Source: Actinomycetes bacterium (GTDB lineage: Bacteria; Actinomycetota; Thermoleophilia; BMS3ABIN01). Taken from it: a stretch of DNA of 64,000 nucleotides. Positions within the stretch are counted from its first letter, which is position 1; each line of letters opens with the position of its first letter. The notes under the pieces were generated by a model that saw nothing but the letters and a program-made list of their open reading frames with translations, made no database searches and was not told the origin of the DNA. The stretch spans positions 62,001-126,000 of the forward strand of contig JAJYXB010000004.1 of assembly GCA_021791195.1 (NCBI GenBank), in the 5' to 3' direction. The position numbers and the translations under genes were made by a program. Shown here one piece after another: positions 1 to 64,000 of the stretch.

Positions 1-1289
1 AGCCCCGCCAGGCCGAAGTAGGTCCAGAACCAGATATAGGCATCGTGGATGTACCAGCGCAGGTTATCCAGCATATTCGGTACGGTAGGCCGGTAGAACT
101 CATTGATCGGAATGCCAAAAGCCGGCGAACCGCTGATGGCGGTCCACGCATAGCCGTCCTCGATCTGACGGCTGACCAGGCTCTGGGCATCCAGTGAACT
201 CGAGGAAAAAGTCGTCCCGTATCTGACGACGGCCGCGTTGACGTATTTATCCAGGGTGCCGGTCGCCGACGCAAACAGCAGCAGGATAACCGCCGCCACC
301 GCGCCGACCGCCAGCAGTTTCATCCTCACGTTCTTGCGGTTGATGAACACTGCAAGCAGCAGCAATCCGGCCATGGGAACGATGTAGCTGCGGTTGAACT
401 CGAGGATGACGCCGGTCAGCATCAGCATTGTCAGCGGCACGAACACCGCCACCTGCTTCCAGGCCCACGGCCTGATCACAAGATTTATGATGCCGATCCA
501 GAAGCCAAACAACATCAGCGCGTCCCCTGGCGGCCGGAGCCGCTCCACAAGGGAACTTACATCCGGCGTATCCGTCTGCAGCGACTGCGCCGACATGAAC
601 TGGCCGAGATAGGAGTTATGCAGGATAAGGCTCAGCAGACCGACACCCACGGTAACGGCGCCCAGCACCAGCATGGCGCCGACCAGCCACCGCTGCGATC
701 TGACAGATTCGAAAAACAGCAGCGCCGGGATGAACAGCAGGTAAAGCAGCAAAGGCCGGTCGACCAGGAAGATTGAACTCAATGAGTGCCTGGAGAATCT
801 GCTCTCGATTAAAACCACGAGGGACTTGGCCAGCACCAACGCCATGAAAGTAATCAGCGCAATCGCGACCGGAGAAGACACGATGCGCTCGAATACTCCC
901 GGCCGGCTCTTGATCGCCAGCGCCCGAACCAACAGCAGCAGGAGCACCAGTAAGTACATTTCGTAGGCCAGGTTGTCCGACATCCACCGGGTAAAGTACT
1001 CCGGCAGCACCAGAGTCGAGGTGAGCGCCAGCAAAAACACGACGCCCCACCGCGGCCGTTTCGCCACCAGCCAGAACAGCCCCCCCGCGGCCACGATCAC
1101 CAGCGGCATCCTGGTGCTCAGGTGCGTAGAGTACATGCCGACCAGCAGCGCCCCCAGCAGAGCGGCGGCAACCGCAGCCAGCGGTTTGGCCTCCCGGGGC
1201 AGGCCGCGCTTGAAGCTGGTGCCGGAGCTCTGTCCCCAGCTGAGCGGCGCCTGCCCGAAGGCGGAGTGGAATCCCGACATCAGCTTCAT
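1..1289 (-). CDS. O-antigen ligase/polymerase-like membrane protein, 3' end outside window
   Basis: Absent from the ORF track because it runs off the window edge; I translated it by eye. At least 429 residues are open from ATG 1289, whose ATGA overlaps the stop of the upstream gene. The protein is largely hydrophobic helices (for example a Leu-rich stretch LLVLLLLLLVRALA) with soluble loops, and carries FNRSYIVPMAG, which resembles the F-x-R-S/G-x helix of Wzy/WaaL-type O-antigen polymerases and ligases. The visible C-terminal part has a loop (DAQSLVSRQIEDGYAW) followed by a further helix, as in that family. Likely polymerises or transfers lipid-linked glycan on the outer face of the membrane. 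Family assignment is moderate; specificity cannot be read. Confidence 0.6.
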   Translation of the reverse strand, partial: MKLMSGFHSAFGQAPLSWGQSSGTSFKRGLPREAKPLAAVAAALLGALLVGMYSTHLSTRMPLVIVAAGGLFWLVAKRPRWGVVFLLALTSTLVLPEYFTRWMSDNLAYEMYLLVLLLLLVRALAIKSRPGVFERIVSSPVAIALITFMALVLAKSLVVLIESRFSRHSLSSIFLVDRPLLLYLLFIPALLFFESVRSQRWLVGAMLVLGAVTVGVGLLSLILHNSYLGQFMSAQSLQTDTPDVSSLVERLRPPGDALMLFGFWIGIINLVIRPWAWKQVAVFVPLTMLMLTGVILEFNRSYIVPMAGLLLLAVFINRKNVRMKLLAVGAVAAVILLLFASATGTLDKYVNAAVVRYGTTFSSSSLDAQSLVSRQIEDGYAWTAISGSPAFGIPINEFYRPTVPNMLDNLRWYIHDAYIWFWTYFGLAG

Positions 1290-2545
1290 GAGCGCTCCAC
1301 CCGTCCGGAGACCGGCGCCGCCGTCCTTCCCCGCCTGACCATAAGATGCGGCAACAGCCGCGCCAGCGGCAGGGAAGCGAGCACAAAGACGAGCGGCATC
1401 ATCGGTACGGCGTAGCGCCCGACGGCCAGCGTGCCCAGATGCACCGCAGTCAACATCAACACAAATGAAACGATCACATAGCCGGCGTCGCGCATCGGAC
1501 CGGCACGCCTGAACAGCATCACGGCGCCCACGCCGGCGACGGCCAGCGACACGAAGTTGGCCAGCGCGAACGCGATCGAGGCTGTCGACGGGCCGCCGTC
1601 ATCAAAACCGAGATTGAACCACAGATTGAGAAAGTGCTGGCCGGAGGTCCGCGCCAGCCGGACCGGCCCCCGGTCGATAACATAGTGGACCGCCTCGCTG
1701 AAACGGCTCTCGCTTCGCTGGCCCGCCGTTTCCCGCGACAGGTTCGTCGGCTCGGTGACTTTAGCCCGCTGGCCCATTATCACCGCCTCGCCAAATCCGC
1801 TGCCGAAGGGCAGGAAGGTGCGCTCAATCAGGGAGTTGCGCACTACCCAAGGCGAATAAACCAGTATCGACACCAGCAGCGGCACCGCCGCCCAGCGCAG
1901 CAGCAGCCCCCGCTTGCGGGCAATGAGCAGCAGCAGCGGCAGCGACACCAAGGCGATGAACAGTCCCTTCGGCTTGGTCAGGATCAGCAGTCCCATTACC
2001 ACGCCCAGCCACAGCGCCAGCAGGCCTGACCATTTCCTCAGCAGCCGGATGCACAGGTATGCCGACAGCGCCAGCAGAAAGGTAAAAAGGGTCTCGGTCA
2101 TCAACTGCGTGCTCAGTTGCACCAGTGGCAGGTAAATCGCGGACAACCCTGCCGCGATCAGCGCCGCCGTCTCCCCCAGGACCAGCCTTCCCAGGCGGTA
2201 AACCAGCAGCACGGCGGCCACCGAGAGGACGATCTGCGCCAGCTTGACCCACATCCAGCTATGGCCGCTAACAACCAGGATGCCCGCGCTTAGCACCGGG
2301 TACAGCGGGCCGTGATTGGTTACCGGCTGCACGCCTCCGGGCGGCCCGAAATCCTTGGAGAATCCCTGTCCGGCCATCATCAGGTTGGTTATCTCCGGAT
2401 AGGGATCCTCGGAGAATGACGAATGGAAATCGGTGAACCCGAAAAGAAAGACAAGTCTGATTACAAATGCGAGTGCGAGTATCCCGAGCAGCCAGCGACG
2501 AGGCTTGCCGCCGGTGTCACCCAGCAGTAGCTTCATTAATTTCAT
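1286..2545 (-). CDS. GT39/PMT_2-like membrane glycosyltransferase
   Basis: 419 residues with about ten hydrophobic helices. The N-terminal loop after the first helix (residues about 38-60) contains an acidic SEDPYPE segment, where PMT_2/ArnT-type GT-C enzymes carry the catalytic acidic residue, followed by GHSWMWVKLAQ and the usual run of helices. Such enzymes move a sugar from a polyprenyl-phosphate donor to an acceptor outside the membrane. It overlaps the next gene by 4 bp (ATGA) and follows an O-antigen-ligase-like gene by 9 bp, so the three are almost certainly co-transcribed. Start ATG is the ORF-track start; no strong ribosome site is visible. Donor and acceptor are unknown. Confidence 0.7.
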   Translation of the reverse strand: MKLMKLLLGDTGGKPRRWLLGILALAFVIRLVFLFGFTDFHSSFSEDPYPEITNLMMAGQGFSKDFGPPGGVQPVTNHGPLYPVLSAGILVVSGHSWMWVKLAQIVLSVAAVLLVYRLGRLVLGETAALIAAGLSAIYLPLVQLSTQLMTETLFTFLLALSAYLCIRLLRKWSGLLALWLGVVMGLLILTKPKGLFIALVSLPLLLLIARKRGLLLRWAAVPLLVSILVYSPWVVRNSLIERTFLPFGSGFGEAVIMGQRAKVTEPTNLSRETAGQRSESRFSEAVHYVIDRGPVRLARTSGQHFLNLWFNLGFDDGGPSTASIAFALANFVSLAVAGVGAVMLFRRAGPMRDAGYVIVSFVLMLTAVHLGTLAVGRYAVPMMPLVFVLASLPLARLLPHLMVRRGRTAAPVSGRVERS

Positions 2546-2554
2546 AAATTAACC

Positions 2555-4315
2555 TTAGATCATGCAGTCATCAGACGTGGCGCTGATCGCCGGTCCCCCC
2601 CGGCGCCAAGGCCGGACGGCGGCGTAGACAGCGCCAACGGCAGCTATCAGAACAAGATTCGGCTTGTCGTATAGAATCATCAAATGCCCGCCATGCAGCA
2701 GCACGATGACCAGAGCCAGGAAAAGCACCGTCGCCAGGCAGCGGGGCCCTCTCCATACTTTAATCCCTTCATACACCAATAGGAAGGCAAGTCCCAGAAC
2801 CAGCGCCAGCCCGGGCCAGCCAAATTCCATCACCCAGGTGAGCGGCAGGCTGTCGACGGCGTGATGGTCGGTTCCCGGCGTCTCGAAAATGCCGACGCCA
2901 AACGGGTTCGCCTTCAGAACACCCCAGGCAAAGGGGAACAGGTCGAGCCGGTCACTGATGGAGCTGGACCGCGACAGCCACTGGTACGATATCATCGACG
3001 GCAGGTTCAGTTTGCCCTTCTGCAGGATGACCTGGTTGAGGATGATCTTGTTGTCGGAATCGACAACGCGGAAATCGCTATTTAAGTTCTCCCGGCCGTC
3101 GAAGCGGGGATCGTCCAGGTAAAAGGCGGTGCTGGTCACATCGCCCGTGTTGTTCTTGCCGATCGCCACCGTCTGCTTGTAGGAACCATCCGCACCGCCG
3201 GGAGCGCTCTGATCCCGGGAATCGTAGTCCACCTGGACGGACCCGTTGCCCACGTCCCGGTAAACCAGGATGACCGTCACCGGCCTGTGAATATCGCGCC
3301 ACTCGGGGCCGACGCTGAAATAAACGAAATTGTCGATCGGTGTCAGACCTTCGGACTTGCAGCGTTCGATGGCATACTGCCCGTCCTTGCCCTGATTCAG
3401 CCGCAGCCCCGACTCCATGATCCGGTTCCCGGAAAAAGTGATGCTGGCTTCCTGCCGGTCGAAGTAATCGACAGCGATGACCGCGACCGGAATGAGAACG
3501 ATCGCCGCCGTCAGCTTCCAGTGACGCCCGAACCAGCCGCGGGCGCGGAAAAGGATGAGCGGAAAGAGGATCAGCGTCCCCAGCAGCCAGGAGCCGCGGC
3601 TGAATGTCAGAAACCAGACGCTGACCGCGATGATCAGAAATAGCACCATTAGCAGCCGCCGGCGCCACAGGATCAGCATTCCGATCGGGATCGAGCTGAG
3701 CGTGATCGCGCCAAGGAAGCCGGGATGGCCGATCAGCGACCGGATGCGGTAGAACTGATCGCTGGCCTGGATGCGGGCGTCGGCGCCGATGACGTCGATC
3801 TGAACGGCGTTGAACAGCGGATTATCCTTGGCCACATACTCCAGCAGCCCGTAGATGCCGATGACGACAAAGGCCACGAGGGTCGAGAGCAGCACCAGCC
3901 TCACGTCGGAGCGGTCCTTCATCCCCAGCCTGACAAGAAAATAGACGCCGGCGCCGGTTAGCAGCCAGTTGAGGACAATCGACATGGTCGCAAGATCGAA
4001 GATGCCGCGGATCAGGAATATCAGTACCAGCGATACCACCAGCCTGTCGGCGAAATCTGTTTCCGGCAGCCGCCGCTCCAGGACCAGCCGGGCCGCAAGC
4101 GCACACCAGGCGAAACCGAAAGCGACACGAAAAGGGGTGATCAGAAGCGGCCCCAGATCGATCCGCGTGGGCCCGATCAGGTTGAGCAGATTGAGCAGGC
4201 CGGCGACGATGGCCAGGGCCACCCCGGCGCGCCAGCAGGCGTGCATCCGCCGGAACCAGACCTCGCGCCTGTCCGGGCGGCTTGCGGAAGCGCCTGAGGA
4301 GTCAGTGCCTGACAT
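2555..4315 (-). CDS. O-antigen ligase-like protein with large extracytoplasmic beta-rich insert
   Basis: 586 residues. About nine helices occupy residues 30-300, including FSRGSWLLG, typical of the Wzy_C/WaaL family. The large outer loop (about residues 295-465) is much longer than usual and looks like a soluble beta-sandwich: alternating short hydrophobic strands such as VTVILVYRDVG and GSVQVDYDSRD. Two or three further helices close the protein. The family ligates or polymerises polyprenyl-linked glycans; the insert may bind the glycan. It lies between the aldo/keto reductase and the GT39-like gene in one minus-strand operon. Ligase versus polymerase cannot be decided. Confidence 0.75.
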   Translation of the reverse strand: MSGTDSSGASASRPDRREVWFRRMHACWRAGVALAIVAGLLNLLNLIGPTRIDLGPLLITPFRVAFGFAWCALAARLVLERRLPETDFADRLVVSLVLIFLIRGIFDLATMSIVLNWLLTGAGVYFLVRLGMKDRSDVRLVLLSTLVAFVVIGIYGLLEYVAKDNPLFNAVQIDVIGADARIQASDQFYRIRSLIGHPGFLGAITLSSIPIGMLILWRRRLLMVLFLIIAVSVWFLTFSRGSWLLGTLILFPLILFRARGWFGRHWKLTAAIVLIPVAVIAVDYFDRQEASITFSGNRIMESGLRLNQGKDGQYAIERCKSEGLTPIDNFVYFSVGPEWRDIHRPVTVILVYRDVGNGSVQVDYDSRDQSAPGGADGSYKQTVAIGKNNTGDVTSTAFYLDDPRFDGRENLNSDFRVVDSDNKIILNQVILQKGKLNLPSMISYQWLSRSSSISDRLDLFPFAWGVLKANPFGVGIFETPGTDHHAVDSLPLTWVMEFGWPGLALVLGLAFLLVYEGIKVWRGPRCLATVLFLALVIVLLHGGHLMILYDKPNLVLIAAVGAVYAAVRPWRRGGPAISATSDDCMI

Positions 4316-4327
4316 CGCCAGCCGGCC

Positions 4328-5386
4328 TTATTTGCCGAGCAGCTTTTTCCGGACCAGCCGGCGCGCGCTCCTGCGTGCCATGAGGTCGACCCTGGCGCGC
4401 TCCAGCTGGCGCTTGATGGGAATGTGGTAGGGGCATTCCCGCTCGCATGCGCCGCAGTTGTCGCATGCCTCCAGGCTGGGATTGAGAGCGGCGTAGGCAT
4501 CGCGGGCCCAGTCCCAGGAGTGGTAACGGTCGAAGTACTCGTACAGGCGCAGGACCTGTTTGATGTCGATGCCCTGGGGGCAGACGACGCAGTTTTCGCA
4601 GCGCCGGCAGAAAACCTTGTAGCAACCGCGCTCGGAGGCGGCGATGGCTTCCATGATCTCGTCCCCGGTGACCTCTCCCCCAGCCTCCTCGACCGCCAGG
4701 TTCTCGTTCAGCTCGTCGAGATTGTAGGTGCCGACGATAGTGGAGTCCGGCGCCGCGCTGAAAACATAGCGCAGCGCCACCGAGGCGGTGGCCGCATAGC
4801 CGAAGACCATCGGCTTGATCGAGACAAAGCCGATGCCGCGCGACTGGATATCGGCGAGCAGGCCGGCGGCCGCCTCGCGGTCGATGAAGTTAAGCGGGAA
4901 TTCGACCACGTCGAAGGCCGCCATCTCCAGCGCCTCCAGGACCGTCTCCGGCTGGTGAGCGCTGATGCCGACATGCCGGATATAGCCGGCGTTGCGCATC
5001 TCCTCCAGCGCCTGGTAGGCGCCGCCGGGGCTCATGATCTCCCTGAGCACTCCCAGCGTCAGCACGTTGTGCAGCGAATAGACATCAATGTAATCCGTGC
5101 CAAAGTTCCTCAGGCTCTGCTCGATGTCCTTGCGCCCGTCGATCTTCTTGCGTTTGTGCGTGCTGGTGCCGAGCACTACCCCGTCACGGAAGCTTTTGAC
5201 CCCCAGGCCGATCTTGTTCTCGGAGTCGCGGTACATGCGCGAGGTGTAAAACAGGTTCATGCCGCGCTCGTGAGCGGTCTGGATGATCTGGTTGGTTTCC
5301 ATCTGGCTGATGTACTGGAAGGGGATGCCGCCCAGCCCCAGGCGGGACACCTCCAGGCCGGTATTCCCCAGCTTATGCGTCTGCAC
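4328..5386 (-). CDS. Aldo/keto reductase fused to a two-cluster ferredoxin domain, catalytic residues altered
   Basis: I start this gene at GTG 5386 rather than the track start at 5485: a GGAGG lies 6 nt upstream and the protein then begins with the normal family N-terminus (VQTHKLGNTGLEVSRLGLGG). It is 352 residues long and overlaps the methyltransferase stop by 14 bp. Residues 1-270 form the aldo/keto reductase barrel. The C-terminus has CRRCENCVVCP and CDNCGACERECP, two 4Fe-4S motifs. Compared with the second copy at 31383, the barrel has Tyr where the catalytic Asp of DTA should be and Thr in place of the catalytic Lys (GTSTH); Tyr of the MYRDSE motif and the His of SLHNV remain. It may have changed chemistry, accept electrons from ferredoxin, or be inactive as a classical reductase. 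Confidence 0.85.
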   Translation of the reverse strand: MQTHKLGNTGLEVSRLGLGGIPFQYISQMETNQIIQTAHERGMNLFYTSRMYRDSENKIGLGVKSFRDGVVLGTSTHKRKKIDGRKDIEQSLRNFGTDYIDVYSLHNVLTLGVLREIMSPGGAYQALEEMRNAGYIRHVGISAHQPETVLEALEMAAFDVVEFPLNFIDREAAAGLLADIQSRGIGFVSIKPMVFGYAATASVALRYVFSAAPDSTIVGTYNLDELNENLAVEEAGGEVTGDEIMEAIAASERGCYKVFCRRCENCVVCPQGIDIKQVLRLYEYFDRYHSWDWARDAYAALNPSLEACDNCGACERECPYHIPIKRQLERARVDLMARRSARRLVRKKLLGK

Positions 5387-6431
5387 TGCCAGCCTCCGCC
5401 TGTTCACCGGCATGCGCCGGCGCGCCGCTATCAGCGTTTTGGGACACCTGGGCGTTTTGGGACGCCTGGGGCGCCGTGCCGTCATCCGGCAGGCGCTTGA
5501 CCGCGTAGGCGGTCATCGCGGGCGACCAGCTGCTGCCGTCGATCAGGCGGCGGTAGAGCGACAGCCCCTTGACCGCCAGGCGGTCCGCCAGCGTCGGCGC
5601 ATGCACCACGTCATTGCCGCGCCCCAGCCGCCGCTGCTTGAAGTATTGCCAGTTCATCTGCAGGTAGTAGAGCGGCGCCTCGTAGACCACTTCCGAGACG
5701 CAGAAACCGGATGCCGCCAGCAGCCGCGCCAGGTTGGCGCGGTCAAAGCTGAACAGATGCCGCGGCGCCTCGTAGATGAACCAGTCCTCGCCCAGCAGGC
5801 GCGCTTCGGGCGCGGCGGCGTTCTGCGTATAGATCACCAGCAGCGCCTGCTCACCGGTGATGCGGGCGATCTCGCGGATAGTGCGGCTGGGGCTCTGCAC
5901 GTGCTCAAGCACCCCCCAGAGCGTCACCACATCGAAGGCGCCATCCTCGAAGCCGGCGTCCTCCAGCTCGCCAGCCCGGGCGTCGATGCCCAGGTCGTCG
6001 CGGGCGATGGCCACCATCTTCTCATTGTAGTCGACCCCGGATACGTCCCAGCCGTTCTCCTTCATGTAGTAGAGGAAGGAGCCGTCGCCGAAACCGATGT
6101 CCAGCAGCCGCCCGGGGCGCTTGTAAACTTCGATCCTGTCCCGGCGCGGGCCCAGCAGGCGGCCCAGCTCGTCCAGGCCGCGGTCCTTCAGCCCCGCCGC
6201 CTTGTTGTAAAGATCGTAATCCTCCTGGGGATAAAAACGCGCCATCTCTGCAAACGAGGGCCGCGGGCTGATGAACACCAGGCCGCAGTCCTGGCACTTC
6301 AGCAGCGGGAAAGAACCCTCGATGCCGAAGAGTCGGTCCCGGCCGGCGAACAGCAGCTCGTGATGCACGCCGCCGCAAACGTCGCAGACCGTCGCCGGCG
6401 GGGCGTTTCCTTCTCTGACGGCCGGGCTCAT
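5373..6431 (-). CDS. Zinc-ribbon class I SAM methyltransferase
   Basis: 352 residues from ATG 6431, which overlaps the upstream stop by 4 bp (ATGA); the track uses a GTG two codons earlier. The N-terminus has a CDVC...CQDC zinc ribbon followed by FISPRPS. SAM motif I is LLDIGFGDGSF at about residue 110, and the post-I region reads LEHVQSP, as in Methyltransf_23-type enzymes of polysaccharide clusters. The C-terminal 30 residues are Ala/Gln-rich and look disordered. First methyltransferase of five in the island; it follows a SPASM radical SAM gene. Likely methylates a sugar or carrier-linked intermediate in the cytoplasm; O-, N- or C-methylation is not readable. Confidence 0.85.
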   Translation of the reverse strand: MSPAVREGNAPPATVCDVCGGVHHELLFAGRDRLFGIEGSFPLLKCQDCGLVFISPRPSFAEMARFYPQEDYDLYNKAAGLKDRGLDELGRLLGPRRDRIEVYKRPGRLLDIGFGDGSFLYYMKENGWDVSGVDYNEKMVAIARDDLGIDARAGELEDAGFEDGAFDVVTLWGVLEHVQSPSRTIREIARITGEQALLVIYTQNAAAPEARLLGEDWFIYEAPRHLFSFDRANLARLLAASGFCVSEVVYEAPLYYLQMNWQYFKQRRLGRGNDVVHAPTLADRLAVKGLSLYRRLIDGSSWSPAMTAYAVKRLPDDGTAPQASQNAQVSQNADSGAPAHAGEQAEAGSADA

Positions 6432-7381
6432 TTCCACCCCATCCCCGGCACCGGGTACCAGACATTCTTGGTGTAAGCCCAGTAGTTACAGTTGCGGCAC
6501 AGCTCGATCTCGCCCCAGCGGCCCTGCTTGTGCAGCGCCCGGTAGCGCCTGAACTCCTCGCCCTTCCAAACCGATTCTATCGTCTGCCGGTTGAGGTCGC
6601 CGATGACGCCCATCTGGTCGAAATCCACGTTGCAGAAGCTGACTTTGCCGTCCCAGTTGACCGAGAAGGAATTCCACAAATAGGTGCAGGGATAGCGGCG
6701 CTCCGGCATCTGCATCAGACTGCCCACCTCCGGACGCAGCCCGCCCCAGTTGATGGCCGGGATCAGCAGGACGTCGACGTCATGCGATCCCCACTGCTCC
6801 TTGAACAGGCCGATCTCGTCCCTGGTGTCCTGCATCACGATCAGCTGCACCTTCACCCGCGGCCAGACGTAACCGCGTTCCCTGCGCATCGCCAGGAAGC
6901 GCTCGATGTTGGCGATCACCTGATCGAACCTGGTGGAGCCGCGCACTTTTTTGTATGTGTCCGCGGTGGCGGCGTTGACGCTGAAAAGCAGCACGTCCAG
7001 ACGCGAATCGAGCAGCTTCTCCGCCTTCTCCTCGTCCAGCAGCAGCGCATTGGTGTCCATGTTCAGCAGCGTGCTGGGAGCGATGGTCTTCATGTGCTCG
7101 ATCATGTCAAAGATGCGCGGATTCATCAGCGGCTCGCCATCCTTGTGCAGGCGCACCTCCGTGGGAGCATGCGTCGAAATCTCATGCGCGAGCTTGTCGA
7201 ACAGGTCCATGTCGATCTCACCCACGGGCCGGGTGAGATCCTTGCGCGGGCACATGCGGCAGCGCAGGTTACAATGATTGGTGGGTTCGATGTTGATGCG
7301 GCTGGGAAAATCTGGTGTGATCTCGCCGACGCGCGCGACCTTGTTTTTCACCAGGCTCTTCGTTTTGGCTTTAAGCGACAT
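6428..7381 (-). CDS. Radical SAM/SPASM protein
   Basis: 317 residues. The radical SAM cluster motif CNLRCRMC lies at about residue 36 after INIEPTNH. The C-terminus has a SPASM/twitch-type domain: CTYLWNSFSVNWDGKVSFC, then GDLNRQTIESVWKGEEF and CRNC. This layout is shared by enzymes that modify peptides, sugars and carrier-bound groups in surface polysaccharide clusters. It is closely similar in organisation to the protein at 23696. It sits between a B12 radical SAM gene (81 bp upstream) and a methyltransferase (overlapping), so it probably acts in the same tailoring step. Substrate unknown. Confidence 0.85.
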   Translation of the reverse strand: MSLKAKTKSLVKNKVARVGEITPDFPSRINIEPTNHCNLRCRMCPRKDLTRPVGEIDMDLFDKLAHEISTHAPTEVRLHKDGEPLMNPRIFDMIEHMKTIAPSTLLNMDTNALLLDEEKAEKLLDSRLDVLLFSVNAATADTYKKVRGSTRFDQVIANIERFLAMRRERGYVWPRVKVQLIVMQDTRDEIGLFKEQWGSHDVDVLLIPAINWGGLRPEVGSLMQMPERRYPCTYLWNSFSVNWDGKVSFCNVDFDQMGVIGDLNRQTIESVWKGEEFRRYRALHKQGRWGEIELCRNCNYWAYTKNVWYPVPGMGWK

Positions 7382-7462
7382 GATCCGGCATACTTCCAGT
7401 CTTCCGGCCCCCGGCCCCCGTGCGGCACCGCCAGCGGCGGGCGTCCGGGCGGGCAGCCGGTC

Positions 7463-8998
7463 CTAGGCGATGGGTTCGAACGTTTCCTTCCTGAATGTCT
7501 TGAACAGCATCCACTCCAGCGGCATGCCGTAGAAATGGCTCCGCGCGCGAGCACGCGCCATCGCGTGCAGCAGCCGGTAAGCATATTTCTTCATGCCGCC
7601 GTTCTGGAGCTTGAGCTGCATGTTGCTGTCCGGGTAGGCGAAGGGATAATAGAAGCCGTTCACCTTCTCGATCATGCGGCGCTCTTCCGGCCCGACCCAG
7701 ACGCTCTCCTTCAGCGTGGCCGGGTTGTAGTCGGCCCACTCCTCGAGCGATTTCGGCTCCGGCATGCCGTACTTCACCGCCAGATCGTAAAGCGGCGTGC
7801 CCGGATACGGCGTGAACACAAAGATCTTGGTGCGGATGTCCGGATGGATCTGCTTTACCTTCTCGATGAAGCGCAGCAGGTCCTCGGTCGTCTCCTGCGG
7901 CTGCGTCCCCGGCGCGTGCGGAAAGCCGGTGATGAAGGTGAATGTGCCGCCGATACCATAATCGCGGCAGACGCGGGCGCTCTTGAGGTGATCCTCGGCG
8001 GTGGCGCCCTTGTTGATCAGCTGCAGCACCGGCTCGGCAGCTGACTCGGCGCCGACGATGATGCGTTTGCAGCCGCTTTCCCGGATCAGCTCCAGGACCT
8101 CCGGCTTGTAGCGGTGGAAGGTGTCCGGCCGTGCCGAGGCCACCCAGCGGATATTGAGACCGCTGGCGATGAACCCCTCACAGATCGCTTTGACGCGGTT
8201 CTGGTTGGCGAAGAAATTGGCGTCGCTGAAATTCACCTGATCGAGGTTGTAAGTTTTGACGATTTGCGTTACTTCCCGGATGACCCGTTCGGCATCCAGG
8301 CCCGTCCAGTGGCGCTGGTAGAGCTGGGCGTCAGCGCAGTAGCCGCACTTCCCCGGGCAGCCCTGGCTGGAATGGAACTCGATGGTGCGGATCTTCTCGT
8401 GGTTCCGGTGCTGGTTGATCTCGATGGCGCGGTTGACATCCAGCAGATGATAGGGCGCCGGCAAGTCGTCGTTGATGTTCAGCAGCGGCCGCGGCGGGTT
8501 GGTGACGATGCCAGCGGGGGTCCAGTAGACCGAACCGGTGACGCCCTCCGGAGCCTTGCCGGCGGCAAGCGACCCGACAATCTCCGGGAAGGTGACGTCA
8601 CCCTGGCCGACGCAGACGATGTCGCAGGCCTCCGACTCGCAGCACTGTTCAGGAAACAGGGACGGATGGTAGCCGCCCCAGACGATCGGCACCTCCGGGT
8701 TGATCGCCCGCACCTTGCGCGCCATCTCGATGCCACGCTTGATCTGATAGCCGGTGATGGAGCTGATGCCGACACAAACGGTATCGTCCAGGTTATTGAG
8801 GATTTCCTGCTCGTAGTTCGGGGTCACCCGCTCGTCCACCAGATGAAGCTCATACTTGCCCTCCAGCGGCGCCGCGATCACCGCAATGGCGAGCCCGAGC
8901 TCGATGCGGTAATGACCGTAAGCCGGCGTCGGAAAAAAGAGCGCGATCTTCTTCTTGCCGCGGCGGTCATAATCGGTCTTCCTCTGAACCATGTTCAT
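7463..8998 (-). CDS. B12-binding-domain radical SAM protein (type A, copy 1)
   Basis: Start set at ATG 8998 because AAGGA lies 6 nt upstream; the track start adds 39 residues of unlikely sequence. 511 residues. Residues about 1-160 are a Rossmann-type B12-binding domain without the usual DxHxxG histidine motif; it has VGISSITGYQ and VWGGYHPSLFPEQ. The radical SAM barrel starts near residue 205 with SSQGCPGKCGYC. The C-terminal 100 residues end in a conserved FYYPFAYPD and MPLEWMLFK pattern shared with five other proteins in this window. BchE-like or C-methylating B12 enzymes have this architecture. Likely oxygen-sensitive, cytoplasmic, acting on a glycan or lipid intermediate; the reaction is unknown. 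Confidence 0.88.
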   Translation of the reverse strand: MNMVQRKTDYDRRGKKKIALFFPTPAYGHYRIELGLAIAVIAAPLEGKYELHLVDERVTPNYEQEILNNLDDTVCVGISSITGYQIKRGIEMARKVRAINPEVPIVWGGYHPSLFPEQCCESEACDIVCVGQGDVTFPEIVGSLAAGKAPEGVTGSVYWTPAGIVTNPPRPLLNINDDLPAPYHLLDVNRAIEINQHRNHEKIRTIEFHSSQGCPGKCGYCADAQLYQRHWTGLDAERVIREVTQIVKTYNLDQVNFSDANFFANQNRVKAICEGFIASGLNIRWVASARPDTFHRYKPEVLELIRESGCKRIIVGAESAAEPVLQLINKGATAEDHLKSARVCRDYGIGGTFTFITGFPHAPGTQPQETTEDLLRFIEKVKQIHPDIRTKIFVFTPYPGTPLYDLAVKYGMPEPKSLEEWADYNPATLKESVWVGPEERRMIEKVNGFYYPFAYPDSNMQLKLQNGGMKKYAYRLLHAMARARARSHFYGMPLEWMLFKTFRKETFEPIA

Positions 8999-9223
8999 CA
9001 GATTCCTTTTTCTGTCCAGCCGCAAGGACGGCTGACCGCAAAGATTAGTAAACCCTCCGGCAGAAATTTGTCCGGAGTCACAGGAGGGGGAGCCGATCCC
9101 CTTGCCATCAGGCAATATTTTACCTTTTTTGGCACTGCATGAAGAAACCGCCCGTCGGCGGCTTCAGCCCAGCTGGTGATACTATCTTTGATTGTACAAT
9201 AGCCGGCGCGGCGCCGCCAGCAT
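8999..9223. other. Intergenic spacer between radical SAM and methyltransferase genes
   Basis: About 225 bp with no convincing gene. The left part carries the ribosome site of the radical SAM gene. The right part contains a GC hairpin (listed separately) and a short AT-rich stretch around 9180-9200 that could hold a promoter for the minus-strand gene, but no well-spaced -35/-10 pair could be assigned. Confidence 0.5.
9141..9165 (-). terminator. Possible intrinsic terminator
   Basis: On the minus strand CCGCC-GACG-GGCGG is followed by TTTCTTC. It lies about 60 bp after the stop of the methyltransferase gene at 9224. The stem is short and the T-tract is interrupted, so termination would be partial. 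Confidence 0.35.
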
Positions 9224-10153
9224 TTATGCCGGACCGGCTCCCGCCGGCTGCGGCACGGCGCCGGGTTTGCGGGCAAAAACATACAGGCTGGAACTGTGCT
9301 TCATCGATGCCATGATCCTGCCCACCGGGGTGTTCAGCAGGCGCAGGGGGCGCGGCAGGCTCGTGGGGAAAGTCGCGCTCGCGCTTCTCCCGATCCGGTT
9401 CCGTGTACGCATCGCCAGCCAGACCAGGAAGAACGGCAAAAAACTGATCGGCTGATGATGACCGCCCGTGACCCGCAGGCCGGAGCGCTCCAGCAAGCGG
9501 GTCAGACTCCTTGTTGAATACGAGAAGAGATGCCGGGGCACGTCGAAGCCTCCCCAGTACCGGCCCAGCAGGCTCGCTTCCGCTCCCCGGTTGAAAATGT
9601 ACAGGCACAGAACGCCGCCGGGTTTGAGGATCCGTGTCACCTCATCCATGAAAGCCTGGGGCTGACGGATGTGCTCGAGCACCCCCAGGATGGTGACAGC
9701 ATCGAAACTTTCATCGTCGTAGCCGATATCCTCGAGCTCGCCATAGCCCAGCTCGATGCCGTGCTCATCCCGGAAAGTCTCGACGATCTCGGAATCGATC
9801 TCTGTTCCCTTGACATCCCATCCGATTTCTTTCATCGCGGGCAGAAACATGCTGTTCCCAGTACCGATGTCCAGCAGGGTCCCAGGCTCCCGTTGCCGCA
9901 AATGTCCGAGGACGGGAGCGTAGAGGCCGGCTCCACCCGCGTGATGCCCGATCCGGAAGGGGTACTCATGCGTATAAAACTGCTGATGCTCTTCCCTGGT
10001 GGGTTGGGGATTCAGATAAACGAGGCCGCATTCCTCACAGCGGAAGATGGGAAAATGCGCAGCGGAATACAACGCTTTATCACGACCAACATAAAAAAGC
10101 CTGGAGTCATCCGAACTGCAGACGTAGCACGCCAGTCTGCCTGTCTTGCTCAT
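9224..10153 (-). CDS. Zinc-ribbon class I SAM methyltransferase
   Basis: Start chosen at ATG 10153 (MSKTGRLACYVC), which places the zinc ribbon at the N-terminus as in the other copies; the track adds 12 residues. 309 residues. Zinc ribbon CYVC...CEEC, then VYLNPQPT. SAM motif I is DIGTGNSMFLP near residue 95 and the acidic motif is VLEHIRQP. It is closely related to the next gene upstream (10336): both have the GTGNS variant, GWxVxGTE and HGIxL-GEL segments, so the two are probably tandem duplicates. The C-terminus ends in a Pro/Ala-rich tail. Presumably methylates a glycan precursor. Confidence 0.85.
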   Translation of the reverse strand: MSKTGRLACYVCSSDDSRLFYVGRDKALYSAAHFPIFRCEECGLVYLNPQPTREEHQQFYTHEYPFRIGHHAGGAGLYAPVLGHLRQREPGTLLDIGTGNSMFLPAMKEIGWDVKGTEIDSEIVETFRDEHGIELGYGELEDIGYDDESFDAVTILGVLEHIRQPQAFMDEVTRILKPGGVLCLYIFNRGAEASLLGRYWGGFDVPRHLFSYSTRSLTRLLERSGLRVTGGHHQPISFLPFFLVWLAMRTRNRIGRSASATFPTSLPRPLRLLNTPVGRIMASMKHSSSLYVFARKPGAVPQPAGAGPA

Positions 10154-10215
10154 GTCAAGCCCACTTCCCCGATGGACCGCCCGGTCCATGCCCTAGTGTC
10201 AATTCTATACCTATG

Positions 10216-10244
10216 AGGTTACATCGAGTTGCCTTGTTTTTCAA
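10216..10244 (-). promoter_or_regulatory. Possible promoter for the 9224 methyltransferase
   Basis: On the minus strand TTGAAA and TAACCT are separated by 17 nt, about 60 bp before the start codon. The -10 match is weak. Confidence 0.3.
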
Positions 10245-10287
10245 TAACCGGACTGTTCCGCAGACCGCGGACAATGTCTGCCGGTTA
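10245..10287. other. Stem-loop element in methyltransferase spacer
   Basis: TAACCGG and CAGAC on the left pair with the contiguous GTCTGCCGGTTA on the right, with a 9-nt bulge and a 10-nt loop. It lies between the two tandem methyltransferase genes just before the possible promoter. No T-tract follows, so it may be an RNA processing or pausing element rather than a terminator. Confidence 0.4.
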
Positions 10288-10335
10288 GAATGATCGCGCC
10301 TCGTGGGGGTATGAGCAGAAAGTGCCCGGGGAGAA

Positions 10336-11262
10336 TTACTGCTGGTTCCTCTTCCTGGCCAAAACATACATGTTGGAGCTTGCGCCTGACCGGGCCAGCG
10401 CGACTCCCAGCGGCAGGCTCAGCTTTTCCAGCAGCGCTGGCAGCCTGGGGACGTACACCGGCCGCCCGGAGCCGCTCAGCCGGTCACGCATCCGCGCCGC
10501 CGCCCACATGCCGCTGTAGGCCAGATAGTTCACCGGCCGGAAGTAGACCTGCTCCACCGCGAAACCGGCCCGTTCCAGCAGTTGCTCCAGTGTCCGGCGG
10601 GAAAAGCTGTAAAGATGGCGGGGCGCGTCAAATCCCAGCCAGAACCTGCCCAGCAGCCGGGCCTCGATGCTGCGATTGAAGCACCAGAGCCCGATCACCC
10701 CTCCCCTGGCGAGGATCCTGTCCGCCTCCTCAAGCAGCGACAGGGGATCGGAGACGTGCTCCAGCACCCCCATGATCGTCACCGCATCGAAACTGCCGCC
10801 CTCAAGCCCGGCGTCCTGCAACTCGCCGCAATGAAGCCCGATCCCATGCTGCTGGCGGAAGTACTGCACCAGGGAGGCGTCGACCTCGGTGCCGGCGACC
10901 TGCCAGCCCCGCTCCCGCATCAGCGGCAGGAAGGGGCTGTTGCCTGTGCCTATATCCAGCAGCCGGCCGGGTTCCTCCTGCTCCTCCAGAAAGCGGACCA
11001 CTGGCCAGTAATGCTCCACCGGCTGCGCCTGGTCCGCATTCTCAGCCGAAAAAAAATAGCGCCGGCCGTAGGCGGCGGCGTGCGACTGCGGTGAAGGGCG
11101 CGGATTCAGGTAGACCAGCCCGCAGCGGCGGCAACGCACAGCGCTGAATCTTTCCCGGCCGGGGAACATCTTGTCGCGGGCGGGGAACAGCCGCCGCTCG
11201 TCGCGGCCGCCGCACAGGGCGCACGCCACAGGGACGTTCCTTGACTTTATTAACTTGTTCAT
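10336..11262 (-). CDS. Zinc-ribbon class I SAM methyltransferase with repeat-encoded N-terminus
   Basis: 308 residues. Zinc ribbon CALC...CRRC, then VYLNPRPS; SAM motif I DIGTGNSPFLP near residue 98; VLEHVSDP as the acidic motif. Paralogous to the 9224 gene in almost every motif. The first ten codons (NKLIKSRNVP) are exactly the GGGACGTT-type repeat copy at 11231-11259 read through in frame, and ATG sits at the edge of the repeat. Either the repeat inserted over the original start and supplied a new one, or translation really begins at the GTG (VACALCGG) right after it. No clear ribosome site precedes the ATG. Confidence 0.82.
   Translation of the reverse strand: MNKLIKSRNVPVACALCGGRDERRLFPARDKMFPGRERFSAVRCRRCGLVYLNPRPSPQSHAAAYGRRYFFSAENADQAQPVEHYWPVVRFLEEQEEPGRLLDIGTGNSPFLPLMRERGWQVAGTEVDASLVQYFRQQHGIGLHCGELQDAGLEGGSFDAVTIMGVLEHVSDPLSLLEEADRILARGGVIGLWCFNRSIEARLLGRFWLGFDAPRHLYSFSRRTLEQLLERAGFAVEQVYFRPVNYLAYSGMWAAARMRDRLSGSGRPVYVPRLPALLEKLSLPLGVALARSGASSNMYVLARKRNQQ
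11231..11259 (+). repeat. GGGACGTT-headed repeat, copy 1
   Basis: Begins GGGACGTTCCTTGACTTTAT. It is in inverted orientation to the copy at 11296-11324 across a 36-bp loop, and lies inside the start of the methyltransferase gene. Confidence 0.8.
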
Positions 11263-11295
11263 ATGCTATGGCTCTGGATAGAGACGTAACCTGCG

Positions 11296-11324
11296 AAAAG
11301 TCAAGAAAGTTAAGGAACGTCCCT
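11296..11324 (-). repeat. GGGACGTT-headed repeat, copy 2
   Basis: Read on the minus strand it begins AGGGACGTTCCTTAACTTTC. It directly abuts the TAG stop of the radical SAM gene at 11325. With copy 1 it can form a long stem-loop between the two genes. Confidence 0.85.
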
Positions 11325-12788
11325 CTAGGTCAGTTTCAGCCGCCGCGCCAGATGCCATTCCCAGGGCAGCGAGTAAAAACCTGCCCGGACGCGGGCCCGG
11401 CAAACTCCGGTAAAGAGCCAGAAGAGCGGCTTGAGGGCGCCGGCGCGCGCCATCTTCTCCCGTCCCAACTGGTTGGGATAGGCCCAGGGGATGTAAAAAT
11501 CGGCGATCTGTTTCACCTTGATCTTCTGCTGGCGGGTGATCCACGGCGTCTGCACCGTGCGGGCGTCGTAGCCCGACCAGTCTTTCAGCGTCGCCGGCAT
11601 GGTGAAGCCGCTGGCTTCTCCCAGCCGCGTCAGCGGCGTCCCCGGGAACGGCGTGAAGAACAGCGTCGTCGTGCGCGTGTCGGCGTAGATCTCCTTCAGC
11701 TGCTTCATGAAATCCAGCGTCGTCTGCATCTGCTGCCAGCTCTCGGTGGGAAAGCCGAGGATGAAGACGTAGGAAGGCTGGATCTGGTGGTCGCGGCAGC
11801 GGCGCGTCGCTTCCAGCACATCCCGGGCTTCGTTGCCCTTGTTGATCAGTTTCAGCACCGAATCGTCGCCGGACTCCGCCCCCATCATGAATTTGGTGCA
11901 GCCGCTGTCGCGGATCAGCTTCAGGTCATCGCCGCTGAAGGCGAGCACCTGCGCCGGCCGGATGGTGGCGAACCACTCGAAACGCCGCGGCGCATCCAGA
12001 AAGCCCTGGCAGATCTCGCGCACGCGCCGTTTAGAGGCGAAAAAGTTATTGTCATCGAAGTAGACGCGGTCAAGGTTGTGGCGCTGCACCAGGCCGAGCA
12101 CCTCCGAGACCACCCGCTCCGCCGCCAGCCCTTTCCACTTGCGGCCGTAAGCCTCGGGATTGGAGCAGAAACCGCAGGCGTGCGGGCAGCCGAAGCTGGA
12201 GACATAGCTCAGGCCCCGGCGGGTATCGCCGTGGAAGCGGCGGTTGAAGTCCATGTAGCGCTCGATGTCAACCAGATCGTACGGCATCGCCGGAAACTCG
12301 TTGATGTCGGTCACCTTGCGGTCGGCGTTATGGATGACTTCACCGTCCCGCTTATATGACAGACCGGCAATGTCATCAAGCGCGCGCCGGCCATCGAGGT
12401 GTTCAGCCAGCTCCAGCATCGTCTGCTCGCCCTGACCGCGCACGACCAGGTCGATATTGGGATCCATGACCGTCTGCTCCGCCAGCAGCGAAGGATGGTA
12501 GCCGCCCCAGGCGACGGGTTTATCCGAGAAGGCGCGCTTGACCGCGGCGGATACTTCCAGGCCATCGGCGATCTGGTAGCCGGTCATCGAGCTGACCCCC
12601 AGCAGGTCGGCGTCCTCCATGCCGGCCAGCACCCTGGCGCGGTAATCCGGTTCGATGCGCGCGTCGACCACCTCGACCTCGACCCCGGCGGCCATCAGTG
12701 GCGCCGCCAGCGCCAGCAGACTGAGCGGTGGGCTGGCCTTGTGCTTGTTGTCCTTGTTTGTGAGCGGGAAGAATAAGAGAAATTTCAT
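11325..12788 (-). CDS. B12-binding-domain radical SAM protein (type A, copy 2)
   Basis: 487 residues from ATG 12788, overlapping the upstream methyltransferase stop by 4 bp (ATGA), so the two are translationally coupled. B12-type Rossmann domain at residues 1-150 with VVDARIEPDY instead of DxHxxG, then VSSMTGYQ and WGGYHPSLLAEQ. Radical SAM motif GCPHACGFC near residue 200, followed by KWKGLAAERVV. The later GAESGD and ILGFPTE barrel motifs are intact, and the C-terminus has FYIPWAYPN and LPWEWHLAR. Same subfamily as the proteins at 7463, 13897, 19965, 24994 and 35958. Tailoring enzyme of unknown reaction. Confidence 0.88.
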   Translation of the reverse strand: MKFLLFFPLTNKDNKHKASPPLSLLALAAPLMAAGVEVEVVDARIEPDYRARVLAGMEDADLLGVSSMTGYQIADGLEVSAAVKRAFSDKPVAWGGYHPSLLAEQTVMDPNIDLVVRGQGEQTMLELAEHLDGRRALDDIAGLSYKRDGEVIHNADRKVTDINEFPAMPYDLVDIERYMDFNRRFHGDTRRGLSYVSSFGCPHACGFCSNPEAYGRKWKGLAAERVVSEVLGLVQRHNLDRVYFDDNNFFASKRRVREICQGFLDAPRRFEWFATIRPAQVLAFSGDDLKLIRDSGCTKFMMGAESGDDSVLKLINKGNEARDVLEATRRCRDHQIQPSYVFILGFPTESWQQMQTTLDFMKQLKEIYADTRTTTLFFTPFPGTPLTRLGEASGFTMPATLKDWSGYDARTVQTPWITRQQKIKVKQIADFYIPWAYPNQLGREKMARAGALKPLFWLFTGVCRARVRAGFYSLPWEWHLARRLKLT

Positions 12789-13810
12789 CGCGTTTCCCCT
12801 GTGCCGGCCGGCGCCTCCCCCTGCGCGCGGGCTGCGTGGCAGTACGCCTCGATCATGATTCCCTGACCCAGCCGCGGCAGGATGCGCGCCGCCGGAACCA
12901 CCACCAGTTTGCGCATCAGGCGGTCCAGCGCCGAAGACGGGAAAACCCTGCCCCGCCGGATCTCGATGCTGCGCTCGGTCACATATGCCGCGCCATAGTG
13001 TAGCAAATCATCCTGTTTGAAGTGATTGTTCTCAATCAGCCGCCTCAGCGTCGCCGGCGCGAAATGCCAGACGTGGCGGGGCGCTTCGATATTGAACCAG
13101 TTGGGACCGAACCGCTTTGCCTCCCACGACCCGATATTGTGGGTCTGCACGACCAGCAGGCCGCCGGGCGCCAGGTGCTCGTGGCAGCGCCTGAGCAGGG
13201 AGTTGGGATCGTCGACATCCTCGATGACGCCGAACAGGGTGATACATTCATAGGCGCCATCCCAGTCGGCTTCGTGCTCGGCGCCCCCGGCGACATCAAG
13301 GCCGAGCGTGTCGCGGGCAAAGGCGGCCACCTTCTCGTTGAGCTCAATGCCGCGCACGTCCCAGCCCCGCCGTTTCATTCCCAGCATGAAATATCCGTCA
13401 CCGCAACCGACGTCCAGCAGGCGGCCGGGACGGTGGCGGCGGGTGATCTCGGCGATCTGCGGCGCAAAGCGGGCGATGCGCTCCTCCGGCTCGGCCCATT
13501 TGCGGCCCAGCGCCCAGTCGAACAGGGGATAGAGGTCGGAGAAAGCGGCGCGGCGTTCCTCGAACGGGGGCCGCGGCGACATCCGCAGCGTGCCACATTC
13601 GGGGCAGCGCACGATCCGGAACTCGCCGGGGGAGTTCAGCAGCGTATCCCTGACAGTCCATACCGGCCTGAGCGCGGCGGCGCCACAAACGGCGCAGTCC
13701 ACCGCGAGCTCCGCGCCGGCGAAATCGGGCAGCTCCGGGGACGTTGCTTTCCTAACGTTCCTGATTAATGCGTCATCTGCATTAAAGGAATCCATGAAAG
13801 TCCCATCCAT
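12785..13810 (-). CDS. Zinc-ribbon class I SAM methyltransferase, divergent
   Basis: 341 residues. Zinc ribbon CAVC...CPEC, then RMSPRPP; SAM motif I DVGCGDGYFMLG near residue 130. The usual LEHV after motif II is changed to IEDVDDP, so it is the most divergent of the five. The N-terminal segment IRNVRKATSPELP is encoded by the GGGGACGTTGC-type repeat at 13737-13770. Several possible starts exist (ATG 13810 or an ATG five codons later with GGGA upstream). It lies between two B12 radical SAM genes and overlaps the downstream one by 4 bp. Likely partner of one of them. Confidence 0.82.
   Translation of the reverse strand: MDGTFMDSFNADDALIRNVRKATSPELPDFAGAELAVDCAVCGAAALRPVWTVRDTLLNSPGEFRIVRCPECGTLRMSPRPPFEERRAAFSDLYPLFDWALGRKWAEPEERIARFAPQIAEITRRHRPGRLLDVGCGDGYFMLGMKRRGWDVRGIELNEKVAAFARDTLGLDVAGGAEHEADWDGAYECITLFGVIEDVDDPNSLLRRCHEHLAPGGLLVVQTHNIGSWEAKRFGPNWFNIEAPRHVWHFAPATLRRLIENNHFKQDDLLHYGAAYVTERSIEIRRGRVFPSSALDRLMRKLVVVPAARILPRLGQGIMIEAYCHAARAQGEAPAGTGETR
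13737..13770 (+). repeat. GGGACGTT-headed repeat, variant copy 3
   Basis: Begins GGGGACGTTGCTTTCCTAAC. It lies within the first codons of the methyltransferase gene and is inverted relative to copy 4. Confidence 0.75.
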
Positions 13811-13866
13811 TTCAGCAAATTCTCAATTTTGAATTATCATCCAGGCAAGGTTCCCGGCGTGCATCG

Positions 13867-13897
13867 CATTTAGGAACTTTAGGAAAGCAACGTCCCC
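13867..13897 (-). repeat. GGGACGTT-headed repeat, variant copy 4
   Basis: On the minus strand it begins GGGGACGTTGCTTTCCTAAA right after the TAG of the radical SAM gene at 13897. Copies 3 and 4 share the first 20 bases and frame the short intergenic region, as copies 1 and 2 do. Confidence 0.75.
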
Positions 13898-15342
13898 TAT
13901 CGGCTGCGCCACCGCTTCAGGCGCCATTCCAGCGGCACCCGGAACTCGCGCTTCTTCACACGCCAGGATGCGAGCTCATGCATGCCCCTGTAGGCAAGCG
14001 CCTTGGCGCCGCCAGCGCTCATCTTCTCTTTCAGCTCCGGCCCCGGCGAGGCGAAGGGCATGTAGAAGTCGATAATCATGTCAACCTTTTCCTTGTAGAC
14101 CGGATCCACCCAGGGCGTGTGCAGCTCGGTCAGGTCGAAGTCGGCCCAGGCCTCGGTATGCGGCGGCGGCATGAACCCCAGCCGCACGGCCTCATCATAC
14201 ATCGGCGCGCCGGGATAGGGCGCAAAAAAGAAGCCATGGACCTCGAAATCCGGGTTGATCGCCTTGATCCCCTCGATCATCTTCAGCGTTGCCTCGATGT
14301 CCTTCTGCGGCTGGCCGGGAAAGCCGAACATGGTCGTAAACCGCGCGATGATGCCCAGCCGGTTGCAGGTGCGGGCCGCCTTGAGCGTGTCCTCGACCGT
14401 CGTCTGTTTGCCGATGTGCTCCAGCGCCTCCTGCGAGCCGGACTCGGCGCCCAGCAGCAGCCGCTGGCAGCCGGCGTCGCGGATGAGCTGCTGCAGGTCC
14501 TCGGGGAAATCGATGAACTGCCTGGTGCGCACGTCCGCGGCCCATTTGAGGTCCAGTCCCCGTTCGATGATGCCCTCGCAGATCTCGCGCACGCGGCGCT
14601 TGCTGACAAAGAAATTCGTGTCGGCGAAATCGACGCCGTTGACGCCGTAGTTCTTCACCAGGTTCTCGAGGTCATCGACGACCCGCTGGGCGGAGAACCC
14701 TTTCCAGCCACGGCCGTACATCGAGGTCTCGGCGCAGAATCCGCAGCCGAACGGGCATCCCTGAGAGGAAAAATACTTCATGGTGCGGGTGGCGACGTCG
14801 TTGACCATGTACTTCTCCGTATCAATGACGTCGTAGGGCGTCGGCGGGAACTGGTCGATATCCACCAGAGCGGGGTAGTCGGCGATCACCGTCTCGCCGT
14901 CCCGCTTGTAACACAGGCCAGGTATTCCATCAAGTGGCGTACCCGCTGCTAGCCGCCGCGCCAGTTCCGTGGCCGGGATCTGTCCCTGGCCGCGGATGAC
15001 GATGTCCACGTAGCTTTCCGCCAGTGTCTGCTCCGGCAGCATGCTGGCGTGATATCCCCCCCACACCACCGGCACTTCCGGACAGGAGCGCTTCACGGCG
15101 CGCGAGATGGCGACCGCGTCGCGGATCTGCAGGCCGGTCATGACCGAAAGACCGATGTAGAGCGCTCCCCGGGCCGCCTCGAGGATGTCGGGAATGTGCG
15201 GATTGATGACGCGCCCGTCGACGATCTCGACGGCGAATCCGGCTTCCTGCAGCGGCGCCGCCAGCGCCATCAGCGGCAGCGGCGCCCAGACGTTGCTTTC
15301 GCGCCGCAGGCGCGGGAATACAAGGGCTATCTTCTCGCTCAT
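13897..15342 (-). CDS. B12-binding-domain radical SAM protein (type A, copy 3)
   Basis: Start at ATG 15342 (MSEKIALVFP) with GAGG 5 nt upstream; the track start is 11 codons earlier. 481 residues. B12-type domain to about residue 150 with IVDGRVINPH in place of DxHxxG, then LSVMTGLQ and WGGYHASMLPEQ. Radical SAM motif GCPFGCGFC near residue 195, followed by GRGWKGFSAQRVV; GAESGS and MFGFPGQ later. C-terminal FYMPFASPG and VPLEWRLKR match the subfamily. First gene of the leftmost minus-strand operon, transcribed away from the GT39 gene at 15511. Confidence 0.88.
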   Translation of the reverse strand: MSEKIALVFPRLRRESNVWAPLPLMALAAPLQEAGFAVEIVDGRVINPHIPDILEAARGALYIGLSVMTGLQIRDAVAISRAVKRSCPEVPVVWGGYHASMLPEQTLAESYVDIVIRGQGQIPATELARRLAAGTPLDGIPGLCYKRDGETVIADYPALVDIDQFPPTPYDVIDTEKYMVNDVATRTMKYFSSQGCPFGCGFCAETSMYGRGWKGFSAQRVVDDLENLVKNYGVNGVDFADTNFFVSKRRVREICEGIIERGLDLKWAADVRTRQFIDFPEDLQQLIRDAGCQRLLLGAESGSQEALEHIGKQTTVEDTLKAARTCNRLGIIARFTTMFGFPGQPQKDIEATLKMIEGIKAINPDFEVHGFFFAPYPGAPMYDEAVRLGFMPPPHTEAWADFDLTELHTPWVDPVYKEKVDMIIDFYMPFASPGPELKEKMSAGGAKALAYRGMHELASWRVKKREFRVPLEWRLKRWRSR

Positions 15343-15375
15343 AAAACCTCGGAAAATGCGGAGTTCAAAAAGCAA

Positions 15376-15510
15376 ATTATAACAACTTAGCCTGTCTTGA
15401 GTGGAAATTTGGGTCGGGGCCGGTTAATTCATAAATCTGAATTAAACAGTTAAAATAGTTGGGTAGTTTGGAAAGAATTTCCGCAGGAGAGGAAAAAAGC
15501 TATCCCATTC
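15376..15510. promoter_or_regulatory. AT-rich divergent control region with inverted repeat
   Basis: The spacer separates divergent operons and is far richer in A/T than its surroundings, as expected for promoters. TTAATTC (15424-15430) and GAATTAA (15439-15445) form a perfect inverted repeat with an 8-bp gap, a possible operator. An AGGAGAGG at about 15483 is unusually far (about 20 nt) from the ATG at 15511. No confident -35/-10 pair was found. Confidence 0.4.
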
Positions 15511-17142
15511 ATGACTGATTTGCCCGCGAAGCTCTACTCCCGGGCTGCCCGGCTCAAACCCGGCCACTATCTGACGCTGATCTTTGTTGCTGGATTGCTG
15601 GTGAGAATCGTCGCCGTGATGCATCATCCGGCCGTCCAGGGCGATGAGATCGTCTATCTCTCCGACGCGGAGAACCTCAGCAAGGGTCTCGGGCTGGAGA
15701 GCCTGGGGCGCACCCCGGACACGGTATATTTCCCGCTGCTGCCACTGCTCATCGCCAGCCTGCACGTTCTGCTGCGCAACTTTGTCATCGCCGGCGAAGC
15801 GACCGTGGTCATCTTCGGCATGCTGACCATGCTGGCGATTTACCTGCTTGCCAGAAAATTTACCGGCGCACCGACTGCTCTCAGGGCCGCCGCCCTCGGC
15901 GCTGTTTTCCCGCTCCTGGTCTATTACAGCTCCCTGATATATACCGAGACCGTCTACACGTTCTTCCTGCTGATGGCGATCCTGTTCGCCTGGGACATGC
16001 TGCACGGCTTCCGCCTCAGAGACGGTCTGCTGGCCGGCGCGTCATTGGGGCTGGCGTATCTGACCAATCCCGCCGCGGTTTACTATCTGGCGATATTTGC
16101 CATTCTCGCCACCGCGCTGGTTGTTCTCAGAAAGCGGGGCTGGCGGCCGGTTGCTTCGGCGGTGGCGGTAATGGCCGCGGTGTTTCTCGTGTTCGCGGCG
16201 CCATATGTCTATTTCCTCCACAACCATCTCGATCGCTGGACCTATAGCGGCAAGACGGCGACCGCCAACATCAACGCCACCACGAATAACCTGACCCTGG
16301 TCACCCCGGACTGGGAGAAACAGGCCTACGCGCTGACGGCTGACGGCCACGGCGTGCAGGTCGCGCAGGACCTCTACCAGATCACCGATCCCGTTTCATT
16401 TGTGGCGATGCATCCCGGACTGGGGTTCAACCTGCTTAAAACGAACGCGCGCCACTTCCTCCGCGGAGAACTGGTAAAAACGATGCCGCTTTGGTTGTTG
16501 CCATTACTTTTGCTTGGCATATTTACCCGGATGGGTTACCGGGACTGGATGAAGAAGCTCGGCTTCCTGATGCTGATGATCCTGCCGGTGCTGATGATCT
16601 TCATCCTCGATTACCGCAGCCGTTTCTTCGTCCCCTTTACCGCCCTGTCGCTGATCTTCCTGGCGCTGGGATGGACCAGGATCGATGAGTGGCTGCGAAA
16701 GCGGCTTGAGGGCGGGAGCAGCCAGCGCCTGATCCTGGCGCAGCTGGCGGTAGCCGTCCTGATCCTGCTGCCGGCGCTCGGCCTGGCAGGAGAGATGGTC
16801 CGCCGCGAGGGCAATCCCGGCCAGTTCCGGCTGGCGGGCAGCTGGCTGGAGCAGCACGAAGGCGCGGGCCTGCGGGTCATGGACCGGAATTACATCGGCG
16901 CGTATTACGCGGATGGCATCTCCGTCGTGCTGCCCTACGCCGATTACAGCCGGACCACGGCATACGCGCGGTACAACAGGGTTGATTACATGATTGTCTC
17001 AAAAGATGACATCGTCAACTGGCGGCCGGGGCTTTCCATCCTGCTGGCAGGCGATTCGGGACACCCCGACTGGCGGCTGGTGGACACCATCTATCCCGAC
17101 ACCAGCCGGGAAGTGATGATCTACCAGCTGATGCCTGCATAG
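15511..17142 (+). CDS. GT39/PMT_2-like membrane glycosyltransferase
   Basis: 543 residues. The first outer loop has QGDEIVYLSDAENL at about residue 45, matching the acidic catalytic loop of PMT_2 enzymes; then about ten helices to residue 410. A soluble C-terminal domain of about 115 residues follows, with VMDRNYIGAYYADG, VVLPYADY and DYMIVSKDD. The whole protein is paralogous to the gene at 37492 (same loop, same C-terminal domain). Such enzymes use polyprenyl-phosphate sugars outside the membrane. First gene of a two-gene plus-strand unit. Confidence 0.8.
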   Translation: MTDLPAKLYSRAARLKPGHYLTLIFVAGLLVRIVAVMHHPAVQGDEIVYLSDAENLSKGLGLESLGRTPDTVYFPLLPLLIASLHVLLRNFVIAGEATVVIFGMLTMLAIYLLARKFTGAPTALRAAALGAVFPLLVYYSSLIYTETVYTFFLLMAILFAWDMLHGFRLRDGLLAGASLGLAYLTNPAAVYYLAIFAILATALVVLRKRGWRPVASAVAVMAAVFLVFAAPYVYFLHNHLDRWTYSGKTATANINATTNNLTLVTPDWEKQAYALTADGHGVQVAQDLYQITDPVSFVAMHPGLGFNLLKTNARHFLRGELVKTMPLWLLPLLLLGIFTRMGYRDWMKKLGFLMLMILPVLMIFILDYRSRFFVPFTALSLIFLALGWTRIDEWLRKRLEGGSSQRLILAQLAVAVLILLPALGLAGEMVRREGNPGQFRLAGSWLEQHEGAGLRVMDRNYIGAYYADGISVVLPYADYSRTTAYARYNRVDYMIVSKDDIVNWRPGLSILLAGDSGHPDWRLVDTIYPDTSREVMIYQLMPA

Positions 17143-17180
17143 CCAATGTATAATCAACTGTCAAGTCTCTGGAAGGTTCG

Positions 17181-18848
17181 TTGCCATTGAAGAATCGCAT
17201 TTTACGTTTTGGCCTGTTCCCGCTGCTGGTGTATTTCGCCATTTTTTGCGTTCTGACTTTCCCAGCCATCACCAGGTTCGGCAGCCAGTGGTACGCGGAC
17301 AGTTCCGGCGACGCGATCCAGAATCTGTGGAATTTCTGGCATGTGCGCCAGTCGATCGCCACATTGCAGTCGCCGTATCACACTTCCATGCTCTTCTACC
17401 CCGAAGGCACCACCCTGCTGGCCCAGACGCTCAGCCCCACGAATTCATTTCTCGGCGCCGGCCTTTCCCTGGTGCTCACGCCGTATCAGGCGTACAACAC
17501 GGTGATGATCCTGGCCGTCGTGCTCAGCGGCCTGAGCGGGTTCCTGATCGCCTATTATTTTTCCAGATCGTACTGGCCCAGTATCGTCGGCGGCTTCATC
17601 TATGGCTTTTCCGGTTTCGCCATGCTGCACCTCAGCTACGGCCGCATCAATCTGATGTCACTGGAATGGGTGCCGCTGTTCCTGATCTTCTGGCACAAAT
17701 TGTTGACCAGGCCCAGCCTGAAACGCGGCCTCCTGGCTTCGCTGTTCCTCATTCTTACCGCTTACACCGATCTTTATTATCTTTTCTTTGCCTGTTTTAC
17801 GGCCGCAATATTCCTGGCGGTGTTCATGTTCAGAAACGGCTGGCGCCGCATCCTCGACCGGAGATATCTCGTGCCCCTGGCCCTGTTCGGATCGCTGTTC
17901 CTGCTCGCCTTTGGGCCGTTTCTGCTGGCCCTGATAAGCGCCGAACTGAAAGACCCCTTCATTGATGCGCATCCGGCAGCGACCTATTCGATCGACCTGC
18001 TGGCGCCATTCCTCCCCGGATTTCTGAAAGGCTGGTACAGCAGCCGGCTTAGCTTCGGCGAAGGTGCGGGCGAAGGCCTGATCGGCGTGACGGTGCTGGC
18101 TCTGGCAGCTTACGTCGTCATCAAAAGAAAGCAGTTCGGCAAGAGATTCCCCCTCGAATGGCTACTGCTGCTTGGTATCGGCTTCCTGTACAGCCTCGGC
18201 CCCGTCCTGCACGTATACCACCACACTTTCGGCAACCACCTCATCATGCCCTACACCGTGTTTCAGGATCTGCTGCCCTTTCTGCGCCTGGCGGGGATGC
18301 CGGACCGGATCATGGCGCTCACCACCCTGGCAGCGGCGGTGATAGCAGCGGTTGCGCTCTCCCGCATCATGAACCGCAAGCGGGGCTGGCTGCTGCTGGT
18401 CCTGATCGCCACGGCCATCGGCGTCGAATATCTGCCCGCCCGGGCGCTGCCGGCCGGGGTGCCCCCCATCCCCGGCTACGTCACCGCGATCGAGAGCCTG
18501 CCGGACAAGGCGCCGGTGTACGATTATTATCCCAAGGAGAATCCGGTGAACATGCTGTATCAGACGCTGGACGACCATCCGATCGTCGGCGGCTTCATCT
18601 CGCGCCGAACCAGGAGCGTGTTCGCCCGGAATAACGAGATCAAGCAGAGCTTCGCGGATGGGGATTACAGCGCGCTGTGCGGCGACGGTTTCAAATACCT
18701 GGTGGTTGACGCTTCCGTGGATCTGCCGGGAGCCAGATTACTCTACAGTGGTCAGCACAGGAAATTATATGACCTGTCGGGATACTCCAAGTCCTGCACA
18801 GCCGACCTGACCAGGACCAGCCTCACCAACTACAGCAAGCTGAACTAG
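17181..18848 (+). CDS. GT-C-fold polytopic membrane protein
   Basis: 555 residues, start TTG with GGAAGG 4 nt upstream (another in-frame TTG two codons on would give a 10-nt spacing). About eleven helices. The first outer loop carries SSGDAIQNLWNFWHV and the second LFYPEGTTL, a pattern seen in bacterial GT-C membrane proteins related to YfhO. A C-terminal soluble portion (residues about 420-555) has YPKENPVNMLYQTL and ends in polar sequence. Probably transfers a sugar on the outer face. It converges on the methyltransferase at 18851 with only 2 bp between stops. Exact family is uncertain. Confidence 0.65.
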   Translation: MPLKNRILRFGLFPLLVYFAIFCVLTFPAITRFGSQWYADSSGDAIQNLWNFWHVRQSIATLQSPYHTSMLFYPEGTTLLAQTLSPTNSFLGAGLSLVLTPYQAYNTVMILAVVLSGLSGFLIAYYFSRSYWPSIVGGFIYGFSGFAMLHLSYGRINLMSLEWVPLFLIFWHKLLTRPSLKRGLLASLFLILTAYTDLYYLFFACFTAAIFLAVFMFRNGWRRILDRRYLVPLALFGSLFLLAFGPFLLALISAELKDPFIDAHPAATYSIDLLAPFLPGFLKGWYSSRLSFGEGAGEGLIGVTVLALAAYVVIKRKQFGKRFPLEWLLLLGIGFLYSLGPVLHVYHHTFGNHLIMPYTVFQDLLPFLRLAGMPDRIMALTTLAAAVIAAVALSRIMNRKRGWLLLVLIATAIGVEYLPARALPAGVPPIPGYVTAIESLPDKAPVYDYYPKENPVNMLYQTLDDHPIVGGFISRRTRSVFARNNEIKQSFADGDYSALCGDGFKYLVVDASVDLPGARLLYSGQHRKLYDLSGYSKSCTADLTRTSLTNYSKLN

Positions 18849-18850
18849 GG

Positions 18851-19936
18851 TTATTTTTCCCCGATCAGAACGATCTCTTCACCGGCGGCCGGCCTGAGCT
18901 TGAGCGCGGCCCATTCCACCACCTGCAGCCCCTTGGCCCCGAGCCGGTCGCTCATCGATACCCGGCCGCCCTGCTCGAAGTGGCCCGTGCGGCTGATCGC
19001 CCTGTCGCTGAAATAAAGCGAGCTGGCATGGCGGATTGTCGTAAGCGCGCTGATCTTGCCGAACCCGGCCTGCTCAGCCAGCCGGCGGAACGAAGGCATC
19101 GAAAAGACATACAGGTGCCGGGGCGAGTCCATGAACATCAGGTCGGCGTGGCGGAAGACCCGGTGCCCCCAGCTCTCGATATTGGGCGTGATGAACACAA
19201 ACCTTCCTCCAGGCTTGAGGATCCGATGGACCTCCTTAAGCAGGCTGACCGGATCGAAGACGTGCTCGATGACATGGTTGGAGATCACTGCGTCGAAATG
19301 GTTTTCGGGGAAATCCTGATCCTCGAGAACGCCCAGGCTGACCTTGAGGCCGCGGCTCATGGCATTCTTGCGTGCCTCGGGATCGCGGTCGACGCCTTCC
19401 GCCTGCCAGCCGAGGGCGTTCATGATCTCCAGCTGCTGGCCGCCGCCGCTGCCGATCTCCAGCAGCTTGCCGCCGGGGTTAGCCGGCAGGTAGAAGACTT
19501 TTGAGTCCAGTGACGCGCGCCAGCCGGGATGCAGGTACGCCAGATGGCCGATCAGGCCGGCGCGGCCGCCCTGGATGCCGCCATAATAACCGTAGCGGTT
19601 TTTCCAGTATTGCTTGCGGACCAGGCCGTACATCCGCTGTGCGAGGCTGCCGGACCGTTCATCCTGCTCGATCCAGCGCGCCGCGGCCGTGCCGTGATGG
19701 GTGAAGTAATCCCTGTAGGCCAGAGCGATGTCCTCCTCCAGCGGCATCGGATCCAGCCAGACCAGGCGGCAGTCGGGGTTGGTGCACTTGCGCGAGCTCC
19801 ACTTGCCAGGAGCCCCGAAAAAGGCGTCGACCAGGTCGCGGTAGAAGACGGTCCCGCTGGAACCGCAGACCGGACAGGCAGGACAGGGCCTGGTCCTGAT
19901 TTCCTCTCCCTGGGTTATTTTTTCCGTCGCTGACAT
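18851..19936 (-). CDS. Zinc-ribbon class I SAM methyltransferase
   Basis: 361 residues. N-terminal CPVC...CTNPDC zinc ribbon with a longer second knuckle than the other copies, then VWLDPMP. SAM motif I LEIGSGGGQQLE near residue 150; acidic motif VIEHVFDP; ILKPGGRFVF. About 30 residues longer in the linker (RMYGLVRKQYWKNRYGYYGG) than the other island methyltransferases. It lies 28 bp downstream of a B12 radical SAM gene, the same rSAM-then-methyltransferase order as in the left operon. Likely glycan methylation. Confidence 0.83.
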   Translation of the reverse strand: MSATEKITQGEEIRTRPCPACPVCGSSGTVFYRDLVDAFFGAPGKWSSRKCTNPDCRLVWLDPMPLEEDIALAYRDYFTHHGTAAARWIEQDERSGSLAQRMYGLVRKQYWKNRYGYYGGIQGGRAGLIGHLAYLHPGWRASLDSKVFYLPANPGGKLLEIGSGGGQQLEIMNALGWQAEGVDRDPEARKNAMSRGLKVSLGVLEDQDFPENHFDAVISNHVIEHVFDPVSLLKEVHRILKPGGRFVFITPNIESWGHRVFRHADLMFMDSPRHLYVFSMPSFRRLAEQAGFGKISALTTIRHASSLYFSDRAISRTGHFEQGGRVSMSDRLGAKGLQVVEWAALKLRPAAGEEIVLIGEK

Positions 19937-19964
19937 GGTGATGGGTACATGATAGCGGAAGCGC

Positions 19965-21497
19965 CTAGCGATAGCCTCGCAAAGCTCCGATCTGCGAGCC
20001 GATCCGCCGGAACCGCCGCGTGCGCCCCAGCCGCTGCATCAGCCGCCACTCGAGCGGCAGGCCGTAAAAGTCGAACCGGCAACGCAGCAGCGCCAGCCAG
20101 TGCAGCGGGTAAAGCAGCGGCTTCCACCTCATCCGCGACAGCCGCATGCGCATCTGTCTGCCGGGGTAGGCGAAGGGGAAATAAAAGTTGTTGCAGCGCT
20201 CCACCATGTCCTTCTCCGCCGCGGTGATCCAGGTGGTGCTGATGCTGGTCGACTCCCACTCGGCCCACTCTTCGGTCTTTTTCGGCAGAGGCAGCCGCAG
20301 GCTGAGGGCGATGTCATAGACCGGCGTGCCGGGATATGGGGTGACATAGAAAGTGACGGTCACTATCTCGGGATGGCGGCGGCGCATCTCCTTGATCAGC
20401 ATCAGCGTCAGCCAGATCTCGTTCTTTGCCTCGGGCAGCGCCTTGGGGAAGCCGACCATGAAGGCATAGCATCCCTGCACACCGGCCGCTTCCAGATTCA
20501 CGTTGGAACGGATGGCCTTCTCCGGCGACGTGCGCTTGTCGATCAGGTCCAGGATCGCCTGCGAGCCCGACTCAATGCCGATGCCGATCTGCGCGCAGCG
20601 GGTCTGCATAAGCAGCGCCGAGATCTCCGGCGTGATCTTTTCCATCTGGTCGGCGCGGGCGGCTCCGCTCCAGGTCATGCGCAGGCCGCGCTCGAGCCAC
20701 AGGGTCATGATCTCCTTCATCCGCTTCATGCTGGCGAACTGGTTGGAATCGGAGAAGGTGACGTGGTCCAGGCGGTAGCGGCGGCTGAGCGCCTCGATCT
20801 CGTCCACCACCTGCTCCGCGTTGCGGCCGCTCCACTTGCCGAACACTTTCGGCTCCACGCAGAAGGTGCACTTGAAGGGGCAACCCTGGCTGGAGACGAA
20901 CTGCAGCGCCCGGCGGCCGCCGTTCAGGCGGAAGAACTTCTCCATGTCCAGCAGCTCGTAGGGCGCCGGCGGGAAGCTGCTGACGTCGGCCATCGGCCGG
21001 TCAGGATTGCTGACCACCGCCCCGGCCGCGTCCCGGAATGTGACGCCGGCAAGACCCGTGAAACCTTCGCCGGCCTCGAGCCGGGAGACGATCTCCCGGA
21101 AAGAGACTTCGCCCTGGCCGCGCACGACGGCGTCCACATATGGCTCGCCGGCGGTCAGCTCCGGCAGCAGCGACGGATGATAACCGCCCCAGACGATGGG
21201 GAGGTCCGGATGGCGCTGTTTCAGCAGGCGCGAGAAATGGATCGAGCGTTTCAGCTGAAAGCCGGTGATGGTGCTGACACCGACGCACAGCGCCCCCTCT
21301 GCCGCCGCCAGCAGGTCACGCTCCGGATCGTCGTGCAGCCGCTCGTCGATCAGGACCACCTCGTAGCCATCCGCATGCAGCGGAGCGGCCACGGCCAGGA
21401 TCGAGAGCGGTATCTCCAGCGAGTAGTCTCCTACTTCAAGCGGCTGGGGAAACAGCAGAACGATCCTGGGCTTTGAGGTGTGAGGCATGCTTGACAA
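19965..21497 (-). CDS. B12-binding-domain radical SAM protein (type A, copy 4)
   Basis: 510 residues. TTG 21497 has AAGG five bases upstream; ATG 21488 is the alternative. B12-type domain with LIDERLHDDP in place of DxHxxG, VSTITGFQ and WGGYHPSLLPE. Radical SAM motif GCPFKCTFC near residue 205, then GKWSGRNAEQVV; later GIESGS and MVGFPK. C-terminal FYFPFAYPG and LPLEWRLMQ match the subfamily, with a 25-residue Arg-rich tail. It lies between the cysteine-less AsnB-like gene and a methyltransferase, all minus strand and closely spaced. Confidence 0.88.
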   Translation of the reverse strand: MSSMPHTSKPRIVLLFPQPLEVGDYSLEIPLSILAVAAPLHADGYEVVLIDERLHDDPERDLLAAAEGALCVGVSTITGFQLKRSIHFSRLLKQRHPDLPIVWGGYHPSLLPELTAGEPYVDAVVRGQGEVSFREIVSRLEAGEGFTGLAGVTFRDAAGAVVSNPDRPMADVSSFPPAPYELLDMEKFFRLNGGRRALQFVSSQGCPFKCTFCVEPKVFGKWSGRNAEQVVDEIEALSRRYRLDHVTFSDSNQFASMKRMKEIMTLWLERGLRMTWSGAARADQMEKITPEISALLMQTRCAQIGIGIESGSQAILDLIDKRTSPEKAIRSNVNLEAAGVQGCYAFMVGFPKALPEAKNEIWLTLMLIKEMRRRHPEIVTVTFYVTPYPGTPVYDIALSLRLPLPKKTEEWAEWESTSISTTWITAAEKDMVERCNNFYFPFAYPGRQMRMRLSRMRWKPLLYPLHWLALLRCRFDFYGLPLEWRLMQRLGRTRRFRRIGSQIGALRGYR

Positions 21498-21575
21498 TCT
21501 GACCTTGTTGTTAGGTTATCCGGTAAACTCCGCCGGAGCGCCGCGCTCCGCCCCCCCGCCGGAGATGCAGACCGC

Positions 21576-23450
21576 TTAGTCGATGAAACTCCGGTGCCAC
21601 AGCTCGAAGATGAGCAGCATCCAGACCTGCCAGACGCCCTTGCCGGTCCGCTCGTGGCGCTCGATGAACGACTTAAGCCCCGGCACGTCGAAGTAGCCGC
21701 GGCTGAGCGCCTGCTCCGAAAGGAGGATGTCCCTGGCCTCGCGTTTCAGATGACCCTGCAGCCAGGGGGTCACCGGCGCGGCAAAACCCGACTTGTCGCG
21801 GTAGATGGTGTCATGCTTGAGGATGCCCTCCCCCATCTTCTTGAGGATGTACTTCGACTCGGTCCCCTTGAGCACGGCGTCATCGGAGAGGCTGCAGGCG
21901 AACTCGACGAAATGATGGTCCAGGAACGGCGTCCGCGCTTCCACGCCGAAAGCGGAGCAGGTGCGGTCGAGGATGCGCAGCATATTGGGCATCATGTTCT
22001 TCATGTCCAGATACATCATCCGGTCGATGGTGGTCGCCGCCGGCGCGGATGCAAATCCATTGAGATAATGTTCTTCCGTGGTATAACCACCCAGATCCTG
22101 TTTCAGCCTGGCGGAGAAGAGCTTTTCCTTCTCGTGCGGCGCGAACGTGCTGGCCACCCGCAGCGCCCGCTGGCCAGAGGACTTGCCCACCTCCAGGAAC
22201 AGCCGCTTCAACGGTTTGGGGCCGTAAAAATCTTTCATCTCCCGCACCTCGGCGATCGCCATCGCCAGCCGCAGCCGCTTCAGAGCCTCGCTGAACCGGT
22301 CGGCGATCTGCGACATGATGTAGCGGTTGTAGCCGGCCAGCAGCTCGTTGGAGCCCTGGCCGCCGAGGATCACCTTCACGAAACGGGCGGTGAACTCGTT
22401 GAGGACGTAAAAGGAATGGATGCCGGGGCTGACGGTGGGCTCGTCCACATGCCAGATCACCGTCTTCATGGTGTCGGTGAAGGTCTCCGGGTCCGGATAG
22501 ACCTCGACGGTCTTGTGGACCACGCCCGCCTTCTCCGCCGCCATCAGCGCATAGTTGCGCTCGTCGTAATCCTGCTCGCGAAAGCCGGCCGAGAGCGTGA
22601 TCAGCCGGTCGCGGTCCATGTCCGCCGCCAGCGAGGTGATGAAGCTGGAGTCGATGCCGCCGCTCAGGTGGATGCCCAGTGGCTTTACATCCGCCGCCTC
22701 GAGCTCCACTGCTTCCTTCAGGATCGCCCGGCCCTGTTCCACCAGCTGCGCCTCGTCCCAGGGATGATCCGGGGCGAAGTCCATGTCCCAGTAACGTTCA
22801 AGCCGGTTCTCGCCGTCGGCGGAGGCGATATAGATGCAGCCCGGCGGCAGCGCCATGACGTCATCAAAAATCGTCTCACCGTCAAAAATGTACGAGAGGC
22901 CGAAAAAGTCGCTCATCGCCCGGAAGTTAACCCGGCGCTTGACAGCGGGGTCGGCGAGGACGGCCTTGATCTCGGAACCGAACAGGAGCCGGTCGGCGGT
23001 GCGGGTGTAGTACAGCGGCTTGACGCCGATGCGGTCGCGGCCCAGCAGCAGCCGGCGGCGGCGGTCATCCCAAAGGGCGAAGCCGTACATGCCGTTGACC
23101 CGCTCCAGAAAGCGCTCGCCTTCCTCCTCGTAGAGGTGGATGAGCACCTCGACGTCTCCGGGGCCGCTGAAGCGGTGTCCCTTCGCCTCCAGCGCCGAGC
23201 GAAGCTGGGCGTGGTTGTAGACCCGGCCGTCGCAGACAAGGGTGATGCTGCCGTCCTCGCTGGAGAGCGGCTGCGGCACGGAAACCGCTGAAGGGATCTT
23301 CAGGAAACGGTGGGCCAGGCCGGCGGCGCCCCTGATGACTTCGGCCTCGCCGTCAGGACCGCGATGGGCGATGGGAGCATGCAGCCGGCTCAGTTCCTCG
23401 CTGGTGACCGGTTCGCCTGATGTTTTCAGGATGCCAGCAATGCCGCTCAC
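21576..23450 (-). CDS. Asparagine synthase-like amide synthetase with inactivated glutaminase site
   Basis: I start at GTG 23450 (VSGIAGIL), the position where AsnB proteins begin with MCGIAGI; GGAGG is 11 nt upstream. The track start at 23537 adds an implausible 29 residues. 624 residues. The N-terminal Ntn glutaminase domain keeps HRGPDGE but has Ser instead of the nucleophile Cys2, and CDGRVYNH where the oxyanion Asn of NGEIYNH is Asp. The synthetase domain is intact: LSGGIDSS ATP loop near residue 265 and LGGQGSNELLAGY. It may use free ammonia or join an amine substrate directly, as in beta-lactam synthetase relatives. Compare the intact copy at 28052. Confidence 0.85.
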   Translation of the reverse strand: MSGIAGILKTSGEPVTSEELSRLHAPIAHRGPDGEAEVIRGAAGLAHRFLKIPSAVSVPQPLSSEDGSITLVCDGRVYNHAQLRSALEAKGHRFSGPGDVEVLIHLYEEEGERFLERVNGMYGFALWDDRRRRLLLGRDRIGVKPLYYTRTADRLLFGSEIKAVLADPAVKRRVNFRAMSDFFGLSYIFDGETIFDDVMALPPGCIYIASADGENRLERYWDMDFAPDHPWDEAQLVEQGRAILKEAVELEAADVKPLGIHLSGGIDSSFITSLAADMDRDRLITLSAGFREQDYDERNYALMAAEKAGVVHKTVEVYPDPETFTDTMKTVIWHVDEPTVSPGIHSFYVLNEFTARFVKVILGGQGSNELLAGYNRYIMSQIADRFSEALKRLRLAMAIAEVREMKDFYGPKPLKRLFLEVGKSSGQRALRVASTFAPHEKEKLFSARLKQDLGGYTTEEHYLNGFASAPAATTIDRMMYLDMKNMMPNMLRILDRTCSAFGVEARTPFLDHHFVEFACSLSDDAVLKGTESKYILKKMGEGILKHDTIYRDKSGFAAPVTPWLQGHLKREARDILLSEQALSRGYFDVPGLKSFIERHERTGKGVWQVWMLLIFELWHRSFID

Positions 23451-23663
23451 AGGCTGAAGCGCCTCCGGCGGATGAAATAAAGCAGACGTTGTGATGCAAA
23501 GCTCATCAGATACCTTCGCTAAAAAAGATCCGGACAAAAAAACATTCTGACAGGACAGGCAGGCCCGCCAGAGCTCAACAATGATTTTACACTAAAATTC
23601 GCGGCAGGCGAGAGCGCGTAATTGCGCCGCGAACATGATCGGCAGCGGCGGCGGCAGTCATGA
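23451..23663. other. Spacer upstream of the AsnB-like gene
   Basis: About 210 bp without a gene. It separates the terminator of one minus-strand operon from the next and should contain a promoter for the 21576 gene. AT-rich patches are present (a TAAAAT on the minus strand near 23590, a T7 run near 23537) but I could not assign a well-spaced promoter. Confidence 0.4.
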
Positions 23664-23687
23664 GAAAAACGGCGGCCGGAAGGCCGC
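23664..23687 (-). terminator. Intrinsic terminator
   Basis: On the minus strand GCGGCC-TTCC-GGCCGC is followed by CGTTTTTC. It lies 9 bp after the stop of the SPASM radical SAM gene at 23696 and ends that operon. Confidence 0.8.
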
Positions 23688-23695
23688 GCAGGGGC

Positions 23696-24820
23696 TCAGC
23701 GATATGTCTTCGTGCGCCGGTCCTTGCCGACCAGATGGGTGCCGGAGAGCATCGCTTTGCCCATGCCCTTCACCGACTTTGGCAGCACTTTTGACATCAG
23801 AAAGGCGACGTGGGGATTCTTGCCCCGCCAGACAAAGTTGCATTCGCGGCAGAGATCCAGCTCCTGGTAGCGGCCGTTGGCGTGCTTGTCGCGGTAGTGC
23901 TGCAGCCGGTCGCTGTTCCAGATATCCATGATCGATTCGCGGTTGAGATCGCCGAGGATGTCGTGGCCGTTGAGATCGGCGGCGCAGCCGACCACACGGC
24001 CGTCCCAGCCGATGCTCATCGTCCCCCACAGGACCATGCAGGGATAATAATAGTCGCCGGTGGTCACCTGCGGCACCACGTGCTTGACCTCGCCGCGCCA
24101 GGCGTGGGGATGGATCACCTTGATGACGTCCACCGGCAGGCCGTCAAAGCGGCGCCGGAAGTGTTCGCTGACACAGAGCTCGCCGGCCTCCATGCTCCCG
24201 CGCCCGTAGCCATCTCCGCTGCCGTGATGACCATCGCCATTTACGGCCGCCGCCGGCTCCGCTTCCTTCTTGACGATCTTGAGCGTCACATGCGGCGTCT
24301 CGGTCCCTCGCTCGGCCTTCAGCCGCAGGAAGGTGCGGATGTTCTCCACCACCTGATCAAAATCGGCGCCGCGCCGCATGTCGTTGTAGGTCTCGGCATC
24401 CTCGCCGTCGAAGCTCACGCCCAGGAAGGCCAGCCCGGCATCGAGCAGCTGGCGGGATTTCTCCTCCGTGAGCAGCATGCCGTTGGTGTGCAGCCGCGAT
24501 TCCATGCCGGAAACGGTGGCGTACTCGATCATGTAGGGCAGTTCCGGGTGGAGCAGGGGCTCGCCGGCGAGGAAATGGGCGACTTCATGGATGTTGAGCG
24601 AAGCGGCCTCATCGACGATCTTCTCATAGAGGCCCAGGTCCATGTAGCCGGGCTTGCGGGAATAGTTGTACGAACAGAGCTGGCAGCGGATATTGCAGTA
24701 ACTGGTGGGCTCGATATTGATATAGAACGGGCCTGTGGGAGTGACGCTTTTTTTGCGGAGCCAGTGGTAGCGCCAGCGATACTGGGCGACTCCAAAAGGC
24801 AATCTCCTACTTACCGCCAT
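23696..24820 (-). CDS. Radical SAM/SPASM protein with Gly-rich insert
   Basis: 374 residues. Radical SAM motif CNIRCQLC near residue 43 after INIEPTSY. The C-terminal SPASM-type region has CMVLWGTMSIGWDGRVVGC, GDLNRESIMDIWNS and CREC, closely matching the 6428 protein. Unlike that copy it has about 30 extra residues in the middle (AVNGDGHHGSGDGYGRGS), a flexible Gly/His-rich insert. Last gene before the terminator at 23664; an intergenic promoter may lie about 130 bp upstream. Probably modifies a glycan or carrier-bound precursor; substrate unknown. Confidence 0.83.
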   Translation of the reverse strand: MAVSRRLPFGVAQYRWRYHWLRKKSVTPTGPFYINIEPTSYCNIRCQLCSYNYSRKPGYMDLGLYEKIVDEAASLNIHEVAHFLAGEPLLHPELPYMIEYATVSGMESRLHTNGMLLTEEKSRQLLDAGLAFLGVSFDGEDAETYNDMRRGADFDQVVENIRTFLRLKAERGTETPHVTLKIVKKEAEPAAAVNGDGHHGSGDGYGRGSMEAGELCVSEHFRRRFDGLPVDVIKVIHPHAWRGEVKHVVPQVTTGDYYYPCMVLWGTMSIGWDGRVVGCAADLNGHDILGDLNRESIMDIWNSDRLQHYRDKHANGRYQELDLCRECNFVWRGKNPHVAFLMSKVLPKSVKGMGKAMLSGTHLVGKDRRTKTYR

Positions 24821-24953
24821 CAGGCTGCTCCGAATCTCACGCCTGCTTCCCCCGATTCTGTCGTAAGCCAGAAACCCTTGACTGGAGAGCTCTCCGTGCG
24901 TTCGCTCCAGGTCCTCCTATACCTCCAAATCAGGCACTTCAAACCGCGGCAAA

Positions 24954-24980
24954 ACTATAACTAAAAGAGAGGTCTTGCAA
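24954..24980 (-). promoter_or_regulatory. Possible promoter for the 23696 radical SAM gene
   Basis: On the minus strand TTGCAA is followed 15 nt later by TATAGT (or 17 nt later by TAGTTT) in an AT-rich patch. A perfect palindrome GGAGAGCTCTCC lies downstream in the leader at 24884-24895. Confidence 0.35.
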
Positions 24981-24993
24981 CCCCATTTGAAAA

Positions 24994-26529
24994 TCAACTG
25001 TAAAACTGCGAGATCAGGAAGGGATCCCGGCTGCCCATGGCGCGCGCCACCAGTTTGGCCAGGTGCCATTCCACGGGCAGATTGTAAACATCCCTCTTGA
25101 CCCGCACCCGCGCGAGCCGCTGCATGACAGAAAACGGCAGCCGCATCATTCCGGACCCCAGGTTCTTCTGCACGCGCTCGTCCGGATAGGCGATCGGGAA
25201 GTAAAAGGTGCTGCAACGCTCGATGAAATCCTTCTCCTGCTCCGACACCCAGGGGGTGGTGACGCTGGTGAAGCCGAAGTCAGACCAGCCTTCAAGCGTG
25301 GCGGGCGCGCTGAAGCCCATTTTCAGGGCGTAAGGGAAGAGCGGCGAGCCGGGATAAGGCGCGTAGTAGCAGATGGGCGTCTTGATCTCCGCGAAGATCG
25401 ATTTGACTGTCTTGGCGGCGGCGACCGTGCGCATCATCTCCTCCCGGCGCGAGTCCCGTTCGAGCGGGAAGCCCACCATGAAGCTGAAAATGCCCCCCAC
25501 GCCGTTGTCTCTCATTTTTCGGGAGCACTCATAGATCTCCTCCACGGTGATGCGCTTGTCGATCATGGAGAGGATCTCCGGCGAGCCGGACTCCGCCCCC
25601 ACGCCCAGCGAGCGGCAGCCGCTGTCGCGGATGAGCTTCCAGAGTTCATCATCAAACTTAAGCACCTGATCAACGCGCGCGACGGCGCTCCACTGGATGC
25701 GGACGCCGGCGTCGAGCATGCCCCGCAGGATCTCCCGCGACCGTTTGAGGCTGACGAAGAAATTGGGATCGATGAAGGTCAGATGGTCGAGACGGTAATC
25801 CGCCACCAGCGCGGCGACGTCACGCACCACCTGATCGGCCGAGCGCCCCAGCCATTTGCGCTTGTTGACCAGCGGTTCGGCGCAAAAACCGCAGTTGAAG
25901 GGACAGCCGGTGCTGGAGAGGTACTGCAGCGAGCGGAAACCGGGGCTGTTGCGGATGATGATCTTCTCGATGTCCAGCAGCTCGTAGGGCAGCGGCGGCA
26001 GCTGAGCCAGATCCACCGGCGGCCGGGCCGGATTGCTGAGCATCCTGCCGGAGGCGTCCTTGTAGCTGACCCCCGCGACGCCGCTCAAGTCCTGGCCGCC
26101 CTCCAGCCGCCGGACCACCTCGACGAAGCCAAGCTCGCCCTGACCCCGCACGACGGCGTCGACATAATCTTCCGCCAGCGTCTGCTCCGGCATGATCGAG
26201 GGATGGTAGCCGCCCCAGATGATCGGCATCCCGGGGAAGCGCCGGCGGACGAAACGGGCGTACTCGATGGCGCCGCGCAGCTGGTTGCCGGTCATGCTGC
26301 TGATGCCCAGGCAGATGGCGCCCCGGCAGGCCTCGGTGAAGCGCGCGTCCAGATCGTCCTCGATGCCTTCGTAGATCAGCACCGGCTCGTAGCCGGCGGC
26401 CCGCAGCGGCCCGGCCAGCGCCAGGATCGACATCGGGAATCCCGGGGACGCCGCAGCTGGCGCCTTGTCGTTCCCCCGCACCGGATCGGGGAAGAAAAGC
26501 ACCACTTTTTTGGTTTTTGTTTCGTTCAT
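24994..26529 (-). CDS. B12-binding-domain radical SAM protein (type A, copy 5)
   Basis: 511 residues from ATG 26529 (the track adds one TTG codon). B12-type domain with LIYEGIEDDL in place of DxHxxG, ISSMTGNQ and WGGYHPSIMPEQ. Radical SAM motif GCPFNCGFC near residue 209, then KWLGRSADQVV; GAESGS and MVGFPLE follow. C-terminal FYFPIAYPD and LPVEWHLAK match the subfamily. It follows a B12 radical SAM protein of another subfamily (26581) by about 50 bp. No strong ribosome site is visible. Confidence 0.88.
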   Translation of the reverse strand: MNETKTKKVVLFFPDPVRGNDKAPAAASPGFPMSILALAGPLRAAGYEPVLIYEGIEDDLDARFTEACRGAICLGISSMTGNQLRGAIEYARFVRRRFPGMPIIWGGYHPSIMPEQTLAEDYVDAVVRGQGELGFVEVVRRLEGGQDLSGVAGVSYKDASGRMLSNPARPPVDLAQLPPLPYELLDIEKIIIRNSPGFRSLQYLSSTGCPFNCGFCAEPLVNKRKWLGRSADQVVRDVAALVADYRLDHLTFIDPNFFVSLKRSREILRGMLDAGVRIQWSAVARVDQVLKFDDELWKLIRDSGCRSLGVGAESGSPEILSMIDKRITVEEIYECSRKMRDNGVGGIFSFMVGFPLERDSRREEMMRTVAAAKTVKSIFAEIKTPICYYAPYPGSPLFPYALKMGFSAPATLEGWSDFGFTSVTTPWVSEQEKDFIERCSTFYFPIAYPDERVQKNLGSGMMRLPFSVMQRLARVRVKRDVYNLPVEWHLAKLVARAMGSRDPFLISQFYS

Positions 26530-26580
26530 CAATGAATGTTCTCTGTTGCCGGGCGGATTTTTTCCGTCCGGCCCTCCGGT

Positions 26581-28008
26581 TCAGAGAATGTCGCTCGGCG
26601 AAATCCTGCGCTCCACCTTGCGGTAGAGCTTCCAGGCGTAATAGGCGGGCGTACTGCGTTCGCAGACGTTTATCAGCGGCCGCCAGCGCGGGTCCTTGCT
26701 GCCGAAATAACTGACCAGCCCCCGCAGCCGCACCAGCTGCTCGCGCGGCAGGCCCGGCAGAGACAGCGGCGTGTCCTCCCAGCAGTTGGGCGCTTCGGTC
26801 TGCTCGACCGCCATCATTCCTTCCCGCACGGCCACATCATAAAACGGCGTGCCTTTAAAGGGATAGCAGAGCGTCAGCATGTAATGGTCCAGCCCCAGGC
26901 CGCGCAGCTCCTGGATGAGGTCCAGCGTGCGGTCGATGTTCTGGCGCGTCTCATGCGGCATACCCATGACAAAGAAGCCGAACAGTTTGATGCCGTGACG
27001 GGAGATGATGGCGACGGCTTCCTTCACCTGCTCCTGGCTGTAGTTGCGGTTGAGGTGTTCGCGGCGGTAGGCGGGGTCGCCGGACTCGATGCCCAGGCCG
27101 ATGACGCTGGCGCCGGCGGCCGCGACCATGGCGATGCGCTCCTCGGTGACCGTCTCCGGCCGCGTCGTGAAGCGGAACGGCAGGTTAACCTCACGCACCC
27201 AGCGGTCGCAGAATTCCCGGATGCGGTCGTCGCGCAGCAGGAACGTCTCGTCGATGAAATTGACATAATCGAGACCAAAACGTTCTTTTTTGTCAATCAC
27301 CTCGGCAATGATGCGGCCGACTGATTTCTCGCGATGGTATTTCCCCTTGCCCTTGTAGAGCTGGTGCAGCGTCGGGCTGATGCAGTACGGGCAGGCGTAG
27401 GGGCAGCCGCGGCTGGTCTCCAGAGCGCCGATGCGGCCGACGTCGCCGGCGAAGATCCGCGAATGTGAATCGATGAAGTGGCGCCGGTCCCAGATGTCCC
27501 AGTCCGGTAGTGGCAGCGAGTCGAGATCCTGATTCAGCAGCCGCACCCCGTTACGGCTGATCCCGCCGGGAGTGCGGGCCCAGACGCCGCCGATGGCACT
27601 GGTGCCGCCGCCTTCCTCCAGCGCCGCCACCAGCTCCAGCAGCGCCTCCTCCCCTTCCCCCCTGACAAGGAAATCGATCGCCGGTTCGCGCATCACCTCT
27701 TCCGGCGCCGCGGTGGGATGGGGCCCGCCCACGACCACCGGCAGCCTGGACGAAGCCAGCACCGGCAGCAGCGCCGCGCGCACGAAGTCCCATTCGAAGG
27801 AGCGGATGGAGATCCCCACCAGCCCCGGCTGGAACGACTCCAGCCGCGCGGCGAGAATGTCCGGGGCCGCGGCCAGGTCGATGTAGGTGCAGTCGAGCAG
27901 CTCGACCTCGTGACCGGCGGCCTTGAGGCATGCGGACAGCTGGCTCAGGCCCACCTGCGGCAGGGCGGCGTTCTGCTCGATGTTCGGATAGACGAGGAGG
28001 GTCCTCAC
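26581..28008 (-). CDS. B12-binding-domain radical SAM protein (type B)
   Basis: Start moved to GTG 28008 (VRTLLVYPN), the normal beginning of the B12 domain; a GGGGG run is 10 nt upstream. The track's 48 extra residues overlap the AsnB gene and look non-native. 475 residues. B12-type domain has LLDCTYIDL (no DxHxxG), ISIRSFEWD and VGGPHPTAAPEE. Radical SAM motif GCPYACPYC near residue 201, then YHREKSVGRI; GIESGD; MGMPHE. It lacks the LEW-type C-terminus of the type A proteins, so it belongs to a different, more widespread B12 radical SAM subfamily. It lies 43 bp after the intact AsnB gene. Confidence 0.87.
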   Translation of the reverse strand: MRTLLVYPNIEQNAALPQVGLSQLSACLKAAGHEVELLDCTYIDLAAAPDILAARLESFQPGLVGISIRSFEWDFVRAALLPVLASSRLPVVVGGPHPTAAPEEVMREPAIDFLVRGEGEEALLELVAALEEGGGTSAIGGVWARTPGGISRNGVRLLNQDLDSLPLPDWDIWDRRHFIDSHSRIFAGDVGRIGALETSRGCPYACPYCISPTLHQLYKGKGKYHREKSVGRIIAEVIDKKERFGLDYVNFIDETFLLRDDRIREFCDRWVREVNLPFRFTTRPETVTEERIAMVAAAGASVIGLGIESGDPAYRREHLNRNYSQEQVKEAVAIISRHGIKLFGFFVMGMPHETRQNIDRTLDLIQELRGLGLDHYMLTLCYPFKGTPFYDVAVREGMMAVEQTEAPNCWEDTPLSLPGLPREQLVRLRGLVSYFGSKDPRWRPLINVCERSTPAYYAWKLYRKVERRISPSDIL

Positions 28009-28051
28009 TTGATGCTGGCCCCCATGGTTGGTGATATCCGCCTGGCGAGAA

Positions 28052-29953
<1,902 letters not shown>

Positions 29954-29956
29954 GGG

Positions 29957-31369
29957 CTAGCCCCTCACCATCGATCTGATCTCCGACGGCCGTATGGCCC
30001 CGGTAGCCAGGACCGCAATGGCGTAAGCTCCCAGCCCCGCGACGGCCGCCAGCCAGACGTTGACCGGCAGCAGGATCAGGGCCACCGCTCCCATGACGAT
30101 GCCGCCGGCCAGCGGCCGCAGCAGCAGCGGATAGACCCAGCGCTTCATGAAATGACGCCTCACCTGCAGATGGATGTAGATCCCCTGGACCGTCACCGAT
30201 CCCAGCGACGCCAGCGCGGCGCCATTGCCGCCCAGCGCCGGGATGAGCGCCAGGCTCAGCAGCGCCGTGGTCACCGCGCCGAGCACCAGCCCGTTGGCCG
30301 CCAGGCGCTGGCGGTCGCTCGCCTGCAGGATGTTGATGTCGACCGCGTTGATCAGCATCACCGGCATGGACCAGACGAGGATGATCAGAATCGCCGCGCT
30401 GTCCTGATATCCGGCCGGGAAATGCGTCAGGATCGACCGGGCGACCAGGGTCACGAACAGCGCCAGCGGGATCCCGCCCAGCGACATCAGCCTGTACCAC
30501 TGCCAGCCGTTGCGGCGGGCAGCGTCCCGGTCGCGGCTGTAGATCTGGGTGAAGCCGGGGAAAGCCGTGGTCGAGAAGATCAGGATCACCCACACGAACG
30601 GCGAGAACAGCGTGAAGGCGATGTTGAACAAGCCCGTGGCGGTGTCGCCCTTGATGAATTCCAGGATCACCAGGTTGATGCGGTAGGAGAAAATGCTGGC
30701 GATGCCCACGATCGCAAAGGGGGCGATGATAACCAGCATCCGCCACAGCCGGGCGAGCGGAAACCGGAAGGAGAAGCCCGTGATCTTCCAGATGACCATC
30801 GCCAGCCGCAGCAGCGTCTCGATGATCACACCCCCCAGGTAGCCAGCCATGATCAGCACCACCGACCCGTGCGCCACCAGCACGGCGATGCCGAACACCA
30901 TGTAGACCAGGCGGCCGATGAACGTGAACAGGGCCGAATAAAAGAATTTCTGCGTTGCGGTGAATACCGACTCCGTGGTGGCGATGACGCTGAAGAGATA
31001 GAAGGCGGCCAGGCCCAGCAGCAGCAGCTGGAACTTGGGGTATGCGGGGTGGTAGACAAGCAGCAGCGCGACGCCAACTATCATGAATGGTACAGACGTC
31101 AAAAGCTGCAACAGCAGGATCTGGCCGGCAAGCACCTCTTTATCCTGCCAGCGGCGCACCAGCTCCCGGGCGCCGTAGCGGGTGATGCCCAGGTCGCCGA
31201 TGCCGTTGAGCATGTCCACCGTCACCAGCACGAAGGAGAGGATGCCGAACAGCGCCGGCTTCAGCTCGGTGGCGGCATAGATCACGAAAGCGGACGACAG
31301 CAGCCGCGACAGGAGTTTGAAGCCCATCAGGTAGCTGGAGTTTTTCAGGACTGTTGTAAAGTGCGACAA
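29957..31369 (-). CDS. Wzx-type polysaccharide flippase
   Basis: 470 residues, about 12-14 helices, with the family pattern GDLGITRYGARELVRR at about residues 55-70 and YRINLVILEFIKGD further on. MOP-superfamily flippases turn polyprenyl-linked sugars to the outer leaflet. Start appears to be TTG 31369; a GAGG lies 11 nt upstream. Paralogous to the flippase at 32554 (same RYGAREL motif). It sits between the AsnB gene and the second aldo/keto reductase. Confidence 0.88.
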   Translation of the reverse strand: MSHFTTVLKNSSYLMGFKLLSRLLSSAFVIYAATELKPALFGILSFVLVTVDMLNGIGDLGITRYGARELVRRWQDKEVLAGQILLLQLLTSVPFMIVGVALLLVYHPAYPKFQLLLLGLAAFYLFSVIATTESVFTATQKFFYSALFTFIGRLVYMVFGIAVLVAHGSVVLIMAGYLGGVIIETLLRLAMVIWKITGFSFRFPLARLWRMLVIIAPFAIVGIASIFSYRINLVILEFIKGDTATGLFNIAFTLFSPFVWVILIFSTTAFPGFTQIYSRDRDAARRNGWQWYRLMSLGGIPLALFVTLVARSILTHFPAGYQDSAAILIILVWSMPVMLINAVDINILQASDRQRLAANGLVLGAVTTALLSLALIPALGGNGAALASLGSVTVQGIYIHLQVRRHFMKRWVYPLLLRPLAGGIVMGAVALILLPVNVWLAAVAGLGAYAIAVLATGAIRPSEIRSMVRG

Positions 31370-31382
31370 ACTGGCCGTTGCC

Positions 31383-32465
31383 TCAACCGATGTCTTTCCG
31401 TGGCCGGAGTACTTTCTTCGCCATCCGCTTCAGTCCCCGCTTGACCACCAGCGACGCCGGCGGCGTCAGCTCCCGGTGGGCATCCTTGAGCATGCGGCGG
31501 ATGGGCAGATCGTACGGGCATTTGCCCTCGCATTCGGCGCATTCCTGGCAGCTGGCGGCAGTAGCGTCCAGGGCGCGGTATTCATCCTCGATCCAGGGAT
31601 CGCGGGCAGCGTAGCGCCGGTGATAGTTCGCCATCCAGAGGATCCTGGGGATATTTAGCCCTTCGGGGCAGGGCTGGCAATATTCGCAGCGGCGGCAGAA
31701 ACCGTCACCCAGCTGCCTGGCGTTCTCCAGCAGTTCGTCCCGCTCCGCCTCCGTCAGCGGGTTGAACGCCCGCGCCGTCTTAAGGTTCGCTTCCACTTCG
31801 GCCAGGCTCTTCATCCCCACCAGCATGGCGTCGACGGCAGAGTCGAGGCTGAAGCGGATCCCCAGGCCGGGATCGTCGAGCGTGCCGCCGCAGACCGGCT
31901 TCATGGCGATGATGCCGACATCCAGCTGGCGCGCCAGCGGCATCAGTTCCGCTTCCGATTCCCGGTCAACCACATTCACGGCAGTCATCACGGTATCGAA
32001 CAGGCCGGTGCGCACCGCTTCAGTCAGGACCGAAGGACGGTGCCCGGTGACGCCGATGAAACGGACCTTGCCGTCCCGCTGCGCCTGCTTGAGCGCCTCC
32101 AGAGCGCCCCCCGGTGCCAGCACCCGGTCCAGCTCCTGGCGCGTCTTGAGACTGTGGACCTGGTAAAGATCGATATAGTCGGTTCCCAGGCGGCCCAGGC
32201 TCTGGTCGATGGCGGCCGCCATCTCCGCGGCGCTGCGGTGGGGAGACTTGGTGGCGATGACCTTGCGCTCGCGGTCATGCCTGAGAAAGCGGGCCAGCTT
32301 CTGTTCGCTGTCGCCGTAGCCCTCGGCGGTGTCGGCGAAATCGATGCCGCCGGCAAGGGAGGCGTCGATGATCAAGCGGGCCTCTTCCGGGCTCATCTTG
32401 ATCAAGGGGATGCCGCCCAGCCCGAGCCGGTATACTTCCAGATTTGTGCGTCCGAGGCGTGCCAT
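31383..32465 (-). CDS. Aldo/keto reductase fused to a two-cluster ferredoxin domain
   Basis: 360 residues. The barrel has the intact tetrad: Asp of FADTAEGYG, its Tyr, Lys of IATKS and His of YQVHS. The C-terminus holds CRRCEYCQPCP and CQECAECEGKCP, two 4Fe-4S motifs. This ferredoxin-fused subfamily occurs in anaerobes. It is paralogous to the 4328 protein, which has lost Asp and Lys. It lies between the two flippase genes in one operon, which suggests a sugar or carrier substrate; the reaction is not known. Confidence 0.88.
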   Translation of the reverse strand: MARLGRTNLEVYRLGLGGIPLIKMSPEEARLIIDASLAGGIDFADTAEGYGDSEQKLARFLRHDRERKVIATKSPHRSAAEMAAAIDQSLGRLGTDYIDLYQVHSLKTRQELDRVLAPGGALEALKQAQRDGKVRFIGVTGHRPSVLTEAVRTGLFDTVMTAVNVVDRESEAELMPLARQLDVGIIAMKPVCGGTLDDPGLGIRFSLDSAVDAMLVGMKSLAEVEANLKTARAFNPLTEAERDELLENARQLGDGFCRRCEYCQPCPEGLNIPRILWMANYHRRYAARDPWIEDEYRALDATAASCQECAECEGKCPYDLPIRRMLKDAHRELTPPASLVVKRGLKRMAKKVLRPRKDIG

Positions 32466-32553
32466 GGGATTTCGGTGGCGCGCCGCGCGAGGACCGCGCC
32501 GGCTGCCTCTGTAAGGTTATCACAAACGCCGCAACCAGGACCGGCAGCCGCGC

Positions 32554-33987
32554 TCACCGGCGCGCTGCCGCGGCCCAGGCGCCGCAAGCCGCTCCATACG
32601 CGGCAATGCCGGCCGCCAGCGCCGCCCAAAGGCCCAGCGGCGAGGCCGCCAGCGCCGCGCCCGCCATCAGCGCGCCGCCGACCAGCGGCAGGCCGTAGGC
32701 GCCGGCAAGCCCGTGCCCCGGGGCCATTACTTCGCGCCTGAGCAGCCAGTGGACCTGAGCCAGCCACAGCGTCGTGGCCGCCACCATCGCCGCGGCGGCG
32801 CCGGTGACGCCGTAATAATGGATCAGGACCAGATCCAGCACAACAATTATCAGCGCCGTGGCAACCGTGGTCCCGGCAGCCTGGCGCTCCCGGTTGGTCA
32901 CAACCAGGGCATTGAAACCGACGGTCACCATCATCAGCGGCGGGATTGACCACATCAGCACCTGCAGCGCGATGATCGAACCGTTGAAGTCCGGCGGCAT
33001 CAGAGAGCGGATCAGCGGCCCGGCGATCACCGTCATCACGAACGCCACCGGCACGCTGGCGGCGCCCACGGCGCGCAGCCAGAACCAGTTGGCCCGCTCC
33101 GCGCCTTCCGGGTCGGTCCGGAAGCGCTCCGTCAGCCCCGGCAACAGCGTCCGCGCCAGGATGATCGGCGCCCAGACGAAAAAGGCGAAGAAAGAGTAGG
33201 CGGCGTTGTAGATGCCCACGTCGGTGTCCCCCCGCAGCACTTCCATGATCAATGTGTCCGCGCGGAAATAGACCAGCGTCGCCACGGCTGACAGGGCGAA
33301 AGGCACCGATCCGGCGATGACGGCCGACAGCTCGCCGCGGTGGAAGCCGAATGAGAACGGCGTCACCCGCCAGCCGGTGTAGGCCATGCGCAGCGCGCTC
33401 TCCACCAGGTAACCGAGCAGGAACGCCGCCGTCACGGCCACCACCGAGTACCCCAGCCGCAGCGCGGCGAAACCGGCGGCCAGGTAAACGGCGCGGCCGA
33501 CAACCGCGAACACCGCCGAGGCGCCAAACCGCCGGTAGGCGGTAAACACCGTGTCGGTGGTGAAGATGAAGGAAGAAACAAACGCCGCCGCCAGGCCCAG
33601 CAGCAGGACGTCCCGCTTCGCCGGCCCCGGCGACAGCAGCAGCAGGATAACCACCGCCGCCACGGTAAGCACGACCGACACCAGCAGCTGCAGCGTGAGG
33701 ATGATGCCGGCCAGGGAGGCGCGGCGGCTGTCCTGCCGGATGAGTTCGCGGGCGCCGTAGCGAGAAAGCCCCAGATCGCCCAGCGCCGAGAGCATCTCGA
33801 CGCTGGCCAGGGTGAAGGCGAAGGCGCCGAACAGCGAGGGACCCAGCCGGACGGCGGTATAAAGCATGAAAGGGAACGACGCCAGCCGCGCGAACAGCCG
33901 CGCCAGCAGCAGGTAGCCGGAGTGTTTCAGGACCCGGAACCGTTCGGCCGCCTCGCCGTTTTTGACAATTGACTTCACGCTTGCCAT
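32554..33987 (-). CDS. Wzx-type polysaccharide flippase
   Basis: 477 residues with about 14 helices; GDLGLSRYGARELIRQ near residues 75-90 and YFRADTLIMEVLRGDTDVGIY near 250 are typical of the MOP/Wzx family. ATG overlaps the upstream stop by one base (TGATG). Clearly related to the 29957 flippase, so the island carries at least two similar flippases, perhaps for different lipid-linked sugars. The C-terminus is Ala-rich and helical. Confidence 0.88.
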   Translation of the reverse strand: MASVKSIVKNGEAAERFRVLKHSGYLLLARLFARLASFPFMLYTAVRLGPSLFGAFAFTLASVEMLSALGDLGLSRYGARELIRQDSRRASLAGIILTLQLLVSVVLTVAAVVILLLLSPGPAKRDVLLLGLAAAFVSSFIFTTDTVFTAYRRFGASAVFAVVGRAVYLAAGFAALRLGYSVVAVTAAFLLGYLVESALRMAYTGWRVTPFSFGFHRGELSAVIAGSVPFALSAVATLVYFRADTLIMEVLRGDTDVGIYNAAYSFFAFFVWAPIILARTLLPGLTERFRTDPEGAERANWFWLRAVGAASVPVAFVMTVIAGPLIRSLMPPDFNGSIIALQVLMWSIPPLMMVTVGFNALVVTNRERQAAGTTVATALIIVVLDLVLIHYYGVTGAAAAMVAATTLWLAQVHWLLRREVMAPGHGLAGAYGLPLVGGALMAGAALAASPLGLWAALAAGIAAYGAACGAWAAAARR

Positions 33988-35525
33988 CAGCGTCCGCCCG
34001 CGCTTCCAGGCGTCCGCAACAGCGTCAGGCTCCCCCGCGCCCGGTCGTAGCCGAACTCGTAGTCTCCCCGCCGCAGAGATTGATCGAAGTCATCACCGGC
34101 GACATAAACCCGGATGTCGTCGCGCCCGTACGCGATCGCCAGCGCCGGCTGCAGCGTCAGGTTTTCGAACACGCGGTAACCGGACATCACCGGCATGTCA
34201 CGGTAGTAGAAGACGGCGCCGGGAGCCGGGTCCGGCACGAGGCTGCGGGTCTGCGCCAGGATGGCGCCGCTGACGGCCTCAGCCGCGTGCCAGGGTTCAT
34301 TGTTCTGCTGGATCGCCCAGGCATCCACCAGGGTCAGGCCGCCCAGCAGGACAACCGTGGCGACCAGCAGCAGCCGGGACCGGCGGGCGATGTCGAAAAC
34401 GACCACCATCGCCATCGCCAGGAACGCGCAGGCCGGTATGTAAAGATAACGGCTGCCGGCCAGATTCTGGGTGATGCCGATCATGAAGACAAAGGGATAG
34501 ACCGGGATCAGCGAGATCAGGAAGAACAGGCCGAAGAAGACCGCCGCCCGGCGCGAGCGGTCCCGGCGCGGCCTCAGCAGCACCGCGAGCAGACCGGCGC
34601 CGGCAATGCCGGCCGCCGCCGCCAGCGCCAGCGTCCACCCGAAGCGGACCGTACCGATCCCCAGCCAGCTGTAGGGAAAAACGAAAGCCATCGCCGAGAA
34701 GAACGACGCCCGCGCCGAGGGCAGTCCCAGCACCGGCGCGGCGCCGCCAAGACCTTTAAGTACCACGATTCTGGCAATCAGATAAATCATGAACAGCGCC
34801 GCCAGCGGCAGCCAGCGCCGCAGGGCCGCCGGCCAGAAACCCAGGCGGCGGTAGGCGGCCGCATCTACATCGGGGCTGCGGCGGTAGACGACCTCCAGCA
34901 GCGGGATCAGCGCCACCATGACCATCGCCGGCTCCTTCACCAGCATCGCCGCCATCGCCGCCGCGAGCGCGCCGGCATACGCGCGGCGGCCGCCATCTCT
35001 GAGGAAGATGAAGTAGAGGCCGAGCGAGAGGATCATCAGCGCCAGCGCATTCAGGTCGAAGCGGACCGCCGGCCAGGTCACCGCTTCCACGGCGACCGGC
35101 GCCAACGCGAACAGCAACCCCGCAAACAGGGCCGTCAGCCACTCCAGGCGCAGTAGCCGCATGAACCAGAACAGCAGGCAGGCGGCAGCGGCCCCGGAGA
35201 TGAGGCTGAGCGTGTGCGCCGCCGCCGCGCTCGCGCCGAACAGGCGCCATTGCAGCCAGTAGCCCAGCTCGCCCAGCGGCCGGAAGTAGATGATCTGCAC
35301 GTAGGCCAGCCGCCACAGATGCGGCACGCCGACGCCCCTGACCTGACCCAGCAGCCAGTAGTCGTCCCGGATCAGCGGATCGTGTATCACCGGCGCATAG
35401 GCCGCAAATATGACGGCGAAAAAAAACACGCCGGCGCCGGCCGCGGCCAGCCCCGGAAACGACGACCGGCGCCGGCGCCCGGCCGCGCCGCGTTGCTTGA
35501 CGCCTTGATTGCCGAAAGCGTGCAT
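33987..35525 (-). CDS. GT-C membrane glycosyltransferase-like protein
   Basis: 512 residues. Cytoplasmic Arg-rich start, then a helix, then an outer loop with DPLIRDDYWLL at about residue 55, an acidic motif of GT39/TMTC-like GT-C proteins, and YFRPLGELGYWLQW. About ten helices follow, and a soluble C-terminus of about 95 residues. Family members transfer sugars from polyprenyl phosphates outside the cell. First gene of the operon that runs to the terminator at 23664. No TPR region is present, unlike TMTC proteins. Confidence 0.68.
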   Translation of the reverse strand: MHAFGNQGVKQRGAAGRRRRSSFPGLAAAGAGVFFFAVIFAAYAPVIHDPLIRDDYWLLGQVRGVGVPHLWRLAYVQIIYFRPLGELGYWLQWRLFGASAAAAHTLSLISGAAAACLLFWFMRLLRLEWLTALFAGLLFALAPVAVEAVTWPAVRFDLNALALMILSLGLYFIFLRDGGRRAYAGALAAAMAAMLVKEPAMVMVALIPLLEVVYRRSPDVDAAAYRRLGFWPAALRRWLPLAALFMIYLIARIVVLKGLGGAAPVLGLPSARASFFSAMAFVFPYSWLGIGTVRFGWTLALAAAAGIAGAGLLAVLLRPRRDRSRRAAVFFGLFFLISLIPVYPFVFMIGITQNLAGSRYLYIPACAFLAMAMVVVFDIARRSRLLLVATVVLLGGLTLVDAWAIQQNNEPWHAAEAVSGAILAQTRSLVPDPAPGAVFYYRDMPVMSGYRVFENLTLQPALAIAYGRDDIRVYVAGDDFDQSLRRGDYEFGYDRARGSLTLLRTPGSAGGR

Positions 35526-35768
35526 GCCAATGCTCTTTCAGTTGAACTCGGTGAGTTCGGCGTTTGCGCCGGAGCGCCCGTCCTGGCCAAGCTTACAACA
35601 CAGCCGGGCCGAGATAAACGCCGCGCCGCGCGGCAGGCAGCCGTCCCGCCGCCGATGGGCATCATCCTGCCTTGTGATCATTTGGAGGGATAAGCCGGCG
35701 GCAAGGACGGCGCGCGCCGCTCCTGGGGCGAGCTGAGGCAGGGCGGCCAAAAAAGGCGGCCGGAGAAA

Positions 35769-35792
35769 ACAACCGTGAATACAACCGTGAAT
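35769..35792. repeat. Two exact tandem copies of a 12-bp unit
   Basis: The unit ACAACCGTGAAT occurs twice without spacing, directly next to the A/T tract of the terminator. Confidence 0.85.
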
Positions 35793-35843
35793 AAAAAAAA
35801 GAGGCTCCGGACAAGCCTTCGGCTATAAGGCTGGCCGCGGAGC
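35793..35843 (-). terminator. Strong intrinsic terminator
   Basis: On the minus strand GCTCCG...CGGAGC encloses AGCCTT...AAGGCT and is followed by CTCTTTTTTTT. It is about 115 bp after the stop of the radical SAM gene at 35958 and ends the 35958-45500 operon. Confidence 0.85.
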
Positions 35844-35957
35844 TTCTTCAGATGATGATCGCCGCAGGCACCAAATCCTGAGGCCATATAATTCTAGCGA
35901 TAGTAATAAAAATTACATGATGCAAATTGCCGATATATCTGGTGAAATATGATTATT

Positions 35958-37430
35958 TTATCCCCCTTCGCGCACTCCGCGAAGCAGCCACCAGTCCAGC
36001 GGCAGCTTCCAGAAACGGCGCCGGCAGCGGGCGGCGCTGATGGTGCTCGCGGCCGATACGTAAGCCCGGCGGGCAAAGCTGCGGGAAGCCCGGCGGCGGA
36101 CCCATTCCGAAGGGTAGCCGTAGACAAGAAAGAACTCGCGCTGGCGCTGCCGGTTCTGGAAGCCCTTGCTCATCCACGGCAGGCTGCTGGCCACAGTGTT
36201 GAACGAGGCCCACTCCTCCAGCGACTGCGGCTGGCTCAGACCCAGCTCCGCCGCCCGGTCGTAAAGGGCATTGCCGGGCGTGGGCGCGTAAAAATGCAGC
36301 TGCGAGTTGTACTCGCCCACGATCTTTGACACTTCCTCCATCACCGTCCAGGTCTCCTCGATCTCGGCCTCGGTCTCGCCCGGGAAGCCGACGATGAAGC
36401 TGTAGGTGATCTTGATGCCATGCCGGGTGGCCACGCGCGCCGCCTCGAGGATGTCCTCGGGGGCAATATCCTTCTGCATCTTCTCCAGCTGTGTCTGGGA
36501 GCCGCTCTCCGCGCCGACCAGGAACGCCCACAGGCCGCTCCGCTTGAGGACGTCGAACGTCTCCTCGGAGAACTTGCCCAGCTGCGGCGCCCGGGCGTTG
36601 GCCGCCCAGCCCAGCTTCATCCCCCGCGCGATCATCCCCTCGGAGATCTCTCGCGCGCGCTGCTCCTTGACAAAATATGTCGAGTCGAAGTACATGACGC
36701 CGTTGACATCAAGAAAACTCTTGAGGAATTCCAGGTCGGAAAGCACCCGGTCGGGCTTGTAGGCCCGCCAGGCGCGCCCGTAGACCAGCGGCTCGGCGCA
36801 GAACTGGCAGCGCGCCGGGCAACCCTGGCTGGAAACATAATTGATGGAACGGCTGCCCACGTGCATGTTGTTCAGGTACTGCCGCGGATTGCGCAGCTTC
36901 TCGTACGGCAGGCGGGGGAAATCGTTGATGTCGGCAACCGGACGGCCCGGGTTGGTGACCGTCTCGCCGTCGCGGGTGAAGGTGATGCCGGCCACGCCGG
37001 TGTAGTCCTCGCCCTCGCTGATGCGGCCGGCCAGCTCCAGCAGCGTCAGCTCGCCCTGGCCACGGACCACGGCGTCCACGTACTGGTTGCGGCTGGTCTG
37101 CTCCGGCAGGATGGAGGGATGGTAGCCGCCCCAGACAATCGGCAGCTTCAGGCCGGCGGTGCGCACCGCCGCGCATGCCTCCAGGCCGAAATGGATCTGC
37201 GGCCCGGTCATGCAGCTGATGCCCAGCAGCGCCGCGTCGCGGCACTCGGCCAGCAGCAGCTCCAGCGGCTGCGGCTCCACGTTGGCGTCGATCAGCGTCA
37301 CCTGGTAGCCCTCGGCGAACAGCGGCGCCGACGCGGCCAGGATCGGCAGCGGCGCCCAGGTCCAGGGATGGTACTGCTTGCCGAAATGATTCCGGGGATA
37401 GAACAGGACGATTTTTTTGGACGGAGTCAT
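35958..37430 (-). CDS. B12-binding-domain radical SAM protein (type A, copy 6)
   Basis: 490 residues from ATG 37430. B12-type domain with LIDANVEPQP in place of DxHxxG, ISCMTGPQ and WGGYHPSILPEQ. Radical SAM motif GCPARCQFC near residue 203, then GRAWRAYKPDRVL; GAESGS and VGFPGE follow. C-terminal LPLDWWLLR matches the type A ending, but the FYxPxAYP segment is changed to a QREFFLVYGYPSEW form, making this the most divergent type A copy. Last gene before the terminator at 35793, 61 bp after a GT39-like gene. Confidence 0.87.
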   Translation of the reverse strand: MTPSKKIVLFYPRNHFGKQYHPWTWAPLPILAASAPLFAEGYQVTLIDANVEPQPLELLLAECRDAALLGISCMTGPQIHFGLEACAAVRTAGLKLPIVWGGYHPSILPEQTSRNQYVDAVVRGQGELTLLELAGRISEGEDYTGVAGITFTRDGETVTNPGRPVADINDFPRLPYEKLRNPRQYLNNMHVGSRSINYVSSQGCPARCQFCAEPLVYGRAWRAYKPDRVLSDLEFLKSFLDVNGVMYFDSTYFVKEQRAREISEGMIARGMKLGWAANARAPQLGKFSEETFDVLKRSGLWAFLVGAESGSQTQLEKMQKDIAPEDILEAARVATRHGIKITYSFIVGFPGETEAEIEETWTVMEEVSKIVGEYNSQLHFYAPTPGNALYDRAAELGLSQPQSLEEWASFNTVASSLPWMSKGFQNRQRQREFFLVYGYPSEWVRRRASRSFARRAYVSAASTISAARCRRRFWKLPLDWWLLRGVREGG

Positions 37431-37491
37431 CTTTGTTCAGTTTAGCGAAGATTCATGCCGAACGCGTCGATTCACCGGACTGATAATCGGC

Positions 37492-39144
37492 TCAGGCCGG
37501 CTGGAGCTGAAACACCAGCGTTTCCTTGTCGGTGCCGGGCAGCTCCCGGTCGACCAGCTTCCATTCCGGATGCCCGCCGGCCCGGGCCAGCCGCATCAGC
37601 GCCGGCCGCCAATCCGCCAGTTCCCGGGAACCGATCACCAGAAAGTCGACATGTTCCTTGCGGGCGTAATCGGTGGTGCGGTCATATGCGGCATATGGCA
37701 GCAGCACAGCCGTGCCGTTTGCGTAAAACGCAGCGCTGTATTCGCGGCTCATCACCCGCTTGCCGCCGCCGGCCGCCTGCCGGATATACTCGCCGGCATC
37801 CCTGTAGCCGACCGGATAACTCTGCCTGAGCGTGTTGTAAGCAGAAAAGGCCAGCAGCGGCAGCAGCACCGCGGCTCCGATCATCCAGGGCGCCCAGCGT
37901 CGCAACGGCGCCCGCCACGGCGGCGCAAAGACCTGCGATACCGTTTCCTGGCCCCAGCCGGCCAGGCGGCTCCAGCCTTCCGCCACCCAGATCATGACGA
38001 GTGGCACGAACGGCATGAAGAAACGGTCATGGGCGTACATCGCCAGGATCACCACAACCGGCCCCATCATGAGCAGAAGATAACCCACGTTCAGGGCCCG
38101 CCGCCGGCTCCAGCCGGAAGCGAAAAGGCCCAGCCCCAGCAGCGGCAGCAGCCAGAGCGGAATCACCTTGGCCAGCTCCCGTGCGTAGAACGCGTCTGAC
38201 TGCCGCACAAAGACCTTCGCGGCGCTCACCGGGTGATGGACGAAGAAGCTCAGCAGGTCATCCTCCGGCAGCGTCTGCACCTTCAGTTGCGTGTCGCCGG
38301 CGTTGAGGCTGAGCAGATTCTTGTCCCAATCGAACGTGTTGGCGCTGATATTGTGAAGGGAGCTGTAGATATTGCCCCCGTTCATCTTGCCGTCGTAGGT
38401 CCATTTGCCCAGCTGCCCGTGCAGGAAGAGCACGTACGGAGCCGCGCAGACCATGAAGACCAGCAGGAATGCCGCCAGCACCCGGAGCATCGGCCGCCAG
38501 GCGCGCCGGACGAGCCCGGCCGCCACTGCCAGGCCGGCCAGCGCCACCGCATAGTAGATGCCCGACGGATTCGTGAGATAGGCCAGTCCCACCGCCGCAC
38601 CGGCCAGCAGGGCGGCCAGCGTGCTCCGGTCCCGCAGCATGCGGTAGCCGAACACGATCCCCATCAGCATGAAGAAGATGTAGACACTCTCGGAGTAGAC
38701 CCGGGAGGAATAATCGACGAACAGCGGCGTGACCGCCATCAGCGCCGCGGCCATCAGCCCCACGCGCCGGCTGGCCAGTTCGGCGCCCAGCAGGTAGGTG
38801 GGGATCAGGATCAGGCCGCCGAATACCGTCACAACCGCGTAGGCGGCAAAAACGTAGCTGCGCGTCAGAACCGCGGCGCCAGCGATGAACAGCGGCAGCA
38901 GCGGCGAGAAGTGGGTGGCCGTCGTGCGAGTGATGTCCTCCGGCCCCAGTCCCGCGGCCAGGTTTTTCGCCATGCTGACGTAATTCGCCTCATCCAGCTG
39001 GATCATCTGCCGCGTCAGCGCCGCCATGACGCGGATGGCCACGGCAGCCAGGACCAGAAAGAACAATATTCTGCCCGGAGTGAGGATGGCAGCGTTTTCC
39101 GGCGCTGCGGCGGCGTCCTGGCGAAGGCGCAAGTTCCCGTTCAC
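37492..39144 (-). CDS. GT39/PMT_2-like membrane glycosyltransferase
   Basis: 550 residues from GTG 39144, which overlaps the DUF2079 stop by 4 bp (GTGA). The first outer loop reads QLDEANYVSMAKNL at about residue 52, the acidic catalytic loop of PMT_2 enzymes. About ten helices, then a soluble C-terminal domain with VMSREYSAAFYANG and VLLPYAAYDRTT. Both halves align with the 15511 protein, which lies 20 kb away on the other strand, so the two are duplicates. Uses a polyprenyl-phosphate sugar outside the membrane, by family. Confidence 0.82.
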   Translation of the reverse strand: MNGNLRLRQDAAAAPENAAILTPGRILFFLVLAAVAIRVMAALTRQMIQLDEANYVSMAKNLAAGLGPEDITRTTATHFSPLLPLFIAGAAVLTRSYVFAAYAVVTVFGGLILIPTYLLGAELASRRVGLMAAALMAVTPLFVDYSSRVYSESVYIFFMLMGIVFGYRMLRDRSTLAALLAGAAVGLAYLTNPSGIYYAVALAGLAVAAGLVRRAWRPMLRVLAAFLLVFMVCAAPYVLFLHGQLGKWTYDGKMNGGNIYSSLHNISANTFDWDKNLLSLNAGDTQLKVQTLPEDDLLSFFVHHPVSAAKVFVRQSDAFYARELAKVIPLWLLPLLGLGLFASGWSRRRALNVGYLLLMMGPVVVILAMYAHDRFFMPFVPLVMIWVAEGWSRLAGWGQETVSQVFAPPWRAPLRRWAPWMIGAAVLLPLLAFSAYNTLRQSYPVGYRDAGEYIRQAAGGGKRVMSREYSAAFYANGTAVLLPYAAYDRTTDYARKEHVDFLVIGSRELADWRPALMRLARAGGHPEWKLVDRELPGTDKETLVFQLQPA

Positions 39145-41051
39145 GATGAATTGCGAGATTGCATGGGATCGTCCTGCTTATGAAACAATCTGATGCCGTT
39201 CTGCTCGAAGATCAGCCTGTAAGGTGTGCCAGGAGCGGTCAGAAACGCGAAAGCGCCGGCATCATTGTACATGGAATTCCCGAACGGTTTCACCAGCACA
39301 TAATCGGCCGGCAGCCGGTCGATGCCCTGCGGCAGGCGGTCCGGCGGCTGCGGAGCTTCCCACAGCAGCGGGTCGTAGAGGCCCCAGCGCGCCGGCACGT
39401 GTGACAGCGCCCGGCCGTCGTTGGAGGAAAAGGAGGCGTCCGGCGGCACCATCGCCAGGGCCCGGGTCAGCGCGGCGGCGTCGGGCGGCGGCCCCTTGGG
39501 CAGGAAATTGACCCAGATGTGGGCAGAAGCCGCCACCATGATGACAACGACCAGCGCCGCCACCACGGCCGCAAGCTTCTCCCGCCCGGGCAGCCGTTTC
39601 TGCGCCTGGCCGATCAGTCCGGCGATCGTCAGCCAGAAGGCGGCGACGACCAGCACCGAATAATGGGCGATGCCGCCCGCGACTCCGGAGGGATCCGATC
39701 CCCTCAGGACGTTGATGACGATGTTCGGCAGCGCGAACAGGCTGGCCAGGCCGGCGAACGGCAGCACCAGGCCTTCCGGCGCCAGCAGGTTGTAGAGATA
39801 GCTGGTCTGCAGCCGTCTGACCTCATCCACGGAATAGATCGGGTGGAATATCAAAGTATGGATCATCGCCGTGGGGCTGTCGCCGAGATGGCCGAAATAG
39901 AGCGCGAACATGTTGTGTACGATGGTCAGCCTGAAGATGATCAGCACCGCCGCTCCCCAGACGGCGCCCAGAGCCAGCGGCGCCAGCACCCATTTCCGCG
40001 ACCGCCGCACAAGCAGCGCATAGATGCCAAAGACAAGCGCCGCCGGCACGAAGTCCTCGCGCACCGAGACCGTGATCACCAGTAAGGCGAGGAAAAGGCC
40101 GAAGCGCCGCTCGAGAAAAAAGTAGAAAGCGGCGAAAAAAGGCGCCGCCACGAAAACCGTCTCGTACCCGGAGGTAAACGGCTGGGCGGCGATCTCCGGG
40201 TGGAAGAGGAACGCCACCGCCAGTAGCAGCCCCGCCACGGCGCTGGCGGTCAGGCGGCGGACGCAGTAAAACAGCGGCACCGTCGCCAGCGCCAGGCCCA
40301 GCACGCGCAGCAGCAGGTAAGTCTGCGGCTCCTGCCTCAGAGCGTAGAAGGGCAGGATGAACACCAGCAGGAAAGGCGAGACGTGCGTGCTCAGGTAGGT
40401 GTTGGAAGTGATCTCCAGCCCCGCCGAATAAAAGATATGCCCGCGCAGGCTGGCCCACAAAGTCTGGTTGTACTGCGCCAGGTCGGCGTGGTAGAAGCTG
40501 TTGTACCAGTGATAGGAAAGAAACGCCAGCGCGGTGAAAACCACGAAATACAAGCCTGCCGCCGCCAGCAGCAGCCGCATGGCGTGGCGCTCGATATAGT
40601 CCACCGCCACCACCGCCCGCGGCCAGAAAATGAGCAGCTTGACAAGCACGCTGCCCGCCACCGCCAGCCCCAGCAGCCAGGCCGCCAGCTCCAGCACCCG
40701 CGCCGCCGGCGGATGAGCGCCCAGAAAGAGGCTGGCGACCCGGTGATCGAAGTATGGCGCCGACACCGGCAGGATGATCAGCGGCGCCCAGGAAAGAGCG
40801 ATCAGCTCAGCCACCCGCTGCCGCGGCCGCGCCGTAGCCTGTGCCAGCAGGTACGACTCGGCCAGCCAGACCAGCCATACCGCCACCACCACCGCCAGCA
40901 CCGCCAGCGTGCGCCCCTGCCCATGATGGCCCAGCGCTCCCAGCACGGTCCAGGCGAACAGCCCCGTTCCCGCGGCGAACAGAGGCGGCAGCCCCAGCAG
41001 CCAGCGGCGGCGTCCGGTCCGCGAAGCAGCCACGGCTTCGGCACCGCTCAT
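39141..41051 (-). CDS. DUF2079 polytopic membrane protein
   Basis: 636 residues. After four N-terminal helices, the DUF2079 signature appears at about residues 185-240: HADLAQYNQTLWASLRG, then LSTHVSPFLLVFILPFYAL. Further helices and a C-terminal soluble domain with SSNDGRALSHVPAR and DYVLVKPFG. The family is a GT-C-like group of unknown donor, common in actinobacteria. ATGA-type overlap with the DegT gene upstream and GTGA overlap downstream indicate a tight operon. Probably an extracytoplasmic sugar transferase. Confidence 0.82.
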   Translation of the reverse strand: MSGAEAVAASRTGRRRWLLGLPPLFAAGTGLFAWTVLGALGHHGQGRTLAVLAVVVAVWLVWLAESYLLAQATARPRQRVAELIALSWAPLIILPVSAPYFDHRVASLFLGAHPPAARVLELAAWLLGLAVAGSVLVKLLIFWPRAVVAVDYIERHAMRLLLAAAGLYFVVFTALAFLSYHWYNSFYHADLAQYNQTLWASLRGHIFYSAGLEITSNTYLSTHVSPFLLVFILPFYALRQEPQTYLLLRVLGLALATVPLFYCVRRLTASAVAGLLLAVAFLFHPEIAAQPFTSGYETVFVAAPFFAAFYFFLERRFGLFLALLVITVSVREDFVPAALVFGIYALLVRRSRKWVLAPLALGAVWGAAVLIIFRLTIVHNMFALYFGHLGDSPTAMIHTLIFHPIYSVDEVRRLQTSYLYNLLAPEGLVLPFAGLASLFALPNIVINVLRGSDPSGVAGGIAHYSVLVVAAFWLTIAGLIGQAQKRLPGREKLAAVVAALVVVIMVAASAHIWVNFLPKGPPPDAAALTRALAMVPPDASFSSNDGRALSHVPARWGLYDPLLWEAPQPPDRLPQGIDRLPADYVLVKPFGNSMYNDAGAFAFLTAPGTPYRLIFEQNGIRLFHKQDDPMQSRNSS

Positions 41052-42190
41052 GCGGCGAAACTTTTCAGCGCCCGCGCCACCTGCTCGAGCCGGGCGTCGT
41101 CAAGCTCGGGGTAGAGGGGCAGCGACAGGATCTCTGACACCACCTGCTCGGTGACCGGCAGCGGCGCTCGGAGCAGACCGGCGAAAGCCGGCTGCCGGTG
41201 GGCCGGCCGCGGATAGTGGACCATCGTGCGCACGCCGGCCGCTTCCAGGTGCGCCCGCAGCCGGTCCCGCTCTTTTGAGCGGATCACATAAAGATGATAA
41301 ACATGCCGCGCCCAGTCCCGCTCGGCTGGCGGCACTATCCCGGCGGCCAGGCCGTCACCGGCGCTTCGGACCGCGGGCGTCAACCCGGCGGCCACAAGCG
41401 CCTGCTCGTAATAATCGGCGATCTCGCGCCGCCGGTGGTTGAACTCGTGCAGGTGCCGCAGCCTGACGCGCAGCATGGCCGCCTGCAGCTCGTCCAGGCG
41501 GCTGACATCGCCGCGATAGATGTTCAGGTAGCGCTCGCTGCCCTGGCCGCAGTTGGCCAGGGAACGGATGCGCGCCGCCAGCTCCGCGTCGGCGGTGACC
41601 ACCGCGCCGCCGTCGCCGCAGGCGCCAAGGTTCTTGGTGGGATAGAAACTGAAGCAGCCGGCGACGCCGAAGGTCCCCACAGTGCGGCCGCGGCAGGTGG
41701 CGCCATGCGCCTGGGCGCAGTCCTCGATCACGGCCAGACCGCGGCCGGCGGCAAACTCCATCACTGGCTCCATGTCAACCGGATGACCGTAAAGGTGCAC
41801 CGGCATCACCGCCCGTGTGCGGCCGGTGAGAGCCGCTTTCAGCAGCGCCGGTTCCATGCAGTAAGTTTCGGGGTCGATGTCAATAAACACGGGCGTGGCG
41901 CCCGCTTTCACGATCGCCATGGCGGTATTGACCGCGGTGTGCGACACGGTGATGACCTCATCACCGGCGCCGATGCCGAGCGCCTTGAGCGTCAGGTAGA
42001 TGGCGTCAGTGCCGGAACCGGTGGCAACGGCGGCGGCCGTGCCGATCCAGCCGGCGAACTCCTGTTCGAAGGCTGCCAGATTCTCGCCCAGCACGTAAAT
42101 GCCGCTGGCCATCACCCGCGCCACAGCCTCGTCCAGTTCGGCCTTCAGGCCCTGGTACGCCGCGGCGAGGTCGATGCAGGGGACTTCCAT
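41048..42190 (-). CDS. DegT/DnrJ/EryC1/StrS-family PLP aminotransferase
   Basis: 380 residues. SGTDAIYLTLKALG for cofactor phosphate binding, EDCAQAHGA with the PLP-ring Asp, and FYPTKNLGACGDGGAV containing the PLP lysine (about residue 190). The family aminates keto-sugar nucleotides to make amino sugars. It is the only clear nucleotide-sugar enzyme in the window; the matching dehydratase is absent, so the keto-sugar must come from elsewhere or from a radical SAM step. Overlaps DUF2079 by 4 bp and follows the SPASM gene by 3 bp. Confidence 0.92.
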   Translation of the reverse strand: MEVPCIDLAAAYQGLKAELDEAVARVMASGIYVLGENLAAFEQEFAGWIGTAAAVATGSGTDAIYLTLKALGIGAGDEVITVSHTAVNTAMAIVKAGATPVFIDIDPETYCMEPALLKAALTGRTRAVMPVHLYGHPVDMEPVMEFAAGRGLAVIEDCAQAHGATCRGRTVGTFGVAGCFSFYPTKNLGACGDGGAVVTADAELAARIRSLANCGQGSERYLNIYRGDVSRLDELQAAMLRVRLRHLHEFNHRRREIADYYEQALVAAGLTPAVRSAGDGLAAGIVPPAERDWARHVYHLYVIRSKERDRLRAHLEAAGVRTMVHYPRPAHRQPAFAGLLRAPLPVTEQVVSEILSLPLYPELDDARLEQVARALKSFAA

Positions 42191-42193
42191 TCT

Positions 42194-43276
42194 CTAGATA
42201 AACTCGAGATGTTTCTGGTTTTCGACGATCCAGGCCTTGGCCAGGATCGCCGCCTCGTGGAACGGGCAGTCGAACACGGCGCACTTTTCGGGGTTGGAGC
42301 TGCGAAACGCCTCAAAGTGGCGCTCGCTGTACCAGATCTCGGGAAAACTCTTCTCGTAGACGTTGCCGATCCTGTGCTCCTGCTCGCGGTGATGATAGAA
42401 AGCGCACAGATACATGTCGCCGGCGGCGTCAATCACGGGATGGATCGGGTTGAGGAAGCAGCGGCCGATCACCGTCGTCTTCTTTAGGCTGCCGAACACG
42501 CGGAAATCATCGGTGGCCTCCTGACGGGCACGCTCGGCTTCCCGGCGGGCCGCTTCGAGTTCCTCCCCCTCGAGCGTGAATCTGCTGTTGCGCAGGCACT
42601 TGAACTGGAGGTAGTCCAGACCGATCTCGCGCGCCATCGCCGCCGCCTCCGGCAGCTCGCGCCAGTTCTTCTGCGAAACCAGACATTTGGCGCCCAGGGT
42701 GGCGACGCCAGGGTGTCCCCGGTCTCCCAGCCGCCCCCGGTTGCTGCGTTCCAGCAACTCGGCCCGCACCTGGACGATGGTCTGCAGGTTTTCGTGCAGG
42801 CAATCGAACATGTCCCTGCCGTGGATTTCCTTGTATGTCTCCTTGCTGCTGACATCGAAGGCGATGCGCAGGAAGAGCAGGTTCTGGACCAGGAACTCCG
42901 ACAGCTCCCGGTTGAGCAGCGTGCCGTTGGAGAAGATCCCCACCCGCAGGCCCTGGCTGCGCATGTAGGCAATCGCCGGAATGATCTGAGGGTACATCAG
43001 CGGCTCCCCGCCACCGGAGATCTCCACCCCCTCGACGCCCAGTTCAGCCAGTTCCGAGACGATCTCCTTCACCTTCTCGAAATCGAGGAACTGAGGTTCG
43101 CCGCGGTGCTGGTGACGCGAATGGCAGCCGATGCAGGCGTGATTGCAGACGTTTGACACATGCAGCTCCATCGTCCGGGGGACCGGCATCTTCCCCGCCA
43201 GGATCTGCTGCACCTCCTTGTAACAGGAGAGAATCTTCATGGCGCCGATGGGAACGTTTTCGATATTAATTGGCAT
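42194..43276 (-). CDS. Radical SAM/SPASM protein
   Basis: 360 residues. Radical SAM motif CNHACIGC near residue 47 after MELHVSNV, then SGGGEPLMYP. The C-terminal region has GRCFLNPIHPVIDAAGDMYLC and a CAVFDCPFH cysteine cluster, a SPASM-like auxiliary cluster site. It differs clearly from the SPASM proteins at 6428 and 23696. Between a GT2 gene and the DegT aminotransferase, so an amino-sugar or keto-sugar substrate is an attractive guess, not shown by sequence. Confidence 0.83.
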   Translation of the reverse strand: MPINIENVPIGAMKILSCYKEVQQILAGKMPVPRTMELHVSNVCNHACIGCHSRHQHRGEPQFLDFEKVKEIVSELAELGVEGVEISGGGEPLMYPQIIPAIAYMRSQGLRVGIFSNGTLLNRELSEFLVQNLLFLRIAFDVSSKETYKEIHGRDMFDCLHENLQTIVQVRAELLERSNRGRLGDRGHPGVATLGAKCLVSQKNWRELPEAAAMAREIGLDYLQFKCLRNSRFTLEGEELEAARREAERARQEATDDFRVFGSLKKTTVIGRCFLNPIHPVIDAAGDMYLCAFYHHREQEHRIGNVYEKSFPEIWYSERHFEAFRSSNPEKCAVFDCPFHEAAILAKAWIVENQKHLEFI

Positions 43277-43290
43277 GATTCTTGTCCTTG

Positions 43291-44115
43291 TCAGCCCTGG
43301 CGCCCCGGCGCGCCCGCCTGTGCCCAGTGCGCATGCGCGCGCTTGAACTTGCCGAACCGGCGGCGGACCTGCATGGTGCCAGCCAGCATCTGTACGCTGG
43401 TGCGCCAGACGGGAGTCTCGCCGCTGGTGGTGTCATGCACCCAGGGCAGCGGCACTTCCTCCATCCTCAGCGGCAGGGCGCCCACCTGGGCGATGAGCTC
43501 CACCAGCATCTCCGGCCCATCGGCCTTCAGGTCGAGCATTGGCAGGATCTCCCGGTGAAACCCGACCGTGCCGGTCTGAGTGTCAAGCACCTTCAGCTTG
43601 AACAACAGCCGGTTCATGATGATATATCCCCAGCTGAAGACGAGCCGCTTGAGCGGATAGTCTGCCTTGACGCCCTTGTAGCGCGAACCGATGGCCACAT
43701 CCGCCTGCTTTAGCGTCTCCAGAAAGGTGGGGATGGTCACCTCCGGCGTCATCGCCAGATCGCAGTCAAGCGTGATGACAATCTCGCCGCGGGCGGCCGC
43801 GTACATGTCGCGATAGGTGTAGCCGAGGCCGCGGTTGGGATAATGCGTGGTGGTGAAGACCTTTGCGTCACCGGCGGCAAACCCCTCGATGAGATCGAGC
43901 GTGCGGTCGTTGCTGCCGTCGTTGCCGAAGATGAGCTCATACGACACCCCCTGTGCCTCCAGGATCCGTTTCAGCCGCGCGTAAGTCGCGGGCAGGATCG
44001 CCTCTTCATCATAACAGGGGACGGCAACCGTCAGGTACGGGCCTGCAGCCACCGCCGGACCCTTCCCGCCTGGCGCGTCGCCACCCTGTCCTGCCTCCCT
44101 TTCGTTCCCGCTCAC
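43291..44115 (-). CDS. GT2-family glycosyltransferase (polyprenyl-phosphate type)
   Basis: 274 residues from GTG 44115, overlapping the upstream stop by 4 bp (GTGA). GT-A motifs: TVAVPCYDEE near residue 30, GNDGSNDRT, and the metal-binding TLDCDLAMTP near 118. VAIGSRYKG and TGTVGFHRE follow, as in DPM1-like enzymes that load a sugar onto polyprenyl phosphate. A polar 25-residue N-terminal extension is present. It could supply donors to the GT39 and DUF2079 proteins of the same operon. Confidence 0.85.
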   Translation of the reverse strand: MSGNEREAGQGGDAPGGKGPAVAAGPYLTVAVPCYDEEAILPATYARLKRILEAQGVSYELIFGNDGSNDRTLDLIEGFAAGDAKVFTTTHYPNRGLGYTYRDMYAAARGEIVITLDCDLAMTPEVTIPTFLETLKQADVAIGSRYKGVKADYPLKRLVFSWGYIIMNRLLFKLKVLDTQTGTVGFHREILPMLDLKADGPEMLVELIAQVGALPLRMEEVPLPWVHDTTSGETPVWRTSVQMLAGTMQVRRRFGKFKRAHAHWAQAGAPGRQG

Positions 44116-45500
44116 AGCAAATCCTTTCGGTTGGGATCGCGCCGCGACGACACCACGTAACGCATAAAATCCGCCGACGCCCTGATTGTTTCACGGGGAT
44201 GCCGGGCCAGATGCCCCATCTTGCCGGCGATGTAAGCCGGGCTGAGGCAGTAGCGGCGGTAGAACTCCGACTCGCGCGATGCCGGCGGCTGGCTCCTGAA
44301 CTCGCAGCTGTACGGCAGCAGCGAGAAGTCGATGTTGTCCTTTTCCCGCTCGAACAGGGGCGTGCAGGGATAGGGAACCAGTGTCGATACGGCGACAAAC
44401 TCGAACTTCAGCTCGCGCGCCAGCGCCAGGCTCTGCTCGAAATCATCGCGCTCCTCTACCGGCGAGCTGACGATGAACCAGCCGACCATCTCCAGGCCGC
44501 TGTCCCTCACCTCCCGCAGATTCTTCATTACCCGCTCCAGCCTGTAACCACGCCCGAGGTAGTCCAGTACCTGCTGCGAACCGCTCTCGATCCCCAGGTA
44601 GACCCGGTGGCAGCCGGCTTCCCTGAGCGCCGCCGCCACCTCGCCGTCAATCGTATTCGGCCGGCTGAGACAGCTCCAGGTGATGCCCTCGATCTGCTTC
44701 AATCCCTCGCAGATATCCAGCACCCGCCGCCGCGAAGCCGTGAAGGTATCGTCCATGAAACGGAAGCACCTGATACCATGGTCGCGCACTGCCGCCTCCA
44801 CCTCCGCGACCACGCGGGCGGCCGACTCCTGGACGAACTTGCGCCCGAAAGTCTTGACGCAGTAGGTGCAGCTGAAGGGACAGCCGCGCGACGAAAGGAA
44901 GGTCGTATAAGGATGGCCGTAAAACGGCTCGCCGTAAAGCGAATGGTCGATGACCGACTGGTCGGCAAAGGGAAGCTCGTCCAGTGATTCGATGCGCTGG
45001 TACTCAGCCGGCGTGAAGACGCCGCCGGCCATGGTAGCGATGCCCGCGCCGGCCGGTGGACGTCCCGCCGCCAGCGCCTCCAGCAGGCGGCGGAAGGAAA
45101 GGTCGGGCTCTCCCGCCAGCAGGAAATCGGCGCCGGTGGCCTTAAGCGTCTCGCGCTGGAAATTGCTGGGCAGGTGGCCGAAACAGCCGACCAGCGCCGC
45201 GGGCAGTTCCCGTTTGAGGCCGGCCAGGAATTCGACATCGCTGTCAAAATACTCGATGGCGGCAATGGCGAGCACCACGTCGGGCTGCCATGCCCGCGCG
45301 AGCGACAGCGCCGCCGCGGGCGTGAGCCGCTCGGCGATGCAGTCGCTCAGCCGCACCTCGACGCCTTCAACCTGCCTGGCCTGCGCGGCCAGGTACATCA
45401 GCTCCAGCGGCGGAAACAGAAAGTTCGGCGCGTTATAGGAACACATATAGCGCCGGACTATCTGTGAGCTGTAAGGAGGGTTGATTAAAAGGGCTCTCAA
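44112..45500 (-). CDS. B12-binding-domain radical SAM protein (type B)
   Basis: 462 residues from TTG 45500; AAGGGA lies just upstream with a short 2-nt gap. B12-type domain has LSDCIAERL (no DxHxxG) and the unusual VGCFGHLPSNF where other copies have GGYHP. Radical SAM motif GCPFSCTYC near residue 206; GIESGS; later barrel residues intact. The C-terminus differs from type A. First gene of the 35958-45500 operon, with a recognisable promoter upstream. Confidence 0.87.
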   Translation of the reverse strand: MRALLINPPYSSQIVRRYMCSYNAPNFLFPPLELMYLAAQARQVEGVEVRLSDCIAERLTPAAALSLARAWQPDVVLAIAAIEYFDSDVEFLAGLKRELPAALVGCFGHLPSNFQRETLKATGADFLLAGEPDLSFRRLLEALAAGRPPAGAGIATMAGGVFTPAEYQRIESLDELPFADQSVIDHSLYGEPFYGHPYTTFLSSRGCPFSCTYCVKTFGRKFVQESAARVVAEVEAAVRDHGIRCFRFMDDTFTASRRRVLDICEGLKQIEGITWSCLSRPNTIDGEVAAALREAGCHRVYLGIESGSQQVLDYLGRGYRLERVMKNLREVRDSGLEMVGWFIVSSPVEERDDFEQSLALARELKFEFVAVSTLVPYPCTPLFEREKDNIDFSLLPYSCEFRSQPPASRESEFYRRYCLSPAYIAGKMGHLARHPRETIRASADFMRYVVSSRRDPNRKDLL

Positions 45501-45537
45501 GTTCCCTTGACTTCATACCCGGGTTGGTACTTTTGCT

Positions 45538-45564
45538 AGTATATCAAATATCCGGCATATTCAA
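45538..45564 (-). promoter_or_regulatory. Likely promoter of the 35958-45500 operon
   Basis: On the minus strand TTGAAT and TATACT are separated by 15 nt; transcription would start about 30 nt before TTG 45500. The -10 box is good, the spacing slightly short. Confidence 0.45.
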
Positions 45565-45605
45565 GCGGTCGCGCGGCGCGTTTCCGCCAGGGAGATCCTG
45601 ACGAT

Positions 45606-46052
45606 TTGATCCTGATAATCATCATCATAACGGCATTGGCCAACCTGGCTGACGTGCTGCTGAAGATGGGCGCCAACAGCGCCGGCGGCTCGCTCAGCGA
45701 CCCCCTGGCGATCTTTCTCACCCCCTGGATCTGGATCGGCGCCGTGCTCGGCGTCATCGCCATGGCGATGTGGGTCTACGTACTGGGGCGGCACCATATC
45801 AGCCACGCCTATCCCATCTTTGTCGGCGTGGGGTTCATCAACGTCACCCTGGCTTCGTGGCTGTATTTCCACGAGCAGATCGGCGCCCGGCGGCTGGCGG
45901 GCATCGCCATGATCCTGGCCGGCATCGTCGTGGTGCACCTGCTTTCGCGCGGCGAAGCGCCGTCGCCCGCGCCCGCCGCGGCAACAGGCGCCGCGGCCGC
46001 GGTTGGAGACGGCGCCGGCGATGCGCTCCCGTCCGGGGAAGGAAGCGGTTAG
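45606..46052 (+). CDS. SMR/EamA-type small membrane transporter, subunit 1
   Basis: 148 residues, TTG start with GGGAG about 10 nt upstream. Four hydrophobic helices in the first 115 residues (AIFLTPWIWIGAVLGVIAMAMW, SHAYPIFVGVGFINV), then a 30-residue Ala/Pro-rich tail with no helix. Matches small multidrug-resistance-fold proteins. Together with the next gene it makes a two-subunit transporter like ArnE/ArnF, which flips a polyprenyl-linked sugar; drug efflux is the other possibility. Divergent from the radical SAM gene at 45500. Confidence 0.75.
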   Translation: MILIIIIITALANLADVLLKMGANSAGGSLSDPLAIFLTPWIWIGAVLGVIAMAMWVYVLGRHHISHAYPIFVGVGFINVTLASWLYFHEQIGARRLAGIAMILAGIVVVHLLSRGEAPSPAPAAATGAAAAVGDGAGDALPSGEGSG

Positions 46053-46053
46053 G

Positions 46054-46419
46054 GTGCTGGCGGCCAAGGTCATCCTGATGCTGCTGGTGTCGGTCACCGC
46101 ATCGCTGGGCAACTCGCTGCTGAAGGCGGGAGCGTCGGGCGGCCGCGAAGAAGAGCTGCTGGAGCTGCGTCACCTGCCGCGCGCCTTCCTGCGGCCGGCG
46201 ATCATCGGCGGCGTGTTCACCTACGGCATATCGCAGCTGCTCTGGATCACGGTTCTGCGGGTGGTTGACCTGTCACTGGCCTATCCCCTGCAGATCGGGC
46301 TCAACTTCGTGCTGATCATGCTGATCGCCTGGTGGTATTTCAAGGAGCCGCTGAAGCCGGGACGGCTGGTGGGGATAGCGCTCATCTTCGCGGGGATTCT
46401 GATGGTGGCAAGCGGCTAG
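46054..46419 (+). CDS. SMR/EamA-type small membrane transporter, subunit 2
   Basis: I start at GTG 46054, two bases after the stop of subunit 1, with GGAAGGAAG 8 nt upstream; the track starts 17 codons earlier, and ATG 46021 is another option. 121 residues, four helices, SVTASLGNSLLKAGAS at the start and DLSLAYPLQIGLNFVLIML in helix 3, typical of the SMR fold. No polar tail, unlike subunit 1. It converges on the 46429 radical SAM gene with a 9-bp gap. Likely a heterodimer with its neighbour. Confidence 0.75.
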   Translation: MLAAKVILMLLVSVTASLGNSLLKAGASGGREEELLELRHLPRAFLRPAIIGGVFTYGISQLLWITVLRVVDLSLAYPLQIGLNFVLIMLIAWWYFKEPLKPGRLVGIALIFAGILMVASG

Positions 46420-46428
46420 GCAGCCGGT

Positions 46429-47886
46429 TCACACCCACGTCAGAAAATCTTTGACCATCCGCGCGAAATTTATTACATCGCCCGGCCTGCGGATCTTCTT
46501 CAGCGAGCTGAGCACGACGTGCGGCTGCAGGTAGAACTGCCGGTAGGCTTTCTCCCGCGCTGACATCACCTGCCTGGCGGTCAGCTGCGGCGTGGTGAGC
46601 ACGGAGAAATTCTGCTCGAAATACTTCCAGTCTGCGCCCTCCTCGATCCAGCCGTTGTCTACGCAGCGGTCGTAGAGACTCGAGCCGGGGAAGGCCACGG
46701 CGCAGTAGAACTGCACGTAGTCCAGCTTGAGGAACCTGGAGAAGTCGATCGTCGCCTGCATCGTCGCCTCCGTTTCGCCGGGGAAGCCGAGGATGCAGTG
46801 GCCGGTCACCTCCAGGCCGGTGTCATGCGCCATGCGCACGGCGCTGACCGCCTGCGTCAGCGTCGTCCCCTTGCGCACCGAATCGAGCACCTCCTGGCTT
46901 CCGGATTCGATGCCGTAGCCGATCATCCAGCAGCCGGCGTCCCTGATCGCTCTCAGCAGCTCCGGCGAGACAGTGTCCACGCGGCTGTTGCAGACCCAGC
47001 TGATGTCGAGGCCGCGGCGGCGGATCTCCTCGGCGGTCTCGATGGCATATTCCTGATCGTTGGTGAATGACTCCGACCAGATGAGGAAGTCGCGGATGCC
47101 GAACTGCTCGCCCGCCCACTGCATCTCGTCGACGATCCGCTTGGGCGAGCGCTGGCGCAGCCGGGCGCCGTAGTAGATCTTGTTGGCGCAGAAGGTGCAG
47201 CCGTAGGGACAGCCGCGGGCGCTGGCCACCAGCAGGAAGCGCTGGCCGGTGAACGGCAGCCGGTAGCCGCCGGTGTCGATCAGGTCCCAGGCCGGGAACG
47301 GCAGCTCGTCGAGGTCGGCGATGAACGGCCGCTTTTCGCCGGCGTGCAGGGCGCCCTCGGCGTCGCGCCAGGAGAGTCCCGCGACCGCGCCCAGGTCGCC
47401 GCCGTCGCGCAGCGCCAGGGCGGCGTCGCGGATGGTGTACTCCGGCTCGCCGCGCACGACCATATCAAGGTTGGCGTCCATGTCAAAACAGGATTCGGGC
47501 AGGGCGCTGGGATGGATGCCCATCGCCAGCGACCGCGCCGCCGGCGCCGCTTCGCGCACCAGCGAGGCCACGGCGATATCGCTCTCGATCGAGGGCGTGG
47601 CGGTGTTGATCACCACCAGCTGCGGCTGCCACCCGCGGATGATCGCCGCCAGACCGGCGCGGTCGACGTCCTCGACGCTGCAGTCGGCCAGTTTCACGTC
47701 CATCCCCTGCTCGCGCAGCACCGCGGCGGTAGTCGCCAGCGATACCGGCGCCCACACGGCCGTCCAGGCGCCGGTGCGCTGCATGCAGCGCCCTTCGCGC
47801 ACGACATTGACGCCGTCTACCGGCGGCGGGTTTAGAAACAGGACTCTCATCGGCTGGCTTTCGATCGCTGTAGACATATCGGGCAT
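46429..47886 (-). CDS. B12-binding-domain radical SAM protein (type B)
   Basis: 485 residues in the track; ATG 47850 (MRVLFLNPPP) would give the typical N-terminus, so the first 12 residues are uncertain. B12-type domain with LADCSVEDV (no DxHxxG), INTATPSIESD and MGIHPSALPES. Radical SAM motif GCPYGCTFC near residue 225, then IESGS and LGFPGE. Similar in layout to the next gene (47897), 10 bp away, with DELPFPAWDLID shared; the two may be duplicates. Unknown reaction. Confidence 0.87.
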   Translation of the reverse strand: MPDMSTAIESQPMRVLFLNPPPVDGVNVVREGRCMQRTGAWTAVWAPVSLATTAAVLREQGMDVKLADCSVEDVDRAGLAAIIRGWQPQLVVINTATPSIESDIAVASLVREAAPAARSLAMGIHPSALPESCFDMDANLDMVVRGEPEYTIRDAALALRDGGDLGAVAGLSWRDAEGALHAGEKRPFIADLDELPFPAWDLIDTGGYRLPFTGQRFLLVASARGCPYGCTFCANKIYYGARLRQRSPKRIVDEMQWAGEQFGIRDFLIWSESFTNDQEYAIETAEEIRRRGLDISWVCNSRVDTVSPELLRAIRDAGCWMIGYGIESGSQEVLDSVRKGTTLTQAVSAVRMAHDTGLEVTGHCILGFPGETEATMQATIDFSRFLKLDYVQFYCAVAFPGSSLYDRCVDNGWIEEGADWKYFEQNFSVLTTPQLTARQVMSAREKAYRQFYLQPHVVLSSLKKIRRPGDVINFARMVKDFLTWV

Positions 47887-47896
47887 ATTACCGGGT

Positions 47897-49270
47897 TTAT
47901 GTGCTGTAGTGGATCAAGGCCTTGAAGATTTCCTTCACCTGCCCCGGCCGCGCGTGCCTGGCCAGGTTCAGCAGCGGCCGCGGCCGCAGGTAGAAGCTGT
48001 AGACTGCCCGCCGCTGCCACTTGTTGAGCATGGCCGCATCCAGCTCGCCCAGCGGGAAAGGCGTGAAATAGTTGAAAGCGCTGTAGTCTATCTTCTGGCC
48101 GTTGCCGCGGTCGAGCACGTATTCCTGGAAGATGTCGGAGCCCGGCAGCGGCGCCAGCAGCGCGAAATTGGCGCGGTCCAGCGGCACCCGGCGGGCAAAA
48201 TCGATCGTCTCCCGGATCGTCGCCACCGTCTCTCCCGGCAGGCCGATGATGAAAAAGCCATGCGCCTCGATGCCGTGCCGCTTCACCATCTCGATCCCGG
48301 CCGCAACCCTGTCCAGATCCAGTTTCTTCTTGTTGCGATCCAGCACCGCCTGGCTGCCGGACTCGATGCCGAACGCCAGGCCGTAGCAGCCGGAGCGTTT
48401 CATCAGCCGCACCAGGTCCTCGCTGAGCGAGTCGATACGCACACCGTTGGGCGTGCACCAGACGATATCCAGCTGGCGGCGGATGATCTCCTCGCAGACG
48501 GCGGCGGCGTGGCTGGCCTTGAGCGTGAAGTTGTCGTCCTCGAAATGTATCTCTTTCACCTGGTATTCGCGCACCAGCAGCTCGATCTCGTCGACGACGT
48601 TGCCGGATGAGCGCGTCCGCCAGCCGCGCCCCCACAGCGTGGTCGAGGCGCAGAAGTTGCAGTCAAAGGGGCAGCCGCGGCTGGTCATCACCGGGGCCAC
48701 GGGGAATTTCTGGTGCAGCAGCTGATGCGGCAGGTCGGGGTAGGTGCGCGGATCGATCAAGTCCCAGGCCGGGAACGGCAGCGCGTCCAGGTCCTGGGGG
48801 AAAGCGGCCCGTTCCGAGCACGATACCTCTCCCCCCTCCTGGCGGCAGATGCTGGGCAGGCCGTCCAGGCCGGCGCCAGCGGCGACGCGGTCAACCAGGT
48901 CGGGGAACGCGGCCTCGGCCTCACCCACAACCCCGAGGCTGACGTCCAGGTCAGCGAGCGCGTCGCGGGGCATGGCGGTAATGTGCGGCCCGCCGGCCAC
49001 CAGCGGCACCCCGGGCAGCTCCCGCTTGATGGCGGCGATCAGCTCGCGCGCCGGCTCGTACGCAGTGCTGAGGATGCTGACGCCGACAAGCTCCGGCCTG
49101 AGCTCCCGCACGGCGCGGGCGCCGCTGGCGGCATCCTGACGCCGCTTTGCCAGATCGAGGATCGCCGGCTCGTGGCCGTGCTGCCTCAGGCTGGCCGCCA
49201 GGTAGCCCAGGCCGAGCGGCGGTGTGATCGTATGAGCCCTGGAGTTGGGGGCGGCGAGGACGACTCTCAT
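47897..49270 (-). CDS. B12-binding-domain radical SAM protein (type B)
   Basis: Start at ATG 49270 (MRVVLAAPN); the track's first 14 residues overlap the upstream gene. 457 residues. B12-type domain with ILDLAKRRQ (no DxHxxG), VSILSTAYE and AGGPHITAMP. Radical SAM motif GCPFDCNFC near residue 199; GIESGS; IIGLPGE. It shares the ALPFPAWDLIDPRTYP segment with the 46429 protein. Between a GT2 gene and another radical SAM gene in a four-gene operon headed by the phosphorylase-like gene. Confidence 0.87.
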   Translation of the reverse strand: MRVVLAAPNSRAHTITPPLGLGYLAASLRQHGHEPAILDLAKRRQDAASGARAVRELRPELVGVSILSTAYEPARELIAAIKRELPGVPLVAGGPHITAMPRDALADLDVSLGVVGEAEAAFPDLVDRVAAGAGLDGLPSICRQEGGEVSCSERAAFPQDLDALPFPAWDLIDPRTYPDLPHQLLHQKFPVAPVMTSRGCPFDCNFCASTTLWGRGWRTRSSGNVVDEIELLVREYQVKEIHFEDDNFTLKASHAAAVCEEIIRRQLDIVWCTPNGVRIDSLSEDLVRLMKRSGCYGLAFGIESGSQAVLDRNKKKLDLDRVAAGIEMVKRHGIEAHGFFIIGLPGETVATIRETIDFARRVPLDRANFALLAPLPGSDIFQEYVLDRGNGQKIDYSAFNYFTPFPLGELDAAMLNKWQRRAVYSFYLRPRPLLNLARHARPGQVKEIFKALIHYST

Positions 49271-49278
49271 GCCAGTTG

Positions 49279-49977
49279 CTACCGCAGCAGATTCCGGATC
49301 AGGCACCAGCAATACCTGTGCGCCACTTTCCAGACCACGATCTGCGAGTTTCCCTCCCGGCGGCGGTGCTCGTGAGTCGGCCGCTCGGCAACCCTGAAGC
49401 CATACTTGAGGAATTTCATGATCATTTCCTGCTCGATGGTGAAGATGTCCTCAGTCAGCCTGACCTGCCTGGCTGCCGGGATGGAAACGGCGCGGAACCC
49501 GTTCTGGGTGTCGGTCAGCTGCGCGCCCCAGCGGTAGTTGATTGCCAGGGTGATGATGGCGCTGCCGGTGCTGCGGACGAACTTGCCAAAGTCGCCGCCC
49601 AGCTCGTCGCTGCCCCCGGTCCAGCGCGAACCCACTACCATCTCGGCCTCACCGGCCAGCAGCGGCGCGACCAGAGCCGGGATATCGGCGGGATCGTGGG
49701 AACAGTCGGAGTCGATGAACACGAGCACCTCGCCGGTTGCCGCCGCGATCGCCGTGCGGATGCCGTCGCCCTTCCCCCGGCCGCCATCCAGGACCACCCG
49801 CACGCCGAGCGACTCGGCGATCTCACGGGTGCGGTCGGTGGAATGGCCGTCAACCACGAGCGTCTCGCTGGCATGCGGCATCACGGCCCGGATGACGTCC
49901 GCGATGGTACCCTCTTCGTTGCGCGCCATCACCGCTACGGATATATTGCCTGAAATCCTATTTTTTGTTGCTTCCAC
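49279..49977 (-). CDS. GT2-family glycosyltransferase (DPM1/polyprenyl-phosphate type)
   Basis: 232 residues from GTG 49977. GT-A motifs VAVMARNEEGTI, VVDGHSTDRT and VFIDSDCSHDP (metal DxD) with EMVVGSRWTGGSD and TDTQNGFRA, all typical of dolichol/polyprenyl-phosphate mannose synthase-like enzymes. No C-terminal membrane domain. A perfect inverted repeat GGAAAG-N4-CTTTCC (49980-49995) lies directly before the start codon where a ribosome site would be expected. Makes a polyprenyl-phosphate sugar donor, by family. Confidence 0.88.
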   Translation of the reverse strand: MEATKNRISGNISVAVMARNEEGTIADVIRAVMPHASETLVVDGHSTDRTREIAESLGVRVVLDGGRGKGDGIRTAIAAATGEVLVFIDSDCSHDPADIPALVAPLLAGEAEMVVGSRWTGGSDELGGDFGKFVRSTGSAIITLAINYRWGAQLTDTQNGFRAVSIPAARQVRLTEDIFTIEQEMIMKFLKYGFRVAERPTHEHRRREGNSQIVVWKVAHRYCWCLIRNLLR

Positions 49978-50050
49978 GCGGAAAGATCACTTTCCGAGAC
50001 AACATGATCCAGACCCGAGGCGGCGCGTTCACGCCTCTCCCTAAGCTCCC

Positions 50051-50776
50051 CTAAATATTGGGCGAACTGAGAAAGTTCGTAACCCCTTCGATGAACGCCG
50101 TGCGCTTTTTGGAATGCAGCACGTCCGAAGTTTCCCCGCGGACGGGGCTGTCGGTGACCAGCAGGCCCATCGTGGCTTTCATGCCCAGAAAATTCGTCAG
50201 CGCATACAGGCCCGAGGCCTCCAGCTCCACCCCGAGAAAGCCGGCCTGGTTCCAGGAGGCGATCAGCTCCTCGGTTTCACGGAAGATGGCGCCGGTGGTG
50301 ACAATGGGCCCGCGGTAAACCGGCAGGGCGCGGCGCCGGAAGTAACCGGCCATGCTGTCAGAAAGGGCGGCGTCCGCCTGGATCATCTGCCCCGGCTCGA
50401 AGCCGTAGTGAGGTGACAGGCAGTCGCCCGCTTGGGCGCCGTCGGCGATAACGATGTCGCCGCACTGGATCTCCTCCTGAAGGGCGCCGCAGGTGCCGAG
50501 CCCGATGATCGTATCGACGCGCGTCAGCGCCAGGCTGCGCACGACGCCCTCGAGGATGACAGTCCCGGGCGGAACACGCATGTAGCCGACGAAACGCTCG
50601 CCCAGGTAGCCGGTGTAGAGCGCGCCGAAATGCTGGTGGCGTTTCAGCAGCGGGCTGATGAAATCCTCGCCGAATCCCATCAGCACGATCCGCGGCCGGA
50701 AATCATGCGGGTCAGTGCCCTTAAACACCCAGCGCTCGGCGACGAAGCGGAGAAATTTTTCTTCCCAGGTAGTCAA
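50051..50776 (-). CDS. Nucleoside phosphorylase/nucleosidase family protein
   Basis: I start at TTG 50776 (TTWEEKFLRF): AGAAGGA sits 7 nt upstream; the track start is 20 codons earlier and would overlap the promoter of the divergent flippase. 241 residues. PNP_UDP_1 motifs: GLGTCGALQ, GDIVIADGA and VELEASGLYALTNFLG, ending with TDSPVRGE. Members cleave nucleosides with phosphate or water. In an island full of SAM-using enzymes it may remove 5'-deoxyadenosine, methylthioadenosine or S-adenosylhomocysteine; uridine or purine phosphorylase is equally compatible with sequence. First gene of the 46429-50776 operon. Confidence 0.8.
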   Translation of the reverse strand: MTTWEEKFLRFVAERWVFKGTDPHDFRPRIVLMGFGEDFISPLLKRHQHFGALYTGYLGERFVGYMRVPPGTVILEGVVRSLALTRVDTIIGLGTCGALQEEIQCGDIVIADGAQAGDCLSPHYGFEPGQMIQADAALSDSMAGYFRRRALPVYRGPIVTTGAIFRETEELIASWNQAGFLGVELEASGLYALTNFLGMKATMGLLVTDSPVRGETSDVLHSKKRTAFIEGVTNFLSSPNI

Positions 50777-50853
50777 TCGAATTTCCTTCTGGAACAATTT
50801 GCCGGGATCCGGCCCCACATGGCTGCAAGCTTTCAATCCACACCGATCGTCGA

Positions 50854-50870
50854 TATATTACCAGCAAATG
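50854..50870 (+). promoter_or_regulatory. -10 box consistent with a leaderless start
   Basis: TATATT lies 8 nt before ATG 50868 and no ribosome site precedes the ATG, so transcription would begin about at the start codon. A TTTCAA 17 nt upstream of the -10 is a weak -35. Confidence 0.4.
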
Positions 50871-52361
50871 TCTCAGCCACCTAGGGACAAGGCGGGAGCT
50901 CCCGCCGCCAAAAGCCGGGTCCCGCTCAACGCCGCTCTGTTGAGCTCCGCGCAGTTGGCCCGCACCATCATCGGTTTCCTCTTTTTCCTCGTACTCGCCC
51001 GCCGCCTGGGCCCGGACGTATACGGCAAGTACATGTTCGCCTTCTCCCTCTCGGAGATCTTTTCCATCGCCAGCGACGTCGGCCTGCACGAATACAGCAT
51101 CCGCGAGTTCTCCCGCCGGCCGGAGCTGCTCAACCAGCGCCTCGCCGGCATCCTGACGCTGAAGACGATCCTTGCCAGCACCTCGGCGGTGGTCATGATC
51201 CTGATCACACCACTGATGGGCAAGGACAGCTCCACTTCCATGGCCGTGGTCGCCTTTGCCCTGGCGCAGATCGGCTACTCCTGGTTCTATGCCGCCACAA
51301 TCGCGTATTCGGTCAAGCAGGATCTGCACATCCAGGCCTTCCTCTGGCTGCTGGAAAAGGTGCTGTTTGCCGCCGCCGGCATCACCGTGCTGCTGGCGGG
51401 CCACAGTTTCGTGCTGGTGGCGCTCAGCAACACCTTCGTCCAGTTCATCGGCGGCATCACGGCGGTCTGGATCGTCTGGCGCAAATACGGGCCGTTCCTC
51501 ATGTCAACCGACCGCGCGCAGTGGCAGAGCTATCTCAAGGCCGCCCTGCCCTTCGGCCTCATCGTCGGCTTCTACCTGGTATATTTCCGCATCGACAGCG
51601 TCATGATCTCGTTCTTCCGCGGCGACGTGGAAGTGGGCCTCTATGGCGCCGTCTACAACATCGTCTCGGCGCTAATGTTCCTGCCCTCGGGCCTGGTAGC
51701 CGCCCTGTTCCCCCACCTGGCCGGCACCTACCACTCCCCCACCGACATCGTCGACGACCCCTTCCAGCGGGCCTCGCGCTGGCTGCTGACGCTCTCGCTG
51801 CCGATGGCGGTGGGCGGCTGGCTGCTGGCCGATCCGCTGATACGGACGCTGCTGGGGAGCAGGTACGCCCCGGCGGCTACGGCGCTGGCGGTGCTGATCT
51901 GGACGGTGCCGGTGTGGTTCATCACTTTCCTGCAGGGCAACATCCTCACCATCATCGAGCGGCAGAAGACGGTCGCCCTGGTGGGATTGGTTAACATGAT
52001 TCTTAACTTTGCCATGAACCTGCTGGTGATCCCCGTCTTCGGCTTCACCGGCGCCGCCGTCACCACGCTGCTGACCGAGCTGGCGGGGCTGATCCAGATG
52101 TTCTATCTGCTGAGGAAGAACATCTCGCTGGCAGGCACCGCCGTCACGGCGCTCAAAGTGACGGCGCTGGCGGCGGCGATGGGCGTGCTGGTGATGCTGC
52201 TGCGGGGCCGGCTGAACGTGATGGTGGTGGTGGCGATCGCCGCCACGGCCTACGGTGCGGCCGTGCTGGCGCTGGGGATCATCCCCCTGCCGGAAGTGCT
52301 GGTACTGCTCGGGCGCCGGCGCACGCCGGGCGAGGATGAGATCGGCCCGGTGCGGCCCTAA
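50868..52361 (+). CDS. Wzx-type polysaccharide flippase
   Basis: The track ORF begins at 50658, but the part before ATG 50868 is antisense to the phosphorylase gene; the real protein starts MSQPPRDKAG and has 497 residues. About 14 helices; RRLGPDVYGKYMFAFSLSE and DVGLHEYSIREFSRRP near residues 45-85, and YFRIDSVMISFFRGDVEVGLYG near 240 are Wzx/MOP motifs. It is less like the two other flippases than they are to each other. A -10 box 8 nt before ATG suggests a leaderless message. Confidence 0.87.
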   Translation: MSQPPRDKAGAPAAKSRVPLNAALLSSAQLARTIIGFLFFLVLARRLGPDVYGKYMFAFSLSEIFSIASDVGLHEYSIREFSRRPELLNQRLAGILTLKTILASTSAVVMILITPLMGKDSSTSMAVVAFALAQIGYSWFYAATIAYSVKQDLHIQAFLWLLEKVLFAAAGITVLLAGHSFVLVALSNTFVQFIGGITAVWIVWRKYGPFLMSTDRAQWQSYLKAALPFGLIVGFYLVYFRIDSVMISFFRGDVEVGLYGAVYNIVSALMFLPSGLVAALFPHLAGTYHSPTDIVDDPFQRASRWLLTLSLPMAVGGWLLADPLIRTLLGSRYAPAATALAVLIWTVPVWFITFLQGNILTIIERQKTVALVGLVNMILNFAMNLLVIPVFGFTGAAVTTLLTELAGLIQMFYLLRKNISLAGTAVTALKVTALAAAMGVLVMLLRGRLNVMVVVAIAATAYGAAVLALGIIPLPEVLVLLGRRRTPGEDEIGPVRP

Positions 52362-52402
52362 GCGGGCCGAAGCGGGAAGGACCGCCGCCAGACCGGGCGT
52401 TC

Positions 52403-53500
52403 CTACCGGCGTTCAGCCATCCTGGCCTCAATGAACCCGCCGATCTCGCGCTGGAACCGCTCCTTGGAGAACTTCGCCGCATGGGCGCTGATCTTCGCGG
52501 AATCGAAATCATCGGCACTGAAGCGCTCAACCGCCGCGACCAGTGACGCCGCCGCCGGCTCTTCAAACAGCAGCCCGGTCTCCCCTTCCACCACGGTTTC
52601 CAGCAGGCCGCCGCGCCGCAGGCCGATCACCGGCCGCCCGGCCGCCATCATCTCCACCGGAACCATGCCGAAATCTTCCTCGCCAGGGAATATCAACGCC
52701 TGCGCCCGCGCCATCAACCGCGGCAGCTCCGCCTCGCTGGCATAACCCAGAAACTGGATGTTCGGCGCCGCCATCCGCTCCAGCCGCTCCCGCTCCGGCC
52801 CGTCGCCGGCGATCTTCAGCGGCAGCCCCAGACGGTTGAAAGCCTCCACCGCCAGCTCGACGCGCTTGTACGGCACCAGCCGCGATACCATGAGAAAGTA
52901 ATCCTGCAGCTCGCCCGCCGCTGCCGGCAGGAACCGGTCCACCTCGACCGGGGGATTTATCACCGTCGCCTCCCGCCGGTAGTACTTGGCGATCTTGGCG
53001 GCGACGTTGCCCGAGTTGGCGACGAAGTGATCGACGCGGTCGGCCGCCAGCCGGTCCCACATCCGCAGGTAGTGCAGCAGCACGTCATTGCCGGCCCTGA
53101 GCATCCTGCCGGCGTGACGGAAGCGCGGATCCAGGTTCGGCTCCCAGGCATACCTGAGCGGCGTATGGCAGTAACAGACGTGCAGCGTGCCGGCGCCGGT
53201 GAGGATCCCTTTGGCGCAGGCGGAGCTGGAAGAGATCACCAGGTCGTAGCCGGAGAAATCAAACGATTCGAACGCCAGCGGGAAAAGCGGGATGTAACGC
53301 TGGCTCACCTTGCGCAGGAAGGGCAGTTTCTGCACGAACGAGGTGCGCACGTCCCACTCGAGCATCTCCGGCGGCAGGTTGCGGCTGGACATGAACGTGG
53401 TATGGACCGGCGCGTCCGGGTACAGTTCCAGCAGCGCCGCCACGACCCGCTCGGAGCCGCCCAGGGTGGTCAGCCATTCATGCGCTATGGCAACTTTCAA
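52403..53500 (-). CDS. GT4-family glycosyltransferase
   Basis: 365 residues from TTG 53500 with GGGGAAAAGA directly upstream. GT-B fold: N-terminal HEWLTTLGGSERVV acceptor domain, then MVSRLVPYKRVELAVEAF and the donor-binding motif FPGEEDFGMVPVEMMA with the two glutamates. It resembles mannosyl- or rhamnosyltransferases of O-antigen clusters. Cytoplasmic, adding a sugar from a nucleotide donor to a lipid-linked acceptor. It converges on the flippase at 52361 (41 bp gap). Confidence 0.9.
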   Translation of the reverse strand: MKVAIAHEWLTTLGGSERVVAALLELYPDAPVHTTFMSSRNLPPEMLEWDVRTSFVQKLPFLRKVSQRYIPLFPLAFESFDFSGYDLVISSSSACAKGILTGAGTLHVCYCHTPLRYAWEPNLDPRFRHAGRMLRAGNDVLLHYLRMWDRLAADRVDHFVANSGNVAAKIAKYYRREATVINPPVEVDRFLPAAAGELQDYFLMVSRLVPYKRVELAVEAFNRLGLPLKIAGDGPERERLERMAAPNIQFLGYASEAELPRLMARAQALIFPGEEDFGMVPVEMMAAGRPVIGLRRGGLLETVVEGETGLLFEEPAAASLVAAVERFSADDFDSAKISAHAAKFSKERFQREIGGFIEARMAERR

Positions 53501-53601
53501 TCTTTTCCCCTTCCCGGCCGAAGAACATTATGGACGCGCTGGCGCCGCGCGCCTCCGCGCATCAGAGAGCCGAAACGGTGCGCACCGGCAGGAGGCCGTG
53601 T

Positions 53602-53630
53602 TTGTGAATCAACGCCTGAAAGCATATACT
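53602..53630 (+). promoter_or_regulatory. Promoter for the nucleotidyltransferase-like gene
   Basis: TTGTGA and TATACT with exactly 17 nt between them. The start site would be near 53637, leaving a leader of about 17 nt with no ribosome site before ATG 53654. Confidence 0.6.
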
Positions 53631-53653
53631 TTTTTAAGCTTGTAATCAGTATC

Positions 53654-54637
53654 ATGAATCCTTCTACAGAACCCGCACGCGAACCTTTAAAGCGACCGCT
53701 GCCAGCACCTGCAGACACCGGCCGCGCCTGGGATGAAGCCATCATCCAGTCACTTTGCTATTCGGATATTTTTGGCTTTCCCCTGACCCTGGACGAGATC
53801 GTCCGCTTTGCCCAGCAAACCATGATTACGCCCGAGCAGGTGGCCGAGCGGCTTGAGCATAACGCCGCGCTGCGCGAGATCGTCGGCCATGAAGGTGAAT
53901 TTTTTTTCCTCAAGGGGCGGGAGGGCAACTGCCAGCTGAGGCGCGACCGCGAAACCGAATCGAAGCGGCAGCTGGCCATCGCGCTCAGGCGGCTGATCCC
54001 GATGCAGGGGATCCCTTTCCTGAGGATGGCGGCAATCACCGGCGCGCTGGCGGCATTCAATTCGCCCGCCGGCGATGACATCGACCTGCTGATCATCACC
54101 TCGCGCGGCCGCATCTGGACGACATATTTGTTTTTGCGGTTCTGGCGCCGGTTCGGGCATAATCCGGACATTTGCTTCAATGTCTTCCTCACGGAGGGCG
54201 ACCTGGTGTTCCGTAACGAGAACCTGTTCTTCGCCCGCGAGATCCTCGGCTCGCTTCCAGTCTTCAACAAGGGGACCTTCGAGGACTTCGTGGAAGCCAA
54301 CCGCTGGATCTTCCAGATCTTCCCTTCATGGTCGCCCGACCCGGAGCGGCAGCGTTACCGGCTTGAAGCCAGCCCGCGCTGGCAGCGACGGCAAAAACGG
54401 CTGGAGCGGCTGCTGACGGGGCCGCTGGGCGACCTGCTGGAATTCGCAGCCCGCAAGGTGCAGTCGCGCATCCTCATCAACGCGGCTCCCGATGCGGCGA
54501 TGGGCGCACGCCGCAACCGCATCAAGCTGCACAAGCATGATAACCGCTCGCCGATTCTGGACAAGTACGAGCAGCGCTGCCAGGAACGGATCGCGCGCTA
54601 CCGCGAGCTCGCCGGCCCGGATATCAAGGCCATCTGA
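53654..54637 (+). CDS. Nucleotidyltransferase-fold protein of unknown function
   Basis: The track ORF starts at 53027 inside the antisense of the GT4 gene; ATG 53654 is the plausible start, just after a good promoter. 327 residues. Residues about 30-95 look like a winged helix (CYSDIFGFPLTLDEIVRF). Around residue 135 GDDIDLLIITSRGRIW resembles the G-D/S-D-x-D/E core of minimal nucleotidyltransferases. The C-terminal 120 residues are basic with HKHDNRSPILDKYEQRC. Similar proteins occur in polysaccharide clusters, but no function is established that I can name. Confidence 0.7.
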   Translation: MNPSTEPAREPLKRPLPAPADTGRAWDEAIIQSLCYSDIFGFPLTLDEIVRFAQQTMITPEQVAERLEHNAALREIVGHEGEFFFLKGREGNCQLRRDRETESKRQLAIALRRLIPMQGIPFLRMAAITGALAAFNSPAGDDIDLLIITSRGRIWTTYLFLRFWRRFGHNPDICFNVFLTEGDLVFRNENLFFAREILGSLPVFNKGTFEDFVEANRWIFQIFPSWSPDPERQRYRLEASPRWQRRQKRLERLLTGPLGDLLEFAARKVQSRILINAAPDAAMGARRNRIKLHKHDNRSPILDKYEQRCQERIARYRELAGPDIKAI

Positions 54638-54659
54638 CCGGCGCCACCCCTGGCTGGCT

Positions 54660-54677
54660 GCCTGGCGGACGCCAGGC
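54660..54677. terminator. Hairpin between convergent genes
   Basis: GCCTGGC-GGAC-GCCAGGC is a perfect 7-bp stem with a tetraloop in the 74-bp gap between two convergent genes. No T-tract follows on either strand, so it may be only a weak bidirectional terminator. Confidence 0.35.
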
Positions 54678-54711
54678 CAGTCGTTCTGCGACCCTGTTGC
54701 CCCTCCGGGCT

Positions 54712-56142
54712 CTACGCGTTGCGGTCCACGAAGGTGAAGATCGTCTTCAGCATGATCTTGATGTCCAGCCAGGGGCTCCAGTTCTCGATGTAGTACAGAT
54801 CGTGCTCCACCCGCTCATGGATGTCGGTATCGCCCCGGAGGCCGTTGATCTGGGCCCAGCCGGACAAGCCGGGCCGCACCCGGTGCCGCGTGTTATAAGT
54901 GGGGATGTCGCGGACAAAATTCTCGATGTGCTCCGGACGCTCGGGGCGCGGCCCCACCAGGCTCATCTCACCTTTGATGACATTTATCAATTGTGGCAGC
55001 TCGTCGATCCCCAGCGGCCGGATGACGCGGCCCACGCGCGTGCGGCGGATGTCGCCGGGAGTCGTCCAGCCGGGTTTGTCGCCCTTCTCGGCGTCCTGCC
55101 GCATCGACCTGAACTTGAGGATCTCGAACGGCTGCCCGCCGCGGCCGATGCGCGTCTGACGGTAAAGCACCGGACCCGGTGACTCCAGCTTGACAGCAAC
55201 AGCCGTCAGCAGCACCAAGGGCGAGAGCACGATCAGGGTCAGCAGCGAAACGATGATGTCCATGGCGCGCTTGGTGACCGCCTGCAGGCCGGTGATGCTG
55301 GTGCGCTTCAGCCCGATCACCGGCAGACCGCGGATGTGCTCTACACCCACACGGTCGCTGAAAACCTCATAGAGGCGCGGCACCATCGTGAACTCGACCC
55401 CGTAGGGGCGGCAGCGTTCCATCAGCTCCACGATGGTGTCGTGCTTGTCGCGCGAGAACGCCACCACCATGTGCTGGATATGGTATCTGACCAGTATCTC
55501 CTCGAGCTTGCTGTAGTCATCGAACACGTGATAGGAGCCGAAGTGCGCCGACTTGCCGGAAGGTTTTTCGTCCAGGAAGCCGACAAACTGCAGCCCCAGC
55601 GCCGGATTGCGCAGCAGCTTGCTGGCACAGGTGATGCCGACGCTGCCGGCGCCCAGCACCAGCGTATTCTTCACATACCAGCCGTGGCGGCGCCCCAGTT
55701 TCAGCATCTGGTAGACGCCGAAACGCATCACCGCCACTGCGACGATAACGCAGAGCCAGGACAGCAGCACGACGTTGCGCGAATAATGCGTCGGGGGAAA
55801 GACCAGTACCGCCAGGCTCATCAGCAGCATCGATGACTCGGTGGCGGCGGAGAAGATCTGCGGAGCGATCTCCAGCACGCTCAGATTAAGCCGGAAACGG
55901 TAGAGGCCGTGCAGCTTGAAGAGTATCCAGTAGAGCGGCAGGATCACCATGGTGACCGCCATGTAGAACGCGATCGAGGGCTGCTCGGTGCCGGGGGAGA
56001 CGCTCACATACCAGACGCCCAGTTGGAAATAGATCGCAAAGGCCAGACGGTAACCGGCGAGAACCCCGATCAGATCCCCGAGGATCAGGGAAATATGGGC
56101 AAAACGGTGAGAAATAAGGAATCTGTTGGCTTTTTTTAACAA
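54712..56142 (-). CDS. Polyprenyl glycosylphosphotransferase (initiating sugar-phosphate transferase)
   Basis: 476 residues from TTG 56142 with AAGGGA 8 nt upstream. Four N-terminal helices (to about 130), a CoA-binding-like Rossmann domain (LVLGAGSVGITCASKLL near 155), a fifth hydrophobic helix after KRAMDII (about 290), and the catalytic C-terminal domain: LYRQTRIGRGGQPFEILKFR, GIDELPQLINVIKGEMSLVG, GPRPERP, LSGWAQINGLRG. This is the WbaP/WcaJ-type enzyme that puts the first sugar phosphate on undecaprenyl phosphate. It therefore defines the start of glycan assembly in this island. Confidence 0.95.
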   Translation of the reverse strand: MLKKANRFLISHRFAHISLILGDLIGVLAGYRLAFAIYFQLGVWYVSVSPGTEQPSIAFYMAVTMVILPLYWILFKLHGLYRFRLNLSVLEIAPQIFSAATESSMLLMSLAVLVFPPTHYSRNVVLLSWLCVIVAVAVMRFGVYQMLKLGRRHGWYVKNTLVLGAGSVGITCASKLLRNPALGLQFVGFLDEKPSGKSAHFGSYHVFDDYSKLEEILVRYHIQHMVVAFSRDKHDTIVELMERCRPYGVEFTMVPRLYEVFSDRVGVEHIRGLPVIGLKRTSITGLQAVTKRAMDIIVSLLTLIVLSPLVLLTAVAVKLESPGPVLYRQTRIGRGGQPFEILKFRSMRQDAEKGDKPGWTTPGDIRRTRVGRVIRPLGIDELPQLINVIKGEMSLVGPRPERPEHIENFVRDIPTYNTRHRVRPGLSGWAQINGLRGDTDIHERVEHDLYYIENWSPWLDIKIMLKTIFTFVDRNA

Positions 56143-56248
56143 GAATAATCCCTTGAACTATTTTAGCTGTTTTCCCGGGCGTTCACAGACGGCGCGCGCC
56201 TGGAAGCACCGCCGGGCCCGTAACTTTTCGGGCTCGCCTGCACAGTGA

Positions 56249-56264
56249 TAAAATCGGACGCATG
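56249..56264 (+). promoter_or_regulatory. -10 box consistent with a leaderless start
   Basis: TAAAAT lies 7 nt before ATG 56262, with no ribosome site. No clear -35 was found. Confidence 0.35.
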
Positions 56265-57392
56265 TTACATATCGGCATAAACGGGCGCGCTCTCTTCCGC
56301 CAGATGACCGGCGTGCAGCACTATGCCCGTGAAGTGACGCTGGCGCTGGGCCGGATCCGGCCGGCGGATGTACGCCTGAGCGTCTTTGCCGGCAGCGAAG
56401 GCCGTGCCGGCGCTGGCGACCTGCCACTCCAGCTCAGCACCTTCCCCGCAAACGGCCCCGTCAAGGGCCTGGTCTGGGAGCAGACACTGCTGAAGCGGAT
56501 GATCAGGAAGACCGGCATCAACGTGCTGTTCAATCCGGCCAACGTGGCCCCGTTGAACGCGCCGGTCCCAAGCGTAGTTACCATCCACGACCTCGCATTC
56601 CTGCTTTTTCCCGAATATTTCTCGCGCACGTTCGCCTTGTATTATCGCACCGTTGTCCCCAGAATCGCAGCCCAGGCCGCGCACGTACTCACAGACTCCA
56701 ACAGCACGAAAACCGATCTCATCAACTACCTGGACGTCCCGGAGGAAAAAATCGCGGTGGTGCCACTGGGCGTCTCGCCGGAGTTCCGCCGCCGCATCCT
56801 CAAAAGCGAGCTGGAAGAGGTCCGCGTCCGCCACAAGCTGCCGGCCAGGTTCTTCCTCTCCATCTCCAGCCTGGAGCCGCGCAAAAACCTCGGCCGCCTG
56901 CTGGAAGCCTACCGCCTGCTTCCGGCAGAGATCGCCGGGGAGCATGCGCTGGTTCTGGCCGGCGCCGGCAACCGCATCTTCGCCGATTCCGGCCTCAGCA
57001 AAGGACTGGCAGCGGTCAAAAACGGCAAGGTCTATATCCCCGGTTACATCCCGGATCAGGATCTGCCAGCAATATACCGGATGTCAACCGCGCTCGTGTT
57101 TCCCTCCCTGTATGAGGGTTTCGGACTACCGGTGCTGGAGGCGATGTCCGCCTCGACCCCGGTGATCACCTCCAGCCGCGCTTCATTGCCGGAGGTGGCC
57201 GGCCACGCCGCGGTTCAGATTGATCCCGAGAGTGCCGAGGAGATTGCCGCGGCCATGGAGCTGCTGGCCAGCGACTCCGGCACCCGCAAACTGCTGATCG
57301 AACGCGGCAAGAAGCGGGCAGCCGGCTTTACCTGGGAAACGACAGCCGCGCAAACGCTGGAGGTACTTCGCTCCGCCGGGGACGTTCCTTAA
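56262..57392 (+). CDS. GT4-family glycosyltransferase, C-terminus ends in repeat
   Basis: 376 residues. GT-B fold: N-terminal [34 protein letters not shown], then [18 protein letters not shown] and [16 protein letters not shown] with both donor-binding glutamates. Closely related in layout to the 59245 protein. The last codons, GDVP-stop, are the first 14 bases of the GGGACGTT repeat copy 5, so the repeat supplies the stop codon. Likely adds a sugar to the lipid-linked repeat unit in the cytoplasm. Confidence 0.9.
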
Positions 57393-57407
57393 CTTTCTTA
57401 ACTTTTG
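57378..57407 (+). repeat. GGGACGTT-headed repeat, copy 5
   Basis: Begins GGGGACGTTCCTTAACTTTC and covers the last codons and TAA of the GT4 gene. The preceding GCTCCGCC is also repeated before copy 6, so a unit of about 64 bp appears duplicated. Confidence 0.92.
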
Positions 57408-57441
57408 GCGCTCCGCCGGGGGGCGCTCCGCCGGCTCCGCC

Positions 57442-57471
57442 GGGGACGTTCCTTAACTTTCTTAACTTTTG
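57442..57471 (+). repeat. GGGACGTT-headed repeat, copy 6
   Basis: Identical to copy 5 over 30 bases. Forms a perfect stem of about 28 bp with copy 7 across an 18-nt loop, between two convergent genes; it could end transcription in both directions. Confidence 0.92.
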
Positions 57472-57489
57472 AAAATTCAGCATCCGGCA

Positions 57490-57518
57490 AAAAGTTAAGA
57501 AAGTTAAGGAACGTCCCT
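57490..57518 (-). repeat. GGGACGTT-headed repeat, copy 7
   Basis: Inverted copy. On the minus strand its first bases encode the final RDVP-stop of the O-antigen-ligase-like protein at 57504. Confidence 0.92.
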
Positions 57519-59258
57519 GTAATCCAGCCACGCCGTCAGGCCCAGCAGTATGAAGAACATGAACGAAACTCCCGTCTCCCACAGGAAATAATCCAGTAGC
57601 CCGTGACCGATATATGCCATCAGGGCGATGATCAGGGCCACAGCCAGCCCGCGGCTGGTGGTGTCCAGGCGTTTCTCGCGCACCAGACGCAACTGCACCC
57701 AAAGAGCTGATCCCAGCAGGAACAGCATCGCCAGCAGGCCGACGACGCCGGTGTTGGCCAAGGCCTCGAAAAAGATGTCATGCGTGCGAATGCGACTGTC
57801 CGGAGCGACTCCGATATAAGGAGCGTAGTTCAGCCGAAACTGGTCCGGGCCGATGCCAAGCACCGGATGGCTGCGCCAGATCTTGATCGCCGCCCGCCAG
57901 AGCTCGCTGCGGCTGGTGAAATCCTGGTCCGGGGACGCCATGTCAAACTTGCTGGCCGGAGCGCTGGAGACAAACCGCTGGCCCGAAGTGGCCGAGAACT
58001 GCACCGGCACCTGCAGCCCCGGCACCCCCGCGGCGGAGAACCAGGTGTTGCGCAGATGCACCAGATCGAAATCCACGATGTACTGCCCCGGCTTCGCCGG
58101 CGCCTGAAAATTCACATCGATGTTCACGGTGCCGCCCGTCGGCACTCTGTGAGGTAAAGGCGTGGTGGTGAAAGGCACTTGCTCCTCCTGGCCGCCGGGA
58201 TAATCCAGCCAGCGGTAGCAGACGTCGACTTCGTCATCTTCTCCCCGCGTCCCCCAGGTCATGCTGCCCGTATTGCGGATGTGAAGCCGCGCCGAATTCT
58301 GCTGTCCCAGCTTCAGCGTCGCGGGGAAATCGACCACGGAATAGACAGCGCCATAATGATTGTGTTGTTCCCTGATCCCCATCCGGGCCGCCATCTTGTT
58401 GCTCACCAGCGCCGAGCCCCCCAGCAACGCGGCAAAAATCAGAGCCGAAAGGCCCAGCATCACCCATACGCGGCGGCCGAGCCCGAAGATGGCCGCCAGC
58501 GCGGCGCCGATGAGCAGCGAGACCGGGGCCGCCACCATGCCGCTGCGGGTGAAAGTGAACATCTGCGTCGCCATGATCGCGGTCACCCCGGCGATGCTCG
58601 CCACCAGCCACCAGCGGCGACGGCCGGCAGTGGATGAGCGGCCTGTCAGCCAGAGGCCGAACATTAGCGCCAGCGGCATCGTCAGCTCCAGATACATCGA
58701 CAGGGAAGTCGGATAAGGCAGCGTCGAAGCCACGCGTACGTTGTAAAAAGCGCCGAAGGTGGTGATTTCCTCCTGGAAGGGCGTGAGCAGGAAATCCCAG
58801 CTGACGGGAATGACGAAATTCTGCAGCAGGCCAACGAGGGCGACGATCAAAACGGCCACGGTGACCGTCCCCGCGATCACCAGATCGGAGCGGAAGCGTC
58901 GTGGCAGCCGGGAAACGCCGAAATAAATCGCTGCCCCATAGAACATCCGCAGAGTGAACTTGAGCGCCGACACCTTGTCGGCGGCGGCCGTGGTGGATAT
59001 CAGATCGCTCAGGCAGAATAACGCTACCGCCAGGTCAAGCGAGCGGCGGCTGAAGAGGTTGCGCGCATTGCCCAGGCCCCAGATGAACACCGTGATGAAA
59101 AAGAGAACCGCCGCCAGCTTCGAAGTGGTGAGATTGAAGAAGCCAAAGTTGACCAGCGGTTGGCGAACCTCGAATGCAGCGAAGAACGTTACCAGACAGG
59201 CGCCGGCCAGAACCAGCTTTGCCCGCCACTCCATCGAATGCTGGTCAACTATTTGCAC
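57504..59258 (-). CDS. O-antigen ligase-like protein with Ig-like extracytoplasmic insert
   Basis: 584 residues from GTG 59258, overlapping the GT4 stop by 14 bp; ATG 59234 is another possible start. About ten helices in residues 15-280, with FTRSGMVAAPVS as the Wzy_C/WaaL helix. The large outer loop (about residues 300-430) contains an Ig-like fold: LHIRNTGSMTWGTRG, then PTGGTVNIDVNFQAPAKPG, a pattern seen in NBR1-type and bacterial adhesin Ig-like domains. Later HDIFFEALANTGVVGLL matches the ligase family end. The last four residues and stop come from repeat copy 7. Ligates or polymerises the glycan outside. Confidence 0.82.
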   Translation of the reverse strand: MQIVDQHSMEWRAKLVLAGACLVTFFAAFEVRQPLVNFGFFNLTTSKLAAVLFFITVFIWGLGNARNLFSRRSLDLAVALFCLSDLISTTAAADKVSALKFTLRMFYGAAIYFGVSRLPRRFRSDLVIAGTVTVAVLIVALVGLLQNFVIPVSWDFLLTPFQEEITTFGAFYNVRVASTLPYPTSLSMYLELTMPLALMFGLWLTGRSSTAGRRRWWLVASIAGVTAIMATQMFTFTRSGMVAAPVSLLIGAALAAIFGLGRRVWVMLGLSALIFAALLGGSALVSNKMAARMGIREQHNHYGAVYSVVDFPATLKLGQQNSARLHIRNTGSMTWGTRGEDDEVDVCYRWLDYPGGQEEQVPFTTTPLPHRVPTGGTVNIDVNFQAPAKPGQYIVDFDLVHLRNTWFSAAGVPGLQVPVQFSATSGQRFVSSAPASKFDMASPDQDFTSRSELWRAAIKIWRSHPVLGIGPDQFRLNYAPYIGVAPDSRIRTHDIFFEALANTGVVGLLAMLFLLGSALWVQLRLVREKRLDTTSRGLAVALIIALMAYIGHGLLDYFLWETGVSFMFFILLGLTAWLDYRDVP

Positions 59259-60366
59259 GAGCGGCCTGGCGGAGGATGTCCAGAGTCTTGCCGGCGGCGA
59301 TCTTCCAGCTGAACTGGGCAGCCCGTTCCAGGCCTTTGGCTCTCAGCGATGCCGCCAGCTCTGGCTCGCTCAGCACCCGCTTCATGGCTCCGGCCAGATC
59401 GTCGACGTCGAGCGGATCGACGTACAGGCCGGCGTCGCCCACGACTTCCGGCAGCGACGACCCCTGCGAAACGATCACCGGCGTGCCGGAAGCCATCGCC
59501 TCCAGCGGCGGCAGGCCGAAGCCTTCGTACAGCGAAGGATAGATCAGCGCCGACGCTCCCCGATAAAGCGCCGGCAGATACTCCTCGCGGACATAACCGG
59601 TGATCTTGACCTTGCCCAGCAGATCGCGGCGTTCGAGCTCATCGAAGATGGCCTGGGCCATCCAGCCGCGGCGGCCGGCTAACACCAGGTTGACGTCTGG
59701 CATGAAATTAGTGATTTTGTCGAAACTCTTGATCAGCAGATTGAGATTCTTGCGGGGCTCCAGCGTACCCACGAACAGCAGATAGGGTTTCCGGATGCCG
59801 TAATGGCCAAGCGCTTCGGCATCGGATCCATCCTTTTCCGGGCTGAAGCCCGCGGACACGCCTTCGTGGATAACCTCGACCTTGCCGTTGCTGATGTTCA
59901 TCAGCCGCAACAGATCGAGCTTGGTGTTGTTGGAGACGGCGATGATGCGCCAGCTGCGCCGGACCGAGACCGGCACCAGGCTGCGCGTCCAGACGACATT
60001 GCGCAACGAATGCGTCCGCGGGAAAAGTTTGAAGGAGAGATCGTGGATCGTCAGCACCATCGGACACGGCGACGCCACCGCAAGGACGAAATTGGTGAAG
60101 AAACAGACATCGATCCCGTGCTGCTTCAGCAGCAACGGCAGCAGCAGCTGCCGCCAGGGCTCCTGATATCGGAAACGGCTGCGCACCACGGTTACCTGCG
60201 GGTTCGAGATAATTTCATTCTCAAAACCGGTTTCGCGGTTGCTGAAAAGGTAGAGTTGTTCGGACGGCTCAAGGAGACCGATCATCTCCTTGAGCACGTT
60301 GTATGTGTACCAGTCCACGCCGCTCTTGGTGGACTGGATTACCGATAGGTCTACTCCGATGCGCAT
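59245..60366 (-). CDS. GT4-family glycosyltransferase
   Basis: 373 residues from ATG 60366. GT-B fold: N-terminal GVDLSVIQSTKSGVDWYTYNV, TIHDLSFKLFPRTH, then FVGTLEPRKNLNLLIKSF and [19 protein letters not shown] with both glutamates. Resembles mannosyltransferases of exopolysaccharide clusters and the 56262 protein. Co-transcribed with the downstream O-antigen-ligase-like gene. Cytoplasmic sugar transfer to the lipid-linked unit. Confidence 0.9.
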   Translation of the reverse strand: MRIGVDLSVIQSTKSGVDWYTYNVLKEMIGLLEPSEQLYLFSNRETGFENEIISNPQVTVVRSRFRYQEPWRQLLLPLLLKQHGIDVCFFTNFVLAVASPCPMVLTIHDLSFKLFPRTHSLRNVVWTRSLVPVSVRRSWRIIAVSNNTKLDLLRLMNISNGKVEVIHEGVSAGFSPEKDGSDAEALGHYGIRKPYLLFVGTLEPRKNLNLLIKSFDKITNFMPDVNLVLAGRRGWMAQAIFDELERRDLLGKVKITGYVREEYLPALYRGASALIYPSLYEGFGLPPLEAMASGTPVIVSQGSSLPEVVGDAGLYVDPLDVDDLAGAMKRVLSEPELAASLRAKGLERAAQFSWKIAAGKTLDILRQAARANS

Positions 60367-60431
60367 GTCAGAATGGATTTCCCAATGACGGACACCCCGG
60401 CAAATGGCTGCCGTGGCGTCCCGATTTTCCT

Positions 60432-60461
60432 GAAAAATTGCGTCCCGCCCGATAGCGGGAC
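60432..60461 (-). terminator. Intrinsic terminator after the LCP gene
   Basis: On the minus strand GTCCCGC-TATCGG-GCGGGAC is a perfect 7-bp stem followed by GCAATTTTTC. It lies about 105 bp after the LCP stop. Confidence 0.55.
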
Positions 60462-60564
60462 CGCATCATAAGTATTCTAACTGCCCCATGCGGCGAAAGC
60501 CAACAGGGCGGCCGTCCCGGCAGAACCGGCCGTCGCGGCCTCGAACTGCTGCCGGAATGCGGCA

Positions 60565-61659
60565 TCAGCGGGAACCGCCCGCAGCCAGGAAATCGTTGAT
60601 CGTCTTCTGGCTGGCGCTTTTGTCAAGCACGACATAATCGACGCCACCGATGTACTCCGGCGCGCCTGTCAGCACAAACTTCTGGTTGCGGTCCGACGGC
60701 GTCCTGAATTTCGTCCAGGCGAGCCTGAGCAGATCGTTGGTCGACATGTCGGTGACCAGGTTGCCGATGATATCGGGGGCGATCAGGGGCATTTTGACAG
60801 CATTCATTGGACTTGACATCTTCTGCTGGAGCGCCTGCATGAACTGCTGCTGCCGCGCCATGCGGTGAAAATCGTCGTCGGAATAGCGGACGCGCACGTA
60901 GATAAGGGCGCGGTCGCCGTCCATGTGCTGGGGACCCGCGTCGAAATGGACCTGCGTCCACTTAAGACCCTGGGGATACTGCGAGTCGATCGTGTTGGGC
61001 ACATTGATGTCAACGCCGCCCAGAGCGTTGACGATCGCCGGAAAGCCGTCGAACTGCAACTCGACGTAATGGTTGATGGGTAGGCCGGTCAGCTGTTCCA
61101 CAGCCTTGATCTCGAGCGCCGGTCCACCGTAGGAGTAGCCCGCGTTGATCTTGCTCTGGCCGTAGCCGGGCAGGTCGACGAGCGTATCGCGCGGAATGGA
61201 CAGCTGCGAGATCGCTTTGCGGCCGCGGTCGACCCGCACCACCAGCAGAGTGTCGGCGCGGGCGCTTTCGCCCGGACGTTTGTCGCTGCCCATGAAGAGG
61301 ATATTCTCCGGGCCGCCGGTAGCGGGCTTGAGCACCTGGCGGACGTCGGCCGGCACCTTGGCATTGCTGTCGCCGACGGCCCGGTTGATCCGCCAGTAAG
61401 AGATACCCGCGGCCACCAGCAGCAATAACAGCAGCATCAGCAGCGTCACGCCGATCCGCTTGCCCCAGCCCCAGCGGCGGCGCTTGCCCGGCGGCGCTGC
61501 TCCAGCACCGCCGCTCCCCCCCGTTCCCCGGCCGGGGCTGCCCGGCCTGAACTCAGGGACAGGTTCGGAACTGTCCCTCAGCGGCCGGCCCTTCTTCGGA
61601 CGTAACCGTGAACTGGTGTACTTGGTGTAAGGTTTGGGCGGCTTTTGCTCGTCGTTCAA
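60565..61659 (-). CDS. LytR-CpsA-Psr (LCP) family glycopolymer-wall ligase
   Basis: I propose TTG 61659 as the start (364 residues). The track's GTG 61794 would add a signal-like stretch that conflicts with LCP topology. A basic Pro/Gly-rich cytoplasmic segment is followed by one helix (VTLLMLLLLLLVAAG) and the LCP domain: ILFMGSDKRPGE, ADTLLVVRVD, SIPRDTLVDLPGYGQSKINAGYSYGG, ALIYVRVRYSDDDFHRMARQQQF. These enzymes transfer undecaprenyl-diphosphate-linked glycopolymers to peptidoglycan or other wall acceptors. This suggests the product of the island ends up covalently on the wall. Start choice is uncertain. Confidence 0.9.
   Translation of the reverse strand: MNDEQKPPKPYTKYTSSRLRPKKGRPLRDSSEPVPEFRPGSPGRGTGGSGGAGAAPPGKRRRWGWGKRIGVTLLMLLLLLLVAAGISYWRINRAVGDSNAKVPADVRQVLKPATGGPENILFMGSDKRPGESARADTLLVVRVDRGRKAISQLSIPRDTLVDLPGYGQSKINAGYSYGGPALEIKAVEQLTGLPINHYVELQFDGFPAIVNALGGVDINVPNTIDSQYPQGLKWTQVHFDAGPQHMDGDRALIYVRVRYSDDDFHRMARQQQFMQALQQKMSSPMNAVKMPLIAPDIIGNLVTDMSTNDLLRLAWTKFRTPSDRNQKFVLTGAPEYIGGVDYVVLDKSASQKTINDFLAAGGSR
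61555..61578. repeat. AGGGACAG palindrome inside the LCP gene
   Basis: AGGGACAG and CTGTCCCT form a perfect 8-bp inverted repeat around GTTCGGAA, encoding DSSEPVP in the cytoplasmic linker. Its GGGAC head recalls the other repeats in the window. Confidence 0.7.
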
Positions 61660-61822
61660 AATCAGTGACTCTGGCTGGTCGGGGACGCAGGCCCGGATCT
61701 TGCCGGAATGGCGCGATGGCGCCTTCCGGAATAATCCGCTGTGCGTAGTCTGGCAGGAAAATGCCGCAGCCGCAAGGAAAATCAGCACCGGCACGGTGGC
61801 GGCCCGCAGCCGCCAGCCGCTC

Positions 61823-62353
61823 TTAAGGGTGCAGCAGGTTCAGCTGGAAAACAAGATGGTAAACCACCACGGCGCCGTAGAATCCGGTCAGCGCCATCAT
61901 GCCACGGCGGGCAAGCGGCAGGTGCCAGTAACCCCACAGGACGAGCACGCCCGCGGCCACCAGCAGCGTTTTCAACAGCATCCCCAGTGGCAGGCTGAAA
62001 TTGAAGAGTCCGGCCATGAGCGGATTGACCTCGACGACACCCTGCGACAGGGCTCGCGCCGTCAGCAGCGAATCCATCACGTTGAAGATGACCAGTGCCG
62101 CGGCCATCAGCAGCGGCGTGGCCGCCGTGCTCCGGCGGGGGGCAGCGGTGACGGTCCCCCTGCCCGCACCGGCGCCGGCAAGGCGCAGCGAGTAGGGTAC
62201 CCAGGCGTTCAGATGGCGCCGTTCGGCCGCGTTGCGCAGATAGCTGGCAGCCTGCCGGCGGCGGTCTGGCATCAGCAAGCCGCAGTGCTCGCACGTGGAG
62301 TCGCAGGCGAACCTCGCCTGTTTGTTTCCGGTACATACCAGCGCTGCAGCCAC
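61823..62353 (-). CDS. DUF5658-type small membrane protein with N-terminal cysteine cluster
   Basis: Start at GTG 62353 with GAGGAG 5 nt upstream; the track GTG 62359 overlaps that ribosome site. 176 residues. N-terminal ACDSTCEHCGLLMPD may bind a metal. From about residue 80 there are three helices with the DUF5658 pattern NVMDSLLTARALSQGVVEVNPLM and a lysine in the third segment (GMLLKTLLVAAG). Function of DUF5658 is unknown. Divergent from the ROK kinase gene across a region with a CsoR-like operator. Confidence 0.72.
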   Translation of the reverse strand: MAAALVCTGNKQARFACDSTCEHCGLLMPDRRRQAASYLRNAAERRHLNAWVPYSLRLAGAGAGRGTVTAAPRRSTAATPLLMAAALVIFNVMDSLLTARALSQGVVEVNPLMAGLFNFSLPLGMLLKTLLVAAGVLVLWGYWHLPLARRGMMALTGFYGAVVVYHLVFQLNLLHP

Positions 62354-62413
62354 ACACACTCCTCAGCTAAAAAACACGTTGTTACTTTGTACCACCGTCG
62401 GCGTTAAGTTTAT

Positions 62414-62430
62414 ATACCCTGTGGGGGTAT
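62414..62430. promoter_or_regulatory. CsoR/CstR-type operator
   Basis: ATACCC-TGTGG-GGGTAT is a perfect 6-bp inverted repeat of the form bound by CsoR-family repressors (TACCC...GGGTA; copper, formaldehyde or persulfide sensors). It lies between the divergent DUF5658 and ROK genes and overlaps TATATA (62411-62416), a possible -10 box. No CsoR gene or copper gene is in the window, so the regulator and signal are not known. Confidence 0.6.
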
Positions 62431-62485
62431 TATTTGGCCCGCCCGCATTGAAAAGGAGCCGTCATTCTATTAAACTCGCTGCGGT

Positions 62486-63457
62486 TTGGCATCCACGGCT
62501 TCCACCTCAAAAAAACTGGTCATCGCGGTCGATCTGGGCGGTACCAAAACCGCCGCCGGCCTGGTTAACGAGCGCCTCGAGGTGCTCGACTCCATCGAGA
62601 CAAAAACGGTCACCTCCAGCCAGCAGGCCCTGCTGGACAGCATCGTGGCGGCGGTACGCAAGCTGATGCAGCGCGCTCCCGCCCCGGTCGCCGGCGTCGG
62701 CTTCGGCATCCCCTCGATGATCGACCAGGTCCATGGCCGCGTCGTCATGTCCGTCAACGTGCCGCTGGCCGACTTTGATTTTGTGTCCTGCATGAAAGCG
62801 GAGCTGAAGCTGCCGGTCTTCATCGACAACGATGCCAACCTGGCGGCGCTTGCCGAGGTCCGCGCCGGCGCCGCCCGCGGTGTCCGCGAGGCGCTGATGA
62901 TCACCATCGGCACCGGCATCGGCGGCGGCGTCATCATCGGCGGCGAGGTCTACCGCGGCTCCACCGGCAGCGCCGCCGAGCTGGGACATATCGTCATCGA
63001 TGTCAATGGCCCGCCGTGCCAGGGGAATTGTCCCAATAACGGCTGTTTCGAGACGATGGCTTCGGGCACGGCGCTGAAGCGCTACGCCGGAGAGGCTGCC
63101 CGCGAAAAACCGCAGTCGGCGCTGGGAAAGGCAGCGACCCGCGGCGCGACGCTCGACGGCGCCCTGGTGTCGCAGCTTGCCGCCAAAGGGGACGCAGACG
63201 CCCGCGCCGTGCTCGACAGGATCGGTTTCTACGTCGGCGCCGGCATCACCGGCCTGATTAATGTTTTCAATCCGGAGGTCTTCGTGCTCGGTGGCGGCAT
63301 CATGCAGGCCGGAGACGCGATCCTGCGGCCCGCTATCGATTATCTCCACGCGCGGGGACTGAAGCCCAACCGCGACCTGGTCAGGGTCGTTCCGGCCAGC
63401 TTCGGCCCCGAGGCAGGCATGCTGGGGGCCGCCTGCATGGTCCTGGAGAACACTTAA
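62486..63457 (+). CDS. ROK-family sugar kinase (glucokinase-like)
   Basis: 323 residues. ATP motif AVDLGGTKTAAGLV at about residue 14, FIDNDANLAALAE with the catalytic Asp near 110, ITIGTGIGGGVIIGG, and the ROK zinc motif ELGH...CQGNCPNNGCFE near 175. Phosphorylates a hexose in the cytoplasm, probably glucose, and may feed nucleotide-sugar synthesis. The only in-frame start after a TAA is TTG 62486, but the nearest good ribosome site (AAAAGGAG, 62451-62458) is 27 nt upstream; an A7 run follows at 62509-62515. Start or sequence error remains open. Confidence 0.9.
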   Translation: MASTASTSKKLVIAVDLGGTKTAAGLVNERLEVLDSIETKTVTSSQQALLDSIVAAVRKLMQRAPAPVAGVGFGIPSMIDQVHGRVVMSVNVPLADFDFVSCMKAELKLPVFIDNDANLAALAEVRAGAARGVREALMITIGTGIGGGVIIGGEVYRGSTGSAAELGHIVIDVNGPPCQGNCPNNGCFETMASGTALKRYAGEAAREKPQSALGKAATRGATLDGALVSQLAAKGDADARAVLDRIGFYVGAGITGLINVFNPEVFVLGGGIMQAGDAILRPAIDYLHARGLKPNRDLVRVVPASFGPEAGMLGAACMVLENT

Positions 63458-63471
63458 AGAGAGGTCATATT

Positions 63472-64000
63472 ATGTCAAAAGTTTATTTTATATCAAGTCG
63501 AGCCGACAGCCGCGACCGCAGCCTCGACAAGTACAGGCGGCTGCTGAAAACCCTGGATCTGGGCCAGGTGGTTGACCAGGGCGACCTGGTGGCGATCAAG
63601 ACCAGTTTCGGTGAGCATGGCAATTTCACTTATTTGCGGCCGCAGTATGTGCGTGTGGTCGTCGACGAGGTGAAGCGGCTCGGCGGCCGGCCTTTCCTCA
63701 CGGACGCCAACACGCTTTACGCTGGCGGCCGCCACAATTCCCGCGACCACCTGATCACGGCGATGGAGAACGGCTTCGGCTATGAGGTCACCGGGGCCCC
63801 CATCGTCATTGCCGATGGCCTGGTCGGCCGCGACTACCGGTTGGTGCCGGTCCAGGGCGTCCATTTCCAGGAGGTCAAGGTGGCTTCAGTGCCGCTGGAC
63901 GCCGACGCCCTCATCTCGCTGGCGCACTTCAAGGGCCATATGGTCTGCGGCTTCGGCGGCACGATCAAGAACCTGGGGATGGGCTTCGGCGCCCGCCCCG
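63472..64000 (+). CDS. DUF362-domain protein, truncated by window end
   Basis: Not in the track because it is open at the edge. ATG 63472 has AGAGAGG 8 nt upstream, 15 bp after the ROK stop, so the two are co-transcribed. 176 residues are visible: IKTSFGEHGN, FLTDANTLYAGGR, and AHFKGHMVCGFGGTIKNLGMGFG, the DUF362 signature. Many members carry ferredoxin motifs further on (outside this window). Function is not established; the family is common in anaerobes. Confidence 0.88.
   Translation, partial: MSKVYFISSRADSRDRSLDKYRRLLKTLDLGQVVDQGDLVAIKTSFGEHGNFTYLRPQYVRVVVDEVKRLGGRPFLTDANTLYAGGRHNSRDHLITAMENGFGYEVTGAPIVIADGLVGRDYRLVPVQGVHFQEVKVASVPLDADALISLAHFKGHMVCGFGGTIKNLGMGFGARP

Follow-up and report, generated by a model that had tools for sequence, protein, structure and literature searches.

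A conserved operon of B12-binding/radical SAM enzymes and zinc-ribbon methyltransferases as a candidate glycan-tailoring arm in an uncultured Thermoleophilia family

We put at about one in two the probability that the array of B12-binding/radical SAM (rSAM) and zinc-ribbon methyltransferase (MT) genes analyzed here forms the tailoring arm of a single surface-glycan operon conserved by vertical descent, with stepwise tailoring of sugars, and is not a set of duplicated two-gene modules. The inherited unit is a single operon of an uncultured Thermoleophilia family, with the order rC-MT4-rB-(0-2 MT)-rA-SPASM1-MT1-AKR1-ligase, which was found across seven genera. Our observations concern which genes are present and in what order, how well they are conserved, how their families are related, which folds are predicted for the proteins and which residues are conserved, in the window, i.e., the whole 64,000-nucleotide stretch of DNA, and in related genomes.

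The genes are listed in Table 1. According to the initial annotation, an rSAM gene followed by an MT gene recurs on the minus strand; the coordinates agree for rC/MT4, rB/MT3/MT2 and rD/MT5, which is only three of the six copies of the subfamily, because rA precedes SPASM1 (MT1 comes only after this SPASM radical SAM gene) and rE and rG have no methyltransferase. The N-terminal CxxC...CxxC ribbon attributed to every MT is present in MT1-MT4, whereas the second pair of MT5 reads CTNPDC. Each of the four ribbon cysteines is conserved to at least 90% across 46 members of the MT family, some of them from other actinobacteria; the ribbon is thus a trait of the family and is not specific to this locus. 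The reported 4-bp overlap linking MT4 (12785) to rB (11325) was read directly in the sequence as ATGA. The true start of rA is probably downstream of position 9115. Five of the genome's six best matches to the ribbon-MT profile fall within one 14.6-kb part of the window; given this concentration and the family-wide conserved order, the co-occurrence of rSAM and MT genes is not due to chance.

Table 1. Genes of the conserved operon and related genes in the window.
Gene	Coordinates	Strand	Description
rC	13897..15375	-	B12-binding/radical SAM enzyme, opens core operon; PF02310 61.8 bits, PF04055 67.5 bits; CX3CX2C
MT4	12785..13810	-	Zinc-ribbon class I methyltransferase; PF13489 89 bits
rB	11325..12788	-	B12-binding/radical SAM enzyme; PF02310/PF04055; 4-bp overlap with MT4
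MT3	10336..11262	-	Zinc-ribbon methyltransferase, operon-optional; PF13489 92.6 bits
MT2	9224..10189	-	Zinc-ribbon methyltransferase; sister of MT3 group; 46% identity to MT3
rA	7463..9115	-	B12-binding/radical SAM enzyme; PF02310/PF04055
SPASM1	6428..7381	-	Radical SAM/SPASM enzyme; PF04055 65.6 bits, PF13186 57.2 bits
MT1	5373..6437	-	Zinc-ribbon methyltransferase; PF13489 97.9 bits
AKR1	4328..5485	-	Aldo/keto reductase with C-terminal 4Fe-4S dicluster-type domain; PF00248 97.6 bits, Fer4_9
O-antigen-ligase-like membrane protein	2555..4315	-	Last gene of conserved core; Wzy_C 24.1 bits, below Pfam cut-off of 31.7
rD	19965..21497	-	B12-binding/radical SAM enzyme, rE sister; PF02310/PF04055
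MT5	18851..19936	-	Zinc-ribbon methyltransferase of different lineage, second pair CX4C; PF13489 89.4 bits
rE	24994..26532	-	rSAM subfamily of rA-rD; PF02310/PF04055; no adjoining methyltransferase
rG	35958..37430	-	rSAM subfamily of rA-rD; PF02310/PF04055; no adjoining methyltransferase

Both families are encoded in all 19 genomes of the Thermoleophilia family examined, and orthologues of rC in this family are 75-90% identical. The gene order is conserved at these junctions: rC adjoins MT4 in 16/16 loci, rB follows MT4 in 15/16, SPASM1 follows rA in 14/14, and the steps from SPASM1 to MT1, from MT1 to AKR1 and from AKR1 to the ligase-like gene were each found in 13 of 13 loci. MT3 is detachable from rB and optional in the operon: it adjoins rB in 5/14 loci, and in most loci rB immediately precedes rA. 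For example, two genomes (G068 and G257) have rB directly followed by rA and carry MT3 orthologues (69-70%) on other contigs, while in G259 a relative of MT3 (50%) is located upstream of rD. In G251, rA and rB are gone from the operon, and MT4 and MT1 are retained. Among the genomes examined, MT2 was found only in the source genome. Two apparent variants were rejected: the two MT copies of G255 are a single MT3 reading frame split by a frameshift, and the rC-MT4 fusion of G259 (a 642-aa frame) consists only of overlapping open frames. A literature search found no paper on the locus or on such an array in Thermoleophilia.

The operon lies among glycan genes, including a WbaP-type sugar transferase, three Wzx-like flippases, PMT_2, and GT2/GT1 transferases; a DegT aminotransferase and two amidotransferases are further members of the cluster. 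There are few cytoplasmic glycosyltransferases in the locus relative to the number of tailoring enzymes. A nucleoside phosphorylase gene at 50051 was considered as a dedicated MTA/SAH nucleosidase; this assignment was unsupported, with a weak DeoD-type match only. We infer the sugar substrates, the reaction types and their order as follows. The substrate of each step would be a sugar that is probably carried on a nucleotide or a lipid. The enzymes rC, rB and rA, together with the SPASM enzyme, would abstract hydrogen from unactivated ring carbons, leading to dehydration, rearrangement or C-methylation; MT4 and MT1, and optionally MT2, MT3 and MT5, would place a methyl group on a neighboring position in the manner of TcaB9/KijD1. 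AKR1, the Fe-S aldo/keto reductase, is proposed as the reducing partner in tailoring and would reduce the remaining carbonyl, after which flippase and ligase-like proteins might export and attach the product. A more specific version appears quite unlikely to us: a three-enzyme relay on a surface polysaccharide, in which a B12-type radical SAM enzyme whose lower cobalamin face is aliphatic would produce a keto or deoxy sugar, a short TcaB9-like MT would C-methylate the activated neighboring carbon, and the Fe-S aldo/keto reductase would reset the carbonyl, yielding methyl-branched sugars. It is with equally low confidence that we consider a coupled relay of these three enzyme types on a surface polysaccharide to be previously undescribed.

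It should be noted that the MTs might instead be ordinary sugar O- or carboxyl-methyltransferases that were recruited singly, whereas the neighboring rSAM enzymes act on other residues, so that adjacency has no mechanistic meaning. This reading, which we regard as rather unlikely, is consistent with the Arg that replaces Glu224 of TcaB9, with the coming and going of MT5 and MT3 among loci, and with the wide distribution of ribbon MTs of the same family in actinobacteria. However, the rC-MT4 and SPASM1-MT1 adjacencies are invariant wherever visible, and in acidobacterial loci, related B12-rSAM arrays are likewise accompanied by a methyltransferase whose zinc ribbon is of another kind, which argues against single recruitment.

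We also compared the trees of the two families, as the initial annotation had proposed in order to support the idea that a functional rSAM-MT pair was serially duplicated and then diverged. Both families are made up of paralogues, and paralogy within each of them is supported by these alignments and trees; they lend no support to a joint duplication of the two genes, which we consider very unlikely. The rSAM copies share 33-44% pairwise identity (44% for rD-rE, 33-38% for rG versus rA-rE), and a single lineage-specific clade of rA-rE and rG, separate from the homologues of archaea and acidobacteria, was neither demonstrated nor rejected (AU p=0.26). With outgroups consisting of actinobacterial sequences only, MT1-MT4 form one clade among the sampled actinobacterial homologues (support 98/93), whereas a single clade of MT1-MT5 was rejected by the AU test (p=2.2e-7); MT5 is an independent recruit from another methyltransferase lineage. 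Its neighbor rD is the sister (100/97) of the unpaired rE, which has no methyltransferase, and a clade of rA-rD that excludes rE was rejected (p=0.0175). Matching branching of the two trees is rejected for rD-MT5. For the remaining copies, MT1 is sister to MT2/3 (97/84), and rA groups with rD/rE (95/94) rather than with rB; nevertheless, rSAM trees with rA+rB (AU p=0.19) or rA+rB+rC (AU p=0.13) forced together were not rejected, so that pair duplication limited to rC/MT4, rB/MT3 and rA/MT1 is compatible with the trees. Synteny points the other way, as MT1 comes after SPASM1 and not after rA, and MT3 translocates, with rB immediately before rA in most loci. As for stable units in related genomes, rC-MT4 behaves as such a unit, and neither rB-MT3 nor rD-MT5 does. 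Pair duplication is refuted for rD-MT5, and so is the idea of MT2/3 as a fixed partner of rB.

Hopanoid HpnJ/HpnH and ladderane-type B12-rSAM enzymes are makers of membrane lipids. That the product of the locus is an unusual membrane lipid or lipid head group, and not a polysaccharide, is highly improbable: HpnJ is among the best NCBIfam matches of rA, rB and rC (134-138 bits) and a gene resembling purine nucleoside phosphorylases is part of the cluster (50051-50836), but HpnJ has a cut-off of 577.6 bits, SPASM1 and SPASM3 score just 35-36 bits against HpnH (cut-off 225), and a polyprenyl-linked glycan is suggested by the flippases, the GT-C enzymes and the WbaP-like transferase.

The glycan-tailoring reading matters because B12-radical-SAM chemistry on sugars is known mostly from a few antibiotic pathways, and, to our knowledge, the outcome of such reactions is not yet predictable from sequence. 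Here, a whole bacterial family retains a B12/radical-SAM array in a glycan locus, beside MTs resembling sugar C-methyltransferases and a reductase; if the glycan-tailoring reading is true, these loci would provide many natural variants of such enzymes. Cultured Acidobacteria (Edaphobacter aggregans) have related multi-rSAM arrays with another type of ribbon methyltransferase, and the idea is thus open to laboratory testing.

The known enzymes nearest to the MTs are the sugar C-3 methyltransferases TcaB9 and KijD1, which are zinc-dependent, and MtmC. All five MTs contain PF13489, and the predicted structure of MT4 (pLDDT 88.9) matches KijD1, TcaB9 and MtmC across the ribbon and the core; the N-terminal four-cysteine zinc domain and class I core of these enzymes align with the MTs, and both cysteine pairs are matched. 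The MT profile scored 81 bits against TcaB9/KijD1 over the ribbon and catalytic core (profile positions 11-291 aligned to TcaB9), and the Foldseek alignment covered about 320 columns; a search of the PDB with a ribbon-only profile gave no useful match. His225 of TcaB9 corresponds to an invariant His (His246 of MT4) in 46/46 sequences, whereas Glu224 is Arg in MT1-5, such that the two residues do not occur jointly, and His181 is replaced by Asp198 in every MT4 orthologue examined. The MTs are shorter (about 310-360 versus about 415 residues) and have no C-terminal domain; neither the PF08421 zinc domain nor the PF08484 C-terminal domain was matched at E<=0.001. Because the MTs lack Glu224, PF08421, PF08484 and the C-terminal region of TcaB9, O-methylation is equally possible for them.

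Both PF02310 (B12-binding) and PF04055 (radical SAM) exceed the Pfam cut-offs in one chain in 10/10 rSAM proteins, and the cysteines of the CX3CX2C cluster motif (Cys196/200/203, alignment numbering) are invariant (58/58). We infer that these are cobalamin-dependent radical SAM enzymes; the genome has the corrinoid assembly gene CobS and 16 proteins with a B12-binding domain. No rSAM or MT protein tested reached an NCBIfam equivalog cut-off: BchE and HpnJ are among the best matches of the rSAM genes, yet the 102-153 bits obtained are far below the cut-offs of 481 and 578 bits. AprD4, a diol dehydratase acting on the sugar ring of paromamine with a separate NADPH-dependent reductase, AprD3 (PMC5461906), is the best solved sequence match to the rSAM profile (111.5 bits) and has the best mutual TM-score to the predicted rSAM fold (0.72/0.76). 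However, the AprD4 motif is CX3CX3C, one residue longer in the alignment than the CX3CX2C of the operon enzymes, and the motif therefore gives no specific indication of diol dehydration; the rSAM proteins score 34-82 bits against the AprD4 family NF033070 (cut-off 500), and the operon reductase is an Fe-S aldo/keto reductase. The predicted structure of rC (pLDDT 93) has TsrM, AprD4 and OxsB as its nearest folds, and TokK and CysS also match the rSAM model; the B12-binding plus radical-SAM architecture and fold are common to the operon enzymes and TsrM, OxsB, TokK, MgmA and CysS. In TsrM and OxsB, Arg69 and an Asn, respectively, sit at the lower cobalamin face (PMC8992657). In the sequence alignment, the corresponding column is aliphatic in all 58 members of the rSAM family (37 Met, 9 Ile, 6 Leu and 6 Val), with Met in rC, rB, rE and rG and Ile in rA and rD, and is directly followed by a Thr that is invariant (58/58).

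The gene positions in the initial annotation were confirmed, as was the radical-SAM identity of rC, rB and rD, in which B12-binding and radical-SAM domains are present; rA, rE and rG likewise carry both, and together these genes form one subfamily (33-44% identity), from which rF, rH, rI and rJ are more distant. PF13489 was found in all five methyltransferases (MT1-MT5). The 4-bp MT4/rB overlap is real (ATGA), and the N-terminal ribbon described as CxxC...CxxC has that form in MT1-MT4, with CxxC...CX4C in MT5; the ribbon is common to the wider methyltransferase family. The genome containing the window (contig C24, 62001-126000) is 2.15 Mb in size and 97% complete, and has 38 radical-SAM and 16 B12-binding-domain matches; about one third of its radical-SAM genes lie in the window. 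In protein searches, the named relatives were metagenome-assembled Thermoleophilia (Actinomycetota): SURF_19, BMS3Abin01, B_ACT_02/11 and DBS2-1, among others.

The radical SAM-methyltransferase pairs had been read as serial duplicates, which would give matching trees. In the methyltransferase tree (63 proteins, actinobacterial outgroups only), MT4, MT1, MT2 and MT3 form one clade (98/93) with the order (MT4,(MT1,(MT2,MT3))), MT5 groups with other actinobacterial proteins, and a forced single MT1-5 clade is rejected (AU p=2.2e-7). In the careful radical-SAM run (57 proteins), rD is sister to rE (100/97) and rA joins them (95/94), with the order of rB, rC, rG and the archaeal and acidobacterial groups not resolved. 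A forced rA-rD clade excluding rE is rejected (p=0.0175); forced rA+rB (p=0.19) and rA+rB+rC (p=0.13) are not. Since MT5 falls outside the MT1-4 clade and the rA-rD clade without rE is rejected, the rD-MT5 pair is certainly no copy of the others; for the remaining three pairs the trees alone do not decide for or against duplication.

Synteny is more decisive than the trees on this question. We compared loci of 18 other genomes of the family with the window's genome; all 19 contain both protein families, and the usual order is rC-MT4-rB-(0-2 methyltransferases)-rA-SPASM1-MT1-AKR1-ligase-like gene. Because contigs of metagenome-assembled genomes are short, adjacency was counted only where the neighbouring gene was visible: rC-MT4 in 16/16 loci, MT4-rB in 15/16, rA-SPASM1 (a radical SAM/SPASM gene) in 14/14, and the SPASM1-MT1-AKR1 run in 13/13, with rB followed by MT2/3 in only 5 of 14. 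Two genomes (G068, G257) have MT3 orthologues (69-70%) on other contigs beside unrelated genes, and a third (G259) has a 50% MT3 relative upstream of rD; MT5 was seen, among the family loci, only in the window's genus and G259. In one operon (G251) rA and rB are lost, while MT4 and MT1 are kept.

Beyond the family, the sampled class has related radical-SAM genes in five genomes, all from a single further family; the four of these genomes that were examined (one on a short contig) showed no ribbon methyltransferase beside the B12-radical-SAM array. Acidobacterial arrays of several B12-radical-SAM genes (Table) also contain class I methyltransferases, one with a different zinc ribbon. Because of this pairing, it is weakly suggested that the two enzyme types were brought together more than once; the same pattern found no ribbon methyltransferase in the loci compared from archaea (Diapherotrites, Methanoperedens, ANME-2).

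Coordinates of features in the window and in related loci
Feature	Locus	Positions	Remark
Amidotransferase	Window	21576-23537	Most similar to the amidotransferase of the XrtA/PEP-CTERM system, at 450 bits against a cut-off of 817
Nucleoside-phosphorylase-family gene	Window	50051-50836	Weak DeoD-type match; lies in the radical-SAM-rich cluster, and L037 has a relative near rH
Two divergent membrane proteins	Window	15511-18848	In place of the ~650-aa protein
~650-aa apparently secreted protein	L114	11329-13296	Between rD and rC; no Pfam match
~650-aa apparently secreted protein	L118	11500-13458	Between rD and rC
NodU/CmcH-type carbamoyltransferase	L110 (same genus)	13223-15034	Between rG-like and MT5 genes; not seen in window
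Split MT3	L009 (G255)	5000-6060	Two frames; may be decay or assembly error
Divergent rB-like and rA-like genes	L022 (DBS2-5.bin27)	4125-7097	Side by side, 40-44%; outside any glycan locus, without methyltransferase; own operon of this genome lacks rA and rB
Acidobacterial array	L053	9995-19576	
Acidobacterial array	L068		
Acidobacterial array	L074	6000-20500	Edaphobacter aggregans, cultured

By gene content the cluster is probably a surface-glycan locus, because of the protein families encoded: transferases (an initiating sugar transferase of WbaP type and others of PMT_2 and GT1/GT2 types), three flippases, two amidotransferases resembling asparagine synthase, a DegT aminotransferase and, in addition to AKR1, a second Fe-S aldo/keto reductase. 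The nucleoside-phosphorylase-family gene could serve to clear 5'-deoxyadenosine or SAH produced by the enzymes of the radical-SAM-rich cluster, although its DeoD-type match is weak. Gene order, conservation, predicted folds and residues are the basis of a putative mechanism, in which the radical-SAM enzymes would activate a sugar ring (cobalamin use, substrate and reaction type being putative), the ribbon methyltransferases would transfer methyl to the sugar and AKR1, an Fe-S aldo/keto reductase, would reduce a carbonyl, in a tentative order of steps. O-methylation uncoupled from the radical chemistry is an equally simple explanation.

For the proposed ring activation, the nearest solved folds to the rC model (pLDDT 93) are TsrM, AprD4, OxsB, MgmA, TokK and CysS. 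AprD4 has the best mutual TM-score (0.72/0.76) and is also the top profile match of the family (111.5 bits); no NCBIfam equivalog cut-off was reached by the window's radical-SAM enzymes. AprD4 is a radical-SAM diol dehydratase acting on paromamine with the partner reductase AprD3, and cobalamin-dependent C-methylation of gentamicin sugars is carried out by GenK and GenD1 (PMC5461906). The cluster motif CX3CX2C is present in 58/58 family members. In profile alignments, which, and not structure superposition, gave the residue equivalences for both enzyme types, the position of TsrM Arg69 and the OxsB Asn below the cobalamin cobalt holds only Met, Ile, Leu or Val, followed by an invariant Thr; the lower-face residue has been named as an open determinant of chemistry (PMC8992657).

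KijD1, TcaB9 and MtmC, all sugar C-3 methyltransferases, are the solved structures that match the MT4 model (pLDDT 88.9) over both ribbon and core; other class I enzymes match mainly in the core. Structure titles list His225, Glu224, His181, Tyr222 and Tyr76 of TcaB9 as mutated by the depositors. His225, which we take to be the catalytic base, aligns with a His invariant in 46/46 family sequences; at the His181 position MT1, MT2, MT3 and MT5 keep His, but all the MT4 orthologues examined have Asp. Glu224 is replaced by Arg in MT1-5, and the C-terminal domain of TcaB9 is absent. Thus, by the tests made, these methyltransferases are not members of the TcaB9 family, yet they may work like TcaB9.
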